In this document: one piece after another, positions 1 to 60,904 of the stretch
Layout of the letters: each line of letters opens with the position of its first letter
How positions within the stretch are numbered: the first letter of the stretch is position 1
Notes under the pieces: model-generated
The model's database searches: none
What the model saw: the letters and a program-made list of their open reading frames with translations, nothing else
What the model was told of the DNA's origin: nothing
DNA from: Magnetococcales bacterium WMHbinv6
GTDB lineage: Bacteria > Pseudomonadota > Magnetococcia > Magnetococcales > Magnetaquicoccaceae
Assembly: GCA_002753135.1 (NCBI GenBank)
Contig: PDZV01000023.1
Location: 1-60,904, forward strand
DNA length: 60,904 bases
Direction: 5' to 3'
Position numbers and translations under genes: made by a program

Positions 1-2
1 GC

Positions 3-455
3 ATCAGCGTTGGTTCTTTGTTGTGTGAACGTCTGTCGGCAGGCGAGATCAAACCCGGCCTGATCACCCTCGGCTCGGTCGGCCTGACCCTGTTTGGTCT
101 GGACCTGGCCTGGGCCGCACCCGGCACAGCTGCCGATCTGACCACCCCCCTGTCGATCAGCGCCCTGCTCACCCAGTTCGGCACCTGGCACATTCTGGCC
201 GACCTGTTGTTGATCGGCACCAGCGGCGGTCTGTTCATCGTCCCCCTCTACACCCTGATCCAACAAAAAGCCCCCAGCGGCCGCCGCGCCCGCCTCATCG
301 CCGCCAACAACATCTATAACGCCCTGTTCATGGTCCTCGGTGCCCTCAGCGCCACGGCGCTGTTAAGCCACGGCCTGACCATCCCACAACTGTTTGCCAC
401 GACGGCTGGGTTGAATGTGGTGGTGGCGGGGATGGTTTACAAAATTAGTCATTAG
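3..455 (+). CDS. MFS transporter, LplT/Aas-type, C-terminal part (5' end outside window)
   Basis: The reading frame is already open at base 3, so the N-terminus lies upstream of the window. The visible 150 residues hold about four hydrophobic segments. The stretch GGLFIVPLYTLIQ followed by RARLIAANNIYNALFMV is typical of the MFS half of LplT and of fused Aas proteins, which flip lysophospholipids across the inner membrane for re-acylation. In Aas fusions an acyltransferase and an acyl-ACP synthetase domain follow. Here the frame stops just after the last membrane helix (VYKISH), so this is either a stand-alone LplT-like flippase or a copy that lost its enzymatic half. The family call is fairly firm; the substrate is inferred from the family. 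Confidence 0.7.
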   Translation: MSVGSLLCERLSAGEIKPGLITLGSVGLTLFGLDLAWAAPGTAADLTTPLSISALLTQFGTWHILADLLLIGTSGGLFIVPLYTLIQQKAPSGRRARLIAANNIYNALFMVLGALSATALLSHGLTIPQLFATTAGLNVVVAGMVYKISH

Positions 456-620
456 AAATTTAGTAATATATTGTTAAATTCTATGCGATACTCCTTGCCG
501 CGATTCAGAGGAGCTGAATAGTTACCAGTTGGGTGGCTATCAGCCATGAGGGGGTGGAACTCAGCCTGTTGCCGGGACATGCTTACAGCTTGCCAGCAAC
601 AGGCCGTGGTCGGGAGAGAC

Positions 621-1919
621 TCAGAATCGATAGCTCCAGCTCAGTTCCAGTTCGTTTTGATACATATGCAACGAACCGGTTTGGGTCGGTGTGTTCGGAT
701 TGGTGCCATTGATTCGTTTTTCGATGGCATGGGTAGCGGAAAGGTTGAGGCTGTTTTTTTCGTCCATTGTCCAGCTGAAACCGAAGGTGACATGATCGGT
801 CACGGTGGCCGGGGCCAGAATATTGAATAAGGCTTGTTGACCCGGAATGACCTCGTTTGACTTGCTGTAGCCTGCCCGCATGGTCCACTCGGGTGTGGCA
901 CGCCACTGCACGCCCAACTTGTAGATGGTCATATCATTCCAGCCGAAACCAAGACCATTGTCCGTACCGAGAATAATGGATCCAGGAGCCATCGCCACCC
1001 CGTTATTGTTGCCGACCGCTTTGATCTCACTGAACAAAATCCGTTGCACATCGAAAGCAAAGCTCAAATCAGTCGTCGGTTTGATGGCAATACCCACTTG
1101 ATAGAGAGGCGGAATATCAAAATGGCCCGATTCGGCAAACAATCCTTTGTATTTGTCAAACGGGGTCATGTACAAACGACTCTGGTAGGAGGCCCCAAAA
1201 GCAAACATCTCCGCAGGTGTCCAATACCAGCCTATTTTTGCCCCACCACCGTAGGAATAGTCATAGCCATTGTTGGTAACCGCATTGGGGGAAGCAGAAT
1301 AGGGTTTGAACGGTTGCAATCCTTCCACCTGAATGCGTTGAAAAGCCAAAATCGGTGCAACCCCTAAGGTATGTTCTTGATTGATCTTTTTGGCATAGTT
1401 GAATCCGACGAACAACTGCGCCATATCGATCCCGGTTGGATCACTTGCGGTCGTCGAAGAATCGGCAGGATTGGCAAAATTGCGGAAAACTGCCAAACTG
1501 TAGTCGGTATTCATGCCACCATTGCCACCGATGCTGATGCCGATGCTGCTCTCATTATCGAGCATTTTATTCCATCCCAAGTGGGGAACCAGAAAAAAAT
1601 CATCGTCTTTCTCATGGGTTCCCACTGGAATCGTCGGTGTCAAACCGCCACCCGACGGTTGGTTGGCAGTAAAGCCACGGGCCGGTAAAAACAGAGCAAC
1701 GCCGGCATCCATCCGATTGCCCACATGCACCATCAAGGCGGGATTAAGGGCGGTATCCATTGAGCTTTGTGGCAAAGCAACACCAGCCCCCGCCAAGGAC
1801 TTGTTGGCCGTACCATAACCGGTCGCAAAGTAACCATTGGTCGCCTGTGCAGAAACCGACAGCAGCAAGGAACAGAATAATGTCGAGGTATAAACAGTTA
1901 ATTTAACATTAATTTTCAT
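621..1919 (-). CDS. FadL/OmpP1/TodX family outer-membrane transport protein
   Basis: A 432-residue outer-membrane beta-barrel of the FadL family, which passes long-chain fatty acids or other hydrophobic compounds through the outer membrane. The N-terminus is a signal peptide (MKINVK, a hydrophobic core, then SAQA before TNGYF). The mature start TNGYFATGYGT and the following AGAGVALPQ and ALNPA motifs are the FadL N-terminal hatch signature. The chain ends in aromatic Phe (SYRF), as expected for BAM-dependent barrels. The ATG at 1919 is preferred over one 33 bases upstream because GGGAG sits six bases before it. It is monocistronic, and divergent from the glycosyltransferase gene that starts at 2227. 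The substrate cannot be read from sequence. Confidence 0.88.
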   Translation of the reverse strand: MKINVKLTVYTSTLFCSLLLSVSAQATNGYFATGYGTANKSLAGAGVALPQSSMDTALNPALMVHVGNRMDAGVALFLPARGFTANQPSGGGLTPTIPVGTHEKDDDFFLVPHLGWNKMLDNESSIGISIGGNGGMNTDYSLAVFRNFANPADSSTTASDPTGIDMAQLFVGFNYAKKINQEHTLGVAPILAFQRIQVEGLQPFKPYSASPNAVTNNGYDYSYGGGAKIGWYWTPAEMFAFGASYQSRLYMTPFDKYKGLFAESGHFDIPPLYQVGIAIKPTTDLSFAFDVQRILFSEIKAVGNNNGVAMAPGSIILGTDNGLGFGWNDMTIYKLGVQWRATPEWTMRAGYSKSNEVIPGQQALFNILAPATVTDHVTFGFSWTMDEKNSLNLSATHAIEKRINGTNPNTPTQTGSLHMYQNELELSWSYRF

Positions 1920-2226
1920 AGATTCTCCCGGATGATTTCTCATGACAGACACTGGAAAAAAGAAATAAGCATAAAGGGGATGAGTAGCAGAACCAGATAA
2001 ATTTGTCTACAATCATCTTGCAATAAATGCGCGTTATTGACATAAGCCTGCTCTCGCGCGCAGCCGTCGACCGTTACTGAAACATGTACATATACAGAGG
2101 CCCCCTTTACCCGCAGGCAGCTACATGGCTACACGGTAGCTGTCGGGCATGCAGGATTGTTCATTTTGTTCAAAGCGTGACAAAGGGGATACTTGTTCTT
2201 CTTTTCTTTCAAACGGGGGAAACATC
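1920..2226. other. Divergent intergenic region
   Basis: About 300 bases separate the divergent FadL-type gene and the glycosyltransferase. It is locally AT-rich near 1950-2040 and must carry the promoters for both directions. A TTGACA lies at 2037-2042 on the plus strand, but no good -10 follows at the right distance. I see no RNA gene or strong terminator here. Confidence 0.4.
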
Positions 2227-3339
2227 TTGTCGTCAGCAATTCATTCATGGCGTTTAAGCGTGGTTGTTCCCTGCTACAACGAAGAACACACCCTGGCACA
2301 ATGTGTCCAACGTGTATTGGCCATCGCCCATGCGCAATTGGCAATCGAATTGATTATCGTCGATGATTGCTCAACAGATGGAAGCCTCTCTGTTGCTTAT
2401 GATCTGCAAAAACGTTACGACAATATTGTGGTCTTGCACCATGCGCACAACCTGGGCAAGGGGGCCGCCTTGAAAAGCGGATTCCAGCGGGCGAGCGGCG
2501 ATTTTGTCGCCATTCAGGACGCCGATCTGGAATATGACCCGCAAGATCTGCTCAGACTGGTGGAACCAATCAGGCAAGGGGTGGCCGATGTGGTTTTTGG
2601 CTCACGTTTTCTCAGTCACAGCCCGCACCGGGTTCTCTATTTTTGGCACTCCGTTGGCAATCGTTTTCTGACCTTGTTGTCCAACATGTTCACCGACCTG
2701 AACATGACCGATATGGAAACCTGTTATAAAGTGTTCCGTCGCGAGGTCATTGCACAAATTGATATTCAGGAAAAAAGATTTGGCGTGGAACCGGAACTGG
2801 TTGCCAAAGTGGCGCACATGCGCTTGCGCATCTACGAAATGGGTATTTCCTATCACGGGCGAACTTACCAGGAAGGCAAAAAAATCGGCATCAAGGATGG
2901 CTTTCGGGCTCTCTACTGCATTGTACGCTACAACGCCCATCACGCCCCCATCGCCTTACAGTTTCTGGTCTATCTGTTCATCGGTGGTACGGCTGCCGTG
3001 GCCAATCTGCTGCTTTTTCTTCTTTTTCTCTCCGCTGGTCTCTCGTTGGTCACCTCCGCGCTGCTTGCCTTTTTTCTGGCAGCAGGCGTCAATTATCTGC
3101 TTTCCATCCTGATTCTGTTTCGCCACAAGGCACGGTGGAACACTCTGCTCGAAGGGGGCCTCTACCTGTTATCCGTCAGTTTGATCTCGCTTTTTGATGC
3201 CGGCATGACGCAGTGGATGTTTGCCAGCGGTTTTTCAGCCACCCAGGCAAAATTGATTGCCATCCTCTCCAGCCTTATCCTCAATTTTTCTGCCAGACGT
3301 TACCTTGTCTTCCCGGAAGCGCCGCGCAAAGGCTGGTGA
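2227..3339 (+). CDS. GT2 glycosyltransferase with C-terminal GtrA membrane domain
   Basis: A polyprenyl-phosphate sugar synthase (dolichyl-phosphate-mannose-synthase-like) fused to a GtrA-type membrane domain, 370 aa. The N-terminal GT2 domain shows PCYNEE near residue 17, DDCSTDGS near 46, the metal/nucleotide motif DADLEYDP near 98, and GSRF. From about residue 245 four hydrophobic helices form the GtrA part, thought to flip the lipid-linked sugar to the periplasmic face. I chose the TTG at 2227 because GGGGGA precedes it by six bases; an in-frame ATG at 2149 lacks such a site. The next gene is a GT39-like membrane transferase, the usual acceptor enzyme for such a lipid-linked monosaccharide, so the pair probably decorates an extracytoplasmic glycan or lipid. 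Confidence 0.87.
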   Translation: MSSAIHSWRLSVVVPCYNEEHTLAQCVQRVLAIAHAQLAIELIIVDDCSTDGSLSVAYDLQKRYDNIVVLHHAHNLGKGAALKSGFQRASGDFVAIQDADLEYDPQDLLRLVEPIRQGVADVVFGSRFLSHSPHRVLYFWHSVGNRFLTLLSNMFTDLNMTDMETCYKVFRREVIAQIDIQEKRFGVEPELVAKVAHMRLRIYEMGISYHGRTYQEGKKIGIKDGFRALYCIVRYNAHHAPIALQFLVYLFIGGTAAVANLLLFLLFLSAGLSLVTSALLAFFLAAGVNYLLSILILFRHKARWNTLLEGGLYLLSVSLISLFDAGMTQWMFASGFSATQAKLIAILSSLILNFSARRYLVFPEAPRKGW

Positions 3340-3343
3340 ATCC

Positions 3344-4828
3344 TTGAAACCGCATCAAACCCTGCTGGCCATTCTGTTGCTCACGCTGTTGGCCCTGCTG
3401 TATGGACATACCTTCCTGCCTGGTCATGATTGGGGGGATGATTTTGCCCTCTATATCCATCATGCCAAAAATATGCTCTCTGGAATCCCCTATCACGATA
3501 CCCACTATATCTACAATCCGGAAATGTCCAAAACGGGACCACCCGCTTATCCTCCCGGCTTTCCGGTGTTATTGATGCCGGTCTATGCCCTGTTCGGTTT
3601 TTCGTTGCCCGCACTGAAATGGTGGGTCACCTCCTTTTTGCTGTTGGCTCTTGGCACCCTATTCTGGACTTTTCAGTCACAACTTACTTTTAACTGCCGT
3701 CTGGCTTTGGTGGCCATTGTTGGCTGCAACGGACTGTTTCTGCAGGTGAAAGATGAAATCATTTCCGATTTGCCGTTTCTGTTTTTTGTTTTGTTAACCC
3801 TGGGATACCTGCACCGCCAAGCCTGCCCGGTCAACGGTTCAACCCTGCGTGTGGCGCTTGTGCAGGCACTGTTAATCTATGCCTGTTATGCCATTCGGAT
3901 GGCCGGTATCGTCTTCATTCCAGCCCTGCTGTGGAAAGATTGGTTGCAGCATCGAACCATCTCCCCGCTTTCTTGGCTGACCCTCTTGTTCTTTGCTGCT
4001 CTGCTCCTGCTGCAGCAGCACACTTTTCCGGGGGGAGAAGGCTATCTCACCTCTTTGCTGCAGGATTTTCAGCTTGCCCAAATGCCAGAAAAACTGTTCC
4101 AGAATTTCAACTATTTTACCCTGATCTGGGGCAACGAAAAATGGCTGCGCGTTTTGCTTTTTCTGGGCACAGGTACTGCCATGCTCCTGGCTTTTCAGAG
4201 ACGATGGCGGCAGCAGGTTTCCATTATCGAAACCTTTTTTATTGGTTATTTTTTGTTGATTCTGCTCTGGCCCTACACCGGGGTCCGTTTTGCCCTGCCA
4301 CTGATACCGCTCTATCTCTTCTACGTCATTTTGTGGCTGCAATCGTTGCCCGTGATCCGCCTGTACCAGCGCACGGCCTCACCATTGACTCTTTTCTTGA
4401 TGGTGGTCGCTGCACTCTATGGGCTGCAATTTTATCAATGGTCGAAAGATGGCTACTGGTCGCAGGATCGGGATGGCATTCATCAACCCTACGCCAAAGA
4501 GTTGTTCCATTTTATCCGCCAAAAGACAGCGCCGGATGCGGTCATCTTGTTTATCAAACCCAGAGTGCTGGCCCTCTTGACCGGACGCAAATCCGCCACC
4601 TTTTCTGCCCAACAACCGGAAAAACTGTGGCATTTTATCCAGCAGACGCATGCCAGCTATCTGATCGATGCCTTTCTGGAAGGTGGGCCAGCCACCCCAG
4701 GTTTGCAGGCGTTCATTCAACACCACGCGGCACGGTTGATGCCGGTCTTTGCCAGCGGACCAGTCGTCGTTTACCGCATCATCTCCCCAACATCGCCTGG
4801 TGCAAATTTCCCTGATCCGATTCCATGA
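3344..4828 (+). CDS. GT39/ArnT-like integral membrane glycosyltransferase
   Basis: A polytopic protein of about 494 aa with roughly ten hydrophobic helices and a soluble C-terminal part. The first periplasmic loop has the acidic pair in HDWGDDFALYIHHA, followed by the PPGFPVLL stretch. This is the arrangement seen in ArnT/PMT-type (GT39/GT83) enzymes that use undecaprenyl-phosphate-linked sugars. It lies four bases after the GT2-GtrA gene, which would make the donor. The start is uncertain: TTG at 3344 follows GGTGA, whereas an ATG at 3257 would overlap the upstream gene by 83 bases. The last 50 bases overlap, tail to tail, the end of the minus-strand Sel1 gene. The sugar and acceptor are unknown. 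Confidence 0.72.
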   Translation: MKPHQTLLAILLLTLLALLYGHTFLPGHDWGDDFALYIHHAKNMLSGIPYHDTHYIYNPEMSKTGPPAYPPGFPVLLMPVYALFGFSLPALKWWVTSFLLLALGTLFWTFQSQLTFNCRLALVAIVGCNGLFLQVKDEIISDLPFLFFVLLTLGYLHRQACPVNGSTLRVALVQALLIYACYAIRMAGIVFIPALLWKDWLQHRTISPLSWLTLLFFAALLLLQQHTFPGGEGYLTSLLQDFQLAQMPEKLFQNFNYFTLIWGNEKWLRVLLFLGTGTAMLLAFQRRWRQQVSIIETFFIGYFLLILLWPYTGVRFALPLIPLYLFYVILWLQSLPVIRLYQRTASPLTLFLMVVAALYGLQFYQWSKDGYWSQDRDGIHQPYAKELFHFIRQKTAPDAVILFIKPRVLALLTGRKSATFSAQQPEKLWHFIQQTHASYLIDAFLEGGPATPGLQAFIQHHAARLMPVFASGPVVVYRIISPTSPGANFPDPIP

Positions 4829-7337
4829 CCATGCGTATCTGGCTCTCTTGGGCATGGGCCATTTGTCGGGCCCGTTCGATTTGTGATCGGCTCATCAGCG
4901 GGAGCAAAGCATCCCGTGCCGATCTGGCCATGCCGCCCTGCCTGCCCCCCTGTTGCGCGCCCAACTCCAGCCACATGTAGGCCAACAGATAATCTTTTGG
5001 CACACCCTGACCAGTAAAATACATCATGCCCAGATAGACCTGGGCCAACAGCACTCCCTGATTGGCGGCTTGCAGATAGTATACAGCCGCTTTTTCTGGA
5101 TTCATCGGCACCCCGTTGCCTTTTTCGTACAAGGTACCCAGTTTATATTGGGCCAGAGCAAATCCCTGGGCCGCCGCCTTTCGATACAGGACAACCGCTT
5201 TGCCGAGATCTGGCCGGATACCGTCCCCTTTCATATACTGCTCTGCCAATTGCAACTGTGCCTTGCCAAACCCCTGCTCGGCAGCGCTTGTCAACCACTT
5301 GAAGGCCAATTTCCGGTCAAGTGGCACATAAAGCCCCTCACGGTAGAAGCGTGCCAACTCAAATTGGGCTGCGGGCAACCCTTTTGTGGCCGCTTTTTCC
5401 AACAAACTTACACCCTTGCGCATATCCTGCCCAATATCTTCGCCCTTCACATAGGCTTGCCCCAGCACGTAACAGGCAAGGGGATCTTCCTGTTCGGCCA
5501 CTTTCTGCCACCAGAAAAGACTTTGTTTGCCATTTTTGCCCACCCCGTCCCCTTGACCATAACGCAGGCCAACCGCCTTCCAAGCCGGTGCATAGCCCTG
5601 TTCCGCCGCTTTGAGCAACCAGCGGAAGGCCTCTGCCGCATCCAAGGCAACCCCTTTGCCCTCGGCATGGCGACTGCCCAGCCAATACTGCGCTTCCGCG
5701 CTGTTTCCTTCTGCAGCCAACCGATACCAACGCAAGATTTCCGCCTGCTCCGCCCCTCCTTGGCCAGAACTCTCCAGCATTTTGGCCAGCTGCAGTTGTG
5801 CCGGAGCCACTCCTTTTTCTGCCGCGCGGCGAAAACGGCGCACAGCCTCCTGCCGATCAACCGCCACCACCTCTCCTTGCTGGTACAACAAAGCCAGTTG
5901 ATACTCTGCCGCTGCCGAACCCAAATGGGCGGCTTGCAACCACCATTGGTAGGCTTTCTCCCCCTCTTTGGCCACACCTTTGCCCTCGGCATGGCGCAAT
6001 CCCAACTGAAAATGGGCCTCGGCGTCGCCCAGTTGTGCCGCAGCGTGCCACCAGCGCAGCGCTTCGCCATCGTTTTGTGGCAGATCTCTCCCTTGGGCAT
6101 AACGATCTGCCAACTCCCGCATCGCTGGCAGATGCCGTTGCTCTGCCGCCTGCTGCAACCAGTACAGCGCTTCCGAACGTTTGATCTTTACTTCGCTACC
6201 ACTGTCTGCCAACTGACTCAAAAGATACTGCGCTGCCGGATGACCTTGACGCGCTGCTTTGGCAAACCAGCCTGTTGCACTCTCAGCATCTTTCTGGAAC
6301 ATTTTGTTGTCCCGATAGAGCATTCCCAGCAAATAGTGCGCTTCGGCAACCTCCTGTTGCGCTGCCTGCAACCACCAGTGGTGTGCCTGCTGCCAATCCT
6401 GTTGAAGACGTTTTCCTTCGGCATAAAGTTTTCCCAACTGCAACTGGGCCAGCGAGTGCTGTTGCAAAGCGGCTTTGCGCAACCAATGCACCGCCTCCTG
6501 CGGATTGCTGACCACCCCCTGCCCTTGCTGATAGATGCTGCCAACTTCGTATTGTGCCTCTGCATCCTCCTGATTGGCGGCCAACAGCAACCAGTAGAGA
6601 GCTTCTGTCTCATTTTTTTTGCTGCCACGACCTTGCAAATACCACTGGCCAACCCGTTTCTGTGCCTGACTCTCCCCTTTTTCAGCCGCCCTGCGCAAAA
6701 GGGTAAGGGCCTCTTGATCACTCTGCACCACCCCTTTTCCCTCCTGATACAGCAGCGCCAAGGCAAAACTCGCGGCACGCCAATCCTGCTCTGCCGCCTG
6801 CCGATACCAATAGGCAGCCAGTCGATAATCTTGCGCCACCCCTTGACCCTGTTCATAGGCCTTGCCTGTCAAAAATGCGGCTTCAACGTTGCCATGTTCT
6901 GCGGCTTGCAACAAACGGTTGAATTTATCATTATCCTGCAGAGGCAGGTTGATCATCACGCTTTCATACCAATCGGTCAGCGTGTGGTAGAGAGACTTGG
7001 CCAAGCTGCTCCACCTGCTGGCTGATGAGGCAGTCACTCTCTCTGCCCAGGAGTGCGCCTCGACTGGTGCATGCCATACACCCAAGGCTGCCCGCGCTTC
7101 GGCATGGCCTTGATCTGCTGCTTTTTGCAACCAATACAAGGATTCCCGGTCGTTTTGTCGAACGGCATCACCGCTGGCATAGCGTTTGCCGAGCGCATAT
7201 TGTGCCTCCGCATCGCCATAGACGGCACGTTCGTGTAATCCCTGCAACCAAAGCGTTTCCGGTTCACTGACAGCCAATTCAATAGCAATCAGAATGATCA
7301 GCAACAGAATCAAAAAAAGTGGTAGGAACCTGCGCAT
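4779..7337 (-). CDS. Membrane-anchored Sel1-repeat protein with 20 repeats
   Basis: About 852 aa. The N-terminus (MRRFLPLFLILLLIILIAIE) is a signal anchor, so the rest should lie in the periplasm. I count 20 Sel1-like (SLR) units of about 36 residues with the pattern AxAQxxLGxxYxxGxGVxxDxxxAxxWxxKAAxQG; repeat 2 is followed by a longer insert around residues 85-135. Sel1 solenoids are protein-binding scaffolds and do not catalyse. The C-terminal cap (AYMWLELGAQQG then a basic/Ser stretch) resembles that of the second Sel1 protein at 25705. ATG at 7337 is chosen because it starts at the membrane segment; a GTG at 7415 is also in frame. Neither has a strong ribosome site. Its place among EPS genes suggests a role in assembling the polysaccharide machinery (inference). 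Confidence 0.8.
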   Translation of the reverse strand: MRRFLPLFLILLLIILIAIELAVSEPETLWLQGLHERAVYGDAEAQYALGKRYASGDAVRQNDRESLYWLQKAADQGHAEARAALGVWHAPVEAHSWAERVTASSASRWSSLAKSLYHTLTDWYESVMINLPLQDNDKFNRLLQAAEHGNVEAAFLTGKAYEQGQGVAQDYRLAAYWYRQAAEQDWRAASFALALLYQEGKGVVQSDQEALTLLRRAAEKGESQAQKRVGQWYLQGRGSKKNETEALYWLLLAANQEDAEAQYEVGSIYQQGQGVVSNPQEAVHWLRKAALQQHSLAQLQLGKLYAEGKRLQQDWQQAHHWWLQAAQQEVAEAHYLLGMLYRDNKMFQKDAESATGWFAKAARQGHPAAQYLLSQLADSGSEVKIKRSEALYWLQQAAEQRHLPAMRELADRYAQGRDLPQNDGEALRWWHAAAQLGDAEAHFQLGLRHAEGKGVAKEGEKAYQWWLQAAHLGSAAAEYQLALLYQQGEVVAVDRQEAVRRFRRAAEKGVAPAQLQLAKMLESSGQGGAEQAEILRWYRLAAEGNSAEAQYWLGSRHAEGKGVALDAAEAFRWLLKAAEQGYAPAWKAVGLRYGQGDGVGKNGKQSLFWWQKVAEQEDPLACYVLGQAYVKGEDIGQDMRKGVSLLEKAATKGLPAAQFELARFYREGLYVPLDRKLAFKWLTSAAEQGFGKAQLQLAEQYMKGDGIRPDLGKAVVLYRKAAAQGFALAQYKLGTLYEKGNGVPMNPEKAAVYYLQAANQGVLLAQVYLGMMYFTGQGVPKDYLLAYMWLELGAQQGGRQGGMARSARDALLPLMSRSQIERARQMAHAQESQIRMVMESDQGNLHQAMLGR

Positions 7338-7462
7338 GGGCAATGATACACTCAAGGGGTGTCCAATAAACGATTTTCTGATGTTGAAAGAGAAGTAACC
7401 CTCTCTTTCGTTCACGCGCTGTTATCCATTTTTTGCACAGCAAGCAAAAGGAGGCCTTTCCG

Positions 7463-8425
7463 TTGCACTCCCATCATGCGACTGGTCGTCAGCAAAACGA
7501 AAGGTCAGCCACCTATCTGGTTACCGGTGGGGCAGGCTTTATTGGCAGCCATCTGGTCGATGCCTTGCTGGCTGCCGGGCATCGCGTGCTGGTCCTGGAT
7601 GATCTCTCTGTCGGCAAACGAAGCAACGTCGATGCCAAGGCGCAACTGGTCGAAGGCAGCGTCTGCGATGAACCCCTGGTCAGAAAACTGCTCGCGCAAG
7701 TCGATGGCTGTTTTCATCTGGCGGCACTCTCTTCCACGGTTTTGTCGCATCAACAGTGGCTGTACGCGCATCGGGTCAATGTCACAGGAACAATCACTGT
7801 GTTGGAATGCGCCCGCGCCAGCAAAGAGAGAGCGGCCATTCCGGTGGTTTATACCTCATCGGCAGCGGTCTATGGCGATAATCCCGACTCTCCTTTGCCG
7901 GAACAAACCGAGTTGCGCCCCTTTTCCGCCTATGGGGCGGATAAATTGGGTAGCGAACTGCATGCCCGTGTTGCAGGCGTGGTCCATGGTGTGCCCACCT
8001 TGGGCCTGCGCTTGTTTAATGTCTTTGGTCCGAGACAAGATCCCACCTCTCCCTACTCCGGCGTCATCTCCCATTTTCTGCTGCGTGCGCAACGGGGAGA
8101 AGAACTGCTGATCCACGGCGATGGGCAACAAGTCAGAGATTTTATCCATGTTTCGGATGTGATCCGCTTTTTTCTTGTCGCCATCCAGCAGGTCTCCCCG
8201 GAGGGAAAAGTCTATAATGTCTGTTCAGGCCACGGCACAACCATCCTGGATTTGGCAAAACGGATTATTCGTTTGACCGGCAACCGATCCGCCATCCGCC
8301 ATGACACTGCCCGTGTCGGAGATATTCGTCTTTCTGTCGGCGATCCCAGGCAGGCAGCGCAAGCGTTGGCAATCACCACAACCAAGACGCTCGAGGATGG
8401 ACTGATCGGCATGATCGATACCTGA
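7463..8425 (+). CDS. NAD-dependent epimerase/dehydratase, probable UDP-sugar 4-epimerase (TviC/WbpP-like)
   Basis: An extended short-chain dehydrogenase of about 320 aa. It shows the Rossmann motif TGGAGFIGSHL near residue 19, the SSAAVYGD serine region, the YGADK catalytic Tyr-Lys pair, and the C-terminal RDFIHVSDV motif of UDP-glucose/UDP-GlcNAc 4-epimerases. The start is the TTG at 7463, which has a perfect AAGGAGG eight bases before it. It converges with a UDP-HexNAc dehydrogenase whose end lies 52 bases away. In Vi antigen and similar polymers such a pair (TviB plus TviC) makes UDP-N-acetylgalactosaminuronic acid. Epimerase activity is likely; the exact sugar is inferred. Confidence 0.83.
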   Translation: MHSHHATGRQQNERSATYLVTGGAGFIGSHLVDALLAAGHRVLVLDDLSVGKRSNVDAKAQLVEGSVCDEPLVRKLLAQVDGCFHLAALSSTVLSHQQWLYAHRVNVTGTITVLECARASKERAAIPVVYTSSAAVYGDNPDSPLPEQTELRPFSAYGADKLGSELHARVAGVVHGVPTLGLRLFNVFGPRQDPTSPYSGVISHFLLRAQRGEELLIHGDGQQVRDFIHVSDVIRFFLVAIQQVSPEGKVYNVCSGHGTTILDLAKRIIRLTGNRSAIRHDTARVGDIRLSVGDPRQAAQALAITTTKTLEDGLIGMIDT

Positions 8426-8477
8426 TGAATTTTTCTGCAAAACAGTGCTTTGTTACAGCAACGTATCGGTAACAGGT

Positions 8478-9773
8478 TTACAATCTGCCGTGAGTACATG
8501 CGGATGGCAGGAGATGTTTGACATCATAAATAACGGCACCGTCGACACCATACTGAATAATTTTTTCCGCACCCATCGCCACAAATTGCGCATGGGCCAC
8601 AGCCAAAACAATGGCATGGTAATAGTTTTCCACAGGTTTTTCGATCAACGGCAAACCCATTGCCTCGCCCTGTTCACAATCAAGCAATGGATCATAAACC
8701 GACACCTGCAGGCCATATTGAATCAATTCCTGCACCATCGGAATCACCTGGGAATTTCTCACATCGGGACAATTTTCCTTGAAGGTAATGCCTAGCACCA
8801 GTACAGGGGCATCAACCAGAGAGATTTTGTGGCGGTTCATGATTTGCACCACCTGTTGGGCAACATATCGCCCCATCGCATCGTTAATGCGTCTTCCAGC
8901 CAGAATAATTTCCGGAAAAAAACCCACCTCCTGCGCTTTGTGAGCCAAATAGTAGGGATCCACGGCGATACAGTGTCCACCGACCAGACCGGGATAAAAC
9001 TTGATAAAGTTCCACTTGCTCCCTGCTGCCGCCAGCACTTCATGGGTATCGATCCCCAGGCGATGGAAAAGCATGGACAATTCATTGACCAAAGCAATGT
9101 TAATATCTCTTTGGATATTTTCTATAATTTTTGCCGCTTCCGCCACCCGAATCGATGATACCGGGCAGGTACCCGCCTGGATGATCTCTTGGTACAAGGC
9201 ATCGACAAAAGCCGCCGCCTCCACCGTCGATCCTGAAGTGATTTTGACAATATCCCCCAATCGATGTTGTTTGTCGCCGGCATTGATCCGTTCGGGACTG
9301 TAGCCTACCGTGAACTCCTGGTTATATTTCAAGCCCGACCATTGTTCCAGCAAGGGAACACAAAACTCTTCCGTTGCACCGGGATAGACGGTCGATTCAA
9401 AAATTACGACTCCCCCTGATCGCAAAGCACGAGCAACCGTGATGGTCGCCTTTTGTAACGGTTGCAGATCAGGACGCTTATAAATATCAACAGGGGTGGG
9501 AACAGTGACAATAAATACCTGGCAGCCATCCAGGGATGTTTCCTGGCAGGAGAGGTGCAGATTGCAACTGGCGCTCAACGCTTCCTCAAACAGGCTTCCT
9601 GTGCGGTCAACCCCCTGAAGCAAGGCATTGACTCGATCCTGATCGATATCAAAGCCGATGGTTGGCATCCTTTTGCCAAAGGCAACCGCCAAAGGAAGAC
9701 CAACATAGCCAAGACCGATAATGGCGAGTCGGGTCTCGTTTAACCGCTCACGGGTTGGAAAGGTCTGCGCCAT
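8478..9773 (-). CDS. Nucleotide-sugar dehydrogenase (TviB/WbpO-like UDP-HexNAc 6-dehydrogenase)
   Basis: About 431 aa with the three domains of UDP-glucose/UDP-HexNAc dehydrogenases. The NAD site IIGLGYVGLPLA is near residue 18. The catalytic Cys is in VGGHCIAVDPYYL near residue 267. The C-terminal UDP-binding domain includes LGITFKENCPDVRNS. These enzymes oxidise C6 of the UDP-sugar twice to give a uronic acid. Similarity in layout to TviB/WbpO (IIGLGYVGLPLAVAFGK, FDIDQDRV) favours UDP-GlcNAc or UDP-GalNAc as substrate. The ATG at 9773 has AGGAG ten bases upstream and is preferred over the one at 9782. The product would feed the polysaccharide made by the genes just upstream on the same strand. 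Confidence 0.9.
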   Translation of the reverse strand: MAQTFPTRERLNETRLAIIGLGYVGLPLAVAFGKRMPTIGFDIDQDRVNALLQGVDRTGSLFEEALSASCNLHLSCQETSLDGCQVFIVTVPTPVDIYKRPDLQPLQKATITVARALRSGGVVIFESTVYPGATEEFCVPLLEQWSGLKYNQEFTVGYSPERINAGDKQHRLGDIVKITSGSTVEAAAFVDALYQEIIQAGTCPVSSIRVAEAAKIIENIQRDINIALVNELSMLFHRLGIDTHEVLAAAGSKWNFIKFYPGLVGGHCIAVDPYYLAHKAQEVGFFPEIILAGRRINDAMGRYVAQQVVQIMNRHKISLVDAPVLVLGITFKENCPDVRNSQVIPMVQELIQYGLQVSVYDPLLDCEQGEAMGLPLIEKPVENYYHAIVLAVAHAQFVAMGAEKIIQYGVDGAVIYDVKHLLPSACTHGRL

Positions 9774-9847
9774 CTTGCCCATTCTCCTGTTCAGTCACAC
9801 TGCTGCGGTTGTTCTTTCTGACCTGGTTTTTTGGCGATGATCGGCCA

Positions 9848-11152
9848 TTAAGCCACACGAATCAACTGGCGTTCCACAGCCAAATACCAGATTGCCAAAC
9901 TCAAGGCGATATTGATGGCCAACAACTGCAACATGCCACCCAGACCAAACAATCCGATCGTCATCGATGTCAATAAAGACATGGCCAGAACACCGTAAGA
10001 TTGCCCGGTTACCGAATCAACCAGATAACGAATCCGCCAGCAACGCCAAAAGCTGAGACCTTGCAATCCCAACAACGGCAACAAGGTTTGCAGACCGGAT
10101 TCCACCCAAATAAACAAATAGATATTATGTGGCCTTGGACTTTCACGTGCCCAGATATTGCTGAAAGTGGTTGGCAGTTGACGCAAATATTCAATACTCC
10201 CCAAACCATAACCCAGCGGATTGGCCATGGCCAAATCAAAATAGGCTTCCCAAATGCCGGATCGGGAATCGTTTCGTTCATTCAATTCAATGGTTGTACG
10301 ATCTCTGTTTTCACTCAAGGCAATTTCAAACAGTTCATCTGGGGCAAAAAATTGCAAAACAAGCACAACCGATAAAAAAGAAAACAACGTTCGCATAAAT
10401 TTGCGCTGCAACCCCGTCAACAACAATACGCCTGCTGCGGCACCTGCCCAGGTGGTACGTGAAAAAGAGAGAAACAGCCCCAAAACAAGCAGAACAGTCT
10501 GACTGATGGCCACCCCATAACCAAACCGGTTTTTGTTCCACTGCGACGAGGACATGATTTGATGCAGGGAAATCAAAAACGCGGGCATAATGGACAGGCC
10601 AAAATAGGTTGGATCCGTCAACAATCCGGTCATCCGCATCGCACCCGGATCCTTGCCAAGCGGCAAACCAAGCGAGAGCAGCAGCCCGCCAACCGCAGTC
10701 AAGCCGGGCATCATGAACAACAAACCATACACGGTTGATGCGATGCCGTACCAGCTATACATTTTGAGAAAAAAGCGCAAATCCACGACACTGCGGATAC
10801 TGAGTACCAAAGCCACCCCCAACCCCACGCTGCGCAACAGGCTGATCATTCCCTCGATCAAGCCGGGGGCTTCCGGCCCTTCGGTACTGCTCAGAATATA
10901 AAACAGACAAAAAAGAAAAAAATATTGCGCCGGAATACGAATCTGCTGGACCGCACGACCTTCCCTGATGGCCACAATGATCATGGCAACCCCCACCACC
11001 AACGGAAATCGGGAGGGAAGCGAACCCACGGGAAAAATGGGGATGGTCAAAGGCCAGACCGCGAAGACAAGAAAAAAATAAAATCCGGCATAACGAACCC
11101 CAAGGCTCGGTCGCAGTGTATTGTAAGATGGGCCTCTGCGGTCAAACAACAT
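9848..11152 (-). CDS. O-antigen polymerase/ligase-like (Wzy-like) membrane protein
   Basis: About 434 aa with some ten to eleven hydrophobic segments and a large polar loop around residues 265-330 (LSENRDRTTIELNERNDSRSGIWEAYF, then NPLGYGLGSIEYL and PRPHNIYLFIWVESG). This late loop with GYGLG and HN(I/H)YL is characteristic of the Wzy_C/O-antigen ligase superfamily, which polymerises or transfers lipid-linked repeat units in the periplasm. The ATG at 11152 follows CGGAAAA and overlaps the end of the upstream glycosyltransferase gene by 11 bases, consistent with translational coupling. Polymerase versus ligase cannot be told from sequence; linkage to a Wzx-like gene favours polymerase. Confidence 0.78.
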   Translation of the reverse strand: MLFDRRGPSYNTLRPSLGVRYAGFYFFLVFAVWPLTIPIFPVGSLPSRFPLVVGVAMIIVAIREGRAVQQIRIPAQYFFLFCLFYILSSTEGPEAPGLIEGMISLLRSVGLGVALVLSIRSVVDLRFFLKMYSWYGIASTVYGLLFMMPGLTAVGGLLLSLGLPLGKDPGAMRMTGLLTDPTYFGLSIMPAFLISLHQIMSSSQWNKNRFGYGVAISQTVLLVLGLFLSFSRTTWAGAAAGVLLLTGLQRKFMRTLFSFLSVVLVLQFFAPDELFEIALSENRDRTTIELNERNDSRSGIWEAYFDLAMANPLGYGLGSIEYLRQLPTTFSNIWARESPRPHNIYLFIWVESGLQTLLPLLGLQGLSFWRCWRIRYLVDSVTGQSYGVLAMSLLTSMTIGLFGLGGMLQLLAINIALSLAIWYLAVERQLIRVA

Positions 11153-12206
11153 GGTGTTTTTCCGGATGATCCACACCAGGCGCAAAGCCAAGCGCCTGCA
11201 GATAGTGATGGGTCAGTTGTTTGATGTCATTTTGTTTTTCTGCCTGCGCGCGTGCCAACTGTTTATAATCGGCCAGATGATCCAAAACATGCTGCACGGC
11301 ATCGGCCATACCGGCACGCAACGTTTCGCTATACAAACTTTCCGGGTCGGCGACCGCAACCCCTGCCGGACCAACCAGTTCCGCCGTACCCCCCTCTTCT
11401 GGACAGACGACAGGAACACCACAGGCCAAGGCTTCCACCACCACATTGGGACAGGCATCCCCAATCACCGGGTGCAGCAGGCAATCCATCTGCTGATAAT
11501 AGCCTGGCAACTGTTCCGGGGCGACCGAAGGAATGGCGCGAATGGCACCCCGCCAGTAGGGGTCGGCCAACGCCTTGTCGAGCGTTTGCTGACAAAAGTG
11601 GTCCATCTGACCGATCAACAGCAGTTGTGGCCGCTCTTTGAGCCTTCTGACCACATCAAAAAACACCTCCAGACGAGGGCGACTGCGCAAAAATCCTGCC
11701 GTACCCAATACGACTGGTTGCCTGTCCCGGTGTGGCCAATCGAGCGCCGGTCGAAAATGGTGCAAGGGCACCGCATTCGGAATGATTGCCCAACTCCCTT
11801 GCGGGCGCTGGTGCAATTGGCTGTCAAGAATTTGTTTGCTCCAGGTACTTTGGTAAATGACAAAGTCGGAATGAATCAACGCTTCGCGGATAATCTGATT
11901 GGCGACCGCATATTCGGGACGAAAAGCACGATCGCCAAAAGCCTCGCCAAAACGGCGAAAATGTTCTTCGATATACATGCCAGCGATGCGATACACCAAA
12001 CGACGGGGAGAACGCAAAAATTTCTCTTGTCTGCGATGACCGATAAACAGGCAGGGGCGACTCTCTGCCGTCAAAAGTGATGGCCAGACACGATACCCTT
12101 GTTGCCGTGCGGTCGCAATAAAACGGCGCAACATCACCTGCGCACCGTTACGACCGCGCGGCCAGGGAATTACCGTAAAAGCGGGGGCAAACAGGTTAAG
12201 GTTCAT
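11142..12206 (-). CDS. GT4 family glycosyltransferase
   Basis: A cytoplasmic GT-B fold transferase of 354 aa. The C-terminal half carries the GT4 donor-site signature ACPNVVVEALACGVPVV followed by GGTAELVGPAGVAV; the conserved Glu pair lies in EALACG...GGTAE. The N-terminal half contains basic stretches such as GHRRQEKFLRSPRR, which may touch the membrane. The start overlaps the stop of the flippase gene by ATGA, so the two are translationally coupled. The role is addition of one sugar to the undecaprenyl-linked repeat unit; donor and acceptor are unknown. Confidence 0.85.
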   Translation of the reverse strand: MNLNLFAPAFTVIPWPRGRNGAQVMLRRFIATARQQGYRVWPSLLTAESRPCLFIGHRRQEKFLRSPRRLVYRIAGMYIEEHFRRFGEAFGDRAFRPEYAVANQIIREALIHSDFVIYQSTWSKQILDSQLHQRPQGSWAIIPNAVPLHHFRPALDWPHRDRQPVVLGTAGFLRSRPRLEVFFDVVRRLKERPQLLLIGQMDHFCQQTLDKALADPYWRGAIRAIPSVAPEQLPGYYQQMDCLLHPVIGDACPNVVVEALACGVPVVCPEEGGTAELVGPAGVAVADPESLYSETLRAGMADAVQHVLDHLADYKQLARAQAEKQNDIKQLTHHYLQALGFAPGVDHPEKHHVV

Positions 12207-13465
12207 CTCTCATCCTTGGAGTCTGGCGGGCAATCATCGGCAACCGCAGTATGGTGCAACAGCAGATAAACAGCCAAAAACTGACCTGCTTCCAACAAAA
12301 CCCACGCCCAGGCAACACCACGACTTGCGGCCAGAAAAGCACCCGCAGTCAACAGCAGAATACGCAGGGTCATGATAAGCCAAGTCACCCGATGGTAATA
12401 GGGATGATGCTCCGGTCTGGCCAGCAACCAACTCATCCCCAGACTGTTGGCCCAGGCAAAAGGCATTTGCAACAGCAGAATATATATCAACGGCAGTGCA
12501 TCGCCATAGTGCGGCAAAAGCATGGGCAGCAACCAGGAGAGCAACAGGGAGAGCAGCAGATAGCCTGTCGCACCCAGTATAAACAGCAACTGCATCCCCC
12601 AACGCACCTGGGAAACTTCGACACCACAGCGCGGATTGGCCAGGCGACTGATCAGAATACGATCCACCAAACGCCCGATGCCGACGGCCAGTTGCGCGGC
12701 CAAGGCCAAATTATAAGCTGCCATCTCTTCAAAAGAGATAAAACGGGACAACAAAGGACGTTCCATATTGTAGCCGATGGCGGTGCCGATCGACTGCAAA
12801 GAAAACTGGCGACTCAAAGAGAGAAAATCATCCGGCAAGAGATGGTTTCGCCGCTTTGGCAACAGGGTCAAAAAAAGCAGCAGAGTGATCAACAAACCGC
12901 CACCGTACAACAGCAGGGCACAGATCAATACGGAACCGGTACTCCAGGCGGCAACGGCAATGGCCAGCGCCAAAATCCCCTGGGCAAGCAGTCGACGAAA
13001 AAAAAGCGCCCTGAACAACCCTGCCCCGTGCAGATAGGCATCCATGCTGTCCAAGGCCAACTGGGCAGGCAGAAACAGGGCGGCCAGCAGCAGCATGAAA
13101 AACACCGTCTCCTGACCCGTTTGCCGATGCCAAACAGCAATGGCCAGCAACAACAGAGTCGCCAAAATGCCAAAGCGCAAGCGTATGCGAACCCCTGCCC
13201 ACAACACGCCGTCCATTTGTCGGGCAGCACCATAGGTGATCATTTGCCCCATGCCAGGCAGGGTAAAAATGCTGACCAAACCGGTGATACCGGCACAATA
13301 GCCCCACCAACCATAGCTTTCACGCGGCAGATAGTTGGCCAGGGCCCAAATTTGCCCCATGCCCAACACAATCTGCGCCCCCATCTGTGCGCCGCTGTAA
13401 AATGAGCTTTGCCGCAGGTAGGGAGAGTGCCACAAGCGCTGCAGCATACCACGATGGTTGATCAC
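12203..13465 (-). CDS. Oligosaccharide flippase family (Wzx/MATE-like) membrane protein
   Basis: A 420-residue integral membrane protein with about 12 to 14 predicted helices and few charged residues. The spacing of helices and short basic loops (MEKRPLLSRF-like NMERPLLSRFISFEEMAAYNLALAAQ segment near residue 235) is that of the MOP/Wzx flippase superfamily, which moves undecaprenyl-linked repeat units to the periplasmic face. It is flanked by ATGA overlaps on both sides, with the deacetylase-like gene upstream and GT4 downstream. Homology within this superfamily is weak, so the call rests on topology and operon context. Confidence 0.72.
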   Translation of the reverse strand: MINHRGMLQRLWHSPYLRQSSFYSGAQMGAQIVLGMGQIWALANYLPRESYGWWGYCAGITGLVSIFTLPGMGQMITYGAARQMDGVLWAGVRIRLRFGILATLLLLAIAVWHRQTGQETVFFMLLLAALFLPAQLALDSMDAYLHGAGLFRALFFRRLLAQGILALAIAVAAWSTGSVLICALLLYGGGLLITLLLFLTLLPKRRNHLLPDDFLSLSRQFSLQSIGTAIGYNMERPLLSRFISFEEMAAYNLALAAQLAVGIGRLVDRILISRLANPRCGVEVSQVRWGMQLLFILGATGYLLLSLLLSWLLPMLLPHYGDALPLIYILLLQMPFAWANSLGMSWLLARPEHHPYYHRVTWLIMTLRILLLTAGAFLAASRGVAWAWVLLEAGQFLAVYLLLHHTAVADDCPPDSKDER

Positions 13466-14499
13466 GGTACCCTCTGGATCGAGGCACCCCTCAACAGCGT
13501 TGGGTAAATGGTGCGAAACTGCCCCAGGGTTCGCCCGATAAAATGGTCGGCAACAAAGGCAAAAAGCTGTTCCAGATCCGCATAGAGCGCCTCAATCTGT
13601 GCCGAGGTGCGAAAGGTGGGGCTGCCGTCCGGCATCAACTCCGAAGAGTGCAACATCAACTCGGCATACGGCTCTTTATTGGCCAAAATGTCGCGCACAA
13701 TGGCCAACATGGCAGACAAATTTTTGCCATTGGGCCGCAACCAGTGCAGCTCTGGCAGCAACCGACGGGTCAGGCGGGTGCAGTAGGAACAAAACGGGAT
13801 ACGTTTTTCCCACGCCAGCAACAGGGGCATCAGCGCATAGGAGGCACCACGACGAATGGAAACCGGCACCTGCAGCAGTGGCGAAAAACCGGACTGATCG
13901 ATTGCCTCCAGATCCATAAAATAACAGTGTGCGGGAAAATGGCGGTAATCGCTCCCCCCCGCACCACCCGGATGGCCCATTGCCTGCTTCCAGGAGACAT
14001 AAGGGGTTACCGAACAGTCCACCTGGTAACCGAGTTCAACCAGTATGCGGGCATAGCGCTTGTCAAAAGCCCAGCGCCCTGCCCGGTGGCTGACCATTTT
14101 TCTGCCGAAATAGGCTTCCAGATTGGCCGTCAACGTTAGCAGCTTGTCCCGCATGACCGGTTCGGGATATTCGATCAGATAGGGGTGAAAGCGCATGTCA
14201 TCCGCGCTTAATTGGCAGGAGAGAGGCGGCGAATTCCAGGCATGCAGATGCATGCCCACCTCTCCCTGACCCCGAGCCAGCAGATCGCGGGCAAACTCCC
14301 GGTAACAGGGATCTTCCGCCATTTCATGATTGGTCAACCAGGTCGGCAACAGGGTAAACCGTTCACACAACTGCTGAAAACGGGGCAAAAACCGGGCATT
14401 GCGCGTGCTGATTTGACGCGGCGCAGACCAAAGATCATCCCCTTCCGTATCGATGGTGATCAAAAAAGTCGGTTTGTCGGCGGGAAAAAAATGTGTCAT
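13462..14499 (-). CDS. WalW-like polysaccharide deacetylase-fold protein
   Basis: About 345 aa. The N-terminus has FLITIDTEGDDLWS, the opening metal-binding strand of NodB-like deacetylases of the WalW type. A further motif GEVGMHLHAWNSPP gives paired histidines, and SHRAGRWAFDKRYARILVELGYQVDCSVTPY resembles the NodB substrate-groove region. Such enzymes deacetylate N-acetyl sugars in polysaccharides. The ATG at 14499 follows the upstream gene's stop by four bases; a start 18 bases earlier is also possible. It lies in a coupled run with the flippase and GT4 genes. The fold is well supported; catalytic activity is inferred from the conserved Asp/His residues. Confidence 0.72.
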   Translation of the reverse strand: MTHFFPADKPTFLITIDTEGDDLWSAPRQISTRNARFLPRFQQLCERFTLLPTWLTNHEMAEDPCYREFARDLLARGQGEVGMHLHAWNSPPLSCQLSADDMRFHPYLIEYPEPVMRDKLLTLTANLEAYFGRKMVSHRAGRWAFDKRYARILVELGYQVDCSVTPYVSWKQAMGHPGGAGGSDYRHFPAHCYFMDLEAIDQSGFSPLLQVPVSIRRGASYALMPLLLAWEKRIPFCSYCTRLTRRLLPELHWLRPNGKNLSAMLAIVRDILANKEPYAELMLHSSELMPDGSPTFRTSAQIEALYADLEQLFAFVADHFIGRTLGQFRTIYPTLLRGASIQRVP

Positions 14500-14503
14500 A
14501 CCA

Positions 14504-15532
14504 TCAGCTGGCCTCATGCAAAAATGGAGGACGTAACCCGTTGTCGTTCCAGTCAAAATTGATCAGCCATTGTCGGGTATTGTGTTCGATCCGCAAGGGT
14601 TCCCGCGCCGAACCCATCACAAAAGGACGACGATGCAACGAGCTGTAAAAACCGTGCCGCAGAAAAACACCCTGCATCAGCGCATGGCAGCAGCTCAAAA
14701 CCATCTCCCTGGGTTGCAAATCTCGCTCGGTCACCTCTGCCAGGGCCAACAAAACACCGCAGGCCAGTTGCAGCGCATTGTCCCCGTCGCATTGGCTGAC
14801 CAGAATCTGTTCCGGACTCTCTTTCAAGATCACGTAACCGATCGTTTGCCGGTCATCGGCGATGCGAAACAGTCGATAACGCACAAAAGAGAGGCGCGGA
14901 TCATAGCGCCAGCGCAAATAATCGAGGCTCGGTGCCAGGCGCAAGCGAAAAGGGGAAACGGTTGGCAGCATGTCGGGCTGCAGAGAGGACTCTTCGCTGA
15001 CCTGTAGCGCCCCTCCGCCCTCGCGACGGATGGCCGCGCGCGAACGGGCCAAACGAACCTCCGGCAAACAACGGGCCAGCACTCCTTTCAGCCGATTGCG
15101 CCAGGCAAAAGAAGAGCCGGAGGCCTGCCCTCGACGATTGGCCAGCAAAAGGGGTACCGGGGGGAAAAAGTGCCATCGATACTGGCGCAAAATGGCGTGG
15201 GTCGCCGCACTGCCACCAAAAACCAGCGTGTAGGGTGCCATTTTCATCCAATACAGCAACTGCAGGCCGCCAATGCCAGGCATAAAGGCAACATGATTGT
15301 TTGAGGCCGCCACCTGCATGGCTTGCCCTTCGTAGGCAAAGGAGAGGCACTCGACACCGATCAACCCGGCCACTTCCCCTTTATCGACAAAGAGAAAAAG
15401 TGAACTCCCTTCCGTGCCCGTATAATACCAATCGACAAAATTTTGCTGCAACAACGCTGCCGGAAAATGGGGCTCCTGCCGTCGCTGCAACAACAGATCG
15501 TAATGGCAAGGGGTATAACGGATAAACTCCAT
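14504..15532 (-). CDS. GNAT-like acyltransferase of an EPS locus
   Basis: About 342 aa. The layout suggests a two-lobed GNAT protein: an N-terminal lobe with DKGEVAGLIGVECLSFAYEGQAMQVA strands and a C-terminal lobe with RLFRIADDRQTIGYVILKE, the beta-4/5 style hairpin that holds acyl-CoA in GNAT enzymes. I see no exact acyl-CoA loop, so the family call is tentative. The ATG at 15532 has AGGA six bases before it; upstream in-frame starts lack a site. It opens the minus-strand run that continues into the deacetylase-like, flippase, GT4 and polymerase genes, and is divergent from the adenylation enzyme at 15618. It might be the enzyme that puts an acyl or aminoacyl group on the sugar. Confidence 0.5.
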   Translation of the reverse strand: MEFIRYTPCHYDLLLQRRQEPHFPAALLQQNFVDWYYTGTEGSSLFLFVDKGEVAGLIGVECLSFAYEGQAMQVAASNNHVAFMPGIGGLQLLYWMKMAPYTLVFGGSAATHAILRQYRWHFFPPVPLLLANRRGQASGSSFAWRNRLKGVLARCLPEVRLARSRAAIRREGGGALQVSEESSLQPDMLPTVSPFRLRLAPSLDYLRWRYDPRLSFVRYRLFRIADDRQTIGYVILKESPEQILVSQCDGDNALQLACGVLLALAEVTERDLQPREMVLSCCHALMQGVFLRHGFYSSLHRRPFVMGSAREPLRIEHNTRQWLINFDWNDNGLRPPFLHEAS

Positions 15533-15617
15533 CGAATCCTGCTCTTTCCTTGACGCAGAGTGTCTCCCGGTGCAATAATCAGCCCCCAACTTACACTCAT
15601 ACATTTTCGCCAAATTC

Positions 15618-17213
15618 ATGAACAATTTGACTTGGTTGACCCATGCGGATTCCCATGCGCCGGCATTGCGGATCAACGGGGTGGAACAAAGCTACAGTCA
15701 ATTGTTTGCACGTGCCGAATGGTTGTCGCGTGCCATTGACTGGCATGCCTGCGGGCCGTTGCGTTTGCTGGCCATCCTTGGCAACCATGATGCCTGGGTC
15801 TATGCCGCCATGTTGGCCGCCCATCGACTGGGTGGCGGCTTTTTGCCCCTGCATCCCGCCTATCCTACCGCACGCTTGCTGGATATGCTGCAGCAGACAG
15901 CCACAAAAATCCTGCTGGTCACGGCAGATGCTCTGCATTCATTGGATTCGATACTCTCTGCCCTGCACGAACCCATGCTCTGCATCCTGCCGGAAGAGTC
16001 GATGGCAAGAAGCGATCGAGCCACCCGCTTTCCCCAGCACCGCTTTCTGAGCGCCCAGGATCTGCATCAACTGCCTGCCCGTGACGGGCAACCTCCCCCA
16101 TCCGGTAACAGTTGTGCCTATCTGATGTTCACTTCAGGAAGCACCGGGCGTGCCAAAGGTGTTGCCGTCTGCTTTGACAATCTGCGCGCCTATGTCGACT
16201 ATTGGCTGGCCCACCACCCTATCGGTCGCGATGATCGGGTCGCCCAGCCTGCCGACATCACCTTTGACCTCTCCATTCATCCCATTTTCGTCTCCTGGGC
16301 CAGCCAAGCCCTGTTGTGCCCCATTCCCCCCATGAGTCGTCTGGCTCCGGCCCGTTTTATTCTTGAGCATCAACTCACAATCTGGGTTTCCGTACCCTCG
16401 GTGGCGATGATGATGGAACGGTTAAAAATTTTGCAGCCAGCCATCTTTCCCTCCATTCGTCTCTCCCTCTTTTGCGGTGAACCGCTGCCGACGCGCACGG
16501 CAGAGGCGTGGCGACTGGCGACAAGCAATGGCCGTCTGCTCAACCTCTACGGTCCCACAGAGGCAACGGTGGCCATCACCTCTTATGAATGGGATGCCAA
16601 CAGCGCCAACCGCCATCCACACAGCGGTAACGTGCCCATTGGCTGGATTTTTCCTGGTCAGCAAGCCGCCTTGTTGCCAGCATCGGGTGATCTGCTCTTC
16701 ACCCCGGGCGAAGGCGATCTCTGTCTGTCTGGCTCGCAGGTTACTGCGGGGTATCTCGCCGATTCCCACAATACCGCCAATCACTATTTTCTCCATCCGA
16801 CCACCGGTTCCACCCTGTGGTACCGCACCGGGGATTGGGTCCGGCGCGATGAGGATGGCTGCCTGCATTTTTTGAGTCGGGTTGATTTTCAAATCAAACT
16901 GCACGGTTACCGCATCGAACTGGCAGAGATTGAAAGCCTGCTCCGCGAACTGGTTGGACATGATTGGGTCGCCGTCATCCCCTGGCCTGGCGGAGAAAAG
17001 GAGACACAAACGCTGATCGCCTGTGTGGCTGGCCATGATACGGCAGCCATTCCGTCATGGCTGGAAAAATGTCGTCAGCGACTGCCCGCCTATATGGTGC
17101 CATCCCAGATGCAACTGTTGCCTGAACTCCCCCTGAACAGCAATGGCAAAATCAATCGAGCGGCCTTGCGCCAACACCTGCAACAATCCCTGTTTATTGA
17201 TGAGGCGACCTGA
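15618..17213 (+). CDS. Stand-alone adenylation-domain enzyme (NRPS A-domain / DltA-like)
   Basis: A 531-residue ANL-superfamily enzyme that activates a carboxylic acid, probably an amino acid, as the adenylate and loads it on a carrier protein. Visible core motifs are A3 FTSGSTGRAKG (about 172), A5 NLYGPTEATV (about 308), A7 YRTGDW (about 401), A8 GYRIELAEIE (about 430) and the A10 lysine in NSNGKI (about 511). The next gene starts within its stop codon (ATGA-type junction) and encodes a carrier protein, as in DltA-DltC pairs. No condensation, thioesterase or MBOAT (DltB) gene is seen nearby. The substrate cannot be predicted safely. The context suggests that the activated group ends up on the polysaccharide. 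Confidence 0.83.
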   Translation: MNNLTWLTHADSHAPALRINGVEQSYSQLFARAEWLSRAIDWHACGPLRLLAILGNHDAWVYAAMLAAHRLGGGFLPLHPAYPTARLLDMLQQTATKILLVTADALHSLDSILSALHEPMLCILPEESMARSDRATRFPQHRFLSAQDLHQLPARDGQPPPSGNSCAYLMFTSGSTGRAKGVAVCFDNLRAYVDYWLAHHPIGRDDRVAQPADITFDLSIHPIFVSWASQALLCPIPPMSRLAPARFILEHQLTIWVSVPSVAMMMERLKILQPAIFPSIRLSLFCGEPLPTRTAEAWRLATSNGRLLNLYGPTEATVAITSYEWDANSANRHPHSGNVPIGWIFPGQQAALLPASGDLLFTPGEGDLCLSGSQVTAGYLADSHNTANHYFLHPTTGSTLWYRTGDWVRRDEDGCLHFLSRVDFQIKLHGYRIELAEIESLLRELVGHDWVAVIPWPGGEKETQTLIACVAGHDTAAIPSWLEKCRQRLPAYMVPSQMQLLPELPLNSNGKINRAALRQHLQQSLFIDEAT

Positions 17214-17476
17214 TGACATCCTCCCCCACTGCAATCATTCTCACTTTTTTGCGCCAACAGCAGGGTACCGCCAATTTTTCTGCCCCCCAACCCGACGACA
17301 ACCTGTTTGAGCTGGCCTTATTGACCAGCCTGCAGTTTATTGAACTGATTCAATTGTTGGAGAGCAAAACAGGCATCAGCATAGATTTTACCCGCACCGA
17401 CCCCTCTTCCCTGGTCACCTTGCAGGGATTGAGCGCTGCCTTTGGCTCTGCCGCTCCATCGACTCTCAACACTTGA
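17213..17476 (+). CDS. Acyl/peptidyl carrier protein
   Basis: An 87-residue protein with the length and helix pattern of a carrier protein. The region LFELALLTSLQFIELIQLLE aligns with the phosphopantetheine-attachment site, normally G-x-D-S-L. The serine (about residue 43) and the following leucine are kept, but the preceding Asp is Thr and the Gly is replaced. It is directly coupled to the adenylation enzyme upstream, which should load it. Its 3' end overlaps that of the PHP gene on the other strand by 11 bases. Function as a carrier is likely, and attachment of the cofactor is plausible but not certain because of the altered motif. Confidence 0.75.
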   Translation: MTSSPTAIILTFLRQQQGTANFSAPQPDDNLFELALLTSLQFIELIQLLESKTGISIDFTRTDPSSLVTLQGLSAAFGSAAPSTLNT

Positions 17477-18206
17477 TCTTGTTTTGCAGGCTGCGCAACG
17501 AGTGCGCAGCCCAGCCGATCTCTTCCGGGTGGTGTGCGTTGGAACCAGGGGAGATCCAGGCATGGTATTGGCAACAGATCTCCAGATAAGGGGCCAGTGG
17601 TGCATGGTAGGCCGGATTCAACTCAATGGCCACCCCATGTCTGGTCGCTTCTTGCACCACTTCAGCAAACAAAGCCAGCGGAAAACGCGCCCCCAAACGT
17701 TGGCAGGTTCCCCCTGGGTGGGCAATGGCATCCACAAGCGGATTTTTTGCCAACGCCATCAATCCCCTGAACTCCCTGTCAATCAACGCTTCCGGCTCTT
17801 TTGCTGCGCCAGCACCGGTGCCGGGGTAGGCATGGACAGCTCCCAACAAAAACTCCACCTTGTCGAGCATCTCCTTATCGATCAACAGACCACCAGTATA
17901 ATCGGTAATCGGCACTTCCAATCCACAGATAATTTGCAATATTTTCTCTGTTTGTCGATTAGCTTCAATCTCCTGCCAATAGCGAGCAAACCAGTTTCCA
18001 TTTTCCGTCAATTCCGGTTCCGTATGTTCAGTAAATATCAAGCGTTTGATCCCCTGCACTCGGGCCACTTGTATTAATTCCGACAAGGAAGCAGAACCGT
18101 CGGAGTAGGTGGAATGAACATGATACTCCCAATCTGGAAAGCGTTGCCCGTTTAGAGAAGTGGCGGCCACAAACAGATGTTCAACACGCGGTTTATTCGG
18201 TAACAT
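17466..18206 (-). CDS. PHP-domain phosphoesterase-like protein
   Basis: A 246-residue PHP protein (histidinol-phosphatase/polymerase fold). Motif I is HVHSTYSDGS near residue 29 and motif II FTEHTE near residue 60. A later His is in DAIAHPGG near 165, and the end has SPGSNAHHPEEIG. Together these give most of the trinuclear metal ligands, so a metal-dependent phosphoesterase or nuclease activity is expected. In Gram-positive capsule loci PHP proteins (Wzb/CpsB-type) dephosphorylate the tyrosine kinase. This one is closer in its motifs to histidinol-phosphatase/YcdX-type PHPs, so a Wzc phosphatase role is speculative. A hairpin lies immediately before its ATG (18207-18250). Confidence 0.78.
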   Translation of the reverse strand: MLPNKPRVEHLFVAATSLNGQRFPDWEYHVHSTYSDGSASLSELIQVARVQGIKRLIFTEHTEPELTENGNWFARYWQEIEANRQTEKILQIICGLEVPITDYTGGLLIDKEMLDKVEFLLGAVHAYPGTGAGAAKEPEALIDREFRGLMALAKNPLVDAIAHPGGTCQRLGARFPLALFAEVVQEATRHGVAIELNPAYHAPLAPYLEICCQYHAWISPGSNAHHPEEIGWAAHSLRSLQNKIKC

Positions 18207-18250
18207 GGCATACTCTACTCCCTGGCTACACAGTGTCGCTTGAGTATGCC
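18207..18250 (-). promoter_or_regulatory. Leader hairpin directly before the PHP gene start codon
   Basis: A perfect 9-base inverted repeat, GGCATACTC at 18207-18215 and GAGTATGCC at 18242-18250, brackets the last 44 bases before the PHP start codon at 18206. In the minus-strand transcript the loop contains CAGGGAG, the likely ribosome site. The folded form would sit right against the ATG and could affect initiation. It could instead be a DNA operator. Confidence 0.4.
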
Positions 18251-18339
18251 ATAACTGAGAGGATGATTGGCAATTATTTTTCTGTTCTACAAAATTGTTA
18301 TGACCTTATAAAACGCCCCAACACGAACCGGAGAAAAAC

Positions 18340-18368
18340 TTGAAAAAGAGAGTATAATGATCTATAAT
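18340..18368 (+). promoter_or_regulatory. Sigma-70-type promoter for uppS
   Basis: TTGAAA at 18340-18345, a 17-base spacer, and TATAAT at 18363-18368, in an AT-rich stretch 68 bases before the uppS start. Near-consensus boxes and ideal spacing support a strong housekeeping promoter. Confidence 0.65.
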
Positions 18369-18436
18369 TATCTGAGATATTATATTTACAAAACAGGGTT
18401 TGTACAATATTCGTCAACCAACCACGATATGCTCCT

Positions 18437-19225
18437 ATGGCGCTATCCTTCTCCAAACCGATCCCTGCGCACATCGCCATTGTGATGGATGGCAATAGGC
18501 GCTGGGCGCGACGCCAGCAGTTGCCGAGTGTAGAGGGGCATCGTCAAGGCGTCAAAGCGGCCCGTCGTGCTGTGGAGGCGTGCCTGCAGCAGGGCATCTC
18601 CACTTTGACGCTTTACACCTTCTCTTCGGAAAACTGGAAACGCCCTCAAGAAGAGGTCAGCGCCCTGATGGATTTGCTCGCCATACATTTGCGCAGTGAA
18701 ATGAAGAAACTGGTACGCGAAGGGGTTCGATTTCGTGCTTTGGGTCGACTGGAACGCCTGCCGTTGCGCATTCAGCAGCAAATCAAAATTTTGGAAGAAA
18801 AAACCTACAACAACAATCGACTGCATTTCAATCTGGCCATCAATTATGGTGGACGCCAGGAGTTGGTGGATGCCGCCAGACAGTTGATGCTCTCCGCCAT
18901 GACCAACAGCGTGCAACCGGAAGAGTTGGATGAATCTTTGTTTGCCGAACATCTGACCACCCATGGCCTGCAGGATCCTGATTTGATGATCCGCACCGGT
19001 GGAGAACAACGCATCAGCAATTTTCTGCTCTGGCAAATGGCGCAGACCGAGCTGATCTTTCTGCCCATCTTTTGGCCGGAATTTGATGCCAGCCATCTGC
19101 AACAAGCCATCATCGAATTCACCCAGCGCCGCCTGGGGAATGATTCGGATGAACAGGAGGAAGAACACAGACCCAACCTGCGAACCGCCCTCTCTTGTGG
19201 ACAGACTCCTGTGGCTGCTGGTTAG
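18437..19225 (+). CDS. uppS: Undecaprenyl diphosphate synthase (isoprenyl transferase)
   Basis: A cis-prenyltransferase of 262 aa that adds isopentenyl diphosphate units to farnesyl diphosphate to make undecaprenyl diphosphate, the lipid carrier for peptidoglycan and surface polysaccharides. The signature IAIVMDGNRRWARR has the catalytic Asp at residue 18. It is followed by GHRQGVKA, LTLYTFSSENWKRP, and the C-terminal DLMIRTGGEQRISNFLLWQMAQTE region with the conserved RxxxEqRxSnFllWq pattern. It is usually found beside frr, cdsA and dxr; here it stands alone beside the EPS genes, behind its own near-consensus promoter. It may be the only copy or a dedicated second one. Confidence 0.95.
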   Translation: MALSFSKPIPAHIAIVMDGNRRWARRQQLPSVEGHRQGVKAARRAVEACLQQGISTLTLYTFSSENWKRPQEEVSALMDLLAIHLRSEMKKLVREGVRFRALGRLERLPLRIQQQIKILEEKTYNNNRLHFNLAINYGGRQELVDAARQLMLSAMTNSVQPEELDESLFAEHLTTHGLQDPDLMIRTGGEQRISNFLLWQMAQTELIFLPIFWPEFDASHLQQAIIEFTQRRLGNDSDEQEEEHRPNLRTALSCGQTPVAAG

Positions 19226-19349
19226 GGCATGTTGATGATTGCATTGGCAAAAGGAGTCAGGTCGATAAAATCCCCTTCACCGCTCACTTCTTCGCCTACC
19301 TGGATAAGCAGAAGCAACAGCATGCGCCGGGCGGTTTCATGATCGGGCA
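19222..19349 (-). CDS. Small open frame after the MNT gene, possible HEPN remnant
   Basis: A 42-codon frame (MPDHETARRMLLLLL...) overlaps the end of the MNT gene by 13 bases, the place where a HEPN partner would normally begin. It stops at the end of uppS, far short of a HEPN domain (usually about 110-130 aa), and shows no RX4-6H motif. It may be a decayed partner or chance. Confidence 0.25.
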
Positions 19350-19669
19350 TGCAGCACCTTTCCCTCCCGCAAGGCGCGGGCAACGATGTGGTTGGGGGAA
19401 GATTGCAGCTGTTCTACCTCAGCGCTGGAATAAACCAGGATATCTGTTGCCAACGGGATGCTGCCCATGGCGCGTTCCAGGCGAGCGATCTCCTGGAAGC
19501 GACTGCGATGAAGACCGAAAGGTTCGGCCTCGATCACCAACAGATCTACGTCGGAATCGGCTTCGGCATCACCCCGTGCCCGGGAACCAAACAGGATAAT
19601 CCGCTCCGGCTGGGCCGTGGCAATAATGGCGGAGACCATGGCGGACAAATGGGTTTCTGTTGTCGTCAT
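19337..19669 (-). CDS. MNT-type minimal nucleotidyltransferase (antitoxin-like)
   Basis: A 110-residue protein of the minimal nucleotidyltransferase family. The motif LFGSRARGDAEADSDVDLLVIE is the classic GSRARG-SDxD active site that binds metal and ATP. In HEPN/MNT toxin-antitoxin pairs this protein AMPylates the HEPN RNase. The ATG at 19669 is preferred because GGGGG lies seven bases upstream; the frame itself is open further back. A complete HEPN gene is not present on either side, so the system appears incomplete here. Confidence 0.75.
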   Translation of the reverse strand: MTTTETHLSAMVSAIIATAQPERIILFGSRARGDAEADSDVDLLVIEAEPFGLHRSRFQEIARLERAMGSIPLATDILVYSSAEVEQLQSSPNHIVARALREGKVLHARS

Positions 19670-19724
19670 CACAACGCCCCCTGAAAGCATTCTAATGCCA
19701 CCCACTTTACTCGCTCCATCTCCC

Positions 19725-19882
19725 TCACTCCTCGGCAAAAGGATTGATAACAGTCAGACGTTCTTCGATCACCTGCCCATCCTGAAGATCTTCCGAGAAC
19801 GGGCACGCCGACGCTTTTCCGGTTCCGTCTCGGAAAAGGCATAGACCAGGAGATTGCTGTCCAAAAACGGTTCACCGGGCAT
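19725..19882 (-). pseudogene. PIN-domain (VapC-like) toxin, internally deleted
   Basis: The start MPGEPFLDSNLLVYAFSE is a PIN-domain N-terminus with the first catalytic Asp. It begins 11 bases inside the antitoxin stop, as in coupled vapBC pairs. After about 30 codons the frame jumps: in another frame the text SEDLQDGQVIEERLTVINPF reads as a PIN C-terminus ending in a stop at 19725. The middle, roughly 80-90 codons with the remaining acidic residues, is missing. This is best read as an inactivated toxin created by an internal deletion. A sequencing error would not explain the loss of so much sequence. Confidence 0.7.
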
Positions 19883-20075
19883 TGGCCTGTTCCCGATCAA
19901 AGCGCCACTCCCGCGTGTCGAGAACAGGCAGACTACCGTGATCCGCAGGAGATTCCGACACAGCACACTCCACCCCATGCCGTTGCTCCAAAAACAGCAC
20001 AAAATCCAACACCTGATCCGCCAACTCTTCGGGCAACCGTTTCACTTCGGCATAGATTCTTTCTGTGGTGTTCAT
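19872..20075 (-). CDS. VapB-like/DUF2281 antitoxin
   Basis: A 67-residue protein. The N-terminal half (YAEVKRLPEELADQVLDFVLFLEQRHG) is the short amphipathic DUF2281-type helix pair found in small antitoxins paired with PIN toxins; the C-terminal half is polar and probably binds the toxin. GAGGAAG precedes the ATG. The partner PIN gene follows with an 11-base overlap but is deleted internally, so this would be an orphan antitoxin. Confidence 0.7.
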   Translation of the reverse strand: MNTTERIYAEVKRLPEELADQVLDFVLFLEQRHGVECAVSESPADHGSLPVLDTREWRFDREQANAR

Positions 20076-20277
20076 ACTTCTTCCTCTCTAACGGATCACC
20101 CGTTGCAACTCTTCTGATCCTGCATGCGACCTGAACGGAATATACAACGCCTTTGCTAAAATTAAAAAACCATTCTCGCAGCCCCGACTCGGGTACGAAT
20201 CCACCTGCCAGAGATGGGAACGGAACCATGGAGACAAACAGCGGCTCTGCCTGATAGTTGGAACGAGGATAATGGCT

Positions 20278-20670
20278 TTAACCTATTCCCACCTCACCTC
20301 GTCGGGCATCTCCTCCAGATACCCGCATCCGTTCTTCGCCCAATTCGGGACGCCAGCGATGAGACTCCCCCCGCACACTGCTCTTCTCCCGTTGATCGGG
20401 CAGAGCGGTGAGCAGATTTTCCATCGTCTTCTGATAGAGCCGGTGGCGCTGGTCTGGCAGGGGGCTTGAGCGGCTGATCAACAGCATCATGGTCAGCAAC
20501 AGAGCAGTACGGGCCAAGGCATGAGCCTCCGGGGTCCGCCCCAGGGCATCCATAAACTCCTGGATCAGCCGTTCTCCCTCCGGCCCTCTCTCCCCCAGGG
20601 CCCCATGATAAAACCGCTCTGCCAGCAGGCGGATCTCCCCATCATCGAGGGTGTGCAGAGGATCAATCAT
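20278..20670 (-). pseudogene. Fragment of a NACHT-like STAND NTPase
   Basis: A 130-residue frame. The stretch ARTALLLTMMLLISRSSPLPDQRHRLYQKTMENLLTALP resembles the winged/helical part downstream of NACHT NTPase cores (NPLLLTLxxLxY...LPxxRxxLYxxxxexLL). No Walker A or B motif is present, so the N-terminal ATPase core is missing. Near the end, text in a second frame (YLEEMPDEV, ending at a TAG at 20283-20285) continues more naturally than the in-frame Ser/Gly/Arg-rich tail, which suggests a frameshift near 20320. I take it as a remnant; family membership rests on this one motif. Confidence 0.45.
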
Positions 20671-20815
20671 GGCAGAGCCTTAATCTACGGTGGTTTCGAG
20701 CCGTTGGCATAGCGAATTGCTGGGTAAAATGGTATATATCTCGTCAAAGCTATTGGCAAGTTAACAAATCAATATATCCATTAGCATTGGAAAACTCTTT
20801 GACCACTTACAATAA

Positions 20816-21979
20816 TCATGGCTTATGGCAAACACCATGACAACCAGACTCCATCTCCCTTAACCCCTGGTAATAAGCAATATGCTGCCTGGCAATGCGC
20901 CCCGACTCATAGAGCGCAGCGGTAGCCAAGCCTTCGGCAATCAGGCGTTGGCGCACACTCTCCTCCTGCCACAGACGCCGCGTGGCGGCCGCCACCTGTT
21001 GGGGCTGATCCAGGGCCACCAGCAGGCTGTTTTCTTCGTGGCGCAGCAGATCGCGGGTGCCGGGCACAGCGGTGGCGACTACCGGCAAGCCGCTGGCCAT
21101 CGCCTCCAGGGCCACCATCGGCATCCCTTCCCGTTCGCTCAACAACCAAAACAGATCGGCGCTTTGCAACAATTCCGGTAAATCGGTGCGCACGCCGAGA
21201 AAGGTCACCCGCTCCATCACCCCTTGTGCAGCGGCCAACTGCTGCAACGCTGACCTTTGCGGCCCATCGCCAACCACCCATAATAGGGCCTCTGGCAGCA
21301 ATGCCAGGGCCTGGATGCCGGTGGACACCCGTTTCAACGGGTAGAGTGTACCCACCATGATGATGGTCCGCCCCAGCGGTTTTGTGGCAGGGGGGGGATG
21401 CCACCCTGCCGCTGACAAACTGTTGGGAAGCCAGGTGATGCTGTGCGGATCACACGATAAACCTTGTGCCGTGTGCTGAATCACCGATGGCGAAACCGCC
21501 GACAAATGAGCACCGGAGTGACGCCACGCACGCTTGAACAACCAGCGACGCCACAGGGAGATCAGATCCTGCTGGGTAAGCCAGGGATCAAGACCGTGTG
21601 CCGTATAACAGGTCAGCGATCCGGCTTTGCGGGCGGCCACAGCGGCCCACACCAAGCCATGAAACAGATGCATATGGACAATCGGTGCCGCCAGATAACG
21701 AAAAAAACGCTCCAATTGCCGACGAATCTGCCAATGTTTATCCTGCCGGTAAAAACGAATGGTTTGCCGATAAAGATCCAGACAGTGCAAGCGGACACCA
21801 CTGCCCGCCAATTCGTCCGTGTACTCCTGGCGCGCCCCGATCACCACCAGATCCACGGCCACACCGCACCTCACCAGCGTGCGACTGAGATTGACCACCG
21901 CCGATTCGGCCCCAGCCCGGCGCAGATCGGGCAAGACCATCGCCACCCGCAACGAAGAATCGGCTGCACCCCCACTCAT
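20816..21979 (-). CDS. GT4 family glycosyltransferase
   Basis: A GT-B transferase of 387 aa. The N-terminal lobe starts VAMVLPDLRRAGAESAVVNLSRTL, the usual acceptor-side opening. The C-terminal lobe has GTLYPLKRV, SEREGMPMVALEAMASGLPVVATAVPGTRDLL (donor-site Glu-x7-Glu region) and LVALDQPQQVA. The start is the ATG at 21979, which overlaps the stop of the methyltransferase gene by ATGA; the open frame runs 61 codons further back within that gene. Transfers a sugar to a lipid-linked glycan in the cytoplasm; sugar unknown. Confidence 0.87.
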   Translation of the reverse strand: MSGGAADSSLRVAMVLPDLRRAGAESAVVNLSRTLVRCGVAVDLVVIGARQEYTDELAGSGVRLHCLDLYRQTIRFYRQDKHWQIRRQLERFFRYLAAPIVHMHLFHGLVWAAVAARKAGSLTCYTAHGLDPWLTQQDLISLWRRWLFKRAWRHSGAHLSAVSPSVIQHTAQGLSCDPHSITWLPNSLSAAGWHPPPATKPLGRTIIMVGTLYPLKRVSTGIQALALLPEALLWVVGDGPQRSALQQLAAAQGVMERVTFLGVRTDLPELLQSADLFWLLSEREGMPMVALEAMASGLPVVATAVPGTRDLLRHEENSLLVALDQPQQVAAATRRLWQEESVRQRLIAEGLATAALYESGRIARQHIAYYQGLREMESGCHGVCHKP

Positions 21980-22800
21980 CCATTCGGCTCCTGACGTTGA
22001 AAAATCATCAGGGCCATATGTCCCGCCCACTTGCCAAACATCAGATCGAGCGCCAACGCAAAAGCCCTGCCTATACCGAATGGCAAACCCAGCAGGCGAT
22101 CCAACCATTTTTCTGTCCAAGGCCACTCTTCTTTGCAGGTGCGCACCACACTTTGCCCCCACTGCGACACCAGGCGAAAGCCCGCTGCTTCCACCTGGCG
22201 TCGCACCACCTCTGTCGGCAACATATATTGGTAAAAGGTTTCCCTGCTCTGTGCATCCTCATGAAACGGAGGGTAGGCTCCTTTGGCCGCTTGGCGACGC
22301 CGAATAACATTCATGGCCGGAAAGGTCAAAAAAAGATAACCGGAGGGACGAATCGTCCGCGCCATCTCTTGCAGCACCGCAGCATAGCCGTCATAAAAAT
22401 GTTCGATAACACCGAGGGACCAATAGCCGTCAAAAAAACGGTCGGCAAAGGCCAATTGGCGAATATCCTGGCAAGAAAGAGGCAAATGCGGCCAATGGCG
22501 ATGCACGGTGCTGACGGTTGCCAGGCTGTAATCAACACCGTAAGCCTCATAACCGGCACGCGCCAGGGCATGCACGGTCAGCGCCAGACCACAACCGGCA
22601 TCAATCACCCGCCCCCCTGTCGGAAGATAGCGCTTGGTCACATAGAGAAAACTGTGATAAGCGGGAGGGTGGCGGAACAGATCTCCTGCCTGTTGCAGCG
22701 ATTGTTGCCAATGGGCCGACCAGAAGGAGGCGTCACACCCCGCCTGCAGGCAGACAATGCGCCCGGTCGTGGCATCAAAATAGCGTTCGGTCACCGGCAA
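21976..22800 (-). CDS. Class I SAM-dependent methyltransferase
   Basis: 274 aa with a Rossmann-like methyltransferase core: motif I VIDAGCGLALTVHALAR near residue 66, acidic loop YGVDYS, motif around SCQDIRQLAFADRFFDGYWSLGVIEHFYDG, and FLTFPAMN. The pattern fits the Methyltransf_11/UbiE-like group that works on small or glycan substrates. It lies 12 bases after one GT4 gene and is ATGA-coupled to the next, so it probably methylates the growing oligosaccharide or its lipid. Confidence 0.83.
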   Translation of the reverse strand: MPVTERYFDATTGRIVCLQAGCDASFWSAHWQQSLQQAGDLFRHPPAYHSFLYVTKRYLPTGGRVIDAGCGLALTVHALARAGYEAYGVDYSLATVSTVHRHWPHLPLSCQDIRQLAFADRFFDGYWSLGVIEHFYDGYAAVLQEMARTIRPSGYLFLTFPAMNVIRRRQAAKGAYPPFHEDAQSRETFYQYMLPTEVVRRQVEAAGFRLVSQWGQSVVRTCKEEWPWTEKWLDRLLGLPFGIGRAFALALDLMFGKWAGHMALMIFQRQEPNG

Positions 22801-22812
22801 CTCCTCCCTGCA

Positions 22813-24057
22813 TCACGGATGGCTCTCCGCCGCAATCTCCTGCACCAACTGCCGCCACGCCTGCATGGCCACCGACTGGTCAGCGTGTTGCAAAAACCAC
22901 TGGCGGGCGGCAAGCCCCATCTGCCGACACTGCTCAGGTTGATCTGCCCAGGCACGAATCTGCTCCGCCACCTCGGTGGCGGCACCAACAGGAAAGGCTT
23001 TGCCGCACTCTCCCGCCTGCAACAAAACCGGTATTTCGCCCTGCGGATCACCAATGAAGAGGGTTGCCCGCCCGGCAGCAGCAATACCGTAAAATTTACT
23101 GGGCACTATCAACCCTTCCAACGCGGGCAACAACGAAAACCAGTGCAGATCAGCCACAGCCAGAGTACTCAACAGGCGATCCCTGGCTTGATAGGGTTCG
23201 ATGCGTATCTGCACCTGCGGATGTTCGGCCTGCCACTGGCGCAGACGGGTCAAGCCAGCCCCGCCTCCGACAAAAAGGAAACAGATATCCCGACGATCAC
23301 TCAGTTGTTCGGCAGCGGCCAGGAGTGTTTGCCACTCATGGGCGCGGCCCAGATTGCCGACATAGGCCACCACAAATTGACCAGTCAATTGCCACTCGAC
23401 ACGCAGTGGATTATCCTGTTCGGCCTGCGGCGTGATGGTCGCACCATCTTCCCAATTCGGGATAATCTGCACCTTTTGCCGCGCCACCCCATCGGCAAAC
23501 AGGCGTTCCGCCATGCGTTGGCCCAAGACAACAGAGCGGTCCGCATAACGCCAGGAGAGGTTGCGCAAGCCGCGCAACAGGGAAATAATCCAGCGACTGC
23601 CGACGGGAAAAGAGAGCAAAATGGCCGCTGTTTCTGGAAAAAGATCCTGGTTCCAGCAGAGCATCCGGGCACGACGCCACAGGATGACCGGCAACAACGA
23701 AACAGACAACAGCGGTGGATCGGTCATCACCACCACCAAATCACCTCGGCGGAGCAGTGCCATCAAGCGCCAAAGGGCACTCAGATGAAAGGTCAGATAA
23801 TCCACTGCCCGTCCATAAAGAGAGTGGCGTCCGAAGCGTGTGGTCCAGATGCGATGCACCTCGACCCCTGCCATCTGTTGCCGTGCCGACAGGGGCTCTT
23901 GTGTCGTATCGTAACGCAAACGACTGGTGATCACCGCAACCGAATAGCCGTTGGCCGCCAGATCGGAGGCCAGATCGGTCAACAATCGACTGGTGGCGGC
24001 AAACATGTCTGGCGCATAAAAGCGATTGACAAAATAGAGGGTGCCGGGGCTTTTCAT
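22813..24057 (-). CDS. GT4 family glycosyltransferase (WbuB-like)
   Basis: 414 aa. The N-terminus (LYFVNRFYAPDMFAATSRLLTDLASDLAANGYSVAVIT) is typical of WbuB-type GT4 enzymes that act on undecaprenyl-linked oligosaccharides. The C-terminal lobe shows YVGNLGRAHEWQTLLAAAE, FVGGGAGLTRL and VPSKFYGIAAAGRATLFIGDPQGEI with the conserved PSK and Glu. The ATG at 24057 is the start of the conserved fold, though no clear ribosome site precedes it. First gene of a three-gene minus-strand run; divergent from the secreted-protein operon at 24200. Confidence 0.85.
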   Translation of the reverse strand: MKSPGTLYFVNRFYAPDMFAATSRLLTDLASDLAANGYSVAVITSRLRYDTTQEPLSARQQMAGVEVHRIWTTRFGRHSLYGRAVDYLTFHLSALWRLMALLRRGDLVVVMTDPPLLSVSLLPVILWRRARMLCWNQDLFPETAAILLSFPVGSRWIISLLRGLRNLSWRYADRSVVLGQRMAERLFADGVARQKVQIIPNWEDGATITPQAEQDNPLRVEWQLTGQFVVAYVGNLGRAHEWQTLLAAAEQLSDRRDICFLFVGGGAGLTRLRQWQAEHPQVQIRIEPYQARDRLLSTLAVADLHWFSLLPALEGLIVPSKFYGIAAAGRATLFIGDPQGEIPVLLQAGECGKAFPVGAATEVAEQIRAWADQPEQCRQMGLAARQWFLQHADQSVAMQAWRQLVQEIAAESHP

Positions 24058-24199
24058 GGCAATTTGTGGCAACGATAGATGTTGGTGACGATGGAAATGT
24101 TTTTCTTAATCTTGCAATGGATGTTATATTATTGCAACAGCTTAATGATGTGATGCACTGCCTGTCACCCAAGAGGGTTATTGGAAGGATAGTTGACGG

Positions 24200-25708
24200 A
24201 TGGGTATTCCCGACACAGCGGGTCAAAAAATTTTTTGCCTGTTTCTTGGCCTGTTTTTGATCGGTGGCACTCCCTCGCTGTCCGCCTCTGATCTGCTTTA
24301 CCGGGAAAAAGACCCGCATCCGGCCAGCAACAAACCGACACGGCAGGAGTGGCTGAAACTGATTCGGGAACAGATTCCCCCTCTGAGCCAGGAACGAGGC
24401 AAGCGGTGGCCTCTGGTCTCCTTTGCCTTGATTGGTTCCGAAGCCTATTCGGATGAAGAGATACAGCTGTTGTCGGCGCGGGGCATCGCACCCCTGCTTA
24501 CGCTCAGTATCGATTCGTTACCGGCAGCCCGTCGCTTGCAGGCAAAAGGGGTACCGGTGATTCTTTTTGATGGCCGCAACGGTGCCTGGCCCTACTCCCT
24601 GGAAGCAGACAAAACAGAATGGGCACATCAATATCCTGCCCAATTGCAGATCAATCCGCAATGGCGCGAACTGCCGGTTCCCACACTGTTTCGCGGCTGG
24701 GCCCTGGCTGCGGAACAATTGCGTACCACCTTAAAAAAATGGCGCAAGGAGGGTGTGAACGTCGACGCCATCTGGCTGGATTATGAAAACGAACCCAGTC
24801 AAGCCGACTATTATGCTGCCATTCTTTCTCCCTCCAGTCGCGCCCTGCTGCCGGAAAAAGCCTTGCTGGATGAATCCACTTTTCGCGCCTATTGCCGACA
24901 ACTGTGGATTCAGCTGCTTTCGAGTTATGTTGCCGGGCCAGCACGGGAAATTTTTCCTGCTCTCTCCATCACCAACTGGGTTGTGACCCTCTCTTCCAAA
25001 GAGATACCCGTATTGGGATGGCAAAACGAACCCCATCCGCCTTTGGGCAGCTCACTTTTCACCACCACCAACCCGGTTGCCTACGGCATTGATACCGCCT
25101 TTTTGGCATTATGGCAAAAATCCTACCCGCTGGATCGGGAACATGTGGATCAATTTTACAGCCATCTGTTGCTGCGCCAGGTCTCTGCCGACAGTGCCAA
25201 CCGGCAGAAACAAGCCCCCTATCTGGACGCCGTGCCGTGGGTCGCCCGCTGGGTTGCCGACCATCCGGAACAAAAAGTGCCGATCATGAGCCGGGAACGT
25301 TATCGGGAAATTTTGCGTCACCTGTGGCTGCGCGGCGTCGCTGGCATGCAGATTTTCAATCCGGTCAACAAAGCCGATCAAGTCGGCATGGCAGTTGCCG
25401 AACTGCAGGATGCGGTTGCTGTCTACGATGAAATGTTGGCCTACCGGCCTTTTCTCGACAAGGGCACCCCCATGCAGTTATCCATTCCAGAGATACAGGC
25501 CGATGGGGTCATCTGGTCCGGCTTGCGGCTGAACAACGAAGCCATTGTCCGGCTGTTCTGGCAAGGTCCCCATATCGGCTCCCTGACCATCGAAGCCTGG
25601 CCAGAAGGTCGGGTTACCTTGCTTGCACCGACGCGAGGAGCCACTTTCCATCTCCGTTTCAATCCGGAAGGAAATACGGTGCAAATTGTTTCCGTGAAAG
25701 CGCAATGA
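24200..25708 (+). CDS. Secreted protein of unknown function, possibly a TIM-barrel glycosidase
   Basis: 502 aa. Residues 1-30 form a signal peptide (KIFCLFLGLFLIGGTPSLSA). The mature part has alternating strands and helices: PLVSFALIGSE, IAPLLTLSID, VPVILFDGRN, then VDAIWLDYENEP near residue 195. Asp-x-Glu at the end of a strand (LDYENEP) is how hyaluronidase-like glycosidases place their catalytic acid, and the rest could be an (alpha/beta)8 barrel. I do not recognise a named family, so hydrolase activity is a guess. It is ATGA-coupled to a Sel1 protein, which is in turn GTGA-coupled to a FecR repeat protein. The three are probably one unit working outside the cytoplasm. Confidence 0.6.
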   Translation: MGIPDTAGQKIFCLFLGLFLIGGTPSLSASDLLYREKDPHPASNKPTRQEWLKLIREQIPPLSQERGKRWPLVSFALIGSEAYSDEEIQLLSARGIAPLLTLSIDSLPAARRLQAKGVPVILFDGRNGAWPYSLEADKTEWAHQYPAQLQINPQWRELPVPTLFRGWALAAEQLRTTLKKWRKEGVNVDAIWLDYENEPSQADYYAAILSPSSRALLPEKALLDESTFRAYCRQLWIQLLSSYVAGPAREIFPALSITNWVVTLSSKEIPVLGWQNEPHPPLGSSLFTTTNPVAYGIDTAFLALWQKSYPLDREHVDQFYSHLLLRQVSADSANRQKQAPYLDAVPWVARWVADHPEQKVPIMSRERYREILRHLWLRGVAGMQIFNPVNKADQVGMAVAELQDAVAVYDEMLAYRPFLDKGTPMQLSIPEIQADGVIWSGLRLNNEAIVRLFWQGPHIGSLTIEAWPEGRVTLLAPTRGATFHLRFNPEGNTVQIVSVKAQ

Positions 25709-26739
25709 ACGGGCTGACCTTTTTCTTGCTGCTCTGGTTGCTGACCCTTGCCCCCGCTGCCACGGGCAGTGAGACGATTGAGCCGATCAATTGGCCATCC
25801 CTGACCGACCGCGCCGAACGAGGCGATGTCATCGCCCAATTTTCCCTTGGCTATGCAGCGCTGCATGGAGAAGGGGTTGATCAGGATCAAGAAAAGGCGA
25901 TCCATTGGCTGGAAAGAGCGGCCAAACAAGGGTATCCCCTGGCACAGATCAAAATGGCTGAACTGCATGCCACAGGCAGCGGGGTGGAAACTGATCCAGA
26001 AAAGGCCATGGCATGGTATCGCAAAGCCGCCGAACAAAAGGCAGCTGCGGCACAGTTTGCCTTGGCAGAACTGTTGTGGCAACATCCAGGCAGCAGCCAA
26101 AACAAAACAGAGGCGGTGTATTGGTACCGCCAAACAGCGCAACAGGGATTTATCGCTGCCATGGTACGTCTGGCGACCATTTTGCGTCGCGGCGAAAGCG
26201 GACAAAGCGACCCGGTGGAGGCGGAAAAATGGTATCGCAAGGCAGCCGACTCTGGCAATATCACTGCCAAGCTGGCCTTGGCCTACATGTATTATAATGG
26301 TGACGGCGTCAGCCGTGATCTGCGATCTGCCCTGGAATGGTATCGACAGGCGGCAGAACTCGGCAGCGGTGACGCACAGCTGCAACTGGCCTATTTGTGC
26401 TATAATGGCTACGGCATCCCAAAAAACGACAAAATGGCGCTCCATTGGTTTGCCCAGGCGGCAGAACAAGGATTGACCGAGGCGCAATTGAACCTGGCCG
26501 GACTCTATTTGCGCGGCCATGGCACGGCAATCAACTACAGTGAAGCCTATATCTGGTTTAACCTGGCGGCAACAGGAGAAGAGTCCAACGAACTGACCAA
26601 ACGGGCACAGGCAGGCCGCGCCATGGCAGCCCGTCATCTTAGCCGTGAGCAACTCGCTGAAGCGCAACACCAGGCAGAAAAACGGTTCATCAAGCAACAA
26701 AGGTTGACCCATTCCAACACGCGACAGGAACTACCGTGA
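25705..26739 (+). CDS. Secreted Sel1-repeat protein with 7 repeats
   Basis: 344 aa. A signal peptide (FFLLLWLLTLAPAATG) is followed by seven Sel1 units (for example GDVIAQFSLGYAALHGEGVDQD, GNITAKLALAYMYYNGDGV, GSGDAQLQLAYLCYNGYGI). The C-terminal cap AYIWFNLAATGEESNELTKRAQ matches that of the large Sel1 protein at 4779. Sel1 proteins serve as adaptors between periplasmic or membrane partners. The start overlaps the stop of the upstream secreted protein gene (ATGA), and its own stop overlaps the GTG of the FecR gene. The likely partners are those two neighbours. Confidence 0.85.
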   Translation: MNGLTFFLLLWLLTLAPAATGSETIEPINWPSLTDRAERGDVIAQFSLGYAALHGEGVDQDQEKAIHWLERAAKQGYPLAQIKMAELHATGSGVETDPEKAMAWYRKAAEQKAAAAQFALAELLWQHPGSSQNKTEAVYWYRQTAQQGFIAAMVRLATILRRGESGQSDPVEAEKWYRKAADSGNITAKLALAYMYYNGDGVSRDLRSALEWYRQAAELGSGDAQLQLAYLCYNGYGIPKNDKMALHWFAQAAEQGLTEAQLNLAGLYLRGHGTAINYSEAYIWFNLAATGEESNELTKRAQAGRAMAARHLSREQLAEAQHQAEKRFIKQQRLTHSNTRQELP

Positions 26740-29700
26740 CAATCCGGCGCACAAAATGGCGGTCTATCAGTATTGCGATCCTGTTGCTGGGAGATGGCAT
26801 CGTTCTGGCCGACAATCCGGCCAAAGAAGAGCCACCCCGGCATATTGGTCGCGTACAACAACTGACGGGGCAGGCGTTCGGACGCATCGACCGTGCCGAA
26901 CCGAACGCGCTTGCCGCCAATGCGGAGCTGTTTGCCGGAGAAGAGATCACCACGCGCGCGCAATCCTCGCTCACGATTCAGTTTCGCGACGGCACCACCC
27001 TCTCCGTGGGACAGGATGCCAAAATCATTTTGGATCACTATCTTTTCAACCCCACAGCCAGCAATATTCAGAATACCGTTCAGGTCGATAAAGGGGCCTT
27101 TCGTTTTACTTCTGGCATGCCCGCCAAGCAGAGCCATGTCAACCTGAAAACACCAAACATCATGATCGGGGTGCGCGGCACCGTCGCCGAAGGGGTGGTA
27201 GATGAAAATCTGCCCACCTTTATTGCCCTGCCCAAGGGCGAAGGCACGTTGAGCAATGGTTCGGGCAGTCAGGCCATCAACGAAGGGGAAGCCACCGCCG
27301 CGTTGACGCAACAACAATCGCCAACCACAGCGGATGCCATGCCGGCAGAGGTCACCGCACAGGCGATTCAATTTCTCAATGCCCAATTTCCCGCCGCCGC
27401 TCTTGCCCCTGTTGCCTTGACCGAGGCACAACAATTGGCGGATGCCATGGCCAACCAGGCCACGCTCGCCCAGCAAAAAATGGCCCGCAAAGCGCCTCCG
27501 CCGACGACTCAGGGAGAAAACCCGTGGCTGCGCTGGTTGATTCATCGACTGGTTGAGTGGATAAATACGGTCATTGATCTGTTTGATGCCGTTGATCGAT
27601 GGTTGTTTTCTGAACTGCGACGGAGTTGGCAAGAGGTCTCCTGGCTGCAAAGCGCCTGGGCGGCAAAAGAGAGTGCGGAGGTTTCTGCTTTGTCTTTGCT
27701 GGTCAAAGCCAAGAGTGCCGGTTTATTGAGCCGTGATCCGGCGGTCAGCAAAGAGGTTCAGCAACAGCGTTTGCAAACCTTTCGCAAAGAGGCAGAGCGG
27801 CAACTGCCCAATGCGGCTGCCATTATCGGTCAGCATCAGCAGCAACAGAGCCGCAATAACATGCAAAACATGCAACAAAGCACAGGCAGAGTGATCAGCA
27901 ACGCGGCAAAAGTGGTGCGCGATGGTGTTGATCTGGCGGCCATTGTCCATCCGGTGATCGGCACCTCGGCAGGCAAATCAGAGGAGATGGTACGTATCGT
28001 CATCAGCAGCGCCCTCTCCGTCCCCGGCAAAACGGACAACGGCAAAATGGCTGGTCAAGTGGTGGCAGCCGCCTGTCAGGCCAACCCGGCGGTTGCTGCC
28101 ACAGCGGCAAGCAGCGCCGTTGGCGCGATTCCTCCCGGCAAGGAGCGCACGGCGGCATCACCCATGATTGCCGGCATTGCGGCCAAACTTGCGCCCAAAG
28201 AGGCGACCCGTATTGCCTCTGGTGTGGCAACTGTGGATAAAGCGTCGGCAAGCAGCATCGCTGCCGCCGTCACGGCGGTAGCCAAAGAACACGCGGTCGG
28301 TGTGGCCACCGCCATTGTGCAGGTGGTGGGGGCGGAAAAAGCTGCCGAAGTGGCCGCTGTTGTCGCCCGCCTGTTGCCCGCCAAAGAGGCCGCCAGGTTG
28401 GCCGGGGCAGTGACACGTGTTGCCGGAGACAAGGCAGCTGCAGCCATTGCCACAGCGGTTGCCAAAGTGGTCGTGCAGGAATCGAAAGAGATTGTCGGTT
28501 CGGTCATGCTCTCCATGGAAAACCGCGCTGCCCGCATCATTGCCGAAGTGGCGGTCGCCGTCGCCTCAGCAACCGACAAAAAAGATTTAACCGCTCTGAT
28601 GCCGTCGGTGGCACAAGCCACCGGCGTCAGCATGGAGCAAGTCAAAGCGGCCATGGAAGCGGCCAAAAGTTCCCCAGCCGTCCAGGAGGCACTGGCAGCG
28701 GTTGAACAGATTGCCGCCAAAGCGGAACAGATGGAAAAATTGGTGCAAGAGGTCAAACAACAAGCTGCGGCCATGGAACAGATCGGGCGTGATCTGGAAC
28801 AGCGCCGACAGGAAGCCGACACCCCCGCCGCTAAAGGAACCGGCGATACACCTGGCGCAGCACCAGCGTCAGACAAGGAAGAGTCCCGCGAACCAGACAA
28901 TTCCAGCAACAAAGGGAGCGAAGCACCCACCGACCGCAGCAGCAATCAATCCGATACACTCAAGCAACAGATCGCCCAGGCTGTGGCCAGCGGCCAGTCG
29001 GTGACCGAGATATTACAGACCGCCATGCGTTCCGGCACCCTCTCTCCCGAACAAGCGGTTGCCGCCGCCATGCGTGCTGGCATGGATCCGGGAGCGGTAA
29101 CCCAGGCAGCTGTGGCGCTGGGTGGCAATGCCGCCGCAATTGTGGCGGCGGTCATTGATGGCGGTGGTTCAGCGGCAGCCGTTGCCGCCGCAGCCATCAA
29201 GGCCGGTGCCAATCCAGATACAGTTTTGACCTCGGCTCTCAATGCAGGAGGCAAAGCCGGTGAAGTAGCCGTTGCCGCCATGGAAGCGGGCGGCAGCAGC
29301 GATCAGGTGATTGCCATGGCCATGCAGGGGGGGGTACAAGCAGAACGGATCATGGTCATCGCCACGCAACATGGTCAGGACACGGCAACCGTGGTCCAGG
29401 CCATGGTCCGTTCCGGCGGCAATATTCAGCAGATAATCGAATCGGCTGTACGGACCGGTGCCGATACAGGAAGCGTGGTCAGTGCGGCAATCAGTGCCGG
29501 AGCCGACGCACGACAAACCGTCAGCGCCATGATCCAATCGGGCGGCAATGTGGCTCAGGTGGCGGCGGCAGCCGTGCGTGCCGGAGCCAACGCTGGAGAA
29601 ATCGCCTCGGGAGCAATCAGCGCCGGTGGTGATGTGGGCACGGTGGTCAGCGCAACCATTGCTGCCGGAGGCAGCGTTCTCGATGTGGTCACCGCTGCCG

Positions 29701-29849
29701 GAGCCCTGGCCCCGAATCAAGTGCAAAAAGCGGTTGAATCGGCCATTGCCGTCGGCGCTGATCCGACTGCAGCGCAGGAAGCAGGGGCCGCCAGTCGCAC
29801 TCAAGAGATGCAACCCATTCAACCTGTCAAATCACCAAGCCCCTCTTGA
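26736..29849 (+). CDS. FecR-domain protein with long Ala-rich 14-residue tandem repeats
   Basis: 1037 aa from a GTG that overlaps the upstream stop. A signal peptide lies at residues 1-25. A FecR domain at about 65-165 shows GRVQQLTGQAF, LFAGEEITT, IQFRDGTTLSVG and TPNIMIGVRGT, the form found in secreted FecR proteins rather than sigma regulators. A linker with Trp-rich WLRWLIHRLVEW follows. Residues about 480-590 contain loose 16-residue Ala/Val repeats. Then comes a coiled, Glu/Gln-rich segment (640-695), an acidic low-complexity hinge, and about 16 tandem repeats of 14 residues (about 745-995) of the form G-[GA]-[ND]-x3-[VI]-x2-A-[AM]-[VIM]-x-A. No enzyme motif is seen. Probably a large periplasmic or surface structural protein. 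The 3' end overlaps the FemAB-like gene by 23 bases. Confidence 0.75.
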   Translation: MTIRRTKWRSISIAILLLGDGIVLADNPAKEEPPRHIGRVQQLTGQAFGRIDRAEPNALAANAELFAGEEITTRAQSSLTIQFRDGTTLSVGQDAKIILDHYLFNPTASNIQNTVQVDKGAFRFTSGMPAKQSHVNLKTPNIMIGVRGTVAEGVVDENLPTFIALPKGEGTLSNGSGSQAINEGEATAALTQQQSPTTADAMPAEVTAQAIQFLNAQFPAAALAPVALTEAQQLADAMANQATLAQQKMARKAPPPTTQGENPWLRWLIHRLVEWINTVIDLFDAVDRWLFSELRRSWQEVSWLQSAWAAKESAEVSALSLLVKAKSAGLLSRDPAVSKEVQQQRLQTFRKEAERQLPNAAAIIGQHQQQQSRNNMQNMQQSTGRVISNAAKVVRDGVDLAAIVHPVIGTSAGKSEEMVRIVISSALSVPGKTDNGKMAGQVVAAACQANPAVAATAASSAVGAIPPGKERTAASPMIAGIAAKLAPKEATRIASGVATVDKASASSIAAAVTAVAKEHAVGVATAIVQVVGAEKAAEVAAVVARLLPAKEAARLAGAVTRVAGDKAAAAIATAVAKVVVQESKEIVGSVMLSMENRAARIIAEVAVAVASATDKKDLTALMPSVAQATGVSMEQVKAAMEAAKSSPAVQEALAAVEQIAAKAEQMEKLVQEVKQQAAAMEQIGRDLEQRRQEADTPAAKGTGDTPGAAPASDKEESREPDNSSNKGSEAPTDRSSNQSDTLKQQIAQAVASGQSVTEILQTAMRSGTLSPEQAVAAAMRAGMDPGAVTQAAVALGGNAAAIVAAVIDGGGSAAAVAAAAIKAGANPDTVLTSALNAGGKAGEVAVAAMEAGGSSDQVIAMAMQGGVQAERIMVIATQHGQDTATVVQAMVRSGGNIQQIIESAVRTGADTGSVVSAAISAGADARQTVSAMIQSGGNVAQVAAAAVRAGANAGEIASGAISAGGDVGTVVSATIAAGGSVLDVVTAAGALAPNQVQKAVESAIAVGADPTAAQEAGAASRTQEMQPIQPVKSPSPS

Positions 29850-30804
29850 ACACCCATTCGCCGATCAACCGATAGGGGGTTCCGTTCAGACCCGCCTTGA
29901 AATGGCGGATTCCCTCTGCCGTTGCTTCGTTGACCCCACCCAGATCAAAGCAGGCCATGCCCTGTAAACGGGCATGCAGCATGGCTTGCCAGAGCAACTG
30001 GTAATTGCATAACCGTTGCCGTCCCTGCTCGTTGCTGGCCCCGATCAGATAGGTTGCCGTGTCACCATGATGGATGGTCACCACCACACCGATCCACAGA
30101 TCAGGCGCTTCCGGCAAAAAACAGGAAAAAAGGTTCCATTGCCAGGTAGGGGCAGATTGTCGCGCCAGCGTGTGCAGAAAACGCAGATCAATGCCGGTGA
30201 ATTCTTTTTGTTGCACAAAGTCGCTATAAAACGCAGTGAAGCGTGGCCAGCAGGCGGTTGCCGTCTCCAAACGGACCTCCACACCTTGCCGTTCGCTTTT
30301 GCCCAGCAGATTGCGCCACTTGCCAGACAAGCACCCGCGCAGCGTTGCCACCTCCTGCTGCAGCAGGAGTCGATGTGAGCCCCAGGCAGGAGCCTCTTTT
30401 TGTCTGTAATAACCGTGTTGCTCCAACAAAAAAGAGAGATCTGCCTGGTCCGGCATGGCAAACGCCGCTTTCAGGAAGCGGCAACGGTGGCTGTGCAGCC
30501 TCTGCCGCAGGGCAGTCAAAAAGTGGCCCTGCTCTGTCAATGTCCAGGAGGGGCCGCACACGATTGGCCCTCTGTTGATGCGCGCCACCCCACCCACCCA
30601 GGGTAACGACCAGCTCAACATCTGCAACAGACCACGAACACTACCCTGCTGATCAGAAATGGCAAAGCGGTGGCAACGACAGAGATAGCGTTGCGCCATG
30701 GCCGAGCCGTATTGCCAACTCTGCGTCAGCGAACAGTGGACAGCCTGCTGCCAGTAGCGCTGCCACTGAACGGCATCCAACGCCTGCAAAGACCATTCAG
30801 TCAT
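29827..30804 (-). CDS. FemAB/GNAT-like protein (peptidoglycan bridge or EPS-associated)
   Basis: 325 aa of the FemAB/Acetyltransf_6 fold. N-terminal SWQYGSAMAQRY and LPWVGGVARINRGPIV, central GLLQMLSWS, then YLIGASNEQGRQRLCNYQLLWQAMLHARLQGMACFDLGGVNE, and GIRHFKAGLNGTPYRLIGEW. The LIGAS...LLWQAM...G...FDLGG sequence is the hallmark of FemAB-like transferases. In EPS loci such proteins are thought to transfer amino acids or acyl groups. The ATG at 30804 overlaps the upstream deacetylase gene by eight bases. It is another candidate partner for the adenylation/carrier pair at 15618 (speculative). Confidence 0.75.
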   Translation of the reverse strand: MTEWSLQALDAVQWQRYWQQAVHCSLTQSWQYGSAMAQRYLCRCHRFAISDQQGSVRGLLQMLSWSLPWVGGVARINRGPIVCGPSWTLTEQGHFLTALRQRLHSHRCRFLKAAFAMPDQADLSFLLEQHGYYRQKEAPAWGSHRLLLQQEVATLRGCLSGKWRNLLGKSERQGVEVRLETATACWPRFTAFYSDFVQQKEFTGIDLRFLHTLARQSAPTWQWNLFSCFLPEAPDLWIGVVVTIHHGDTATYLIGASNEQGRQRLCNYQLLWQAMLHARLQGMACFDLGGVNEATAEGIRHFKAGLNGTPYRLIGEWVFKRGLVI

Positions 30805-31687
30805 GGCGTGGCAACGGGCAGGGAGAAGAGAAAAAATATTTGACCTGATAGTTGCCCCACCAGGCACATAAATGGTCACGACGAATCCTGTACGGATCCC
30901 CTCCGCGACAATTTGCCCCCCTTTCTGAGGTCAGAAACGATTGAAACCCCTCCTCCGCCGCCAGCATCGGTTCAACATTCGGGCGAAAATCGATCAGTGG
31001 TCGCCCGACAGGACAAGCAATGTGAGGCACATCACGACCAAGATGTTGTTCGATATCGGCACGACAGCCCCGCATCTCCTGCCGGATCTCCTCAACCGAC
31101 AGGCAGGTTAAATTGCGATGGGTACGAGTGTGGGCAGCAATCGTCATACCCGCCGCCTGCAACAGCCGACAATCCTCCCAGGAGAGAAAGGGAACCATCA
31201 ACTGTTGTGGCACAAAACCAAAGATGCGCTGCAACAACGCCCTGTCCGGCACCAGTGCCGCTGCGTCTGGGTCAACATGGCTTGTTTGCAGGCGGGAAGC
31301 GGCATCGGCCAGGGCGGAAACGATAAAAAAGGTTGCGACACATTGCTGCTCCTGCAAAATGGGCAAGGCGTTGGTCAAACAGTTGCGGTAGCCATCATCA
31401 AAAGTCACGCAAAAATAGTGACCGTCGATTATCTGCCCGGAACGCAACAACCCAACCGCTTCATCCAGCGCAATAAATTCCCCAAAATTTCTTAGGTATT
31501 TGAGTTGTCGTGCAAAAGCAAGACGTTCATCATCAAAAACGTGATGGTAACAGGCAAATCGAATGGCTGGCTGGCGCTTGGCCATGGAGGCGGGCAAAGA
31601 AAGAAAAAACAGCGCACTGTCGCGCAGCAGGGAACGGGCTCTCCGTGCCCATGAGTAATGCTTGACGAACTGGGCATAATGGGTCAT
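30797..31687 (-). CDS. NodB-domain polysaccharide deacetylase
   Basis: About 296 aa. The NodB core reads FCVTFDDGYRNCLTNALPIL (catalytic Asp pair), then MTIAAHTRTHRNLTCLS (metal His pair H-x3-H) and a late CPVGRPLIDFRP motif in place of the usual Arg motif. It begins with a basic and hydrophobic stretch (RDSALFFLSLPASM) that may anchor it to the inner membrane. These enzymes remove N-acetyl groups from exported polysaccharide, which then carries free amines. Start taken at ATG 31687; no good ribosome site is visible. Coupled to the FemAB-like gene and divergent from the large EPS operon. Confidence 0.83.
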   Translation of the reverse strand: MTHYAQFVKHYSWARRARSLLRDSALFFLSLPASMAKRQPAIRFACYHHVFDDERLAFARQLKYLRNFGEFIALDEAVGLLRSGQIIDGHYFCVTFDDGYRNCLTNALPILQEQQCVATFFIVSALADAASRLQTSHVDPDAAALVPDRALLQRIFGFVPQQLMVPFLSWEDCRLLQAAGMTIAAHTRTHRNLTCLSVEEIRQEMRGCRADIEQHLGRDVPHIACPVGRPLIDFRPNVEPMLAAEEGFQSFLTSERGANCRGGDPYRIRRDHLCAWWGNYQVKYFFSSPCPLPRHD

Positions 31688-31755
31688 AACGGAATGGACT
31701 GTCACTGCTTTTACCCTGTCAGCCCGATGCAATCGGCCCACGGACCGCGATTAAT

Positions 31756-32748
31756 TTGCAAAAGATACTGGAGAATAAACTGGTTTGTCCCGGTTGTCAC
31801 GGCCTGCTGACCTACCAGAAAGAGACCCTGATTTGCCGACACGCCGCCTGCACGGCCACCCCCAAACAGTGGCCGGTGCTTGAGGGCGTGCCGATACTTT
31901 TGGATGAATCCCGCACCACTTTTCGCCTTGCTGAGGTGTTGTCATCGGCAGCAGGCAAAGCTGCTTCTGCTGCGACAACCGGCGTCGCACTCCCTTTTTT
32001 GCGAGGCAAATGGCGACACAAACTCTCCCGTCTTTGGCATTTGCGACCTGGCCTGAGCCGTAATGTGGCTGCCGATCGCAACTATCAACATTTGGGGCGA
32101 CTGCTGCAGCCTCTGCCGCAAGCCGTGGTGTTGATTGTCGGTTGTGGTAACGAAGGAGACGGTATTCACCATTTGCGCGCCATACCGGGGGTTACTTTGG
32201 TCAATCTGGATGTGCAGTGGACCAGCAGTGTCACCATTGTAGCCGATGCACAGCAGTTGCCTTTTGCCGATCAACAGTTTGATGCCGTGGTGCTGCAGCA
32301 GATTCTGGAACATGTGCTGGATGCGCAGCAAGTGGAGGCGGAACTCTTCCGCACCCTCAAGGAGGAGGGTCTGCTCTACTGTGAATTGCCTTTTCTGCAA
32401 CCCAATCATGGGGGTGCCCATGATCTGCTGCGTTTTACCTGGAGCGGACACCGGCGCTTTTGGCGTCGTTTTACCCAACTGGATGCCGGTGCCTGTTGCG
32501 GACCGGGTATGGCTTTGGCACACATGATCCAACAATTTGCCCGCGCCTGGCTGCCCTTTTCCTCCTGGCGCATTTTTTCCGATTGGCTCACCGACTGGCT
32601 ATTCTGGTGGTTGAAATATGCAGATGGTTGGCTGACCCGCACCCCTGCCGGTCTCGATGGGGCCAGCGCCTTCTATTTTTTAGGCCGCAAAAGCAGACAG
32701 ATTCTCTCAGATCACGAGTTGATCCGCAATTATCGGGGAGAACAATGA
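31756..32748 (+). CDS. SAM-dependent methyltransferase with N-terminal zinc-ribbon
   Basis: 330 aa. The N-terminus has CPGCHGLLTYQKETLICRHAAC followed by WPVLEGVPILL, a Trm112-like zinc-ribbon. A class I methyltransferase core follows: VVLIVGCGNEGDGIHHL, VNLDVQWTS, DAQQLPFADQQFDAVVLQQILEHV and LLYCELPFLQP. The start is a TTG without a clear ribosome site, so it is uncertain. First gene of the long plus-strand EPS operon and ATGA-coupled to the next glycosyltransferase. Probably methylates a sugar of the repeat unit. Confidence 0.8.
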   Translation: MQKILENKLVCPGCHGLLTYQKETLICRHAACTATPKQWPVLEGVPILLDESRTTFRLAEVLSSAAGKAASAATTGVALPFLRGKWRHKLSRLWHLRPGLSRNVAADRNYQHLGRLLQPLPQAVVLIVGCGNEGDGIHHLRAIPGVTLVNLDVQWTSSVTIVADAQQLPFADQQFDAVVLQQILEHVLDAQQVEAELFRTLKEEGLLYCELPFLQPNHGGAHDLLRFTWSGHRRFWRRFTQLDAGACCGPGMALAHMIQQFARAWLPFSSWRIFSDWLTDWLFWWLKYADGWLTRTPAGLDGASAFYFLGRKSRQILSDHELIRNYRGEQ

Positions 32749-33959
32749 ACCCGTTCATCCAGGGCGACGATCCGCCCATCCGCCCCGACTTGCGGGTCGG
32801 TTTTCTGGTATATGACCTGAAACCATTTATTGCCGATTATCTGGCCCGCATCGCCTTGCGTCTGCCTTGTCGCCTGCGCGCCTACCCGATTTTGCATGGC
32901 CCGGTTGCCGACAATCTGCCCTACTCCTGGAAACCGTCCCGCCTGCATGGTCATTTTTTTTCCGTGCGCAAACAGGGTGCCACGCCGGAAGGATTTCTTT
33001 TTTCCGTCAACTGGCGTGCCGCCTGGTCCTGCGCCTGGGAAAATGATGTCATCCTGCTCTCCGGCATTCAGGGCGGATCGGCGCTGCTCACCACCCTGTT
33101 TGCCACCCTGTTGGGACGGGCCGTGATCGGCATCCATCAAACCCTGCCCGTCGAGTGGGAACAACGTCGGCGCTGGTGGATCCGCTGGTTAAAAAAGTGG
33201 CTGCTGCATCGCTGTCGACTGCATATCGTGCAATCCCCCATCTCCCGGAAAAATTTGCAGCAAGTTTACGATATTGCCGAAGCAAGCATGATCGATGCCC
33301 CGTTTGAAGCCGGTGCCACCGCCTTTCAACGGCACTTGAGCCGCCATATTGCCTCCCGGGAAAGTTTGCGCCACACGTTGGGTTGGCCCGATGATCTGCC
33401 TGTTTTTTTGTTTGTCGGCACTCTGCTGCGCTTCAAAGGGGTGCTTACCCTGATCGATGCCACCGCCCAACTGCAGCGCAACGGTCATCGGTTGCAGGTT
33501 ATCTGTATCGGTGAACGGGCAGGACAAGCGGACGAGCCAAGCCGGGAAGCCTACCAACAACTGGCGGCAGAACAGGGGGTTGGCAGCATGATTCTCTTTC
33601 CGGGACCTTGCACGCTCAACGAACTGGCCGCCCGTTATCAGGCTGCTGACGCCTGCCTGTTACCCACCCAAAAGGACTGTTTCCCCAAGGTGCTGGTGGA
33701 AGCGGCCCTGGCCGGTTTGCCCTTGGTCACCACCTCGGCATGCGGTGCCGCCGAGGCGCTCATTGTGGAAGGCGAGAGCGGCTTTGTCATTCCGCCGGAT
33801 GATGCCACGGCGCTGGCTGCCGCCATGCAACGACTGCTGGATCCGGCACTCTGCCGACAGATGGGCGAACAGGCGCGTCGCATTGCCCTGCGCTTCTGTG
33901 ATCCGGAACGGGAAACACAAGGTTTTCTGCAGGCCATCCATCGCGCCAGCCTGCCATGA
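32745..33959 (+). CDS. GT4 family glycosyltransferase
   Basis: 404 aa. The C-terminal half is a standard GT4 donor lobe: FLFVGTLLRFKGVLTLIDATAQL, CIGERAGQAD, FPGPCTLNELAARYQAADACLLPTQKDCFPKVLVEAALAGLPLVTTSACGAAEAL, with the Glu-x7-Glu-type region. The N-terminal lobe has IQGGSALLTTLFA and IHQTLPVEWEQRRRWWIRWLKKW, the latter basic/aromatic and likely membrane-contacting. The ATG at 32745 overlaps the methyltransferase stop (ATGA). The open frame extends 95 codons further upstream inside that gene and is not used. Confidence 0.87.
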   Translation: MNPFIQGDDPPIRPDLRVGFLVYDLKPFIADYLARIALRLPCRLRAYPILHGPVADNLPYSWKPSRLHGHFFSVRKQGATPEGFLFSVNWRAAWSCAWENDVILLSGIQGGSALLTTLFATLLGRAVIGIHQTLPVEWEQRRRWWIRWLKKWLLHRCRLHIVQSPISRKNLQQVYDIAEASMIDAPFEAGATAFQRHLSRHIASRESLRHTLGWPDDLPVFLFVGTLLRFKGVLTLIDATAQLQRNGHRLQVICIGERAGQADEPSREAYQQLAAEQGVGSMILFPGPCTLNELAARYQAADACLLPTQKDCFPKVLVEAALAGLPLVTTSACGAAEALIVEGESGFVIPPDDATALAAAMQRLLDPALCRQMGEQARRIALRFCDPERETQGFLQAIHRASLP

Positions 33960-35023
33960 ACACCGCCGACAAGCAGCCCATCCGTTCGGTGGTGATTGCA
34001 CGGGGCGCTTTTGCCGATATTTATGAACCGGCCTGGGTAAAAGCCCTCAATGATCTGGGGGTAAAAACCACCCTTTTCGATGCCCATCGTTACACCCTGC
34101 CCGGCCTGCTGGGACGGGTGGAGCGCCGCCTGCTTTGGGGGCCAGGGATTCGACGCCTGCAGGAACAACTGCTCAAACAGGTCGCCGAACAACGACCGGA
34201 TTGTCTTTTGCTCTACCAGGGACACGCTTTTCCTGCCGAAATGATTACCGCCCTGAATAAATTTACCTTTGTCGTTGGCTACCACAATGACGACCCGTTC
34301 GGCAGCCGTCGCCGGATGTTGCGCTATCGCCATCTGCTCCCTGCCCTGCCCCATTATCACGGCTACCATTTTTACCGCACCGTCAATGTCGATGAAGCCT
34401 TGGCCTGCGGTGTTGCACGGGCTGCCTTGTTGCTACCCGGCTATATCCCATGGCTGGATTATCCCCGCACCCTGACCTCAGAACAACAAAAACAGTGGGG
34501 TTGCGATGTGATCTTTGCCGGACATTGGGAAAATGATCAACGCAGCGCCTGTTTGATCCAGGTTGCCCGGCAGCAGATCAACCTGCGTCTGTACGGGGGC
34601 GAACGCTACTGGCGTCCCCATTTGCCGCAGTCGGTCTATCAACAGATCGGACCGGCCCTGCATTTATCCACAGAAGCCTATCGTCTCGCCCTGTCGGCAG
34701 CCAAAATCGGCCTCTGTTTTGTCAGCAAGCACAACCGCGATCTCTATACCCGTCGCACCTTTGAAATTCCTGCCTGCGGTCTCTTTCTTCTTGCCGAACG
34801 CAATCCCTGGATGCAGGAACATTTCCAGGAGGGCAAAGAGGCCGATTTTTTTTCTTCACCAGACGAACTTGTTGAAAAAATTATTTTTTATCTGCATAAT
34901 GACTCTTTAAGGTTACGCATCGCCGCCGCCGGGCGACAACGCCTCCAGGCAGACGGTCATGATCTGTACAGCCGAATGCGGCAATGGTTGCATGAAGTTG
35001 CCTGCTGGCGTGCCGCCAACTGA
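33956..35023 (+). CDS. CgeB-like glycosyltransferase
   Basis: 355 aa with the CgeB/Glyco_trans_1_2 layout: LLYQGHAFPAEM and YHNDDPFGSRRR in the first half, then CDVIFAGHWENDQR, LYGGERYWRP, and the C-terminal IGLCFVSKHNRDLYTRRTFEIPACGLFLLAERNPWMQEHFQEGKEADFF. The R-T-F-E-I-P-A motif with the following EG is the CgeB donor site. These enzymes are often found in spore-coat and EPS glycan clusters. ATGA-coupled to the preceding GT4. Confidence 0.82.
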   Translation: MNTADKQPIRSVVIARGAFADIYEPAWVKALNDLGVKTTLFDAHRYTLPGLLGRVERRLLWGPGIRRLQEQLLKQVAEQRPDCLLLYQGHAFPAEMITALNKFTFVVGYHNDDPFGSRRRMLRYRHLLPALPHYHGYHFYRTVNVDEALACGVARAALLLPGYIPWLDYPRTLTSEQQKQWGCDVIFAGHWENDQRSACLIQVARQQINLRLYGGERYWRPHLPQSVYQQIGPALHLSTEAYRLALSAAKIGLCFVSKHNRDLYTRRTFEIPACGLFLLAERNPWMQEHFQEGKEADFFSSPDELVEKIIFYLHNDSLRLRIAAAGRQRLQADGHDLYSRMRQWLHEVACWRAAN

Positions 35024-35076
35024 CTGACTCTGAGCGTGCAAATCAATCGTCGCAAACAAATTTCCACGGTTAATGG

Positions 35077-35946
35077 ATGAATGCACCCCTTCACAACTGC
35101 CGCTTATGTCAGGCAGAGAGTCTGACACCGTTTGGCCATGAGCGTTATCATGATCTTGATTATACAATAATTTATTGCAAATCATGCCAGGCCGTGCAAA
35201 CGGTTGAACAGTATGATGCCATTTCGCCAACTTATGTCGGCATGACCCCATCCGCCATCGATGCGGACCATCTGTGGTGCCAATCCGACCATAAAACAGC
35301 CGCTTTCCAACAATGGCAAACGCTTGTGCAACCCTTGTCGACATCTCCAGGGGGGGCGTTGCTGGATGTAGGGTGTGGCACCGGAGGATTTCTCCGCTAT
35401 GCGGCAACACAGGGATGGAAGCCGTATGGCTTTGATGCTTCTGGCGTCCAGGCCGCGCACGCCCGGCAACAGTTTGATCAGGTTCGGCAGGCAACGGGAT
35501 GTCGCGCCTACCTTGCCCAGCTTGCCCAACCCGGGCTGGCCTTTGCCATGATCACGCTTTGGGATGTTTTAGAACATCTGCGGGCACCTCAAGAGCTGAT
35601 GCAGGAACTGCATGCCGCTCTTGATGAAAAAGGGCTGCTTTTTCTTTCGGTTCCCAATAGTGGTGCCCTGTTTTGGAAACGGTTTCTGTATCGCCTGCTC
35701 GGACGCCCTTTTTCACTGGATCCTTGGGAACATGTTTTTTATTATTCGCCACTTACCTTACAGAAAATGCTCCCGCACTGGGGATTTCGCGTAGAACAGA
35801 TCGGCAGCGTGGTCTGTTATCCTCGTCCCTGGTCCTGGTTTGAAGGCGGGCGACGCCTTGGCTTTGCCCTGCTCAACCATTTTCCCGCTGTTGCCCCGCA
35901 GATCTATTGTGTGGCACGCAAAATCAGCCAAGGCAGCCTGACATGA
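35077..35946 (+). CDS. SAM-dependent methyltransferase with N-terminal Cys4 zinc-binding segment
   Basis: 289 aa. The N-terminus shows C-x2-C (CRLC) and C-x2-C (CKSC) about 24 residues apart, as in the methyltransferase group with a zinc-binding head. The core follows: LLDVGCGTGGFLRYAAT, YGFDASGVQAAHARQQF, ITLWDVLEHLRAPQEL and LLFLSVPNSGALFWKRF. This type (Methyltransf_23-like) often methylates sugars in surface polysaccharide loci. It starts 54 bases after the CgeB-like gene and is ATGA-coupled to the next methyltransferase. Confidence 0.82.
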   Translation: MNAPLHNCRLCQAESLTPFGHERYHDLDYTIIYCKSCQAVQTVEQYDAISPTYVGMTPSAIDADHLWCQSDHKTAAFQQWQTLVQPLSTSPGGALLDVGCGTGGFLRYAATQGWKPYGFDASGVQAAHARQQFDQVRQATGCRAYLAQLAQPGLAFAMITLWDVLEHLRAPQELMQELHAALDEKGLLFLSVPNSGALFWKRFLYRLLGRPFSLDPWEHVFYYSPLTLQKMLPHWGFRVEQIGSVVCYPRPWSWFEGGRRLGFALLNHFPAVAPQIYCVARKISQGSLT

Positions 35947-36638
35947 AGCACAACTCTCTTCCTGACCGCTTGCACCTGGGGTGCGGTGATTTTGCCCCCG
36001 ACGGTTGGCTTAACAGCGATGGTTCCTGGCACATTCGACTGGCCCGCTGGCCCAGTGTGCGCCGACTGGCCATTGCCATCGGCCTGTTGCCGCGCTTCCA
36101 TGCCGATCATGCCTGGCCGACTTCGATCATGCACCTTGATTTGCGCCATCCCCTCCCCTTTGCCGACAACCAATTTACGGCCATCTACGCTTCCCATGTT
36201 CTGGAACATCTGCAACGCCCGCAGGCTCTGGCACTGCTGCGCCAGGCGCGACGCTGCTGCCGGGAGGGGGGCGTGGTGCGCATGGCGGTACCCAACCTGG
36301 CCTTCCAGATTGCAGAGTATCTGCAGGGACGCATTCTGCCGGAAGCACCGGGTAACACGGCAGCCGATACCCTCTTCTATCGACTGCATCTGCGCCCCGT
36401 ACCAACTGCTGCCGGACGTTTTCAGGGGTTGCGTCGACTCTATCACCATCTTTACGATTTCAATTCGCACAAATGGGGCTATGACGCCGCTTCGTTGCTG
36501 GCCCTTTTTCGTGAAGCGGGCTTTGCCAACCCCAGAGAACGCCAGATTCTTGACAGCGACATCGACGATATTGCCCGCATTGAACGCGCCGAACGGATCA
36601 ACGACGGGGGCACCCTGATCGTCGAAGCCGTCAAATAA
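35943..36638 (+). CDS. SAM-dependent methyltransferase (EPS-associated)
   Basis: 231 aa. Opens with RLHLGCGDFAPDGWLNSD, typical of small EPS-cluster methyltransferases. Then MHLDLRHPLPFADNQFTAIYASHVLEHLQRPQALALLRQARRCCREGG, VVRMAVPNL, and a C-terminal DFNSHKWGYDAASLLALFREAGF. The start at 35943 overlaps the previous stop (ATGA). It is the third methyltransferase in the first five genes of the operon. Its target is unknown. Confidence 0.83.
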   Translation: MKHNSLPDRLHLGCGDFAPDGWLNSDGSWHIRLARWPSVRRLAIAIGLLPRFHADHAWPTSIMHLDLRHPLPFADNQFTAIYASHVLEHLQRPQALALLRQARRCCREGGVVRMAVPNLAFQIAEYLQGRILPEAPGNTAADTLFYRLHLRPVPTAAGRFQGLRRLYHHLYDFNSHKWGYDAASLLALFREAGFANPRERQILDSDIDDIARIERAERINDGGTLIVEAVK

Positions 36639-36651
36639 AAAGGGAATGGCC

Positions 36652-37794
36652 ATGGACAAAACACAGCGTCTGGTCTGGTTCTGCCCGGAGTTTACTCCGT
36701 ATCATGATGCCCTGTTCGCCGCCATCGTTGCCGATGGACGTTTCAATCTGCGTGTGATCGTCATGATGGGCCCCAGCACCTCGCATCCTTTTCTTCTTCA
36801 GGGCAAGCGCCCCTATGAATGGCAATTCAGCGACCCAAGCGTAAAAATTGACTGGCGACTGATCCGCACCATTATGCAGGAAGAGACGGATGCCTTTTTT
36901 TTGATTGCCTCCTACTATACCCCCACCCTGATTGCCGCCCTGTTCGCCGTTACCCTGGGCAAACGCCCGTTTTTGTACTGGACAGACACCCCTCTGCCGC
37001 AGGCCATTTTATGGCAGCATCGTCAACCGCAAGCACGCCCCTGGTGGCTCAAAACAGTGCGCCGCCTGCTGCTGAAGTGGATTTTTACCCATGCCCACCG
37101 CTCCCTGGCCACCGGTGATTTCGGGGTCTCTGCCATCCGGCAATTGGGCTGTCCGCCGGAAAAAAGCGCGGTATTTCCCTACTGGATCGCTTTGGGTGAG
37201 CAACCGGCACGTCTGCGTCAGCACGAGACAAGAGCTCTGCGTGTTTTATTGGGTGTCGGCCAACTGATCTACCGCAAAGGGTGGGATATTGCCATTGGTG
37301 CCTTGCGCATCGCCCGGCAAACCTTTCCGCATCTTGAGTTGTGGCTGATTGGCGAGGGAGAGGAGCGCCCACTGCTGCAACAACAGGTTGCCGAGGCCGG
37401 CTTGACGGCAAGTGTCCGTTTTTTGGGTTGGCAACAGAATGAGGCGCTGCCGGAATATTTTGCGCAGGCAGATCTGCTGATCCACACTGCCCGCTGGGAA
37501 CCCTATGGGGTGGTGATACTGGAAGCCATGGCCGCCGGGTTGCCTGTGCTGGGCTCGGAGGCCAGCGGTGCCGCGGTGGATCGGGTCAAACCGGGTCGCG
37601 CCGGGTTTATCCATCCGGTGGGCGATGTCGCGCAGTTGAGCCAACACATTTTGACCCTGGCCAATGATACCCCTTTGTTGCGTGCCATGCAGGAAGAGGC
37701 CTGGATGACTGCCAACGAATGGCCGGTGGAACGGGGTGTCTCTTTGCTGGCTGATCTGATCCAGGAAGCCAAGCGCTTCCCGTCAAAAGCATGA
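36652..37794 (+). CDS. GT4 family glycosyltransferase
   Basis: 380 aa. N-terminal WFCPEFTPYHDALFAAIVAD; C-terminal lobe LLGVGQLIYRKGWDIAIGALRIA, LIGEGEERPLLQQQVAEAGL, FLGWQQNEALPEYFAQADLLIHTARWEPYGVVILEAMAAGLPVLGSEASGA with the conserved Glu residues at EPYGVVILE. The ATG at 36652 has AAGGGA six bases upstream and is preferred over 36646. ATGA-coupled to the next GT4 gene. Sugar specificity unknown. Confidence 0.87.
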   Translation: MDKTQRLVWFCPEFTPYHDALFAAIVADGRFNLRVIVMMGPSTSHPFLLQGKRPYEWQFSDPSVKIDWRLIRTIMQEETDAFFLIASYYTPTLIAALFAVTLGKRPFLYWTDTPLPQAILWQHRQPQARPWWLKTVRRLLLKWIFTHAHRSLATGDFGVSAIRQLGCPPEKSAVFPYWIALGEQPARLRQHETRALRVLLGVGQLIYRKGWDIAIGALRIARQTFPHLELWLIGEGEERPLLQQQVAEAGLTASVRFLGWQQNEALPEYFAQADLLIHTARWEPYGVVILEAMAAGLPVLGSEASGAAVDRVKPGRAGFIHPVGDVAQLSQHILTLANDTPLLRAMQEEAWMTANEWPVERGVSLLADLIQEAKRFPSKA

Positions 37795-38957
37795 AACGAC
37801 TGCGTCTGGCCATCGTCTCAGGGTTGATTCACGCCAGCCATGGCGGCCCCGCCACCATTCTGCAGCGCCATTACCAGGCTCTCCGCCCCTGGATGGATAT
37901 CGAGGTAATCGGTGTGGCCTCACCATCGCAACAACGGGAATTGCATGCCATTTTACCAGGCAGCCATCTTTTTGCCCCCGCCTGGCCACACCGTTGGTTT
38001 CGCGGCCAAGGGTTGTCAGCAGCGTTGCAGCAGATTATTCCGACCTGTGATGTCGTCCATGCCCATATGCTGTGGGACCATCCGGTGTGGTCCGCCTGCC
38101 GGATCGCCCGCAGACTGAACAAACCCTTCATCCTCACCCCCCATGGCTCCTTGATGGAAAAGTGGCGTTATCAGGCCTGGCACAAGCGGGTGTATCGCTG
38201 GTTGTTGCTCGACAAGGTGTTGCAACAAACCACCTTTTTACACGCCCTCTCCCACCGGGAAGAAGAGGCTTGTCGCCAGGCGGGTGTGACCACGCCGATC
38301 CGGATCATTGCCAATGGATTGACCGATGAGGCGTTTTTGCCTGCCAGCAACGCCACGCAGGCGGCGGCACAATGGCCGAACCTGCAGGGCAAACAAATTT
38401 TGCTCTATCTTGGACGACTCTGGCAGGGAAAAGGGCTTGATGACTTGCTGACAGCCTGGAAAACACTCTGCCGGCAACCGTGCGCCGATCAATGGCAACT
38501 GGTTCTGGCGGGCCCAGATTATCGGGGGTATAGACACCATCTGGAAACACGGCTTGCAGCAGAAAGACTGCACGACAAAGTACAGCTTACAGGCGAGGTA
38601 AATGGTCAAAAAAAAGCAGATTTATTTGCTTTGGCCAACGCATTTGTGTTACCATCGCACAGTGAAGGATTGAGCAGCGCCTTATTGGAAGCCATGGCAG
38701 CAGGATTGCCTGCCGTTTATACAACCGCCTGCCATTTCCCTGTTCTTGCCCAACAGCAGGGCGGGATCGAAATTCCGGTCGGTGTTGCTGGCGTCCGGCA
38801 GGGAATCGAACAACTGCTGCTTCTTTCCACGGAACAACGTCAACACATGGGTCAACATGCCCGCCGTCTTGCCTTACAGGATTATACCATGGAAAAGATT
38901 GCTGCCGCGTTGTATGCCCTGTACCAGGATGCCATCCATTCAGTCACCCGCGACTGA
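37791..38957 (+). CDS. GT4 family glycosyltransferase
   Basis: 388 aa. N-terminal SGLIHASHGGPATILQRHYQAL, then VVHAHMLWDHPVWSACRIARRLNKPFILTPHGSLMEKW, the acceptor-side signature of EPS GT4 enzymes. C-terminal LLYLGRLWQGKGLDDLLTAWK, VQLTGEVNGQKKADLFALANAFVLPSHSEGLSSALLEAMAAGLPAVYTTACHFPVL. The donor motif SEGLSSALLEAMA is complete. Coupled by ATGA to the preceding GT4; the WecA-like gene starts 15 bases after its stop. Confidence 0.88.
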   Translation: MKRLRLAIVSGLIHASHGGPATILQRHYQALRPWMDIEVIGVASPSQQRELHAILPGSHLFAPAWPHRWFRGQGLSAALQQIIPTCDVVHAHMLWDHPVWSACRIARRLNKPFILTPHGSLMEKWRYQAWHKRVYRWLLLDKVLQQTTFLHALSHREEEACRQAGVTTPIRIIANGLTDEAFLPASNATQAAAQWPNLQGKQILLYLGRLWQGKGLDDLLTAWKTLCRQPCADQWQLVLAGPDYRGYRHHLETRLAAERLHDKVQLTGEVNGQKKADLFALANAFVLPSHSEGLSSALLEAMAAGLPAVYTTACHFPVLAQQQGGIEIPVGVAGVRQGIEQLLLLSTEQRQHMGQHARRLALQDYTMEKIAAALYALYQDAIHSVTRD

Positions 38958-38971
38958 AACGGGACCGTTCC

Positions 38972-40012
38972 ATGCCACCCCATTCCCTGCCCTGGCTCAC
39001 TATCGGTTCGGCGATGGCGGTCACCCTGCTGCTGTTGGCGGTTGGCATTCCCTTTGCCCACCGGGTCGGTTGGCTGGACTACCCCAATGAACGCAAACCG
39101 CACCAGATTCCCGTCCCGATGGTGGGCGGAGTTGCCATGTTCGGCGGTCTGCTGGTCGGCGGCACACTGCTTGATGCCGCCGCTTACCCGGTAGTGGTGC
39201 TGGGGCTTGCCGCCACTCTGGTGGTCATCCTGGGCTGCCTGGATGATTGCCGCACCTTGTCAACCCGCATCCGCCTGCTCTCTGAACTGCTGATCGCCCT
39301 GTTGTTGATCGAATGGGGTGAAATCCGTGTCCTGGCACTGGGCAATCTGCTTGGTACCGGCCCTCTTTTTTTGCAGGGTTGGTCTGCACCATTCACCGCA
39401 CTCTGTTTTATCGGTACGGTCAACGCCATCAATATGTCGGATGGCTCAGACGGCCTGGCCGCTGGACAAACTTTTGTTTCGTTACTCTGCATGTTGGCCA
39501 TGGCGGTTTGGTGGCAACAAGGGCAGGAAGCAAGCATGCTGCTGTTGGTGATAATGGTTGTCTTCTCCTTTTTACTGTTCAACGCCCCACTCACGCCCCG
39601 TCGCACAGCCCTGACCTTTATGGGGGATGCGGGCAGCAAACTGTTGGGACTCGCTCTTTTTCTGTTTACCGTGCATTTGTCACAAAAACCGGAACCGCTT
39701 TTTTCGCCTGTTACCGCACTCTGGCTGTTGGCACTGCCATTGATGGAGCTGTTTGGCAGCATTTTACGCCGTTTATTGGGGCATCAATCCCCTTTTCATG
39801 CCGACAAAGGGCACATCCACCATCGCCTGCAACGACTCGGTTACAACAAACGGCACATTTTTTTCCTGCTGACCGGTTTTTCGCTGCTTTGTGCCGCAGT
39901 TGGCTGTGCCGCCTTTCTGCTCGGCGTGCCTGACTATCTCATGTTTTACGGCTTGCTGTTGCTGTTTGCCGGTTACTGTTGGTTTGTGACACGCCACCAT
40001 GTATCGGTATAA
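38972..40012 (+). CDS. Undecaprenyl-phosphate HexNAc-1-phosphate transferase (WecA/MraY family)
   Basis: 346 aa, about ten membrane helices. It carries the PNPT signatures: PHQIPVPMVGG near residue 44, LGCLDD near 88, NAINMSDGSDGLAAG near 150, FMGDAGSKLLG near 215 and the HADKGHIHHRLQRLG loop near 275. These residues bind Mg and the UDP-HexNAc donor. The enzyme starts repeat-unit synthesis by moving a HexNAc-1-phosphate to undecaprenyl phosphate on the cytoplasmic face. This is the only clear priming enzyme in the window, so it probably serves the long EPS operon. GlcNAc versus GalNAc cannot be told. Confidence 0.88.
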   Translation: MPPHSLPWLTIGSAMAVTLLLLAVGIPFAHRVGWLDYPNERKPHQIPVPMVGGVAMFGGLLVGGTLLDAAAYPVVVLGLAATLVVILGCLDDCRTLSTRIRLLSELLIALLLIEWGEIRVLALGNLLGTGPLFLQGWSAPFTALCFIGTVNAINMSDGSDGLAAGQTFVSLLCMLAMAVWWQQGQEASMLLLVIMVVFSFLLFNAPLTPRRTALTFMGDAGSKLLGLALFLFTVHLSQKPEPLFSPVTALWLLALPLMELFGSILRRLLGHQSPFHADKGHIHHRLQRLGYNKRHIFFLLTGFSLLCAAVGCAAFLLGVPDYLMFYGLLLLFAGYCWFVTRHHVSV

Positions 40013-41378
40013 ATATTGCATAGATAAACTCGTCATCAGCTGCCGGGCTGCCTGCCTGTCAGAAAGTTGTTTGCCATTTTGGGGAGTGGTGGTGCTTGCG
40101 GGCTGCTTGATCGCCAACGACGGTGCGTCTGCTCAAGCAGAGAATGCAGAGAAAAATGAGCGCGAAAACAATCATGAACAGCGTCCTGCAGACACCTCGA
40201 CGTGGAGTCACCCCGAAGAGACGAGCGGCGCGATCGCCATGCCGAAACCAGGGCGTGCGGGCAACCCACCGCCCAGCAAGGGGGTACCGATTGGTGGTGT
40301 GCGCCTCTCCCCGGAAGTTTCGCTGACGACGCGCTGGGACGACAACATTTACAAAACAGCAACCAATTTGCGTGCGGATGTGCTGACGCAACTGAAAACC
40401 GTGATCAAAGTCTTGAACCGATGGGCACAACATCAGGCCGACCTGACCTATTCCGCCACCGTCCGCCGCTACCAGGTGGTGCAAACGGAGAATAATGTGG
40501 ATCAGCAGATCAGTCTGAATACCAAGCTGGCTCCTTCAAGATTGCTTGATGTGGAGTTGGGTTACAGTCGCTCTTTTGAGAACGATGAACGTGGCACCCC
40601 TGGCAAATCTGCCAAGGTGACGGTCCCTGGGTCGACACAACCACTGGGACCCAATGCCTGGTTGCAAGACAGCTTGCGGGAAACGGCGCGGATCAAGTTG
40701 CGACGCCTGACCACGGAGATCAAGCTGGAACAGTCGGACAGAAGTTCGCAAAACAATGGGCAGTCGCATTTGGATCGATACTGGTTTGATAATGGGATAC
40801 TTTTCAGGTGGGCTCTCTCACCCAAAACCAACCTGCTGCTTGACATGGGACGAAAAGAGACCACCTACAACCGATCACCAAAAATGGACAGTGTCGAAAC
40901 ACGCCTGCTGACCGGTGTCAATTGGAAAGTAACGCCACAAACAGAATCGCAAATTAAAGCCGGGTTGACCAACAAAACGATGGTCAATAACCAGGGAAAA
41001 AGCAGCCTGAACGCCACATGGGAGGCCAATCTCATCTGGCAACCAAGCAGTCGGACCCGCATCAACCTGACCAGTCGTCGCAACACCCAGGATAGCGAGG
41101 ATTTGACAGAGAGTTTTATCGCAACGACAATTCAGGGCAATGTGGATCATACCGTCAGTGGCAACTGGCATCTGTTGCTTGGTTTGGAAAATATTAGCAA
41201 TGCCTATGATACGGGAAAAAATGAGCAGTTCATGACCGGCAAGATCGGTATGGAATACCGCTTGTCCAACCATTTGGTCATCGCCACTGAAGTGGTGAAC
41301 AAAACCAAGGATACCACTGTCAAAGGTACGGAATTCAACAGCCATGCCGTGCAACTTTCTCTCACCGGCTCAATGTAG
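39999..41378 (+). CDS. Outer-membrane beta-barrel protein of the EPS operon
   Basis: 459 aa. An N-terminal signal-like segment (FWGVVVLAGCLIANDGASAQA) is followed by a polar linker and, from about residue 105, many alternating amphipathic strands (LSPEVSLTTRWDDNIYKTATN, DLTYSATVRRYQVV, LLDVELGYSRSFEND, KTNLLLDMGRKETTYN, LVIATEVVNKTKD). The WDDNIYKT opening resembles BBP2-type barrels found beside EPS exporters. The chain ends AVQLSLTGSM without a terminal aromatic residue, which is unusual. A lipobox-like LAGC is present, so a lipoprotein is possible. It may be the outer-membrane partner of the Wza-like protein two positions on. Confidence 0.65.
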   Translation: MYRYKYCIDKLVISCRAACLSESCLPFWGVVVLAGCLIANDGASAQAENAEKNERENNHEQRPADTSTWSHPEETSGAIAMPKPGRAGNPPPSKGVPIGGVRLSPEVSLTTRWDDNIYKTATNLRADVLTQLKTVIKVLNRWAQHQADLTYSATVRRYQVVQTENNVDQQISLNTKLAPSRLLDVELGYSRSFENDERGTPGKSAKVTVPGSTQPLGPNAWLQDSLRETARIKLRRLTTEIKLEQSDRSSQNNGQSHLDRYWFDNGILFRWALSPKTNLLLDMGRKETTYNRSPKMDSVETRLLTGVNWKVTPQTESQIKAGLTNKTMVNNQGKSSLNATWEANLIWQPSSRTRINLTSRRNTQDSEDLTESFIATTIQGNVDHTVSGNWHLLLGLENISNAYDTGKNEQFMTGKIGMEYRLSNHLVIATEVVNKTKDTTVKGTEFNSHAVQLSLTGSM

Positions 41379-41383
41379 AGAGG

Positions 41384-41548
41384 GTTAAGGAACCTAGCAA
41401 AAATAGCTTGGACATCTTGCTTGTCTTTTGCTCCTCCTGCGTCGTTGCAAAAACGTTTACATACTAAAAGTATGCGCACGTTTTTCGCCTGGCAGGAGGA
41501 GCAAAATCCGGCGCAATCTGCACAAGTTATTTTCGCCAGGCTCCTAAC
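41384..41548. repeat. 165-bp imperfect palindrome (MITE/REP-like element)
   Basis: The outer ends match as inverted copies: 41384-41411 (GTTAAGGAACCTAGCAAAAATAGCTTG) pairs in reverse complement with the stretch ending CAAGTTATTTTCGCC...CTCCTAAC at 41523-41548. Inside are perfect 15-base arms, TTTTGCTCCTCCTGC at 41426-41440 and GCAGGAGGAGCAAAA at 41492-41506, then AAAAACGT/ACGTTTTT and a CATAC-TAAAA-GTATG tip at 41460-41474. The whole segment can fold as one long hairpin. It has no coding potential and separates the barrel gene from the Wza-like gene. It looks like a small repeat element or a processing/attenuation hairpin. Confidence 0.75.
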
Positions 41549-41608
41549 GGTTTGCTGGTTGACATGGCAGCCCCAAAGGCCAGCCGCTTGTAACACAGGA
41601 GAACATTC

Positions 41609-42781
41609 GTGAACCACACCCGTTGCTGGCAACCAGCAGAAAGAAAGAAGCTGCCCGTTTGGGCACAATGGCTTCTGCTGCTGGCTGTTCTCCTGTGTGG
41701 TCTGTCTCTCTTGTCGGCATCTTTTGCTGCTGAAGAGGGTTTTGTCGAGCTGCCAAGCGCCGACAGCAAAGAAGATCAACCCGTTGCTGATTCGACTCCC
41801 CCCTCCCCCGTAAAGCCAAAACCAGCTTCATCCCTCGAAAATTACCGGATCGACGTGGGTGACAGCCTCATCATCGCTGTCGAGAACGAACCGGATCTGA
41901 CCACACAACAAACTGTTTCCAAGCAGGGAAAAATCACACTGCCCATGCTGGGTGAAGTCGTTGCCCTGGGTTTTTCCAGAACGGAACTTGCTGAAAAAAT
42001 TCGCCAATTATTGATGGATGGTTTTGTTCGTCATCCGCTTGTGAAGGTAACCATCGCCAAATATCCAGATTTTCATGTCCATGGCGAGGTGCGCAAAAGC
42101 GGTCGCTTTTCCTACCAGCCCGGCATGACAGTACGACGGGCGATAAGCCAGGCCAACGGCTTCGGTGTATTTGCCGACATCAAACGGCTCTCCATTACCC
42201 GCCGGAGCAGCTCTGGCTGGGAATTGATCGCCTTGGTCAACCTGGAAGATTCTCTCCTGCCAAAGGATATTCTGCATGTCCCCATGGCAACCACTCAGCA
42301 GGAAAACACGGAAGCCTCTGAAACAGCCCACCGCATCGGCTTAGGCGACAAAATTAAAATCACCGTGGAAAATGAACCCAACCTGGGGATCGATACGCGG
42401 GTATCTCCCCAGGGCAGCGTCAATATGCCACTGATCGGCGAGATACGCATTCTCAACCTGACGGCCAAAGAGGCCGAAGAGACCATTCGCCAACGTCTGG
42501 CAGATGGCTTTCTGGTCAACCCCAACGTTTCTGTCGCCATTGCCGAATATCGGGTCTATTATTTGTATGGCGAAGTCAAAAAAGCAGGTGGTTATCCTTT
42601 TCAACCCGGGTTGACCGTTCGCAAAGCGATCGCCCTGGCAGAAGGGTTTACCGATTTTGCCGACAAAAAGGATATTCGCGTCGTTCATGATGATGATCCG
42701 ACCTTCAAAGAGAAACAAATTGGTTTGAACGATCCGGTATTCCCCGGCGATGTCATCCAAGTTACTGCCAGTTTCTGGTGA
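41609..42781 (+). CDS. Polysaccharide export protein (Wza-like) with two tandem Poly_export-SLBB units
   Basis: 390 aa starting at a GTG with AGGAGA seven bases upstream. A signal peptide (WLLLLAVLLCGLSLLSASFA) is followed by two copies of the export unit: residues about 76-225 (YRIDVGDSLIIAVENEPDLTTQ, TLPMLGEVVALG, HGEVRKSGRFSYQPGMTVRRAI) and about 240-388 (HRIGLGDKIKITVENEPNLG, NMPLIGEIRILN, YGEVKKAGGYPFQPGLTVRKAI). Wza-type proteins form the periplasmic and outer-membrane export channel. The signal region lacks a lipobox and no C-terminal amphipathic helix is seen, so the outer-membrane part may come from the barrel protein at 39999. It is followed by Wzc. Confidence 0.87.
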   Translation: MNHTRCWQPAERKKLPVWAQWLLLLAVLLCGLSLLSASFAAEEGFVELPSADSKEDQPVADSTPPSPVKPKPASSLENYRIDVGDSLIIAVENEPDLTTQQTVSKQGKITLPMLGEVVALGFSRTELAEKIRQLLMDGFVRHPLVKVTIAKYPDFHVHGEVRKSGRFSYQPGMTVRRAISQANGFGVFADIKRLSITRRSSSGWELIALVNLEDSLLPKDILHVPMATTQQENTEASETAHRIGLGDKIKITVENEPNLGIDTRVSPQGSVNMPLIGEIRILNLTAKEAEETIRQRLADGFLVNPNVSVAIAEYRVYYLYGEVKKAGGYPFQPGLTVRKAIALAEGFTDFADKKDIRVVHDDDPTFKEKQIGLNDPVFPGDVIQVTASFW

Positions 42782-42785
42782 CACG

Positions 42786-45254
42786 ATGACGCCGACCCGC
42801 TCCTCTCTTTCGCAACAGCTCCCTTTTTTGGAACAAAATCTGGAAGGTGCGCTGACCCATAGCAACCCGAACACCCTCTTGAAGGCCAATGCCGCCGAAG
42901 AGGAGACGGGAATACGTCTGCTCTACTATTGGCATGTGATATTGCGCCACAAATGGAAGGTGCTGATGGTCACCTTTCTGATTACCGTGGCCACCGCCTT
43001 GCACCTGTCTACGCAGATTCCCATGTTTCAGGCGACCACGGTTTTGTTGATCGAACAGAGCAAAGGCAAAGTGGTCTCCATTGAAAACATATACAGCACC
43101 GATTACAGCTCGCAAAGTTACATGCAAACCCAGGTGGAATTGATGAAAAGTCGCCACCTCATCGAAGAGGTGGTACGGTCGGAGCGTCTTGATCAAGTGC
43201 CGGAATTCAATGAACAGTTTCAAAAAAAACGGGCCAACTGGACCCAACATCCCTGGATCCCGCAATGGGTGCGCACCTATCTGCCGATTGTCCCGGAACC
43301 GGCGGCATCAGAGAACGAAAACGCCTCCGAACAAAACAGCACCGCCCGTTTTTCCTCTCTGGTCGGCACGATCATTTCCCGCATTACGGTAACACCGGTG
43401 CGCAACAGTCAACTGGTCAATTTGTCCTTTGTTTCAGAGTCGCCGGAACTGGCGGCCAAGGTGGCAACCAGTATTGCCCAAAACTATATCGACCAGATGC
43501 TGGAAGCCCGCCTGAAAATGACACAAAATGCCGCCAACTGGCTGATGAAACGTCTGGAAGGTCTCCGTCATACGCTGGAAGAGTCGGAACGCAAACTGCA
43601 GGAATACCGTACCAGCACCGAAATGTTGGGCTCCAGCGAAGAGGAGAGCATGGACACGCAACTGCTCTCCAGCCTCAACAATCAAGTCATGCAGGCACGT
43701 TCACGCCGCAGTGAAGCGCAGGTTCGTTACGAACGGTTCCAGTCACTGATGGAAGAGTACAAAAATCACCCGGAAGATTTACCGATCCGTGACAATCCGA
43801 TGGTGGACAATCTGCTGAAAGATGCCTCCAAACTGAGCATTCAACTGACGGAACTCTCCAGTCGCTACGGAGAAAAACATCCGCAAATCATCCGCGCGAA
43901 AACAGAACTGACTGAAATTCGCCACAAAATCGCCAAAGAGGCGGAACGTGCCTTTGCCGGCAGCAAACATGATTACATGATCGCTGTACAACAACAAAAC
44001 AAGGCAGAACAGCAACTGGCCGAACAAAAAGAGTCGTTGCAGGAGTACCGCAAACGGGCCTTCGCTTTGGGCAACCTGGAGCGAGACGTCCAGGCAAACC
44101 GGCAACTGTACGAACTGTTTCAGAAACGATTCAAAGAGACCGGGGTCAGCGAAGGCATGGAACCGGAAAATGCCCGGATCATCGATCCGGCCAAACCCCC
44201 GCAAAGCAGTTTTACGCCCAACAAACGCCGCTCTCTGAGTTTAGCCATCGTTGCCGGTTTGCTGATTGGTATCGGACTGGCCATCCTGCTGGAAAGCATC
44301 GACCGTACCGTACAAAGCCCGGAAGATTTGGAACTGTCGATCGGCCTGCCCATTTTGGCCACTTTGCCCAAACTGTTTGCTTCTACCCGTCGTCCGATTT
44401 CCCCGGAAGGGATGATGATCAATCAGCCCAACTCTCCCTATTCAGAGGCGGTGCGGGCGGTGCGTACCAGCATTGTGCTGACCATCGAGCAACCGCCTCA
44501 GGTCATTACGGTCACCTCTTCCATTCCCCAGGAAGGCAAAACAACGGTCAGCATCAATCTGGCGCGTGCCTTTCATTTGGCGGGCGAACGGGTTTTGCTG
44601 ATCGAAGCGGATATGCGTAAACCAAGAATGAATAAATATTTTAACCTGGATCTGGAATCAGAAGGGAGTATCAATCGCCTCCTGCAGGACTTGAACCGCT
44701 GGAACCAGGATGAATCATCTCCACTGGTCTCTGCCAGCAATGGTCCCCCTTCTGCCGCTGAAATGCGAGCGGTACAAAAGGAGATTACCCAGTCACGCGA
44801 TGGTATTCATCTTTTGATCTGTCATTCTCATCAATCCAATCCCAGTGAAGCGTTGGCTTCCAAAAAATGGCAGCGTATTTTAACAGTGCTTCGCCAGGAA
44901 TATCACCGCATCATCATCGATTCGCCTCCTGTCCTGGCTGTCACGGATGCCCGTATTTTGGCCACTCAATCGGAAGGGGTCGTCTTTGTGGTCATGGCTG
45001 GCCGTACGCAACGCAATCTGGTCCGTACTGCCGTCCAACAAATGTCACGGGTCAAGGCCAATCTGCTTGGCATGGTATTGAATACCGTCGATACCCGTAA
45101 ACCGCTTCGTTACGGCAGTAAACAAGGGTATGGCGGCGGTTATGGCTATGGCTATGGCTATGGTTACGGCTACGGTTATGGCTACGGTTACGGGAACACA
45201 AAAGAAGATCAGGATCATGCTGCACATGATGGTGAATCCCAGCCTCTCGCTTAA
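42786..45254 (+). CDS. Polysaccharide co-polymerase / tyrosine autokinase (Wzc-like)
   Basis: 822 aa. N-terminal Wzz domain with membrane segment VLMVTFLITVATALHL, periplasmic coiled coil with GNVR-type LGNLERDVQANRQLYELF, and second membrane helix LSLAIVAGLLIGIGLAILLE. The cytoplasmic BY-kinase has Walker A SIPQEGKTTVS near 580, Walker A' LLIEADMRKPR near 607 and Walker B IIIDSPPVLAVTD near 712. The C-terminus is a Tyr cluster made of about ten Gly-Tyr dipeptides (782-804), the site of autophosphorylation that controls oligomer cycling and chain length. ATG 42786 is chosen over 42750, which lies inside the upstream gene. Confidence 0.92.
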   Translation: MTPTRSSLSQQLPFLEQNLEGALTHSNPNTLLKANAAEEETGIRLLYYWHVILRHKWKVLMVTFLITVATALHLSTQIPMFQATTVLLIEQSKGKVVSIENIYSTDYSSQSYMQTQVELMKSRHLIEEVVRSERLDQVPEFNEQFQKKRANWTQHPWIPQWVRTYLPIVPEPAASENENASEQNSTARFSSLVGTIISRITVTPVRNSQLVNLSFVSESPELAAKVATSIAQNYIDQMLEARLKMTQNAANWLMKRLEGLRHTLEESERKLQEYRTSTEMLGSSEEESMDTQLLSSLNNQVMQARSRRSEAQVRYERFQSLMEEYKNHPEDLPIRDNPMVDNLLKDASKLSIQLTELSSRYGEKHPQIIRAKTELTEIRHKIAKEAERAFAGSKHDYMIAVQQQNKAEQQLAEQKESLQEYRKRAFALGNLERDVQANRQLYELFQKRFKETGVSEGMEPENARIIDPAKPPQSSFTPNKRRSLSLAIVAGLLIGIGLAILLESIDRTVQSPEDLELSIGLPILATLPKLFASTRRPISPEGMMINQPNSPYSEAVRAVRTSIVLTIEQPPQVITVTSSIPQEGKTTVSINLARAFHLAGERVLLIEADMRKPRMNKYFNLDLESEGSINRLLQDLNRWNQDESSPLVSASNGPPSAAEMRAVQKEITQSRDGIHLLICHSHQSNPSEALASKKWQRILTVLRQEYHRIIIDSPPVLAVTDARILATQSEGVVFVVMAGRTQRNLVRTAVQQMSRVKANLLGMVLNTVDTRKPLRYGSKQGYGGGYGYGYGYGYGYGYGYGYGNTKEDQDHAAHDGESQPLA
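45130..45196 (+). repeat. In-frame Gly-Tyr hexanucleotide repeats in wzc
   Basis: GGCTATGG(C/T)TA(T/C) units are repeated about ten times, encoding the Gly-Tyr tail of the tyrosine kinase. Each 6-base unit adds one Gly-Tyr pair and keeps frame, so slippage would change the number of phosphorylatable tyrosines without breaking the gene. Confidence 0.7.
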
Positions 45255-45936
45255 ACCCTTTGCGCAATGGGGTATTGTGCTTGTTTTTGCCGGATTGTGT
45301 TTTTGGTCAGGCAAATGGGGGTTGGCTGCCATCTATTCCTATCCGGCACAGATGTTGGTTGACTACTGGTCTGCTCAACAGAAGAGAGGACAGCCCGTTA
45401 ACAATGAACGCTGGCAATCAGCCTATGCCGCACTGCGCCAAGCACAAGCGCTGGCACCGGATGATGCCGATATACGGTTTCTGATCGGACAAATGCACCA
45501 TTATCAGGCAATTGGCCAACCTGCCTGGTCGGCAATTGGCAAAAAACATTGGCAACAGGCGCTGGAAGCCTATCACACAGCAGTCAGCTTGCGCCCCACG
45601 TGGGGTTACGCCTGGGGCCTTCTCGCCCAAGCCAAATTGCAATCTGCGGCCCCGATTGCACAAGTCACGGCTGATTGGCAACGGGCCATCACCTGTGCCC
45701 CCCACTCCTTTGATACCTATCAAATTTCCATGCAGATCGGATTTGCCCTCTGGCCACTGTTGTCTGATCAGCACCGCCAGCAAGTCAAATACGCTATCGC
45801 GCAACTGTTTGCCCGACAAGGCGATCATATCATTCAACTGGCAAGCAAATTTCATCACCTGGAACTGCTACAACCTCTATTGCAACAGAATCCCCAATGG
45901 CAAAAGCAGTACGACGCCGCTCTGCAAGCGAAATAA
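45226..45936 (+). CDS. Membrane-anchored TPR-like protein of the EPS operon
   Basis: About 236 aa. One N-terminal membrane helix (FAQWGIVLVFAGLCFW) is followed by a helical region with TPR-like units: WQSAYAALRQAQALAPDDADIRFLIGQMHHYQA, then KHWQQALEAYHTAVSLRPTWGYAWGLLAQAKL. The remainder is helical without clear motifs. Overlaps the end of wzc by 29 bases in another frame; ATG at 45226 is chosen because the codons before it read through the wzc repeats. Such small TPR proteins accompany O-antigen ligase-type genes in EPS operons and may help position the polymerase. Function is inferred from position only. Confidence 0.65.
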   Translation: MMVNPSLSLKPFAQWGIVLVFAGLCFWSGKWGLAAIYSYPAQMLVDYWSAQQKRGQPVNNERWQSAYAALRQAQALAPDDADIRFLIGQMHHYQAIGQPAWSAIGKKHWQQALEAYHTAVSLRPTWGYAWGLLAQAKLQSAAPIAQVTADWQRAITCAPHSFDTYQISMQIGFALWPLLSDQHRQQVKYAIAQLFARQGDHIIQLASKFHHLELLQPLLQQNPQWQKQYDAALQAK

Positions 45937-47330
45937 GCCCACGCACCTCGTCGGTGGCTTGGCGATGGCTTTTTCGCGCCTATCTTTTGCTCCTGCTCTG
46001 GTTGCCGCTTCCCCTGGGGAGCAATCGAGCCTGGGCCTGGGCCTTGATGGAAATCAGCGTATTGTTACTGCTGATTACCTACTTGTTCGTACGTCAGAAA
46101 CCACCCGTAGAGCAAACGCTCTTGCCGCCGTTAAAAGCACCCCTGCTGTTGTTTCTTGTCGCCATTCTCTATCCGCTCTGGCAAACCATGCCACTTGCGG
46201 AACCGTTATTACAGATCTTGAGCCCCCATACACTCGCCACTCGACAATGGGCGGCCCTGCATCAGGGTGGCACCATCTCTTTGGATCTGCATGCCACCTG
46301 GGTCGAATGGCTGAAAGGAATCGCTTATGGCGGGTTGTTTGTGTTAACCTTGCTGTTGGTCAACTCCCAACGTCGTCTGCAAATGCTGATCTGGGTATTG
46401 CTGAGCAGTGGCGTGGTCCAGGTCTGTATCAGCCTGTTGCTTTTGAGCCTGAGCAGCAATTCCGATGTGCGGGGCAGTTTTGTCAATCGCAATCATTTGG
46501 CCGGTTTATTGGAATTGATCATACCCTTGACTGTGGGCGTGTTGCGGAACATCTCATCCCTGAGCGACTCCTCCTCGCTGGAACGTCAGCAAAGCCATGC
46601 CTGGTTGCGCTTTTTCTCCAGTTCATCAGGTGGTGTGGCCGGTGTCATGATGATTCTCTGGTTCACTCTGTTTTTGACGCAATCTCAAGGTGGTAATGCT
46701 GCCTTGATCTTCTCCTTTGTGGCTGTATGGACGCTTTCCCGCTTGACTGGCATGCGTCGGCAAGAAACTGTCAAGCGATCAAACATGATCTATTTGCTCC
46801 TGGCGTGTACTTTTATTCTGGGCGGCACTGCGGGCCTGGAAATACTGCTGGGGCGCTTTCTCGACACCAATCTGTTGCAGGAGGGACGTCTTGCCGTTCT
46901 GTTTACCGGCAAGCAAATCATCCTTGACTATCCCCTTTTCGGCAGTGGAAGTGGAACGTTTGCTTCTATTTATCCGCGCTATCAACCAGAAGCAATCGCC
47001 CATCTCTTTTTTGACCATGCCCACAACGATCATTTGGAACTCTTGGCAGATCGAGGAATCATCGGGTATGCTTTATTGGCAGGAACGGTGTTAACCTCTT
47101 GGCACCACATGCTGCGTTGCTATCGACACAGTCAACATCCCCTTGTCAGAGCAACCTGTTATGCTGCATTAGTCTCTACCATTTCACTGGTTATTCATGG
47201 TATATTTGACTTCAATTTTCAGATCCCGGCCAATGCAGCTTACTTTACGGTGATGTTGGCTCTTGGCTTGCGGTGCAGTCGGATGGAAAACTCAACACAC
47301 CCGTCCTCCCCTGATCACATGACGGCATAG
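45897..47330 (+). CDS. O-antigen ligase/polymerase family membrane protein
   Basis: 477 aa with about 11 to 12 hydrophobic helices. The signature VRGSFVNRNHLAGLLEL near residue 195 and LFGSGSGTFASIYPRYQPE...FDHAHNDHLELLADRG near 345-385 are the two conserved loops of the Wzy_C/WaaL superfamily; the second contains the functional HN(D)H region. It would polymerise repeat units or transfer the chain in the periplasm. The start overlaps the TPR-like gene by 40 bases. This is the second polymerase/ligase-type gene in the window; the first is at 9848, which suggests two different polymers or separate polymerase and ligase roles. Confidence 0.83.
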   Translation: MAKAVRRRSASEISPRTSSVAWRWLFRAYLLLLLWLPLPLGSNRAWAWALMEISVLLLLITYLFVRQKPPVEQTLLPPLKAPLLLFLVAILYPLWQTMPLAEPLLQILSPHTLATRQWAALHQGGTISLDLHATWVEWLKGIAYGGLFVLTLLLVNSQRRLQMLIWVLLSSGVVQVCISLLLLSLSSNSDVRGSFVNRNHLAGLLELIIPLTVGVLRNISSLSDSSSLERQQSHAWLRFFSSSSGGVAGVMMILWFTLFLTQSQGGNAALIFSFVAVWTLSRLTGMRRQETVKRSNMIYLLLACTFILGGTAGLEILLGRFLDTNLLQEGRLAVLFTGKQIILDYPLFGSGSGTFASIYPRYQPEAIAHLFFDHAHNDHLELLADRGIIGYALLAGTVLTSWHHMLRCYRHSQHPLVRATCYAALVSTISLVIHGIFDFNFQIPANAAYFTVMLALGLRCSRMENSTHPSSPDHMTA

Positions 47331-48494
47331 ATGGCAAGCATGGATGCTAACTCGTCTTTCTCCAGACGCTGGCTGGATTCCTATCTGACAGAACACAATC
47401 TGGCTGGTCATGTTCGTTACCTGTCAGCGAAACAGTTGGAAGAGTTGCGAATGGTCAGTAATATCTATCGCACCGTCGCCACATCTTATCTGTCTGAAGA
47501 AAAATTTGCATTTTATTTCAGAAATATTATCTCTTTTACTTTATTTACATACAAATCCAACAAAATGGTTTGTAGCGTACAGGATGATGATCTTTTCTGG
47601 TACTTTACCTGGATGTATCGCAAAGGCTATAATAAAGATGATATTTTGTCATCTGCCGATTGTGTGGTAGATTTTTTCCATATTCTTCTTCAAGAAGGGA
47701 TCATTCGATACAATCCGCTGTTTAAGGTATACAAAATGTTTCTTGCTCGAGATACAGTTTTAAGTACCATGAAGATGGAATCCATCATACTTAAATTTGA
47801 ATCAGGCAACAACTCAAACAACAGCGAAACCAGTGATCGACTGCTTGACCAAGCAGAAAAACTACTCGATCAAGACATACCCCCTCCTCCTACATCAGAC
47901 ATCCATCAAGACAACCACACAAACGCACCAAGGCCGTACATTACCAAACAAAAAACATTATTAAAGATATTGCTGTTTATTGTATTTATTTTATTAACAG
48001 GCTATCTCTTCAACAATATGGATGAATGGAACAGCAAAGAGCAAATTACTGCAACAAAAAAAAGATCTGAAAAACAAGCCATTCAGCAAAACAACAAGCT
48101 TGACATTAAAATAAAATATTTTTACGAAAACAATATGAAGCATTATTACTGTAAAAATTATCTCAACATTCCATGCGATAAAAGCACGCTCACTACCAAC
48201 CCCGTTTCTGCCGAATTGGAGAATATTCTTTCTGGTTGGCAGTATTATAATGAGTTTTGTGTACGGTGTCATGGCGACAATGGCAGAGGCAACGGATCGG
48301 ATGCACATTTGCTGAAAACGCAACTGCCAACATTGGGATGGGCTGGCAGCAATTTATTGGAAAGAGATGCTTTTTTGTTTTGGATCATTGCCGAAGGAGG
48401 AAATGATTTTGGCGGTGAAATGCCCCGATTCAAGGAGGTATTGACGCAGGAAAAAATATGGAAAATTATTATTTTTATTAAAACATTGCGCTAA
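47331..48494 (+). CDS. Membrane-anchored protein with C-terminal cytochrome c domain
   Basis: 387 aa, starting on the base after the preceding stop. The first 170 residues form a soluble helical domain that I do not recognise. A Pro/Asn-rich linker, one membrane helix (LLKILLFIVFILLTGYLF, about 212-229) and a C-terminal class I cytochrome c domain follow: haem motif CVRCHGDNGRGNGS at about 310-323 and a possible axial Met in GGEMPRF. The topology puts the haem in the periplasm and the N-terminal domain in the cytoplasm. The gene is clearly more AT-rich than its neighbours, with many AAA/AAT/ATT codons, suggesting separate origin. It ends the EPS operon. What it donates or accepts electrons from is unknown. 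Confidence 0.75.
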   Translation: MASMDANSSFSRRWLDSYLTEHNLAGHVRYLSAKQLEELRMVSNIYRTVATSYLSEEKFAFYFRNIISFTLFTYKSNKMVCSVQDDDLFWYFTWMYRKGYNKDDILSSADCVVDFFHILLQEGIIRYNPLFKVYKMFLARDTVLSTMKMESIILKFESGNNSNNSETSDRLLDQAEKLLDQDIPPPPTSDIHQDNHTNAPRPYITKQKTLLKILLFIVFILLTGYLFNNMDEWNSKEQITATKKRSEKQAIQQNNKLDIKIKYFYENNMKHYYCKNYLNIPCDKSTLTTNPVSAELENILSGWQYYNEFCVRCHGDNGRGNGSDAHLLKTQLPTLGWAGSNLLERDAFLFWIIAEGGNDFGGEMPRFKEVLTQEKIWKIIIFIKTLR

Positions 48495-48726
48495 ACATTA
48501 TCATCGTCTCATATGTCTTGGCTCCCTGTTTGACTGGACACGGGAAGGCCGGATTCGTTTGATGTCCATGATGGATGCCGCCAGATCCTCGTCTGCATCA
48601 GCATCCATCATTTCTTGCAGCTTTTTCAAGGATGAGTCATTGTCTGTCACCAGAAACGGAGGACGGGAGAAGCAGACAATCACAGCGCTTGCTCTGAAGC
48701 TTTTTGACCCCGAATGAGAACAGACC

Positions 48727-50163
48727 TTACGACTGTTTCCAGAAACGGGGAAAAAACAGGATCAAAATGGTAAACAGCTCCAAACGCCCGGCAATCATGG
48801 TGATCGTCAACAGCAGTTTGCCGACATCGTGGATGAAAGCATAGTTCTCCACCGGTCCCACCTTGGCTATCCCCGGCCCCACATTGGCAATGCAGGCAAG
48901 CGATGCGGAAAAGGCAGTTGTAAAATCCAGCCCCACCGCAGTCAGAACGATCACCGACAGCAGCATCACAAACAAAAAGACCACCACCATGATCAGGCTA
49001 CCCTCCATCACCTCGGGAGGGATCACCGACCCGGCATACTTGGGCAAGGTGATGCGACGCGGTTGAATCAAACGGTCCAGAATGGCCAGAAACAACTCCC
49101 AGACCATCACCAGACGTACCACCTTGATACCACCTGCCGTGGAACCGGCCATACCCCCAACCACCATCAGGTTGAGCAAAATTACCTGCAAGAAAAGTGG
49201 CCACTTGGCAAAATCATCGTTGGCAAAGCCGGTTGTCGTGATGATCGATACCACATTGAAAAAGGCCTGGCGCATGGCCAACTCCAAATCTTTATCCTGC
49301 ATGACCATCAGCGTAATGCCACAGATCAAGCTTGCGACAACGACAATTCCAGAATAGGCCCTAAGCTCCGTATCGCGAAATACAGCCGTATCACCCCGAT
49401 AAATCAGGCGGTAATGCAACAGAAAGTTGATTCCCGCCAAAAACATGAAAAGGGTACACCACCATTGCGCTGACGGAGAAAAGGCGGCCAGGCTGGCATT
49501 GCGGGTGGAAAAACCACCGGTGGCCATGGTGGCAAAGGCGTGATCGGTCGCCTCGAGAAAATCCATCCCCGATCCCATAAAAGCGACTATATTGGCCACG
49601 GTAATGGCAAAATAGAGTACCCAGAGAATACGTGCCGTACTGGCCACCCGTGGCACCAGACGATCCTTGGTCGGGCCGGGCACCTCTGCCTTGAGAATCT
49701 CCATGCCACCCACCCCAAGAAAGGGCAAAATGGCGATGGCCAGCAACAAAATACCCATACCGCCCAGCCACTGAATTTCCGAGCGCCAGAACAGCTGACT
49801 TTTCGGTAAAATTTCCACGTCGGTCAGAATCGAGGCCCCGGTGGTGGTAAAGCCAGAGGCGGTCTCAAACCAGGAGTCGATCCAACCCATCCAACCGCCA
49901 AAGACAAAGGGTAAACCGGCCAACACCGTGGCCATGATCCAACCCAGACCGACAATCAGAATACCATCGCGGGCTCGCAACTCCGGTCGCGCCGACCGTG
50001 TAACAAAATAAAGCAGGCTCACCGCCCCTCCAACAGCCATGGAACGAATAAACGGCATCGGATCTTCACCCACAATCAGGGCGACCGCCAGGGCAGCAAT
50101 CTGACAGAAGGTTAACAGGATGGCCAGCAGCGACAATACGCGCAGATTCATCAGCAGATTCAT
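48727..50163 (-). CDS. trkH: TrkH-family potassium uptake channel subunit
   Basis: 478 aa membrane protein with four M1-P-M2 repeats. Selectivity-filter-like stretches are ASGFTTTGASI, ATMATGGFSTRNAS, VSIITTTGFANDDF and CIANVGPGIAKVGP, each with the conserved central Gly. This is the K+-translocating subunit of Trk. It follows trkA by four bases and the two should be co-transcribed. ATG 50163 is chosen because it lies just after the trkA stop; an ATG at 50181 would overlap that gene. Confidence 0.93.
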   Translation of the reverse strand: MNLLMNLRVLSLLAILLTFCQIAALAVALIVGEDPMPFIRSMAVGGAVSLLYFVTRSARPELRARDGILIVGLGWIMATVLAGLPFVFGGWMGWIDSWFETASGFTTTGASILTDVEILPKSQLFWRSEIQWLGGMGILLLAIAILPFLGVGGMEILKAEVPGPTKDRLVPRVASTARILWVLYFAITVANIVAFMGSGMDFLEATDHAFATMATGGFSTRNASLAAFSPSAQWWCTLFMFLAGINFLLHYRLIYRGDTAVFRDTELRAYSGIVVVASLICGITLMVMQDKDLELAMRQAFFNVVSIITTTGFANDDFAKWPLFLQVILLNLMVVGGMAGSTAGGIKVVRLVMVWELFLAILDRLIQPRRITLPKYAGSVIPPEVMEGSLIMVVVFLFVMLLSVIVLTAVGLDFTTAFSASLACIANVGPGIAKVGPVENYAFIHDVGKLLLTITMIAGRLELFTILILFFPRFWKQS

Positions 50164-50167
50164 TGCC

Positions 50168-51538
50168 TCAACGCTCCACACGCAGCAAGCTACGAATTTG
50201 CCGATTCATTCTGCCCTGCCGGTTGGAAACCAAAAGCACCTGATCCCCGGCATTAAAAATGGTGTTGCCATCCGGCAGAGTCAACTGCCCGTTGCGATAA
50301 TGGGCGGCAGCCACCACCCCCTTGGGCATGCCCATGCTGCGCAACTGCTTGCCGACCAGTGGTGCCCCCAACTGCAAGGGTACCAACAAAGCATCCAGTT
50401 TACCCCCCAACAACAACTGCGCCTCACTGACCGGATAGGTACGCAGCAAACCCATCACCTGACCGATGGTGGTAAATTTGGGATGAATGGCCGCATCCAC
50501 CCCCATCACCGAGGAGATGGCCATATAGCCTTCATTATCGAACAAGGTGATGGAACGGTTGGCACCCAAACGACGTGCCAGCACTGAAGACATGAAGTTG
50601 ATCTCCTGATTGCCGGAAAGGGCAATATAGGTGGTCGAGCCATCGATCAACTCTTTGAGCAGATTCAAATTGGTCACATCGCCATGCAGAACCTGACTTC
50701 TGGTAAGCCGTTCCACCAACCCTTTGGCCTGCTTGCGGCTTTTTTCAATGACGATCGGTGACAAACCTTTTTCTTCCAACTGACGAGCCAACATGAAGCC
50801 CATCTTGCCGCCACCGCCAATCAAATAGCGGCTGTTACGCATTTTCAGATGGCTTTGCTCCAACCCCATAAAATCAAAAGAGTCTGATAGTTTGCTCCCC
50901 TCCAACAGGGAAATGAACAGGCGATCCTGGGAGAAAAAAACAAACTCTCCAGTGGGGATGAACACTTCGTGATCGCGTTCCACAGCCACCACCAAAGTTC
51001 TGAACTCCGCATTGCGGTCAATATCACACAATTTTTTGCCAACCAGCGGGCTCCCCTCCTGCAAACAAAAGCCGGCCAAATGAATTTTACCATCCAAAAA
51101 GGAGGCCACTTCAAAAGCCAGAGGTATTTCCAACAGATCCACCAACAGGTTTAGTGCATTGCGTTCCGGGGTCAACAGCATGGCCTGCTCAAACTGGGCA
51201 CCCTGCCATAATTGAGAGTTGTTGGTAAACTGGGCATCACGCACCCACAAAGCATAACGGGCTTTGGGTGACTGACCATGCAACGCCAGAGCAGTCACAA
51301 TATTGTTGGCATCCGACTGGGTGACGGCCAAAATCATATCGGCGTTGGCAATCTGCACCTCAGAGAGAATACCCGGATCCTGAATCTCCCCTGCCAATGC
51401 CCGTACATCCAAATGACCTGCCATTTGTGCGATGGCGTCGGAGTCGGTGTCCACCACGTGGACATCGTGCCCCTCTTCCACCATATATTTGGCAAGCACC
51501 TCGCCCATCGATGTGGCACCAATAATCACAATATTCAT
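50168..51538 (-). CDS. trkA: Trk potassium uptake regulatory subunit TrkA
   Basis: 456 aa with two RCK halves. The first Rossmann site IVIIGATSMGEVLAKYMVEEGHDVHVVDTD differs from the usual GxGxxG, with Thr/Ser in the loop (G-A-T-S-M-G). The second is RYLIGGGGKMGFMLARQLEEKG near residue 225. Each is followed by a TrkA_C domain (LVGKKLCDI and LVGKQLRSMGMPKGV). TrkA binds NAD(H)/ATP and gates TrkH on the cytoplasmic side. ATG 51538 has GGGGGA six bases before it, better than the ATG at 51544. Transcribed from the AT-rich region upstream. Confidence 0.93.
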   Translation of the reverse strand: MNIVIIGATSMGEVLAKYMVEEGHDVHVVDTDSDAIAQMAGHLDVRALAGEIQDPGILSEVQIANADMILAVTQSDANNIVTALALHGQSPKARYALWVRDAQFTNNSQLWQGAQFEQAMLLTPERNALNLLVDLLEIPLAFEVASFLDGKIHLAGFCLQEGSPLVGKKLCDIDRNAEFRTLVVAVERDHEVFIPTGEFVFFSQDRLFISLLEGSKLSDSFDFMGLEQSHLKMRNSRYLIGGGGKMGFMLARQLEEKGLSPIVIEKSRKQAKGLVERLTRSQVLHGDVTNLNLLKELIDGSTTYIALSGNQEINFMSSVLARRLGANRSITLFDNEGYMAISSVMGVDAAIHPKFTTIGQVMGLLRTYPVSEAQLLLGGKLDALLVPLQLGAPLVGKQLRSMGMPKGVVAAAHYRNGQLTLPDGNTIFNAGDQVLLVSNRQGRMNRQIRSLLRVER

Positions 51539-51544
51539 CGTCAT

Positions 51545-51851
51545 TCCCCCGGCGGCAACTGTCCATCGCCCCTCCTCCCGTCACCCGCAGCACTTGCCAG
51601 CTCGGCTGGTGTTGATTGGTGGAGGCAGGAGTCTGCTTGTGGACAAACAATCAAGAAAGCGATTTATAAAAAATGTGAAAATATATCAATGTCGCTTTTT
51701 ATGCAAGTGCCATCACGTCAAAGATTGAATATTGAACTACAGATTAAACAAAGAATTTTTATTGATCATCATTGAATAATCCATAATTTCAGACACATAT
51801 TGTATTGTTTGAATAAAAATTTTATATAAATTTGATCAAATTATGGAGTCA
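51545..51851. other. AT-rich intergenic region upstream of trkA
   Basis: About 300 bases between trkA and the rnf terminator. 51650-51850 is strongly AT-rich. A possible minus-strand promoter for trkAH is TTGCAT (complement at 51701-51706) with TATATT (complement at 51680-51685), but the 15-base spacing is short. No gene or RNA is recognised. Confidence 0.35.
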
Positions 51852-51853
51852 AG

Positions 51854-51905
51854 CAAAAAAAAAGCCCCTGACAGGGCCGAGAGCGTCTCGCCATGCCAGG
51901 GGCTT
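51854..51905 (-). terminator. Intrinsic terminator of the rnf operon
   Basis: On the minus strand AAGCCCCTG and CAGGGGCTT (51897-51905 and 51862-51870) form a nine-base stem, with a second inner stem GAGACGCTCTC in the loop, followed by nine U residues (A-run at 51855-51863 on the plus strand). It lies about 30 bases after the rnfE stop. Confidence 0.85.
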
Positions 51906-51932
51906 GCGGGGTACAACAGGTCAGGCTATCGG

Positions 51933-52544
51933 TCAGGCTTTGTTTTCTCGTTTTTCGTTGATCCAACGCACACCGACCAGAATGAATCCCAGGGCGATAA
52001 ACGCCCCCGGTGGCAGAACAAAAACCAGGGAAGGTTGAAAATCACTGCCCGCAATCGGTATGCCCAGGATGGTACCTGCACCCAAAATTTCCCGTGTCGC
52101 ACCCAGAATGCTCAACGCCAGGGTAAAACCAAGACCGGTAGAAATACCATCAAGCGCGGAAGAACCGACCGAATTTTTGGAAGCATAGGCCTCGGCCCGT
52201 CCCAGAATAATACAGTTTACCACAATCAACGGGATAAAAATGCCCAAAACCTTATGCAAGTCATGGACATAGGCATTCATGGTCAGGTCAATGATGGTCA
52301 CGAATGCGGCAATGACGATGATATAGGCAGGGATGCGCACATCCGACGGAATCAGTTTGCGGATCAAAGAGATCACCGCATTAGAACCAATCAGCACAAA
52401 GGTCGTTGCCAACCCCATACCGAAACCGTTTTCCAACGAGGTGGTCACTGCCAATGTCGGGCACATGCCCAACATTTGGACAAAAATGCCGTTATTGCTC
52501 CACAACCCGTCCTGAATAATCTGTAAGGTTTTGTTTTCGCTCAT
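51933..52544 (-). CDS. rnfE: Rnf electron transport complex subunit E
   Basis: 203 aa, six membrane helices. NNGIFVQMLGMCPTLAVTTS near residue 17 contains the Cys of the membrane [2Fe-2S] cluster shared with RnfA, and LIVVNCIILGRAEAYASKN provides the second Cys. RnfE and RnfA are inverted homologues that relay electrons across the membrane. Last gene of rnfABCDGE; its start overlaps the end of rnfG by four bases. Followed by the terminator. Confidence 0.95.
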   Translation of the reverse strand: MSENKTLQIIQDGLWSNNGIFVQMLGMCPTLAVTTSLENGFGMGLATTFVLIGSNAVISLIRKLIPSDVRIPAYIIVIAAFVTIIDLTMNAYVHDLHKVLGIFIPLIVVNCIILGRAEAYASKNSVGSSALDGISTGLGFTLALSILGATREILGAGTILGIPIAGSDFQPSLVFVLPPGAFIALGFILVGVRWINEKRENKA

Positions 52545-53158
52545 GGCTTTTTCTCCTGCTTGGCGGGTTGAAAGATCAGATCTTTCTTTTCAACGAAGAA
52601 ATCCAGCCCTCGTTTTACGGCATTCACCACGGCACGCGGGGTAATGGTTGCACCGGCAAATTGGTCAAAGTCGCCCCCATCCTTCTTCACACCCCAGCGA
52701 ATGTTGGTTGAATTTTTGCCGGTAAATTTTTTCAACCAATCCCCTTTATCCGGCATAATTTTATCACCCAGGCCAGGAGTCTCCTTGTGGGCCACAATCT
52801 GGACCAGATGAATGGTGCCGGCTGGCAAAACCGACATCATGATTTCAATGTCGCCAGAGTATCCATCTGGAGCCGTTACCACATAGGCCGCACCCAGATC
52901 GGTACTCCCTTTGCGGCCCCGATAAAAAATAACCGGCTTTTCTTTGCTGTTCAAACGTTTATCCGCCAGCAGCACCGTGTCGCTGACCGGTTCGTTGTCA
53001 AACCCTTCCGGCAGAACCATTTTCAACATCCGCAACGTCTCTTGCCTTTTGGCTTCGGCGATCGGATCACGGGTAACCGATTCGATGGTCGACAAAATGG
53101 CAGTCGCCACCAGACCCACCACCATCAGGACGATTCCCATTCTCAAAAAATCGGGCAT
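52541..53158 (-). CDS. rnfG: Rnf electron transport complex subunit G
   Basis: 205 aa with one N-terminal membrane helix (GIVLMVVGLVATAILSTIES) and a periplasmic FMN-binding domain. The motif FDQFAGATITPRAVV near residue 175 contains the Thr to which FMN is covalently bound (S/AGATxT). It passes electrons to or from RnfD outside the membrane. It lies 38 bases after rnfD and overlaps rnfE. Confidence 0.94.
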   Translation of the reverse strand: MPDFLRMGIVLMVVGLVATAILSTIESVTRDPIAEAKRQETLRMLKMVLPEGFDNEPVSDTVLLADKRLNSKEKPVIFYRGRKGSTDLGAAYVVTAPDGYSGDIEIMMSVLPAGTIHLVQIVAHKETPGLGDKIMPDKGDWLKKFTGKNSTNIRWGVKKDGGDFDQFAGATITPRAVVNAVKRGLDFFVEKKDLIFQPAKQEKKP

Positions 53159-53196
53159 GGTTGAACTCCTCTATCGCTGTTCGCTGGTCGTCAACA

Positions 53197-54261
53197 TTAG
53201 GCCACCTGCCCGTAGGCCCGTGGTCGGGTGTATTGGTCAATCAAAGGCACCACCGCATTCATGAGAACCACCGCAAACGATACCCCCTCCGGGTAACCAC
53301 TCCAAGTGCGGATCAGATAGGTCAACAAACCGCACCCCAAGCCAAAGATAATTTGCCCTTTAACAGTGATCGGCGAGGTCACCATATCGGTGGCCATATA
53401 AAAGGCACCGATCACCAGACCTCCGGTCAAAAGATGAAAGACCGGATCGGGATAATGCGCCGGATCAAAGGTCCAAAAAATGGTCGCTGGCACCAGACAT
53501 CCGGCAAACATGGTCACCGGAATGTGCCAGGTGATCACCTTTTTGCGCAACAGGTAGATACCACCGGCAGCCAGCAACAGAGCGGAAGTTTCTCCCAGCG
53601 AACCGCCGATCAAACCACTGGCGGCACGCACCTCATCATAGCCGGTATATTTGCCGCCCATGGCATCCTGCACGGTTTTGCCCATACCGGTTTCCGTCCG
53701 ATACTGTCCCAGTGGCGTGGCGGTACTGACGGCATCGGCCAACTCCGGCGCACTGCTCTGGCCGGTCATGATGATGGCGATTGAATCCCCCAACGAATAG
53801 GCCTGTTCGCTGAACAACGGATTGACCGCTGGCCAGGCCGTCATTTGTGCAGGGAAGGAGATCAACAAAAAGACGCGGGCAATCAGCGCCGGGTTGAACA
53901 TGTTGTAACCCAAGCCGCCATAAACCTGCTTGCCCACCAGAATGGCAAACACCCCTCCCGCCACACACATCCACCACGGGGAGTGGGGCGGCAAGGTCAA
54001 GGCCAGCAACAGCCCGGTCAACGCTGCAGAACGGTCGGCAACCGCCGATGGCCGTTTGCGCAATTTCAGAAATAAATGTTCCGTAACCAGGCAGGAGAGC
54101 GTAGTGATGAGAATCACCAACAACGCTGTCCAGCCAAAAATCATTACCGCCATGGCCGTGGCCGGCATCAAAGCCCAAATCACAGCCTCCATGACATTGG
54201 CAACTGAATCACCATCATGTACATGGGGAGAAGTCGTCGTAAGCAGATTGGTTTGACTCAT
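53197..54261 (-). CDS. rnfD: Rnf electron transport complex subunit D
   Basis: 354 aa, about ten membrane helices of the NqrB/RnfD family. The STATPLGQYRT motif near residue 188 carries the Thr for covalent FMN. GGLGYNMFNPALIARVFLLISFP and AFYMATDMVTSPI are family signatures. RnfD is the main membrane subunit through which Na+ or H+ is thought to be moved. Lies between rnfC and rnfG, as expected. Confidence 0.95.
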   Translation of the reverse strand: MSQTNLLTTTSPHVHDGDSVANVMEAVIWALMPATAMAVMIFGWTALLVILITTLSCLVTEHLFLKLRKRPSAVADRSAALTGLLLALTLPPHSPWWMCVAGGVFAILVGKQVYGGLGYNMFNPALIARVFLLISFPAQMTAWPAVNPLFSEQAYSLGDSIAIIMTGQSSAPELADAVSTATPLGQYRTETGMGKTVQDAMGGKYTGYDEVRAASGLIGGSLGETSALLLAAGGIYLLRKKVITWHIPVTMFAGCLVPATIFWTFDPAHYPDPVFHLLTGGLVIGAFYMATDMVTSPITVKGQIIFGLGCGLLTYLIRTWSGYPEGVSFAVVLMNAVVPLIDQYTRPRAYGQVA

Positions 54262-54325
54262 GACATTCTAACTAGCCTCCCTGTAAGACATCTTGTAACA
54301 GATCCCCTCCGCCTTCAACAGCCTG

Positions 54326-55984
54326 TCAAGCCTGTTCTTTGGCTGCCTTGGCCGCTCTGGCTGCCCGAGCCGCCTGGGCAGCGCGCGCTGCCCGGGCCGC
54401 CTTGCTCTCTGCATCGCTGAGCGCTGCTGCTCCTTCTGCTACCGGAGCGGCGTCGGTTGCAACCGCTGCCGCCACCGTCTCAGTTGCCGGAGCCGCCGGA
54501 GCTGCCGGAGCTGCCTCCGCTGGTGCTGCTTCGGCTGCCGCCTTCTTGCGTGCCGCCATGGCGGCCTTCATCGCCTCTTTCTGGCGCTCTTTTTCCAGTT
54601 TTTCCTGCTCGACACGGGCCGCTTTGGCCTTGGTGCGTGCCTTATCCATATCCAGTTTTTTCTGCGCCCGCCGATCAGCCTGAATCGCCAGCTTGGCGTA
54701 ACGGAAATATTGCACCAACGGAATATTGGATGGACAAACAAAACCACAGGAACCGCATTCGATACAGTCGTTCAGGTGCAACTCCGGCATCACATCCAAC
54801 TGATTCACCTTGGCCCGCCACGCCATCTCCGAGGGAACCAGACTCATCGGGCAGGCCTGGACACAACGCCCACACCGGATGCACGGTTGCTCCGGTTTAT
54901 CAACAATTTCATTCTGCAACAGGGCCAAAACACCGGCAATGCCTTTGACCACCGGCACATCCAGGTTATCGACCGCCAACCCCATCATTGGTCCGCCCAA
55001 AATCACCTTGCGCACGCCGGGTTTCATGCCGCCACAATGGTCGATCAGGTTGCGAATCGGTGTGCCGAGCAGGGTCTCCAGGTTGGCCGGTTTGGCAATG
55101 CCGCGCCCGGAAACGGTCACCACGCGGGTGATCAACGGTTTGCCATGCACCACCGCCTCATAGATGGAATAGGCGGTGGTCACGTTATGCACCAACAGAC
55201 CGATATCCACCAAACGGGCCCCGGAGGGCACCTGCTTGCCGGTGATCGCCTCCACCAACTGTTGCCTCGCCCCCTGCGGATACATGGCAGGCATCGGTTG
55301 CACGCGAATGCCGTTGTAACTGCGTGCCGCTTCGGTCATCGCCTTGATGGCTTCCGGCTTGTTGTCTTCGATACCGATCACACATTTACTGGTCGGCAGG
55401 GTGTGCATCATGATTTCGATGCCGGCGATCGTCTCTTTGGCTCGCTCAACCATCACCCGTTCATCGCTGGTCAGGTAGGGTTCGCACTCAGCACCATTAA
55501 TCAGCAGCGTCTCCACCTTTTTGCCTTTGGGGGGCGTCATTTTGATAAAGCTGGGATAGACCGCGCCACCCAAGCCGACAATACCCGCCCAACGAATCCG
55601 CTCCTGAATCACGGCAGGCTCCGCATTCATCGGATCAGCAATTCCTGCAATGCTATCCGACCAACGATCTTCGCCGTCCGGATCAATAACTACCGTCAAC
55701 ATGGTCAAACCAGAGGGATGACCTGCCGGATACTCTTCTATCCCCACGACGGTCCCGGAGGTGGGTGCATGAATCGGAGTGGACACCCAAGCGTCGGAAC
55801 GACCGATCTCCTCCCCTTTCAGAACCTTCTGACCGACTGTGACACACGGATCACAGGGCTGACCGGCATGTTGATGTAATGGTACATAAAGCCGCTGCGG
55901 CATCGGCAAAGGTTCGATCGCTTTGTGCGACGCCATCCCTTTATTGCCGTGTGGATGTACTCCTCCGTGAAATGACCCTAACAC
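54326..55984 (-). CDS. rnfC: Rnf electron transport complex subunit C
   Basis: 552 aa. GTG start with GAGGAG about nine bases upstream. N-terminal barrel-sandwich segment (FHGGVHPHGNK...PLHQHAGQPCDPCVTVGQKVLKGEEIG), an NADH/FMN-binding Nqo1-like region (GLGGAVYPSFIKM, INGAECEPYLTSDER), and two [4Fe-4S] motifs, CIRCGRCVQACP and CIECGSCGFVCP, near residues 375-430. It receives or delivers electrons at NADH on the cytoplasmic face. The last 110 residues are an Ala/Lys-rich tail ending in KAAKEQA, a known but variable extension in proteobacterial RnfC. Confidence 0.95.
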   Translation of the reverse strand: MLGSFHGGVHPHGNKGMASHKAIEPLPMPQRLYVPLHQHAGQPCDPCVTVGQKVLKGEEIGRSDAWVSTPIHAPTSGTVVGIEEYPAGHPSGLTMLTVVIDPDGEDRWSDSIAGIADPMNAEPAVIQERIRWAGIVGLGGAVYPSFIKMTPPKGKKVETLLINGAECEPYLTSDERVMVERAKETIAGIEIMMHTLPTSKCVIGIEDNKPEAIKAMTEAARSYNGIRVQPMPAMYPQGARQQLVEAITGKQVPSGARLVDIGLLVHNVTTAYSIYEAVVHGKPLITRVVTVSGRGIAKPANLETLLGTPIRNLIDHCGGMKPGVRKVILGGPMMGLAVDNLDVPVVKGIAGVLALLQNEIVDKPEQPCIRCGRCVQACPMSLVPSEMAWRAKVNQLDVMPELHLNDCIECGSCGFVCPSNIPLVQYFRYAKLAIQADRRAQKKLDMDKARTKAKAARVEQEKLEKERQKEAMKAAMAARKKAAAEAAPAEAAPAAPAAPATETVAAAVATDAAPVAEGAAALSDAESKAARAARAAQAARAARAAKAAKEQA

Positions 55985-56071
55985 CTTGGATACTCCTCAT
56001 TCTTGATATCGTTAGGCCCGCGTGCCCCCCCGGACACCCGGTCTGGAAAGATTCAGCAGGTGAACAACCTG

Positions 56072-56626
56072 TCAAGCGGCCACCTGGGCATTCGGCCCGG
56101 CTGGTTTTTCCCAGCGCCAGTCATACAAGCTGGTCACCACCGGCACCATGTCGATACAATCCACCGGACAGGGTTCAACACACGCTTCACAGTCGGTACA
56201 CCAACTGACAATCACCGTATGCGACTGTTTGTTGGCACCGACAATCGCATCGACCGGACAGGCTTTGATGCAGGCCGTGCATCCGATACAACGCGCTTCG
56301 TCGATATAGGCTACCCGTGGACCATGATCCGTCTTGGCGGCAACCGGTTCCACACCCAGAATATCGGCAATCTGCTTGATGGTGGGGGTACCACCCGGCG
56401 TGCAGAGATTGATCGCCACGTTGCCGTCGGCTCCAGAAGCCACCAGGGCATCGGCATAGGCCTGACAACCGGGAAAACCACAGTTACCACAGTTGCTGCC
56501 GGGAAGAGCGCCAACCAGTTTTTCTCCCAACGGATCGGCCTGAACATAAAACTTTTTTGCAGCAAAGCCCAGACCGATACCGGCGGCCAGAGCCATACCA
56601 CTCATACTCAATACCGCATCAATCAT
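56072..56626 (-). CDS. rnfB: Rnf electron transport complex subunit B
   Basis: 184 aa. N-terminal membrane helix (LSMSGMALAAGIGLGFAAKKF), then SNCGNCGFPGCQAYADAL, the four-Cys motif binding one cluster, and two [4Fe-4S] ferredoxin motifs CIGCTACIKACPVDAI and CTDCEACVEPCPVDCI. RnfB is the ferredoxin-facing subunit. ATG 56626 has AAGGAG seven bases before it; the frame is open ten codons further. Between rnfA and rnfC. Confidence 0.95.
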   Translation of the reverse strand: MIDAVLSMSGMALAAGIGLGFAAKKFYVQADPLGEKLVGALPGSNCGNCGFPGCQAYADALVASGADGNVAINLCTPGGTPTIKQIADILGVEPVAAKTDHGPRVAYIDEARCIGCTACIKACPVDAIVGANKQSHTVIVSWCTDCEACVEPCPVDCIDMVPVVTSLYDWRWEKPAGPNAQVAA

Positions 56627-56660
56627 GGTGTTACTCCTTGAACGATAAGCGGACAAACAA

Positions 56661-57239
56661 CTACTTCACCATGCCGGAAAAACCCATGAATGCCAGCGAC
56701 AACAACCCCGCCGTCACCAACGAAATGGGCGCTCCCTTCATCAAGGCTGGAACGTCCGATACATCGATCCGTTCCCTCATGCCGGCAAACATCACCAAAA
56801 CCAGACCAAAGCCGACCGAAGCACCGAAACCGTATACCGTGGACTCCAAAAAGCTGAACTCCTTCTGCACATTCAACAGCGCCACACCCAGCACGGCACA
56901 GTTGGTGGTAATCAGCGGCAGGAAGATACCCAACGAAGCATACAACACCGGGCTGACCTTGCGGATCACCATTTCTGTCAGTTGTACCAGAGCGGCAATG
57001 ATCAGAATGAAGGAGAGCGTGCGCATATATTCCAGCTCCAACGGGGCCAGAATCAAGCGCTCCACCAGCCAGGAGATCACCGCCGCCAGGGTAATGACAA
57101 AGACCACCGCGTACGACATGCCCAAGGAGGTCTCCACTTTTTTGGACACCCCTAAAAACGGGCAAATTCCCAGAAATTTGACTAATACGAAATTATTGAC
57201 GAAGACTGTACTGATCAGGATTAGAGCAAAATCAGACAT
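56661..57239 (-). CDS. rnfA: Rnf electron transport complex subunit A
   Basis: 192 aa, six membrane helices. Starts [34 protein letters not shown], with the cluster-binding Cys in LGICPFLG, and has the second in [14 protein letters not shown]. Length and N-terminus match the family, so ATG 57239 is used; the frame continues open upstream for 88 codons without coding features. First gene of the rnf operon, divergent from mrp. Confidence 0.95.
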
Positions 57240-57311
57240 GGTTGCCATACCCCATTGAATTGATTGTGCAAACCATACAACGCCACCCCCTCTTGCCATC
57301 CGTGTGACCAA

Positions 57312-57339
57312 CTTATATCCAAATGTCACATGCCGACAA
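57312..57339 (-). promoter_or_regulatory. Possible rnf promoter overlapped by an inverted repeat
   Basis: On the minus strand TTGTCG (57334-57339) and TATAAG (57312-57317) are separated by 16 bases, about 70 bases before rnfA. An inverted repeat TGTGAC (57303-57308) / GTCACA (57325-57330) overlaps the -10 box and could be an operator. The boxes are fair, not strong. Confidence 0.4.
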
Positions 57340-57441
57340 AGGCTGATACATACACGTGACCTCGTTCCGACACAATGAAAAATTTTTTTCTGCGTGCGGA
57401 AACCAGCACACGTTACCACACTCCAACATACACTTTCCGCC

Positions 57442-57469
57442 TTGACTTGAAGCAAGCGGCAACTATCCT
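57442..57469 (+). promoter_or_regulatory. Sigma-70-type promoter for mrp
   Basis: TTGACT at 57442-57447, 16-base spacer, TATCCT at 57464-57469, about 50 bases before the mrp start codon. Confidence 0.5.
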
Positions 57470-57519
57470 CAATCCGCCGATATTCGGCATTGACCACAGG
57501 CATTTTTCAGGAGAGCAGC

Positions 57520-58605
57520 ATGTCTTCCATTCAAGAACAACAGGTTCTCGAGGCACTCAAACAGGTGATCGACCCTGATTTGCACCGCAATATCGTCAGC
57601 CTGGGTTTCGTTAAAAACATGGTGATCGAGGGAGGCGCTGTCTCCTTCACGCTGGAACTGACGACACCCGCCTGTCCGATGAAAGATAAATTGCAACAAC
57701 AAGCCGAATCGGTGGTCGCCGCCCTGCCCGGTGTCACGAAGGTCAACATTGCCATGACCGCCCGGGTGCGCAGTTCGGAGAGAAAAAAGGAGTCCAACCT
57801 GCTGCCCGAAGTCAAAAATGTCATCGCCGTCGCCTCTGGCAAGGGCGGGGTGGGCAAATCGACCACCGCTGTCAATCTGGCCGTGGCCCTGGCGCAAACC
57901 GGGGCACAAGTCGGCCTGCTCGACGCCGATATTTACGGTCCCAGCCTGCCACGCATGCTCAACGTGACCGATAAACCCGATCCAAAAGAGACAAAAGGAA
58001 AAATTCCCCCGGTGATCGCCTACGGCATGAAGGTGATCTCCATGGGCTTTTTCATGGATGAGGATACCCCGGTGGTCTGGCGTGGCCCGATGGTTGGCAT
58101 GGCGGTGGAACAACTGCTGCGCGATATCGATTGGGGAGAACTGGATTATCTGGTGGTCGATCTGCCACCGGGAACCGGCGATGCCCAACTGACCCTGAGC
58201 CAAAAGGTGCCGATCACCGGAGTGGTGATCGTCTCCACCCCGCAGGATGTGGCCCTGTCGGATGTCAAAAAAGGGATCAACATGTTTCATAAAGTCGATG
58301 TACCCATTTTGGGGGTGATCGAAAACATGTCCTATTTTCTCTGCCCCTCCTGCGGGCACCGTTCCGAAATTTTTTCCCATGGCGGTGCCTTGCGTGAGGC
58401 AGCGGCCTCCGGCATCAACTTTTTGGGCCATATTCCGCTGGATACCGTTATCTGTGCAACGGCAGATGCCGGAACACCGATTTTGATCGCCCAGCCGGAA
58501 AGCCCGCAAGCAGCGGTCTATCGGCAAATTGCCGCCAAAGTGGCGGCCCAGGTCGCCATTCGTCAATTTGACGACAAACCCTTCCCGGCCATTGTCATGG
58601 AATAG
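57520..58605 (+). CDS. apbC: Iron-sulfur cluster carrier protein Mrp/ApbC
   Basis: 361 aa. N-terminal MIP18/DUF59 domain (QVLEALKQVIDPDLHRNIVSLGFV, TTPACPMKD) is followed by a ParA/MinD-type P-loop NTPase: ASGKGGVGKSTTAVNLAVAL near residue 105, switch region LDADIYGPSLPRML, DLPPGTGDAQLTLSQ and the cluster-binding CPSCG near 274. ApbC/Mrp binds and transfers [4Fe-4S] clusters in the cytoplasm. The ATG at 57520 has AGGAG seven bases upstream. It lies divergent from rnf, whose subunits B and C need several such clusters. Confidence 0.94.
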   Translation: MSSIQEQQVLEALKQVIDPDLHRNIVSLGFVKNMVIEGGAVSFTLELTTPACPMKDKLQQQAESVVAALPGVTKVNIAMTARVRSSERKKESNLLPEVKNVIAVASGKGGVGKSTTAVNLAVALAQTGAQVGLLDADIYGPSLPRMLNVTDKPDPKETKGKIPPVIAYGMKVISMGFFMDEDTPVVWRGPMVGMAVEQLLRDIDWGELDYLVVDLPPGTGDAQLTLSQKVPITGVVIVSTPQDVALSDVKKGINMFHKVDVPILGVIENMSYFLCPSCGHRSEIFSHGGALREAAASGINFLGHIPLDTVICATADAGTPILIAQPESPQAAVYRQIAAKVAAQVAIRQFDDKPFPAIVME

Positions 58606-58630
58606 GCTGGTTTTGGCCTGTTTTTTGCTT
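58604..58630 (+). terminator. Weak intrinsic terminator after mrp
   Basis: AGGC and GCCT form a short stem around TGGTTTTG, followed by a run of six T. The stem is only four to five pairs, so this is a tentative call. Confidence 0.3.
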
Positions 58631-58687
58631 TATATCAACGGAGATTAAGGTTATCGGTTTGACCATTCCGTTGTAAAAGAGCTGCTT

Positions 58688-59818
58688 ATGAACTTTCCGG
58701 CACCGCGTTCCGGAGTTGCCCGTTTTGCCCTCCCGCTGGCAGGTGTCATCCTGCTGGCGGGGACGGCGCTCTGGTTTTGGCTTGGCCAATGGTGGGTAGT
58801 GGCGGCGACACTCCCCCTGCTGGGTGCTGCCCTCGCCTGGCATTGGCATTCCCGCAACCCGGCAAGCGGGGCCGAAGAGAGCCTGCGGCAGACAGAGCAA
58901 CCCGCAGTTGAAACATCCTCGGAGCCCCCCCCTCCCGATGACGCCACACCCGCCCATCCCACGCAGATCGGCCCCTACCGACTGGGCAAAATGATTGGCC
59001 AGGGCAGCAGCGGCACCGTCTATCAATGCTGGCGCAACAACAGTATGCTGGCGCTGGCCATCAAACTGTTTGCCCCCCAGCAACCCCTCGGCCAACAGCA
59101 ACTGGCCCGTGCCCGGCAGCAGTTTCTGCACGGGGCCCAGTGGGCCAAATCCCTTCACCACCCCCATCTGCTCAAAGTGCTGGATCACGGCGAAGAGGAT
59201 GGTCAAGCCTATGTGGTCATGGAGTACATGAATGGCAAAACCCTGCACGATTATCTCACCGATAACCGTGCCCTGCCCCTGCCCTGGGCCATTCTGATCG
59301 CAGCCAAACTGGCCATGACGCTGGATTATCTGCACCGGCAACAGCTGGTCCATGCCGATGTCAAACCGGCCAACGTGCTGTTTGACCCCACGCACGGGGT
59401 GATCAAACTGATGGATTTCAGCCTTGCCCAAAACCTCAACAAACCGCTCTCCGCCCACCCCGAAGAGGGCCGTTCCCCGGCCACGCTGGTGGCAGGCACC
59501 CCTGCCTATATGGCACCAGAACAGCTGCTGGGCCAGACACTGGATGGACGGGCCGACCTGTTTGCCCTGGGCGTACTCTTTTATCAAACGGTCAGCGGCC
59601 AACTCCCCTTTCCCGCCCGCTCGATGGATGCCCTGATCTGGCAGATCAGTCGGGAACCGCCACAAAATTTGGCCACCCTCTGCCCCGAACTCTCCCCCTG
59701 CCTGCTGGCTCTGCTCGAACAGGCGCTGCAAAAAAAAGCGGATGATCGCTTTCAATCCGGTCGGGCGTTTACCCTCGCTCTGACCGAATGTGTGCGCGGC
59801 CTGGTCAAGCGGGGATAA
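58688..59818 (+). CDS. Membrane-anchored Ser/Thr protein kinase
   Basis: 376 aa. Two hydrophobic helices at residues 12-55 place the enzyme at the membrane, followed by a Pro/Glu-rich linker. The Hanks kinase domain starts near 94: IGPYRLGKMIGQGSSGTVY (glycine loop), LALAIKLF (Lys near 125), HADVKPANVLF (catalytic Asp near 222, with Ala-Asp in place of Arg-Asp), DFSLAQ (DFG changed to DFS, near 243) and GTPAYMAPEQ. The key Lys and both Asp residues remain, so it may be active, but lack of the HRD arginine points to activation-loop-independent activity. No PASTA or other sensor domain. Targets unknown. Confidence 0.85.
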   Translation: MNFPAPRSGVARFALPLAGVILLAGTALWFWLGQWWVVAATLPLLGAALAWHWHSRNPASGAEESLRQTEQPAVETSSEPPPPDDATPAHPTQIGPYRLGKMIGQGSSGTVYQCWRNNSMLALAIKLFAPQQPLGQQQLARARQQFLHGAQWAKSLHHPHLLKVLDHGEEDGQAYVVMEYMNGKTLHDYLTDNRALPLPWAILIAAKLAMTLDYLHRQQLVHADVKPANVLFDPTHGVIKLMDFSLAQNLNKPLSAHPEEGRSPATLVAGTPAYMAPEQLLGQTLDGRADLFALGVLFYQTVSGQLPFPARSMDALIWQISREPPQNLATLCPELSPCLLALLEQALQKKADDRFQSGRAFTLALTECVRGLVKRG

Positions 59819-59825
59819 AAATTCC

Positions 59826-59854
59826 TTGACCCCATTTGCCACCCCCTCTATCTT
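59826..59854 (+). promoter_or_regulatory. Promoter of the cobalamin-riboswitch transcript
   Basis: TTGACC at 59826-59831, a 17-base spacer, and TATCTT at 59849-59854. A transcript starting about 59861 would begin right at the riboswitch. Confidence 0.55.
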
Positions 59855-59867
59855 GATCGGCAGATCC

Positions 59868-60045
59868 CTCCCTGAGGGCTTACTGGGAAATCCGGCGCGC
59901 CTTTGTTGGCCAGGCCGGTGCTGCCCCCGCAACGGTACACGAGTCTCCATCCGGCATAGTTGCCACTGGCCACACAGGCTGGGAAGGCGCCGCATGGGGA
60001 GGTTCGTTCGCTGAATCTCCGCTCGTCCAGCCCGGAAACCGACCC
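59868..60045 (+). ncRNA. Cobalamin (B12) riboswitch
   Basis: The leader holds the conserved pieces in order: a GGGAAATCCGGCG segment, the core GCTGCCCCCGCAACGGTAC at about 59919-59937, a long variable stem region, and the closing box AGCCCGGAAACCGACC at about 60029-60044. These are the AdoCbl riboswitch landmarks. Binding of adenosylcobalamin usually turns down the downstream gene, here cobM. It lies about 160 bases before the start codon; the expression platform in between was not resolved. Confidence 0.85.
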
Positions 60046-60207
60046 AGGGATTGGCTGGAACGTGCTGCGGTGGGCGGCATGGGCGTATGCCGGGAGGTTG
60101 CCCGGCTTTTCCGATACCCGCTTTGCACCCTCCCCCCTCTTCGGCAACCATACCCCATTCCTTTTTCTACCCAGCTCGCCACTGCAACAACGTGCGAGGA
60201 AATTGCC

Positions 60208-60904
60208 ATGTCTGTCCCGTGCACTCCTGCCTCAAACGCCCTTCTGGGCGAAATTTGTCTGGTGGGTGCCGGTCCCGGTGCCGCCGATCTGATCACCGTC
60301 CGTGGCCGGGAACTGCTCAGTCGTGCCGGTGCCATTCTCTACGCCGGTTCACTGGTCAGTACCGACCATCTGGCCTATGCCCGCGCCGATTGCCAGATTG
60401 CCGACTCCAGCACCATGACCCTGGAAGAGATGGTCGACTGGCTGCTCACTGCCGCCCGTCGACACCCGCTGGTGGTGCGCCTGCAAACCGGTGATCCCTC
60501 CTTGTATGGGGCCATGGCCGAACTGTTGCCGCCCTTGCAACAGGCGGGAGCCTCCACCCGCGTGATACCGGGGGTGCCCTCCTTTGCCGCCTCGGCAGCA
60601 GCGGCGCAGACCACCTTGACCCTGCCGGAGGTGTGCCAGACCGTCATCCTGACCCGCGTCGCCGGACGCACGCCGATGCCGGAGCGGGAACAGCTGCAGG
60701 ATCTGGCCCGCCATCATTGCACCCTCTGCCTGCATCTTTCCATCACCCTCTGGCCCACGATCGAAAGGGAGTTAAGCGCCGCAGGTTGGTCTGCCGACAG
60801 CCCGGTGGTGGTGGTGCATAAAGCCAGTTGGCCAGGTCAGGAACAAATTCTGCGCGGCACCCTGGCCACGATGGCCGCCCTGTGTCAGCAGGCCGACATT
60901 CACA
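60208..60904 (+). CDS. cobM: Precorrin-4/cobalt-precorrin-4 C11-methyltransferase (3' end outside window)
   Basis: The frame is open from ATG 60208 (GAGG about eight bases before) to the window edge, 232 codons. CLVGAGPGAADLITVRGRELLSRAGAILYAGSLV is the CobM/CbiF opening and VVRLQTGDPSLYGAMAEL holds the SAM-binding GDPSLYG motif near residue 94; VIPGVPSFAASAA follows. The enzyme methylates C11 in corrin ring synthesis. Control by the upstream B12 riboswitch fits. Whether the cell uses the aerobic (CobM) or anaerobic (CbiF) route cannot be told from this fragment. Confidence 0.9.
   Translation, partial: MSVPCTPASNALLGEICLVGAGPGAADLITVRGRELLSRAGAILYAGSLVSTDHLAYARADCQIADSSTMTLEEMVDWLLTAARRHPLVVRLQTGDPSLYGAMAELLPPLQQAGASTRVIPGVPSFAASAAAAQTTLTLPEVCQTVILTRVAGRTPMPEREQLQDLARHHCTLCLHLSITLWPTIERELSAAGWSADSPVVVVHKASWPGQEQILRGTLATMAALCQQADIH

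Follow-up and report, generated by a model that had tools for sequence, protein, structure and literature searches.

A three-gene unit among exopolysaccharide genes

The host genome, 3.84 Mb in size, belongs to the genus of Ca. Magnetaquicoccus in the order Magnetococcales. In the window (the whole stretch of 60,904 nucleotides that was analysed), three open reading frames follow one another on the + strand and encode proteins of 502, 344 and 1037 residues. Gene 1 (24200-25708) encodes a putatively exported, enzyme-like protein, gene 2 (25705-26739) a putatively exported Sel1-repeat protein, and gene 3 (26736-29849) a putatively exported protein that joins a FecR domain to helical repeats. The junction of genes 1 and 2 is a four-nucleotide overlap, ATGA, and that of genes 2 and 3 is another, GTGA; coordinates and junctions are exactly as the original prediction gave them. 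Each protein begins with a hydrophobic segment that resembles a Sec-type signal peptide, read from the sequence by eye, as the same prediction had proposed for all three. Putative cleavage falls between ...FCLFLGLFLIGGTPSLSA and SD in the product of gene 1, between MNGLTFFLLLWLLTLAPAATG and SE in that of gene 2, and between ...SISIAILLLGDGIVLA and DN in that of gene 3. No lipobox Cys was found in any of the three signal segments.

A divergent glycosyltransferase gene (22813-24072, - strand) lies 5' of gene 1 and a convergent FemAB/GNAT-like gene (29827-30879, - strand) lies 3' of gene 3; the trio is therefore probably one transcription unit. A scan of the locus for promoters and terminators was uninformative. 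The placement of the trio between two sets of exopolysaccharide (EPS) genes, asserted at the outset, holds. To one side are two glycosyltransferase genes and a methyltransferase gene (20816-22162, 21976-22800 and 22813-24072; together 20816-24072, - strand). To the other, further EPS genes extend from 29827 to 47330. These begin with the FemAB/GNAT-like acyltransferase and a polysaccharide deacetylase (29827-31741, - strand), neighbors that were counted in favor of an EPS-processing role. They end with an export module (38972-47330, + strand) that comprises a WecA-like transferase, a BBP2_2 beta-barrel, an OPX protein of two tandem units, a Wzc-like PCP/kinase, a TPR protein and a Wzy_C ligase/polymerase. 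Within the module the BBP2_2 barrel gene (39999-41378) adjoins the OPX gene (41609-42781). No alginate genes were found among the window genes scanned.

Of the same-genus genomes, six carry gene 1, the window genome included, and every one of these keeps the order gene 1, Sel1, FecR, with identities of 46-77% across the six and overlaps present wherever start sites are readable. The two nearest relatives retain both four-nucleotide overlaps, and at least four of five relatives retain the one between Sel1 and FecR. A seventh genome of the genus, G003 (96% complete), has neither gene 1 nor the full-length FecR type nor the BBP2_2 porin; this joint absence was also counted for an EPS-processing role. 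The trio as a unit is confined to the one genus, so the expected co-occurrence in the same order across genomes is found within the genus and not beyond it. Elsewhere its parts are separate, though most remain within or close to EPS loci of this kind. The position of gene 2 between genes 1 and 3 is fixed within the genus, and the Sel1 protein is an addition at the level of the genus. The trio is thus a real, genus-conserved unit, made up of two poorly known Magnetococcales EPS-accessory families and a Sel1 protein.

Features of the three proteins

Homologs of gene 1 occur in 16 of 48 Magnetococcales genomes, while none was found outside Magnetococcales in a 299-genome sample of the phylum, and no relatives were found in viral contigs or plasmids. 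Sequence and profile searches of Pfam, NCBIfam and PDB gave no match above chance. The 16 homologs share many invariant positions, polar residues among them. One cluster, W192-L-D194-Y-E196-N-E-P199 (24773-24796, + strand), has its W, D, E and P invariant in all 16 sequences and gives the family consensus W-[LF]-D-x-E-[NG]-x-P. The motif LDYENEP had been proposed as a possible catalytic site. Because D194 and E196 are invariant and E198, the second E of that motif, is not conserved among the homologs, D194 and E196 are left as the candidate catalytic residues; they form a DxE pair where the fourth predicted strand ends. Known examples of such a pair at the end of strand 4 are GH18, GH25 and GH56.

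The AlphaFold models used here were built on four-sequence alignments, and that of gene 1 is of low confidence (pLDDT 47, pTM 0.37). Its strands, four or five in number, alternate with helices in beta/alpha order, a beta domain lies at the C-terminus, and D194 comes directly behind predicted strand 4 (residues 190-193). The top 50 PDB structural matches of this model are nearly all TIM barrels, among them alanine racemase, transaldolase, ornithine decarboxylase, GH53 and GH10, none of them significant (best E 0.029, none below 0.01). The TIM barrel proposed originally is suggested but not confirmed as the fold; the low-confidence model resembles TIM barrels, not significantly so. Two family assignments were tried and rejected. 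DUF3142 (PF11340) scored 14 bits against a cut-off of 30, and its hhalign probability with gene 1 was 0.3%, a weak test in which one DUF3142 row was from the wrong strand. GH31 (PF01055) gave only a local hhalign match of 23 columns, and no profile match of gene 1 to any GH family was found. We predict with modest confidence that gene 1 encodes a glycoside hydrolase.

The assignments of gene 2 to Sel1 and of gene 3 to FecR, made originally without database searches, were borne out by profile searches. Gene 2 has seven stretches matching Sel1 repeats (PF08238; 213.9 bits, cut-off 30.7). Sel1 genes are common in the host genome, with 45 matches. AlgK, the alginate export scaffold, is likewise a periplasmic Sel1-repeat protein of an EPS locus, with detectable repeat similarity to gene 2; gene 2 differs in lacking a lipobox and scores only 57 bits against the AlgK equivalog cut-off of 700 (NF038194). 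The ExoR equivalog (NF045484) was rejected as well, at 64.9 bits against 450.

In gene 3 the signal peptide and FecR domain are joined by a region of short helices (about residues 425-645), one long helix, possibly a coiled coil by the model, a disordered linker, and a tail of repeats. The FecR domain covers residues 70-153 (26943-27194, + strand; PF04773, 45.8 bits, cut-off 24) and was modeled without confidence. The repeats, 19 in tandem at 14 residues each, occupy residues 746-1011 (28971-29768, + strand). They are rich in Ala, and identity at period 14 is 0.27, compared with 0.20 for the best of 1000 shuffles. Each unit is predicted to form a single 10-residue helix and a turn, so that the array would be an alpha-solenoid of single helices, with pLDDT mostly 74-87. 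The protein ends in KSPSPS (29829-29846, + strand). No structural relative of the model was found in PDB or among viral structures at E below 0.001; the top PDB matches are alpha-solenoids and designed repeats, none significant. A sequence search of PDB found no relative of the C-terminal repeats.

The large repeat protein had been read as a scaffold or adhesin. The predicted alpha-solenoid of single-helix repeats does make it look like a scaffold, and features of an adhesin were not found. LapA-type retention adhesins share with gene 3 a weak match to NF033682 (residues 37-102, 25.6 bits, under the cut-off of 50), but gene 3 carries a Sec signal peptide in place of T1SS export, has no RTX end, and finishes in a helical solenoid with the terminus -SPS. 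A FecR-type anti-sigma/TonB signaling regulator, taken to have a cytoplasmic N-terminus, one TM segment, and an adjacent ECF sigma factor and TonB receptor, was rejected too. In gene 3 a signal peptide closely precedes the FecR domain, and the neighbors are EPS genes.

Distribution across Magnetococcales and the link to EPS

The full-length gene 3 family was seen in Magnetococcales only, in 20 of the 48 genomes. Its repeat period varies by lineage: 14 residues also in family f13, 15 in f2 and f8, and 16 in one relative from f11. Proteins of the genus and of f13, f2, f8 and f5 terminate in -SPS, which is kept across these five families of FecR homologs despite differing sequence before it, while f11 has ASGN, ASAS or ASGS. 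The -SPS tag is a possible sorting or docking signal.

Gene order outside the genus connects both families to EPS export. In f13 the order is WecA-like, BBP2_2, OPX, Wzc-like, hypothetical, Wzy, gene 1, with gene 1 directly 3' of Wzy; in f5 it is OPX, Wzc-like, hypothetical, TPR-like, Wzy, FecR, gene 1. For these two families, "WecA-like" and "Wzc-like" denote sequence similarity to the genes of the window rather than the result of a domain scan. As f13 and f5 differ in arrangement, the EPS link is common to two separate arrangements. One f8 genome has gene 1 within a glycosyltransferase-like cluster. In three of the 16 genomes (G019, G022 and G032) gene 1 lies outside obvious EPS loci. The gene 3-type FecR gene adjoins a porin-OPX module in f2, f5, f8 and f11, one complete f11 genome included, and two further f8 genomes have it next to a porin/OPX pair. 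In f13 it adjoins a cytochrome c gene and a TPR-CHAT gene, not the EPS module.

Across the 48 genomes, the BBP2_2 porin is present in 20 of 20 with gene 3-type FecR and in 6 of 28 without it (Fisher 1.6e-8, uncorrected for phylogeny). Gene 3-type FecR is present in 14 of the 16 gene 1 genomes (Fisher 6.7e-6, likewise uncorrected); six genomes have it without gene 1. We treat these tests as supporting evidence only, and the separate gene orders as stronger. In one genus the three genes are encoded and inherited together, and across Magnetococcales the families of genes 1 and 3 recur with the composite OPX/beta-barrel module. The link of the trio to EPS is well supported. Outside the genus, genes 1 and 3 represent separate families, confined to Magnetococcales in the genomes sampled and associated with a Wzx/Wzy-type export module whose translocon is of the short-OPX/beta-barrel type.

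Proposed role and known systems

Since the trio genes travel with polysaccharide-export genes, the trio probably helps to trim or hold polymer during its exit. Our tentative reading, to which we give slightly less than an even chance, is that the trio serves a Wzx/Wzy-type exopolysaccharide pathway in an accessory capacity, its proteins forming an envelope complex for EPS processing and export. All three would be exported to the periplasm or outer membrane. Gene 1 would be a (beta/alpha)8 glycoside hydrolase that cleaves nascent or retained polymer by means of D194 and E196, the Sel1 protein would couple this enzyme to the export machinery, and the FecR-solenoid protein would be a long envelope scaffold that holds enzyme, polymer or both near the OPX/beta-barrel exit. 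Such a complex would move the logic of hydrolase plus scaffold seen in PgaB/PgaA and PelA/PelB to a Wzy-dependent pathway. Of the original idea of a surface or periplasmic assembly that trims, binds or anchors polysaccharide, the secreted, EPS-linked set stands, and trimming would be part of the proposed mechanism. Counted against the EPS-processing reading were the poor gene 1 model, the missing GH profile match, the three of 16 gene 1 genes that lie outside obvious EPS loci, the location of the f13 FecR gene, and the six genomes with the FecR type and no gene 1. A bolder form of the reading, which we consider rather doubtful, has the trio as an EPS finishing apparatus of Magnetococcales' own. 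There a new glycoside hydrolase family and a new class of exported FecR protein, with single-helix repeats of 14-16 residues and the -SPS tag, would process and tether polymer at the OPX/beta-barrel translocon.

The same six genomes, in which the FecR protein sits at an EPS locus without gene 1, could instead point to surface display, with gene 1 a catalytically idle, polysaccharide-binding barrel, the FecR-solenoid scaffold retaining EPS as an anchor for capsule or holdfast, and the Sel1 protein an assembly factor. The FecR protein is long and repetitive, with a repeat length of 14, 15 or 16 residues by lineage, much like a surface scaffold, and its conserved -SPS end could serve for sorting or attachment. 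Yet the acidic pair and many invariant polar residues of gene 1 suit an enzyme better than a binder, and neither a known anchor domain nor an outer-membrane signal was found; we consider surface display rather unlikely. The arrangement could also be fortuitous, with unrelated secreted proteins gathered in an EPS region at genus level and sharing no joint function. The abundance of Sel1 genes in the host (the 45 matches noted above) and the absence of the trio outside the genus would fit this, but the trio has stayed together at 46-77% identity in six genomes, overlapping where starts are readable, and for two of its three protein families the link to EPS modules recurs in other taxonomic families, which makes a chance cluster improbable.

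Least probable, in our estimate, is that the unit controls EPS output, the FecR domain sensing the state of EPS or envelope and the Sel1 protein acting as an ExoR-like periplasmic regulator. Sel1 proteins such as ExoR do regulate EPS, and gene 2 has weak NCBIfam similarity to them, but its score falls far below the cut-off (64.9 against 450 bits), and no ECF sigma factor, anti-sigma domain or kinase lies in or next to the trio. Also counted in favor of control is a LysM-FecR protein in the biofilm-regulating BiofilmReg operon of Burkholderia (PMC5192318). It resembles gene 3 as a secreted, biofilm-tied FecR-domain protein, whereas gene 3 has no LysM and no two-component partners and carries long helical repeats.

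The EPS-processing reading finds its closest parallels in PgaB/PgaA and PelA/PelB, in which EPS operons that include a beta-barrel exit encode an exported hydrolase-like protein together with an alpha/alpha-repeat scaffold (PMC9384988). In PgaA/PgaB the TPR scaffold binds the enzyme and boosts its activity (PMC9384988). Those systems are synthase-dependent, while the pathway at the trio is Wzy-type with OPX/PCP. The trio's enzyme family is unrelated to theirs by profile and has no fused deacetylase domain, and its scaffold would be a Sel1 protein together with the FecR-solenoid protein. We infer that the trio may work like these pairs without being homologous to them. Polymer-processing enzymes with repeat scaffolds are thus already known from synthase-dependent EPS systems; if the reading is right, the trio would be a counterpart on a Wzy-type, OPX/beta-barrel pathway, which is a new arrangement, and two magnetotactic-coccus protein families annotated no further than a FecR domain would gain a function. 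As a type of scaffold, single-helix repeats of 14-16 residues that share a C-terminal tag are unusual. Our literature search turned up nothing on FecR proteins in Wza/EPS loci, on Magnetococcales EPS genetics or on the surface polymers of magnetotactic cocci.

The neighboring module itself resembles the short-OPX/beta-barrel translocons EpsY/EpsX and VpsN/VpsM in its BBP2_2 barrel, Poly_export/SLBB protein and PCP (PMC9601211, which mentions neither FecR proteins nor glycoside hydrolases). Short OPX proteins have 280 residues or less and one unit. The OPX protein of the window has 390 residues and two tandem Poly_export/SLBB units, a trait of the genus, while those of the other lineages have 184-221 residues.

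Tandem units in the OPX protein

The OPX protein of the EPS export module (41609-42781, 390 aa) contains two Poly_export/SLBB units in tandem, both complete. This duplication is common to all of the same-genus relatives examined (5/5, loci L143-L147), and OPX proteins in other Magnetococcales lineages have a single unit and a length of 184-221 aa.

Neighbors of FecR genes

In four loci from related genomes (L090:5660-13788, L098:7755-14619, L091 and L092), the gene for a FecR homolog ending in -SPS adjoins a large TPR-CHAT gene, which encodes a caspase-like domain. A cytochrome c gene lies between the two in L090. In the window, a cytochrome c-domain protein is encoded immediately after the Wzy gene of the EPS run (47331-48494), and in family f13 a cytochrome c gene also adjoins the FecR gene.

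Repeats, paralogs and giant frames

The repeat of one FecR homolog (L102:6385-8910) is 15 residues long, ITTAAVTAYPSSAAA-like and very regular, with a period identity of 0.49. A related FecR-like domain starts giant open frames of about 2000-9900 aa, found on contigs C10 and C51 of genome G000 (L140, L141) and contig C111 of same-genus genome G003 (L142). These frames show no evident Sec signal and look like T1SS adhesins. Loci L093-L097 encode FecR paralogs of about 1300-2600 aa. Judged by sequence alone, the adjoining genes in four of the five loci resemble those for an AAA ATPase and a secretin-like lipoprotein of MSHA-type pili. Most of these paralogs have a DGSIxLTP-like C-terminal end.
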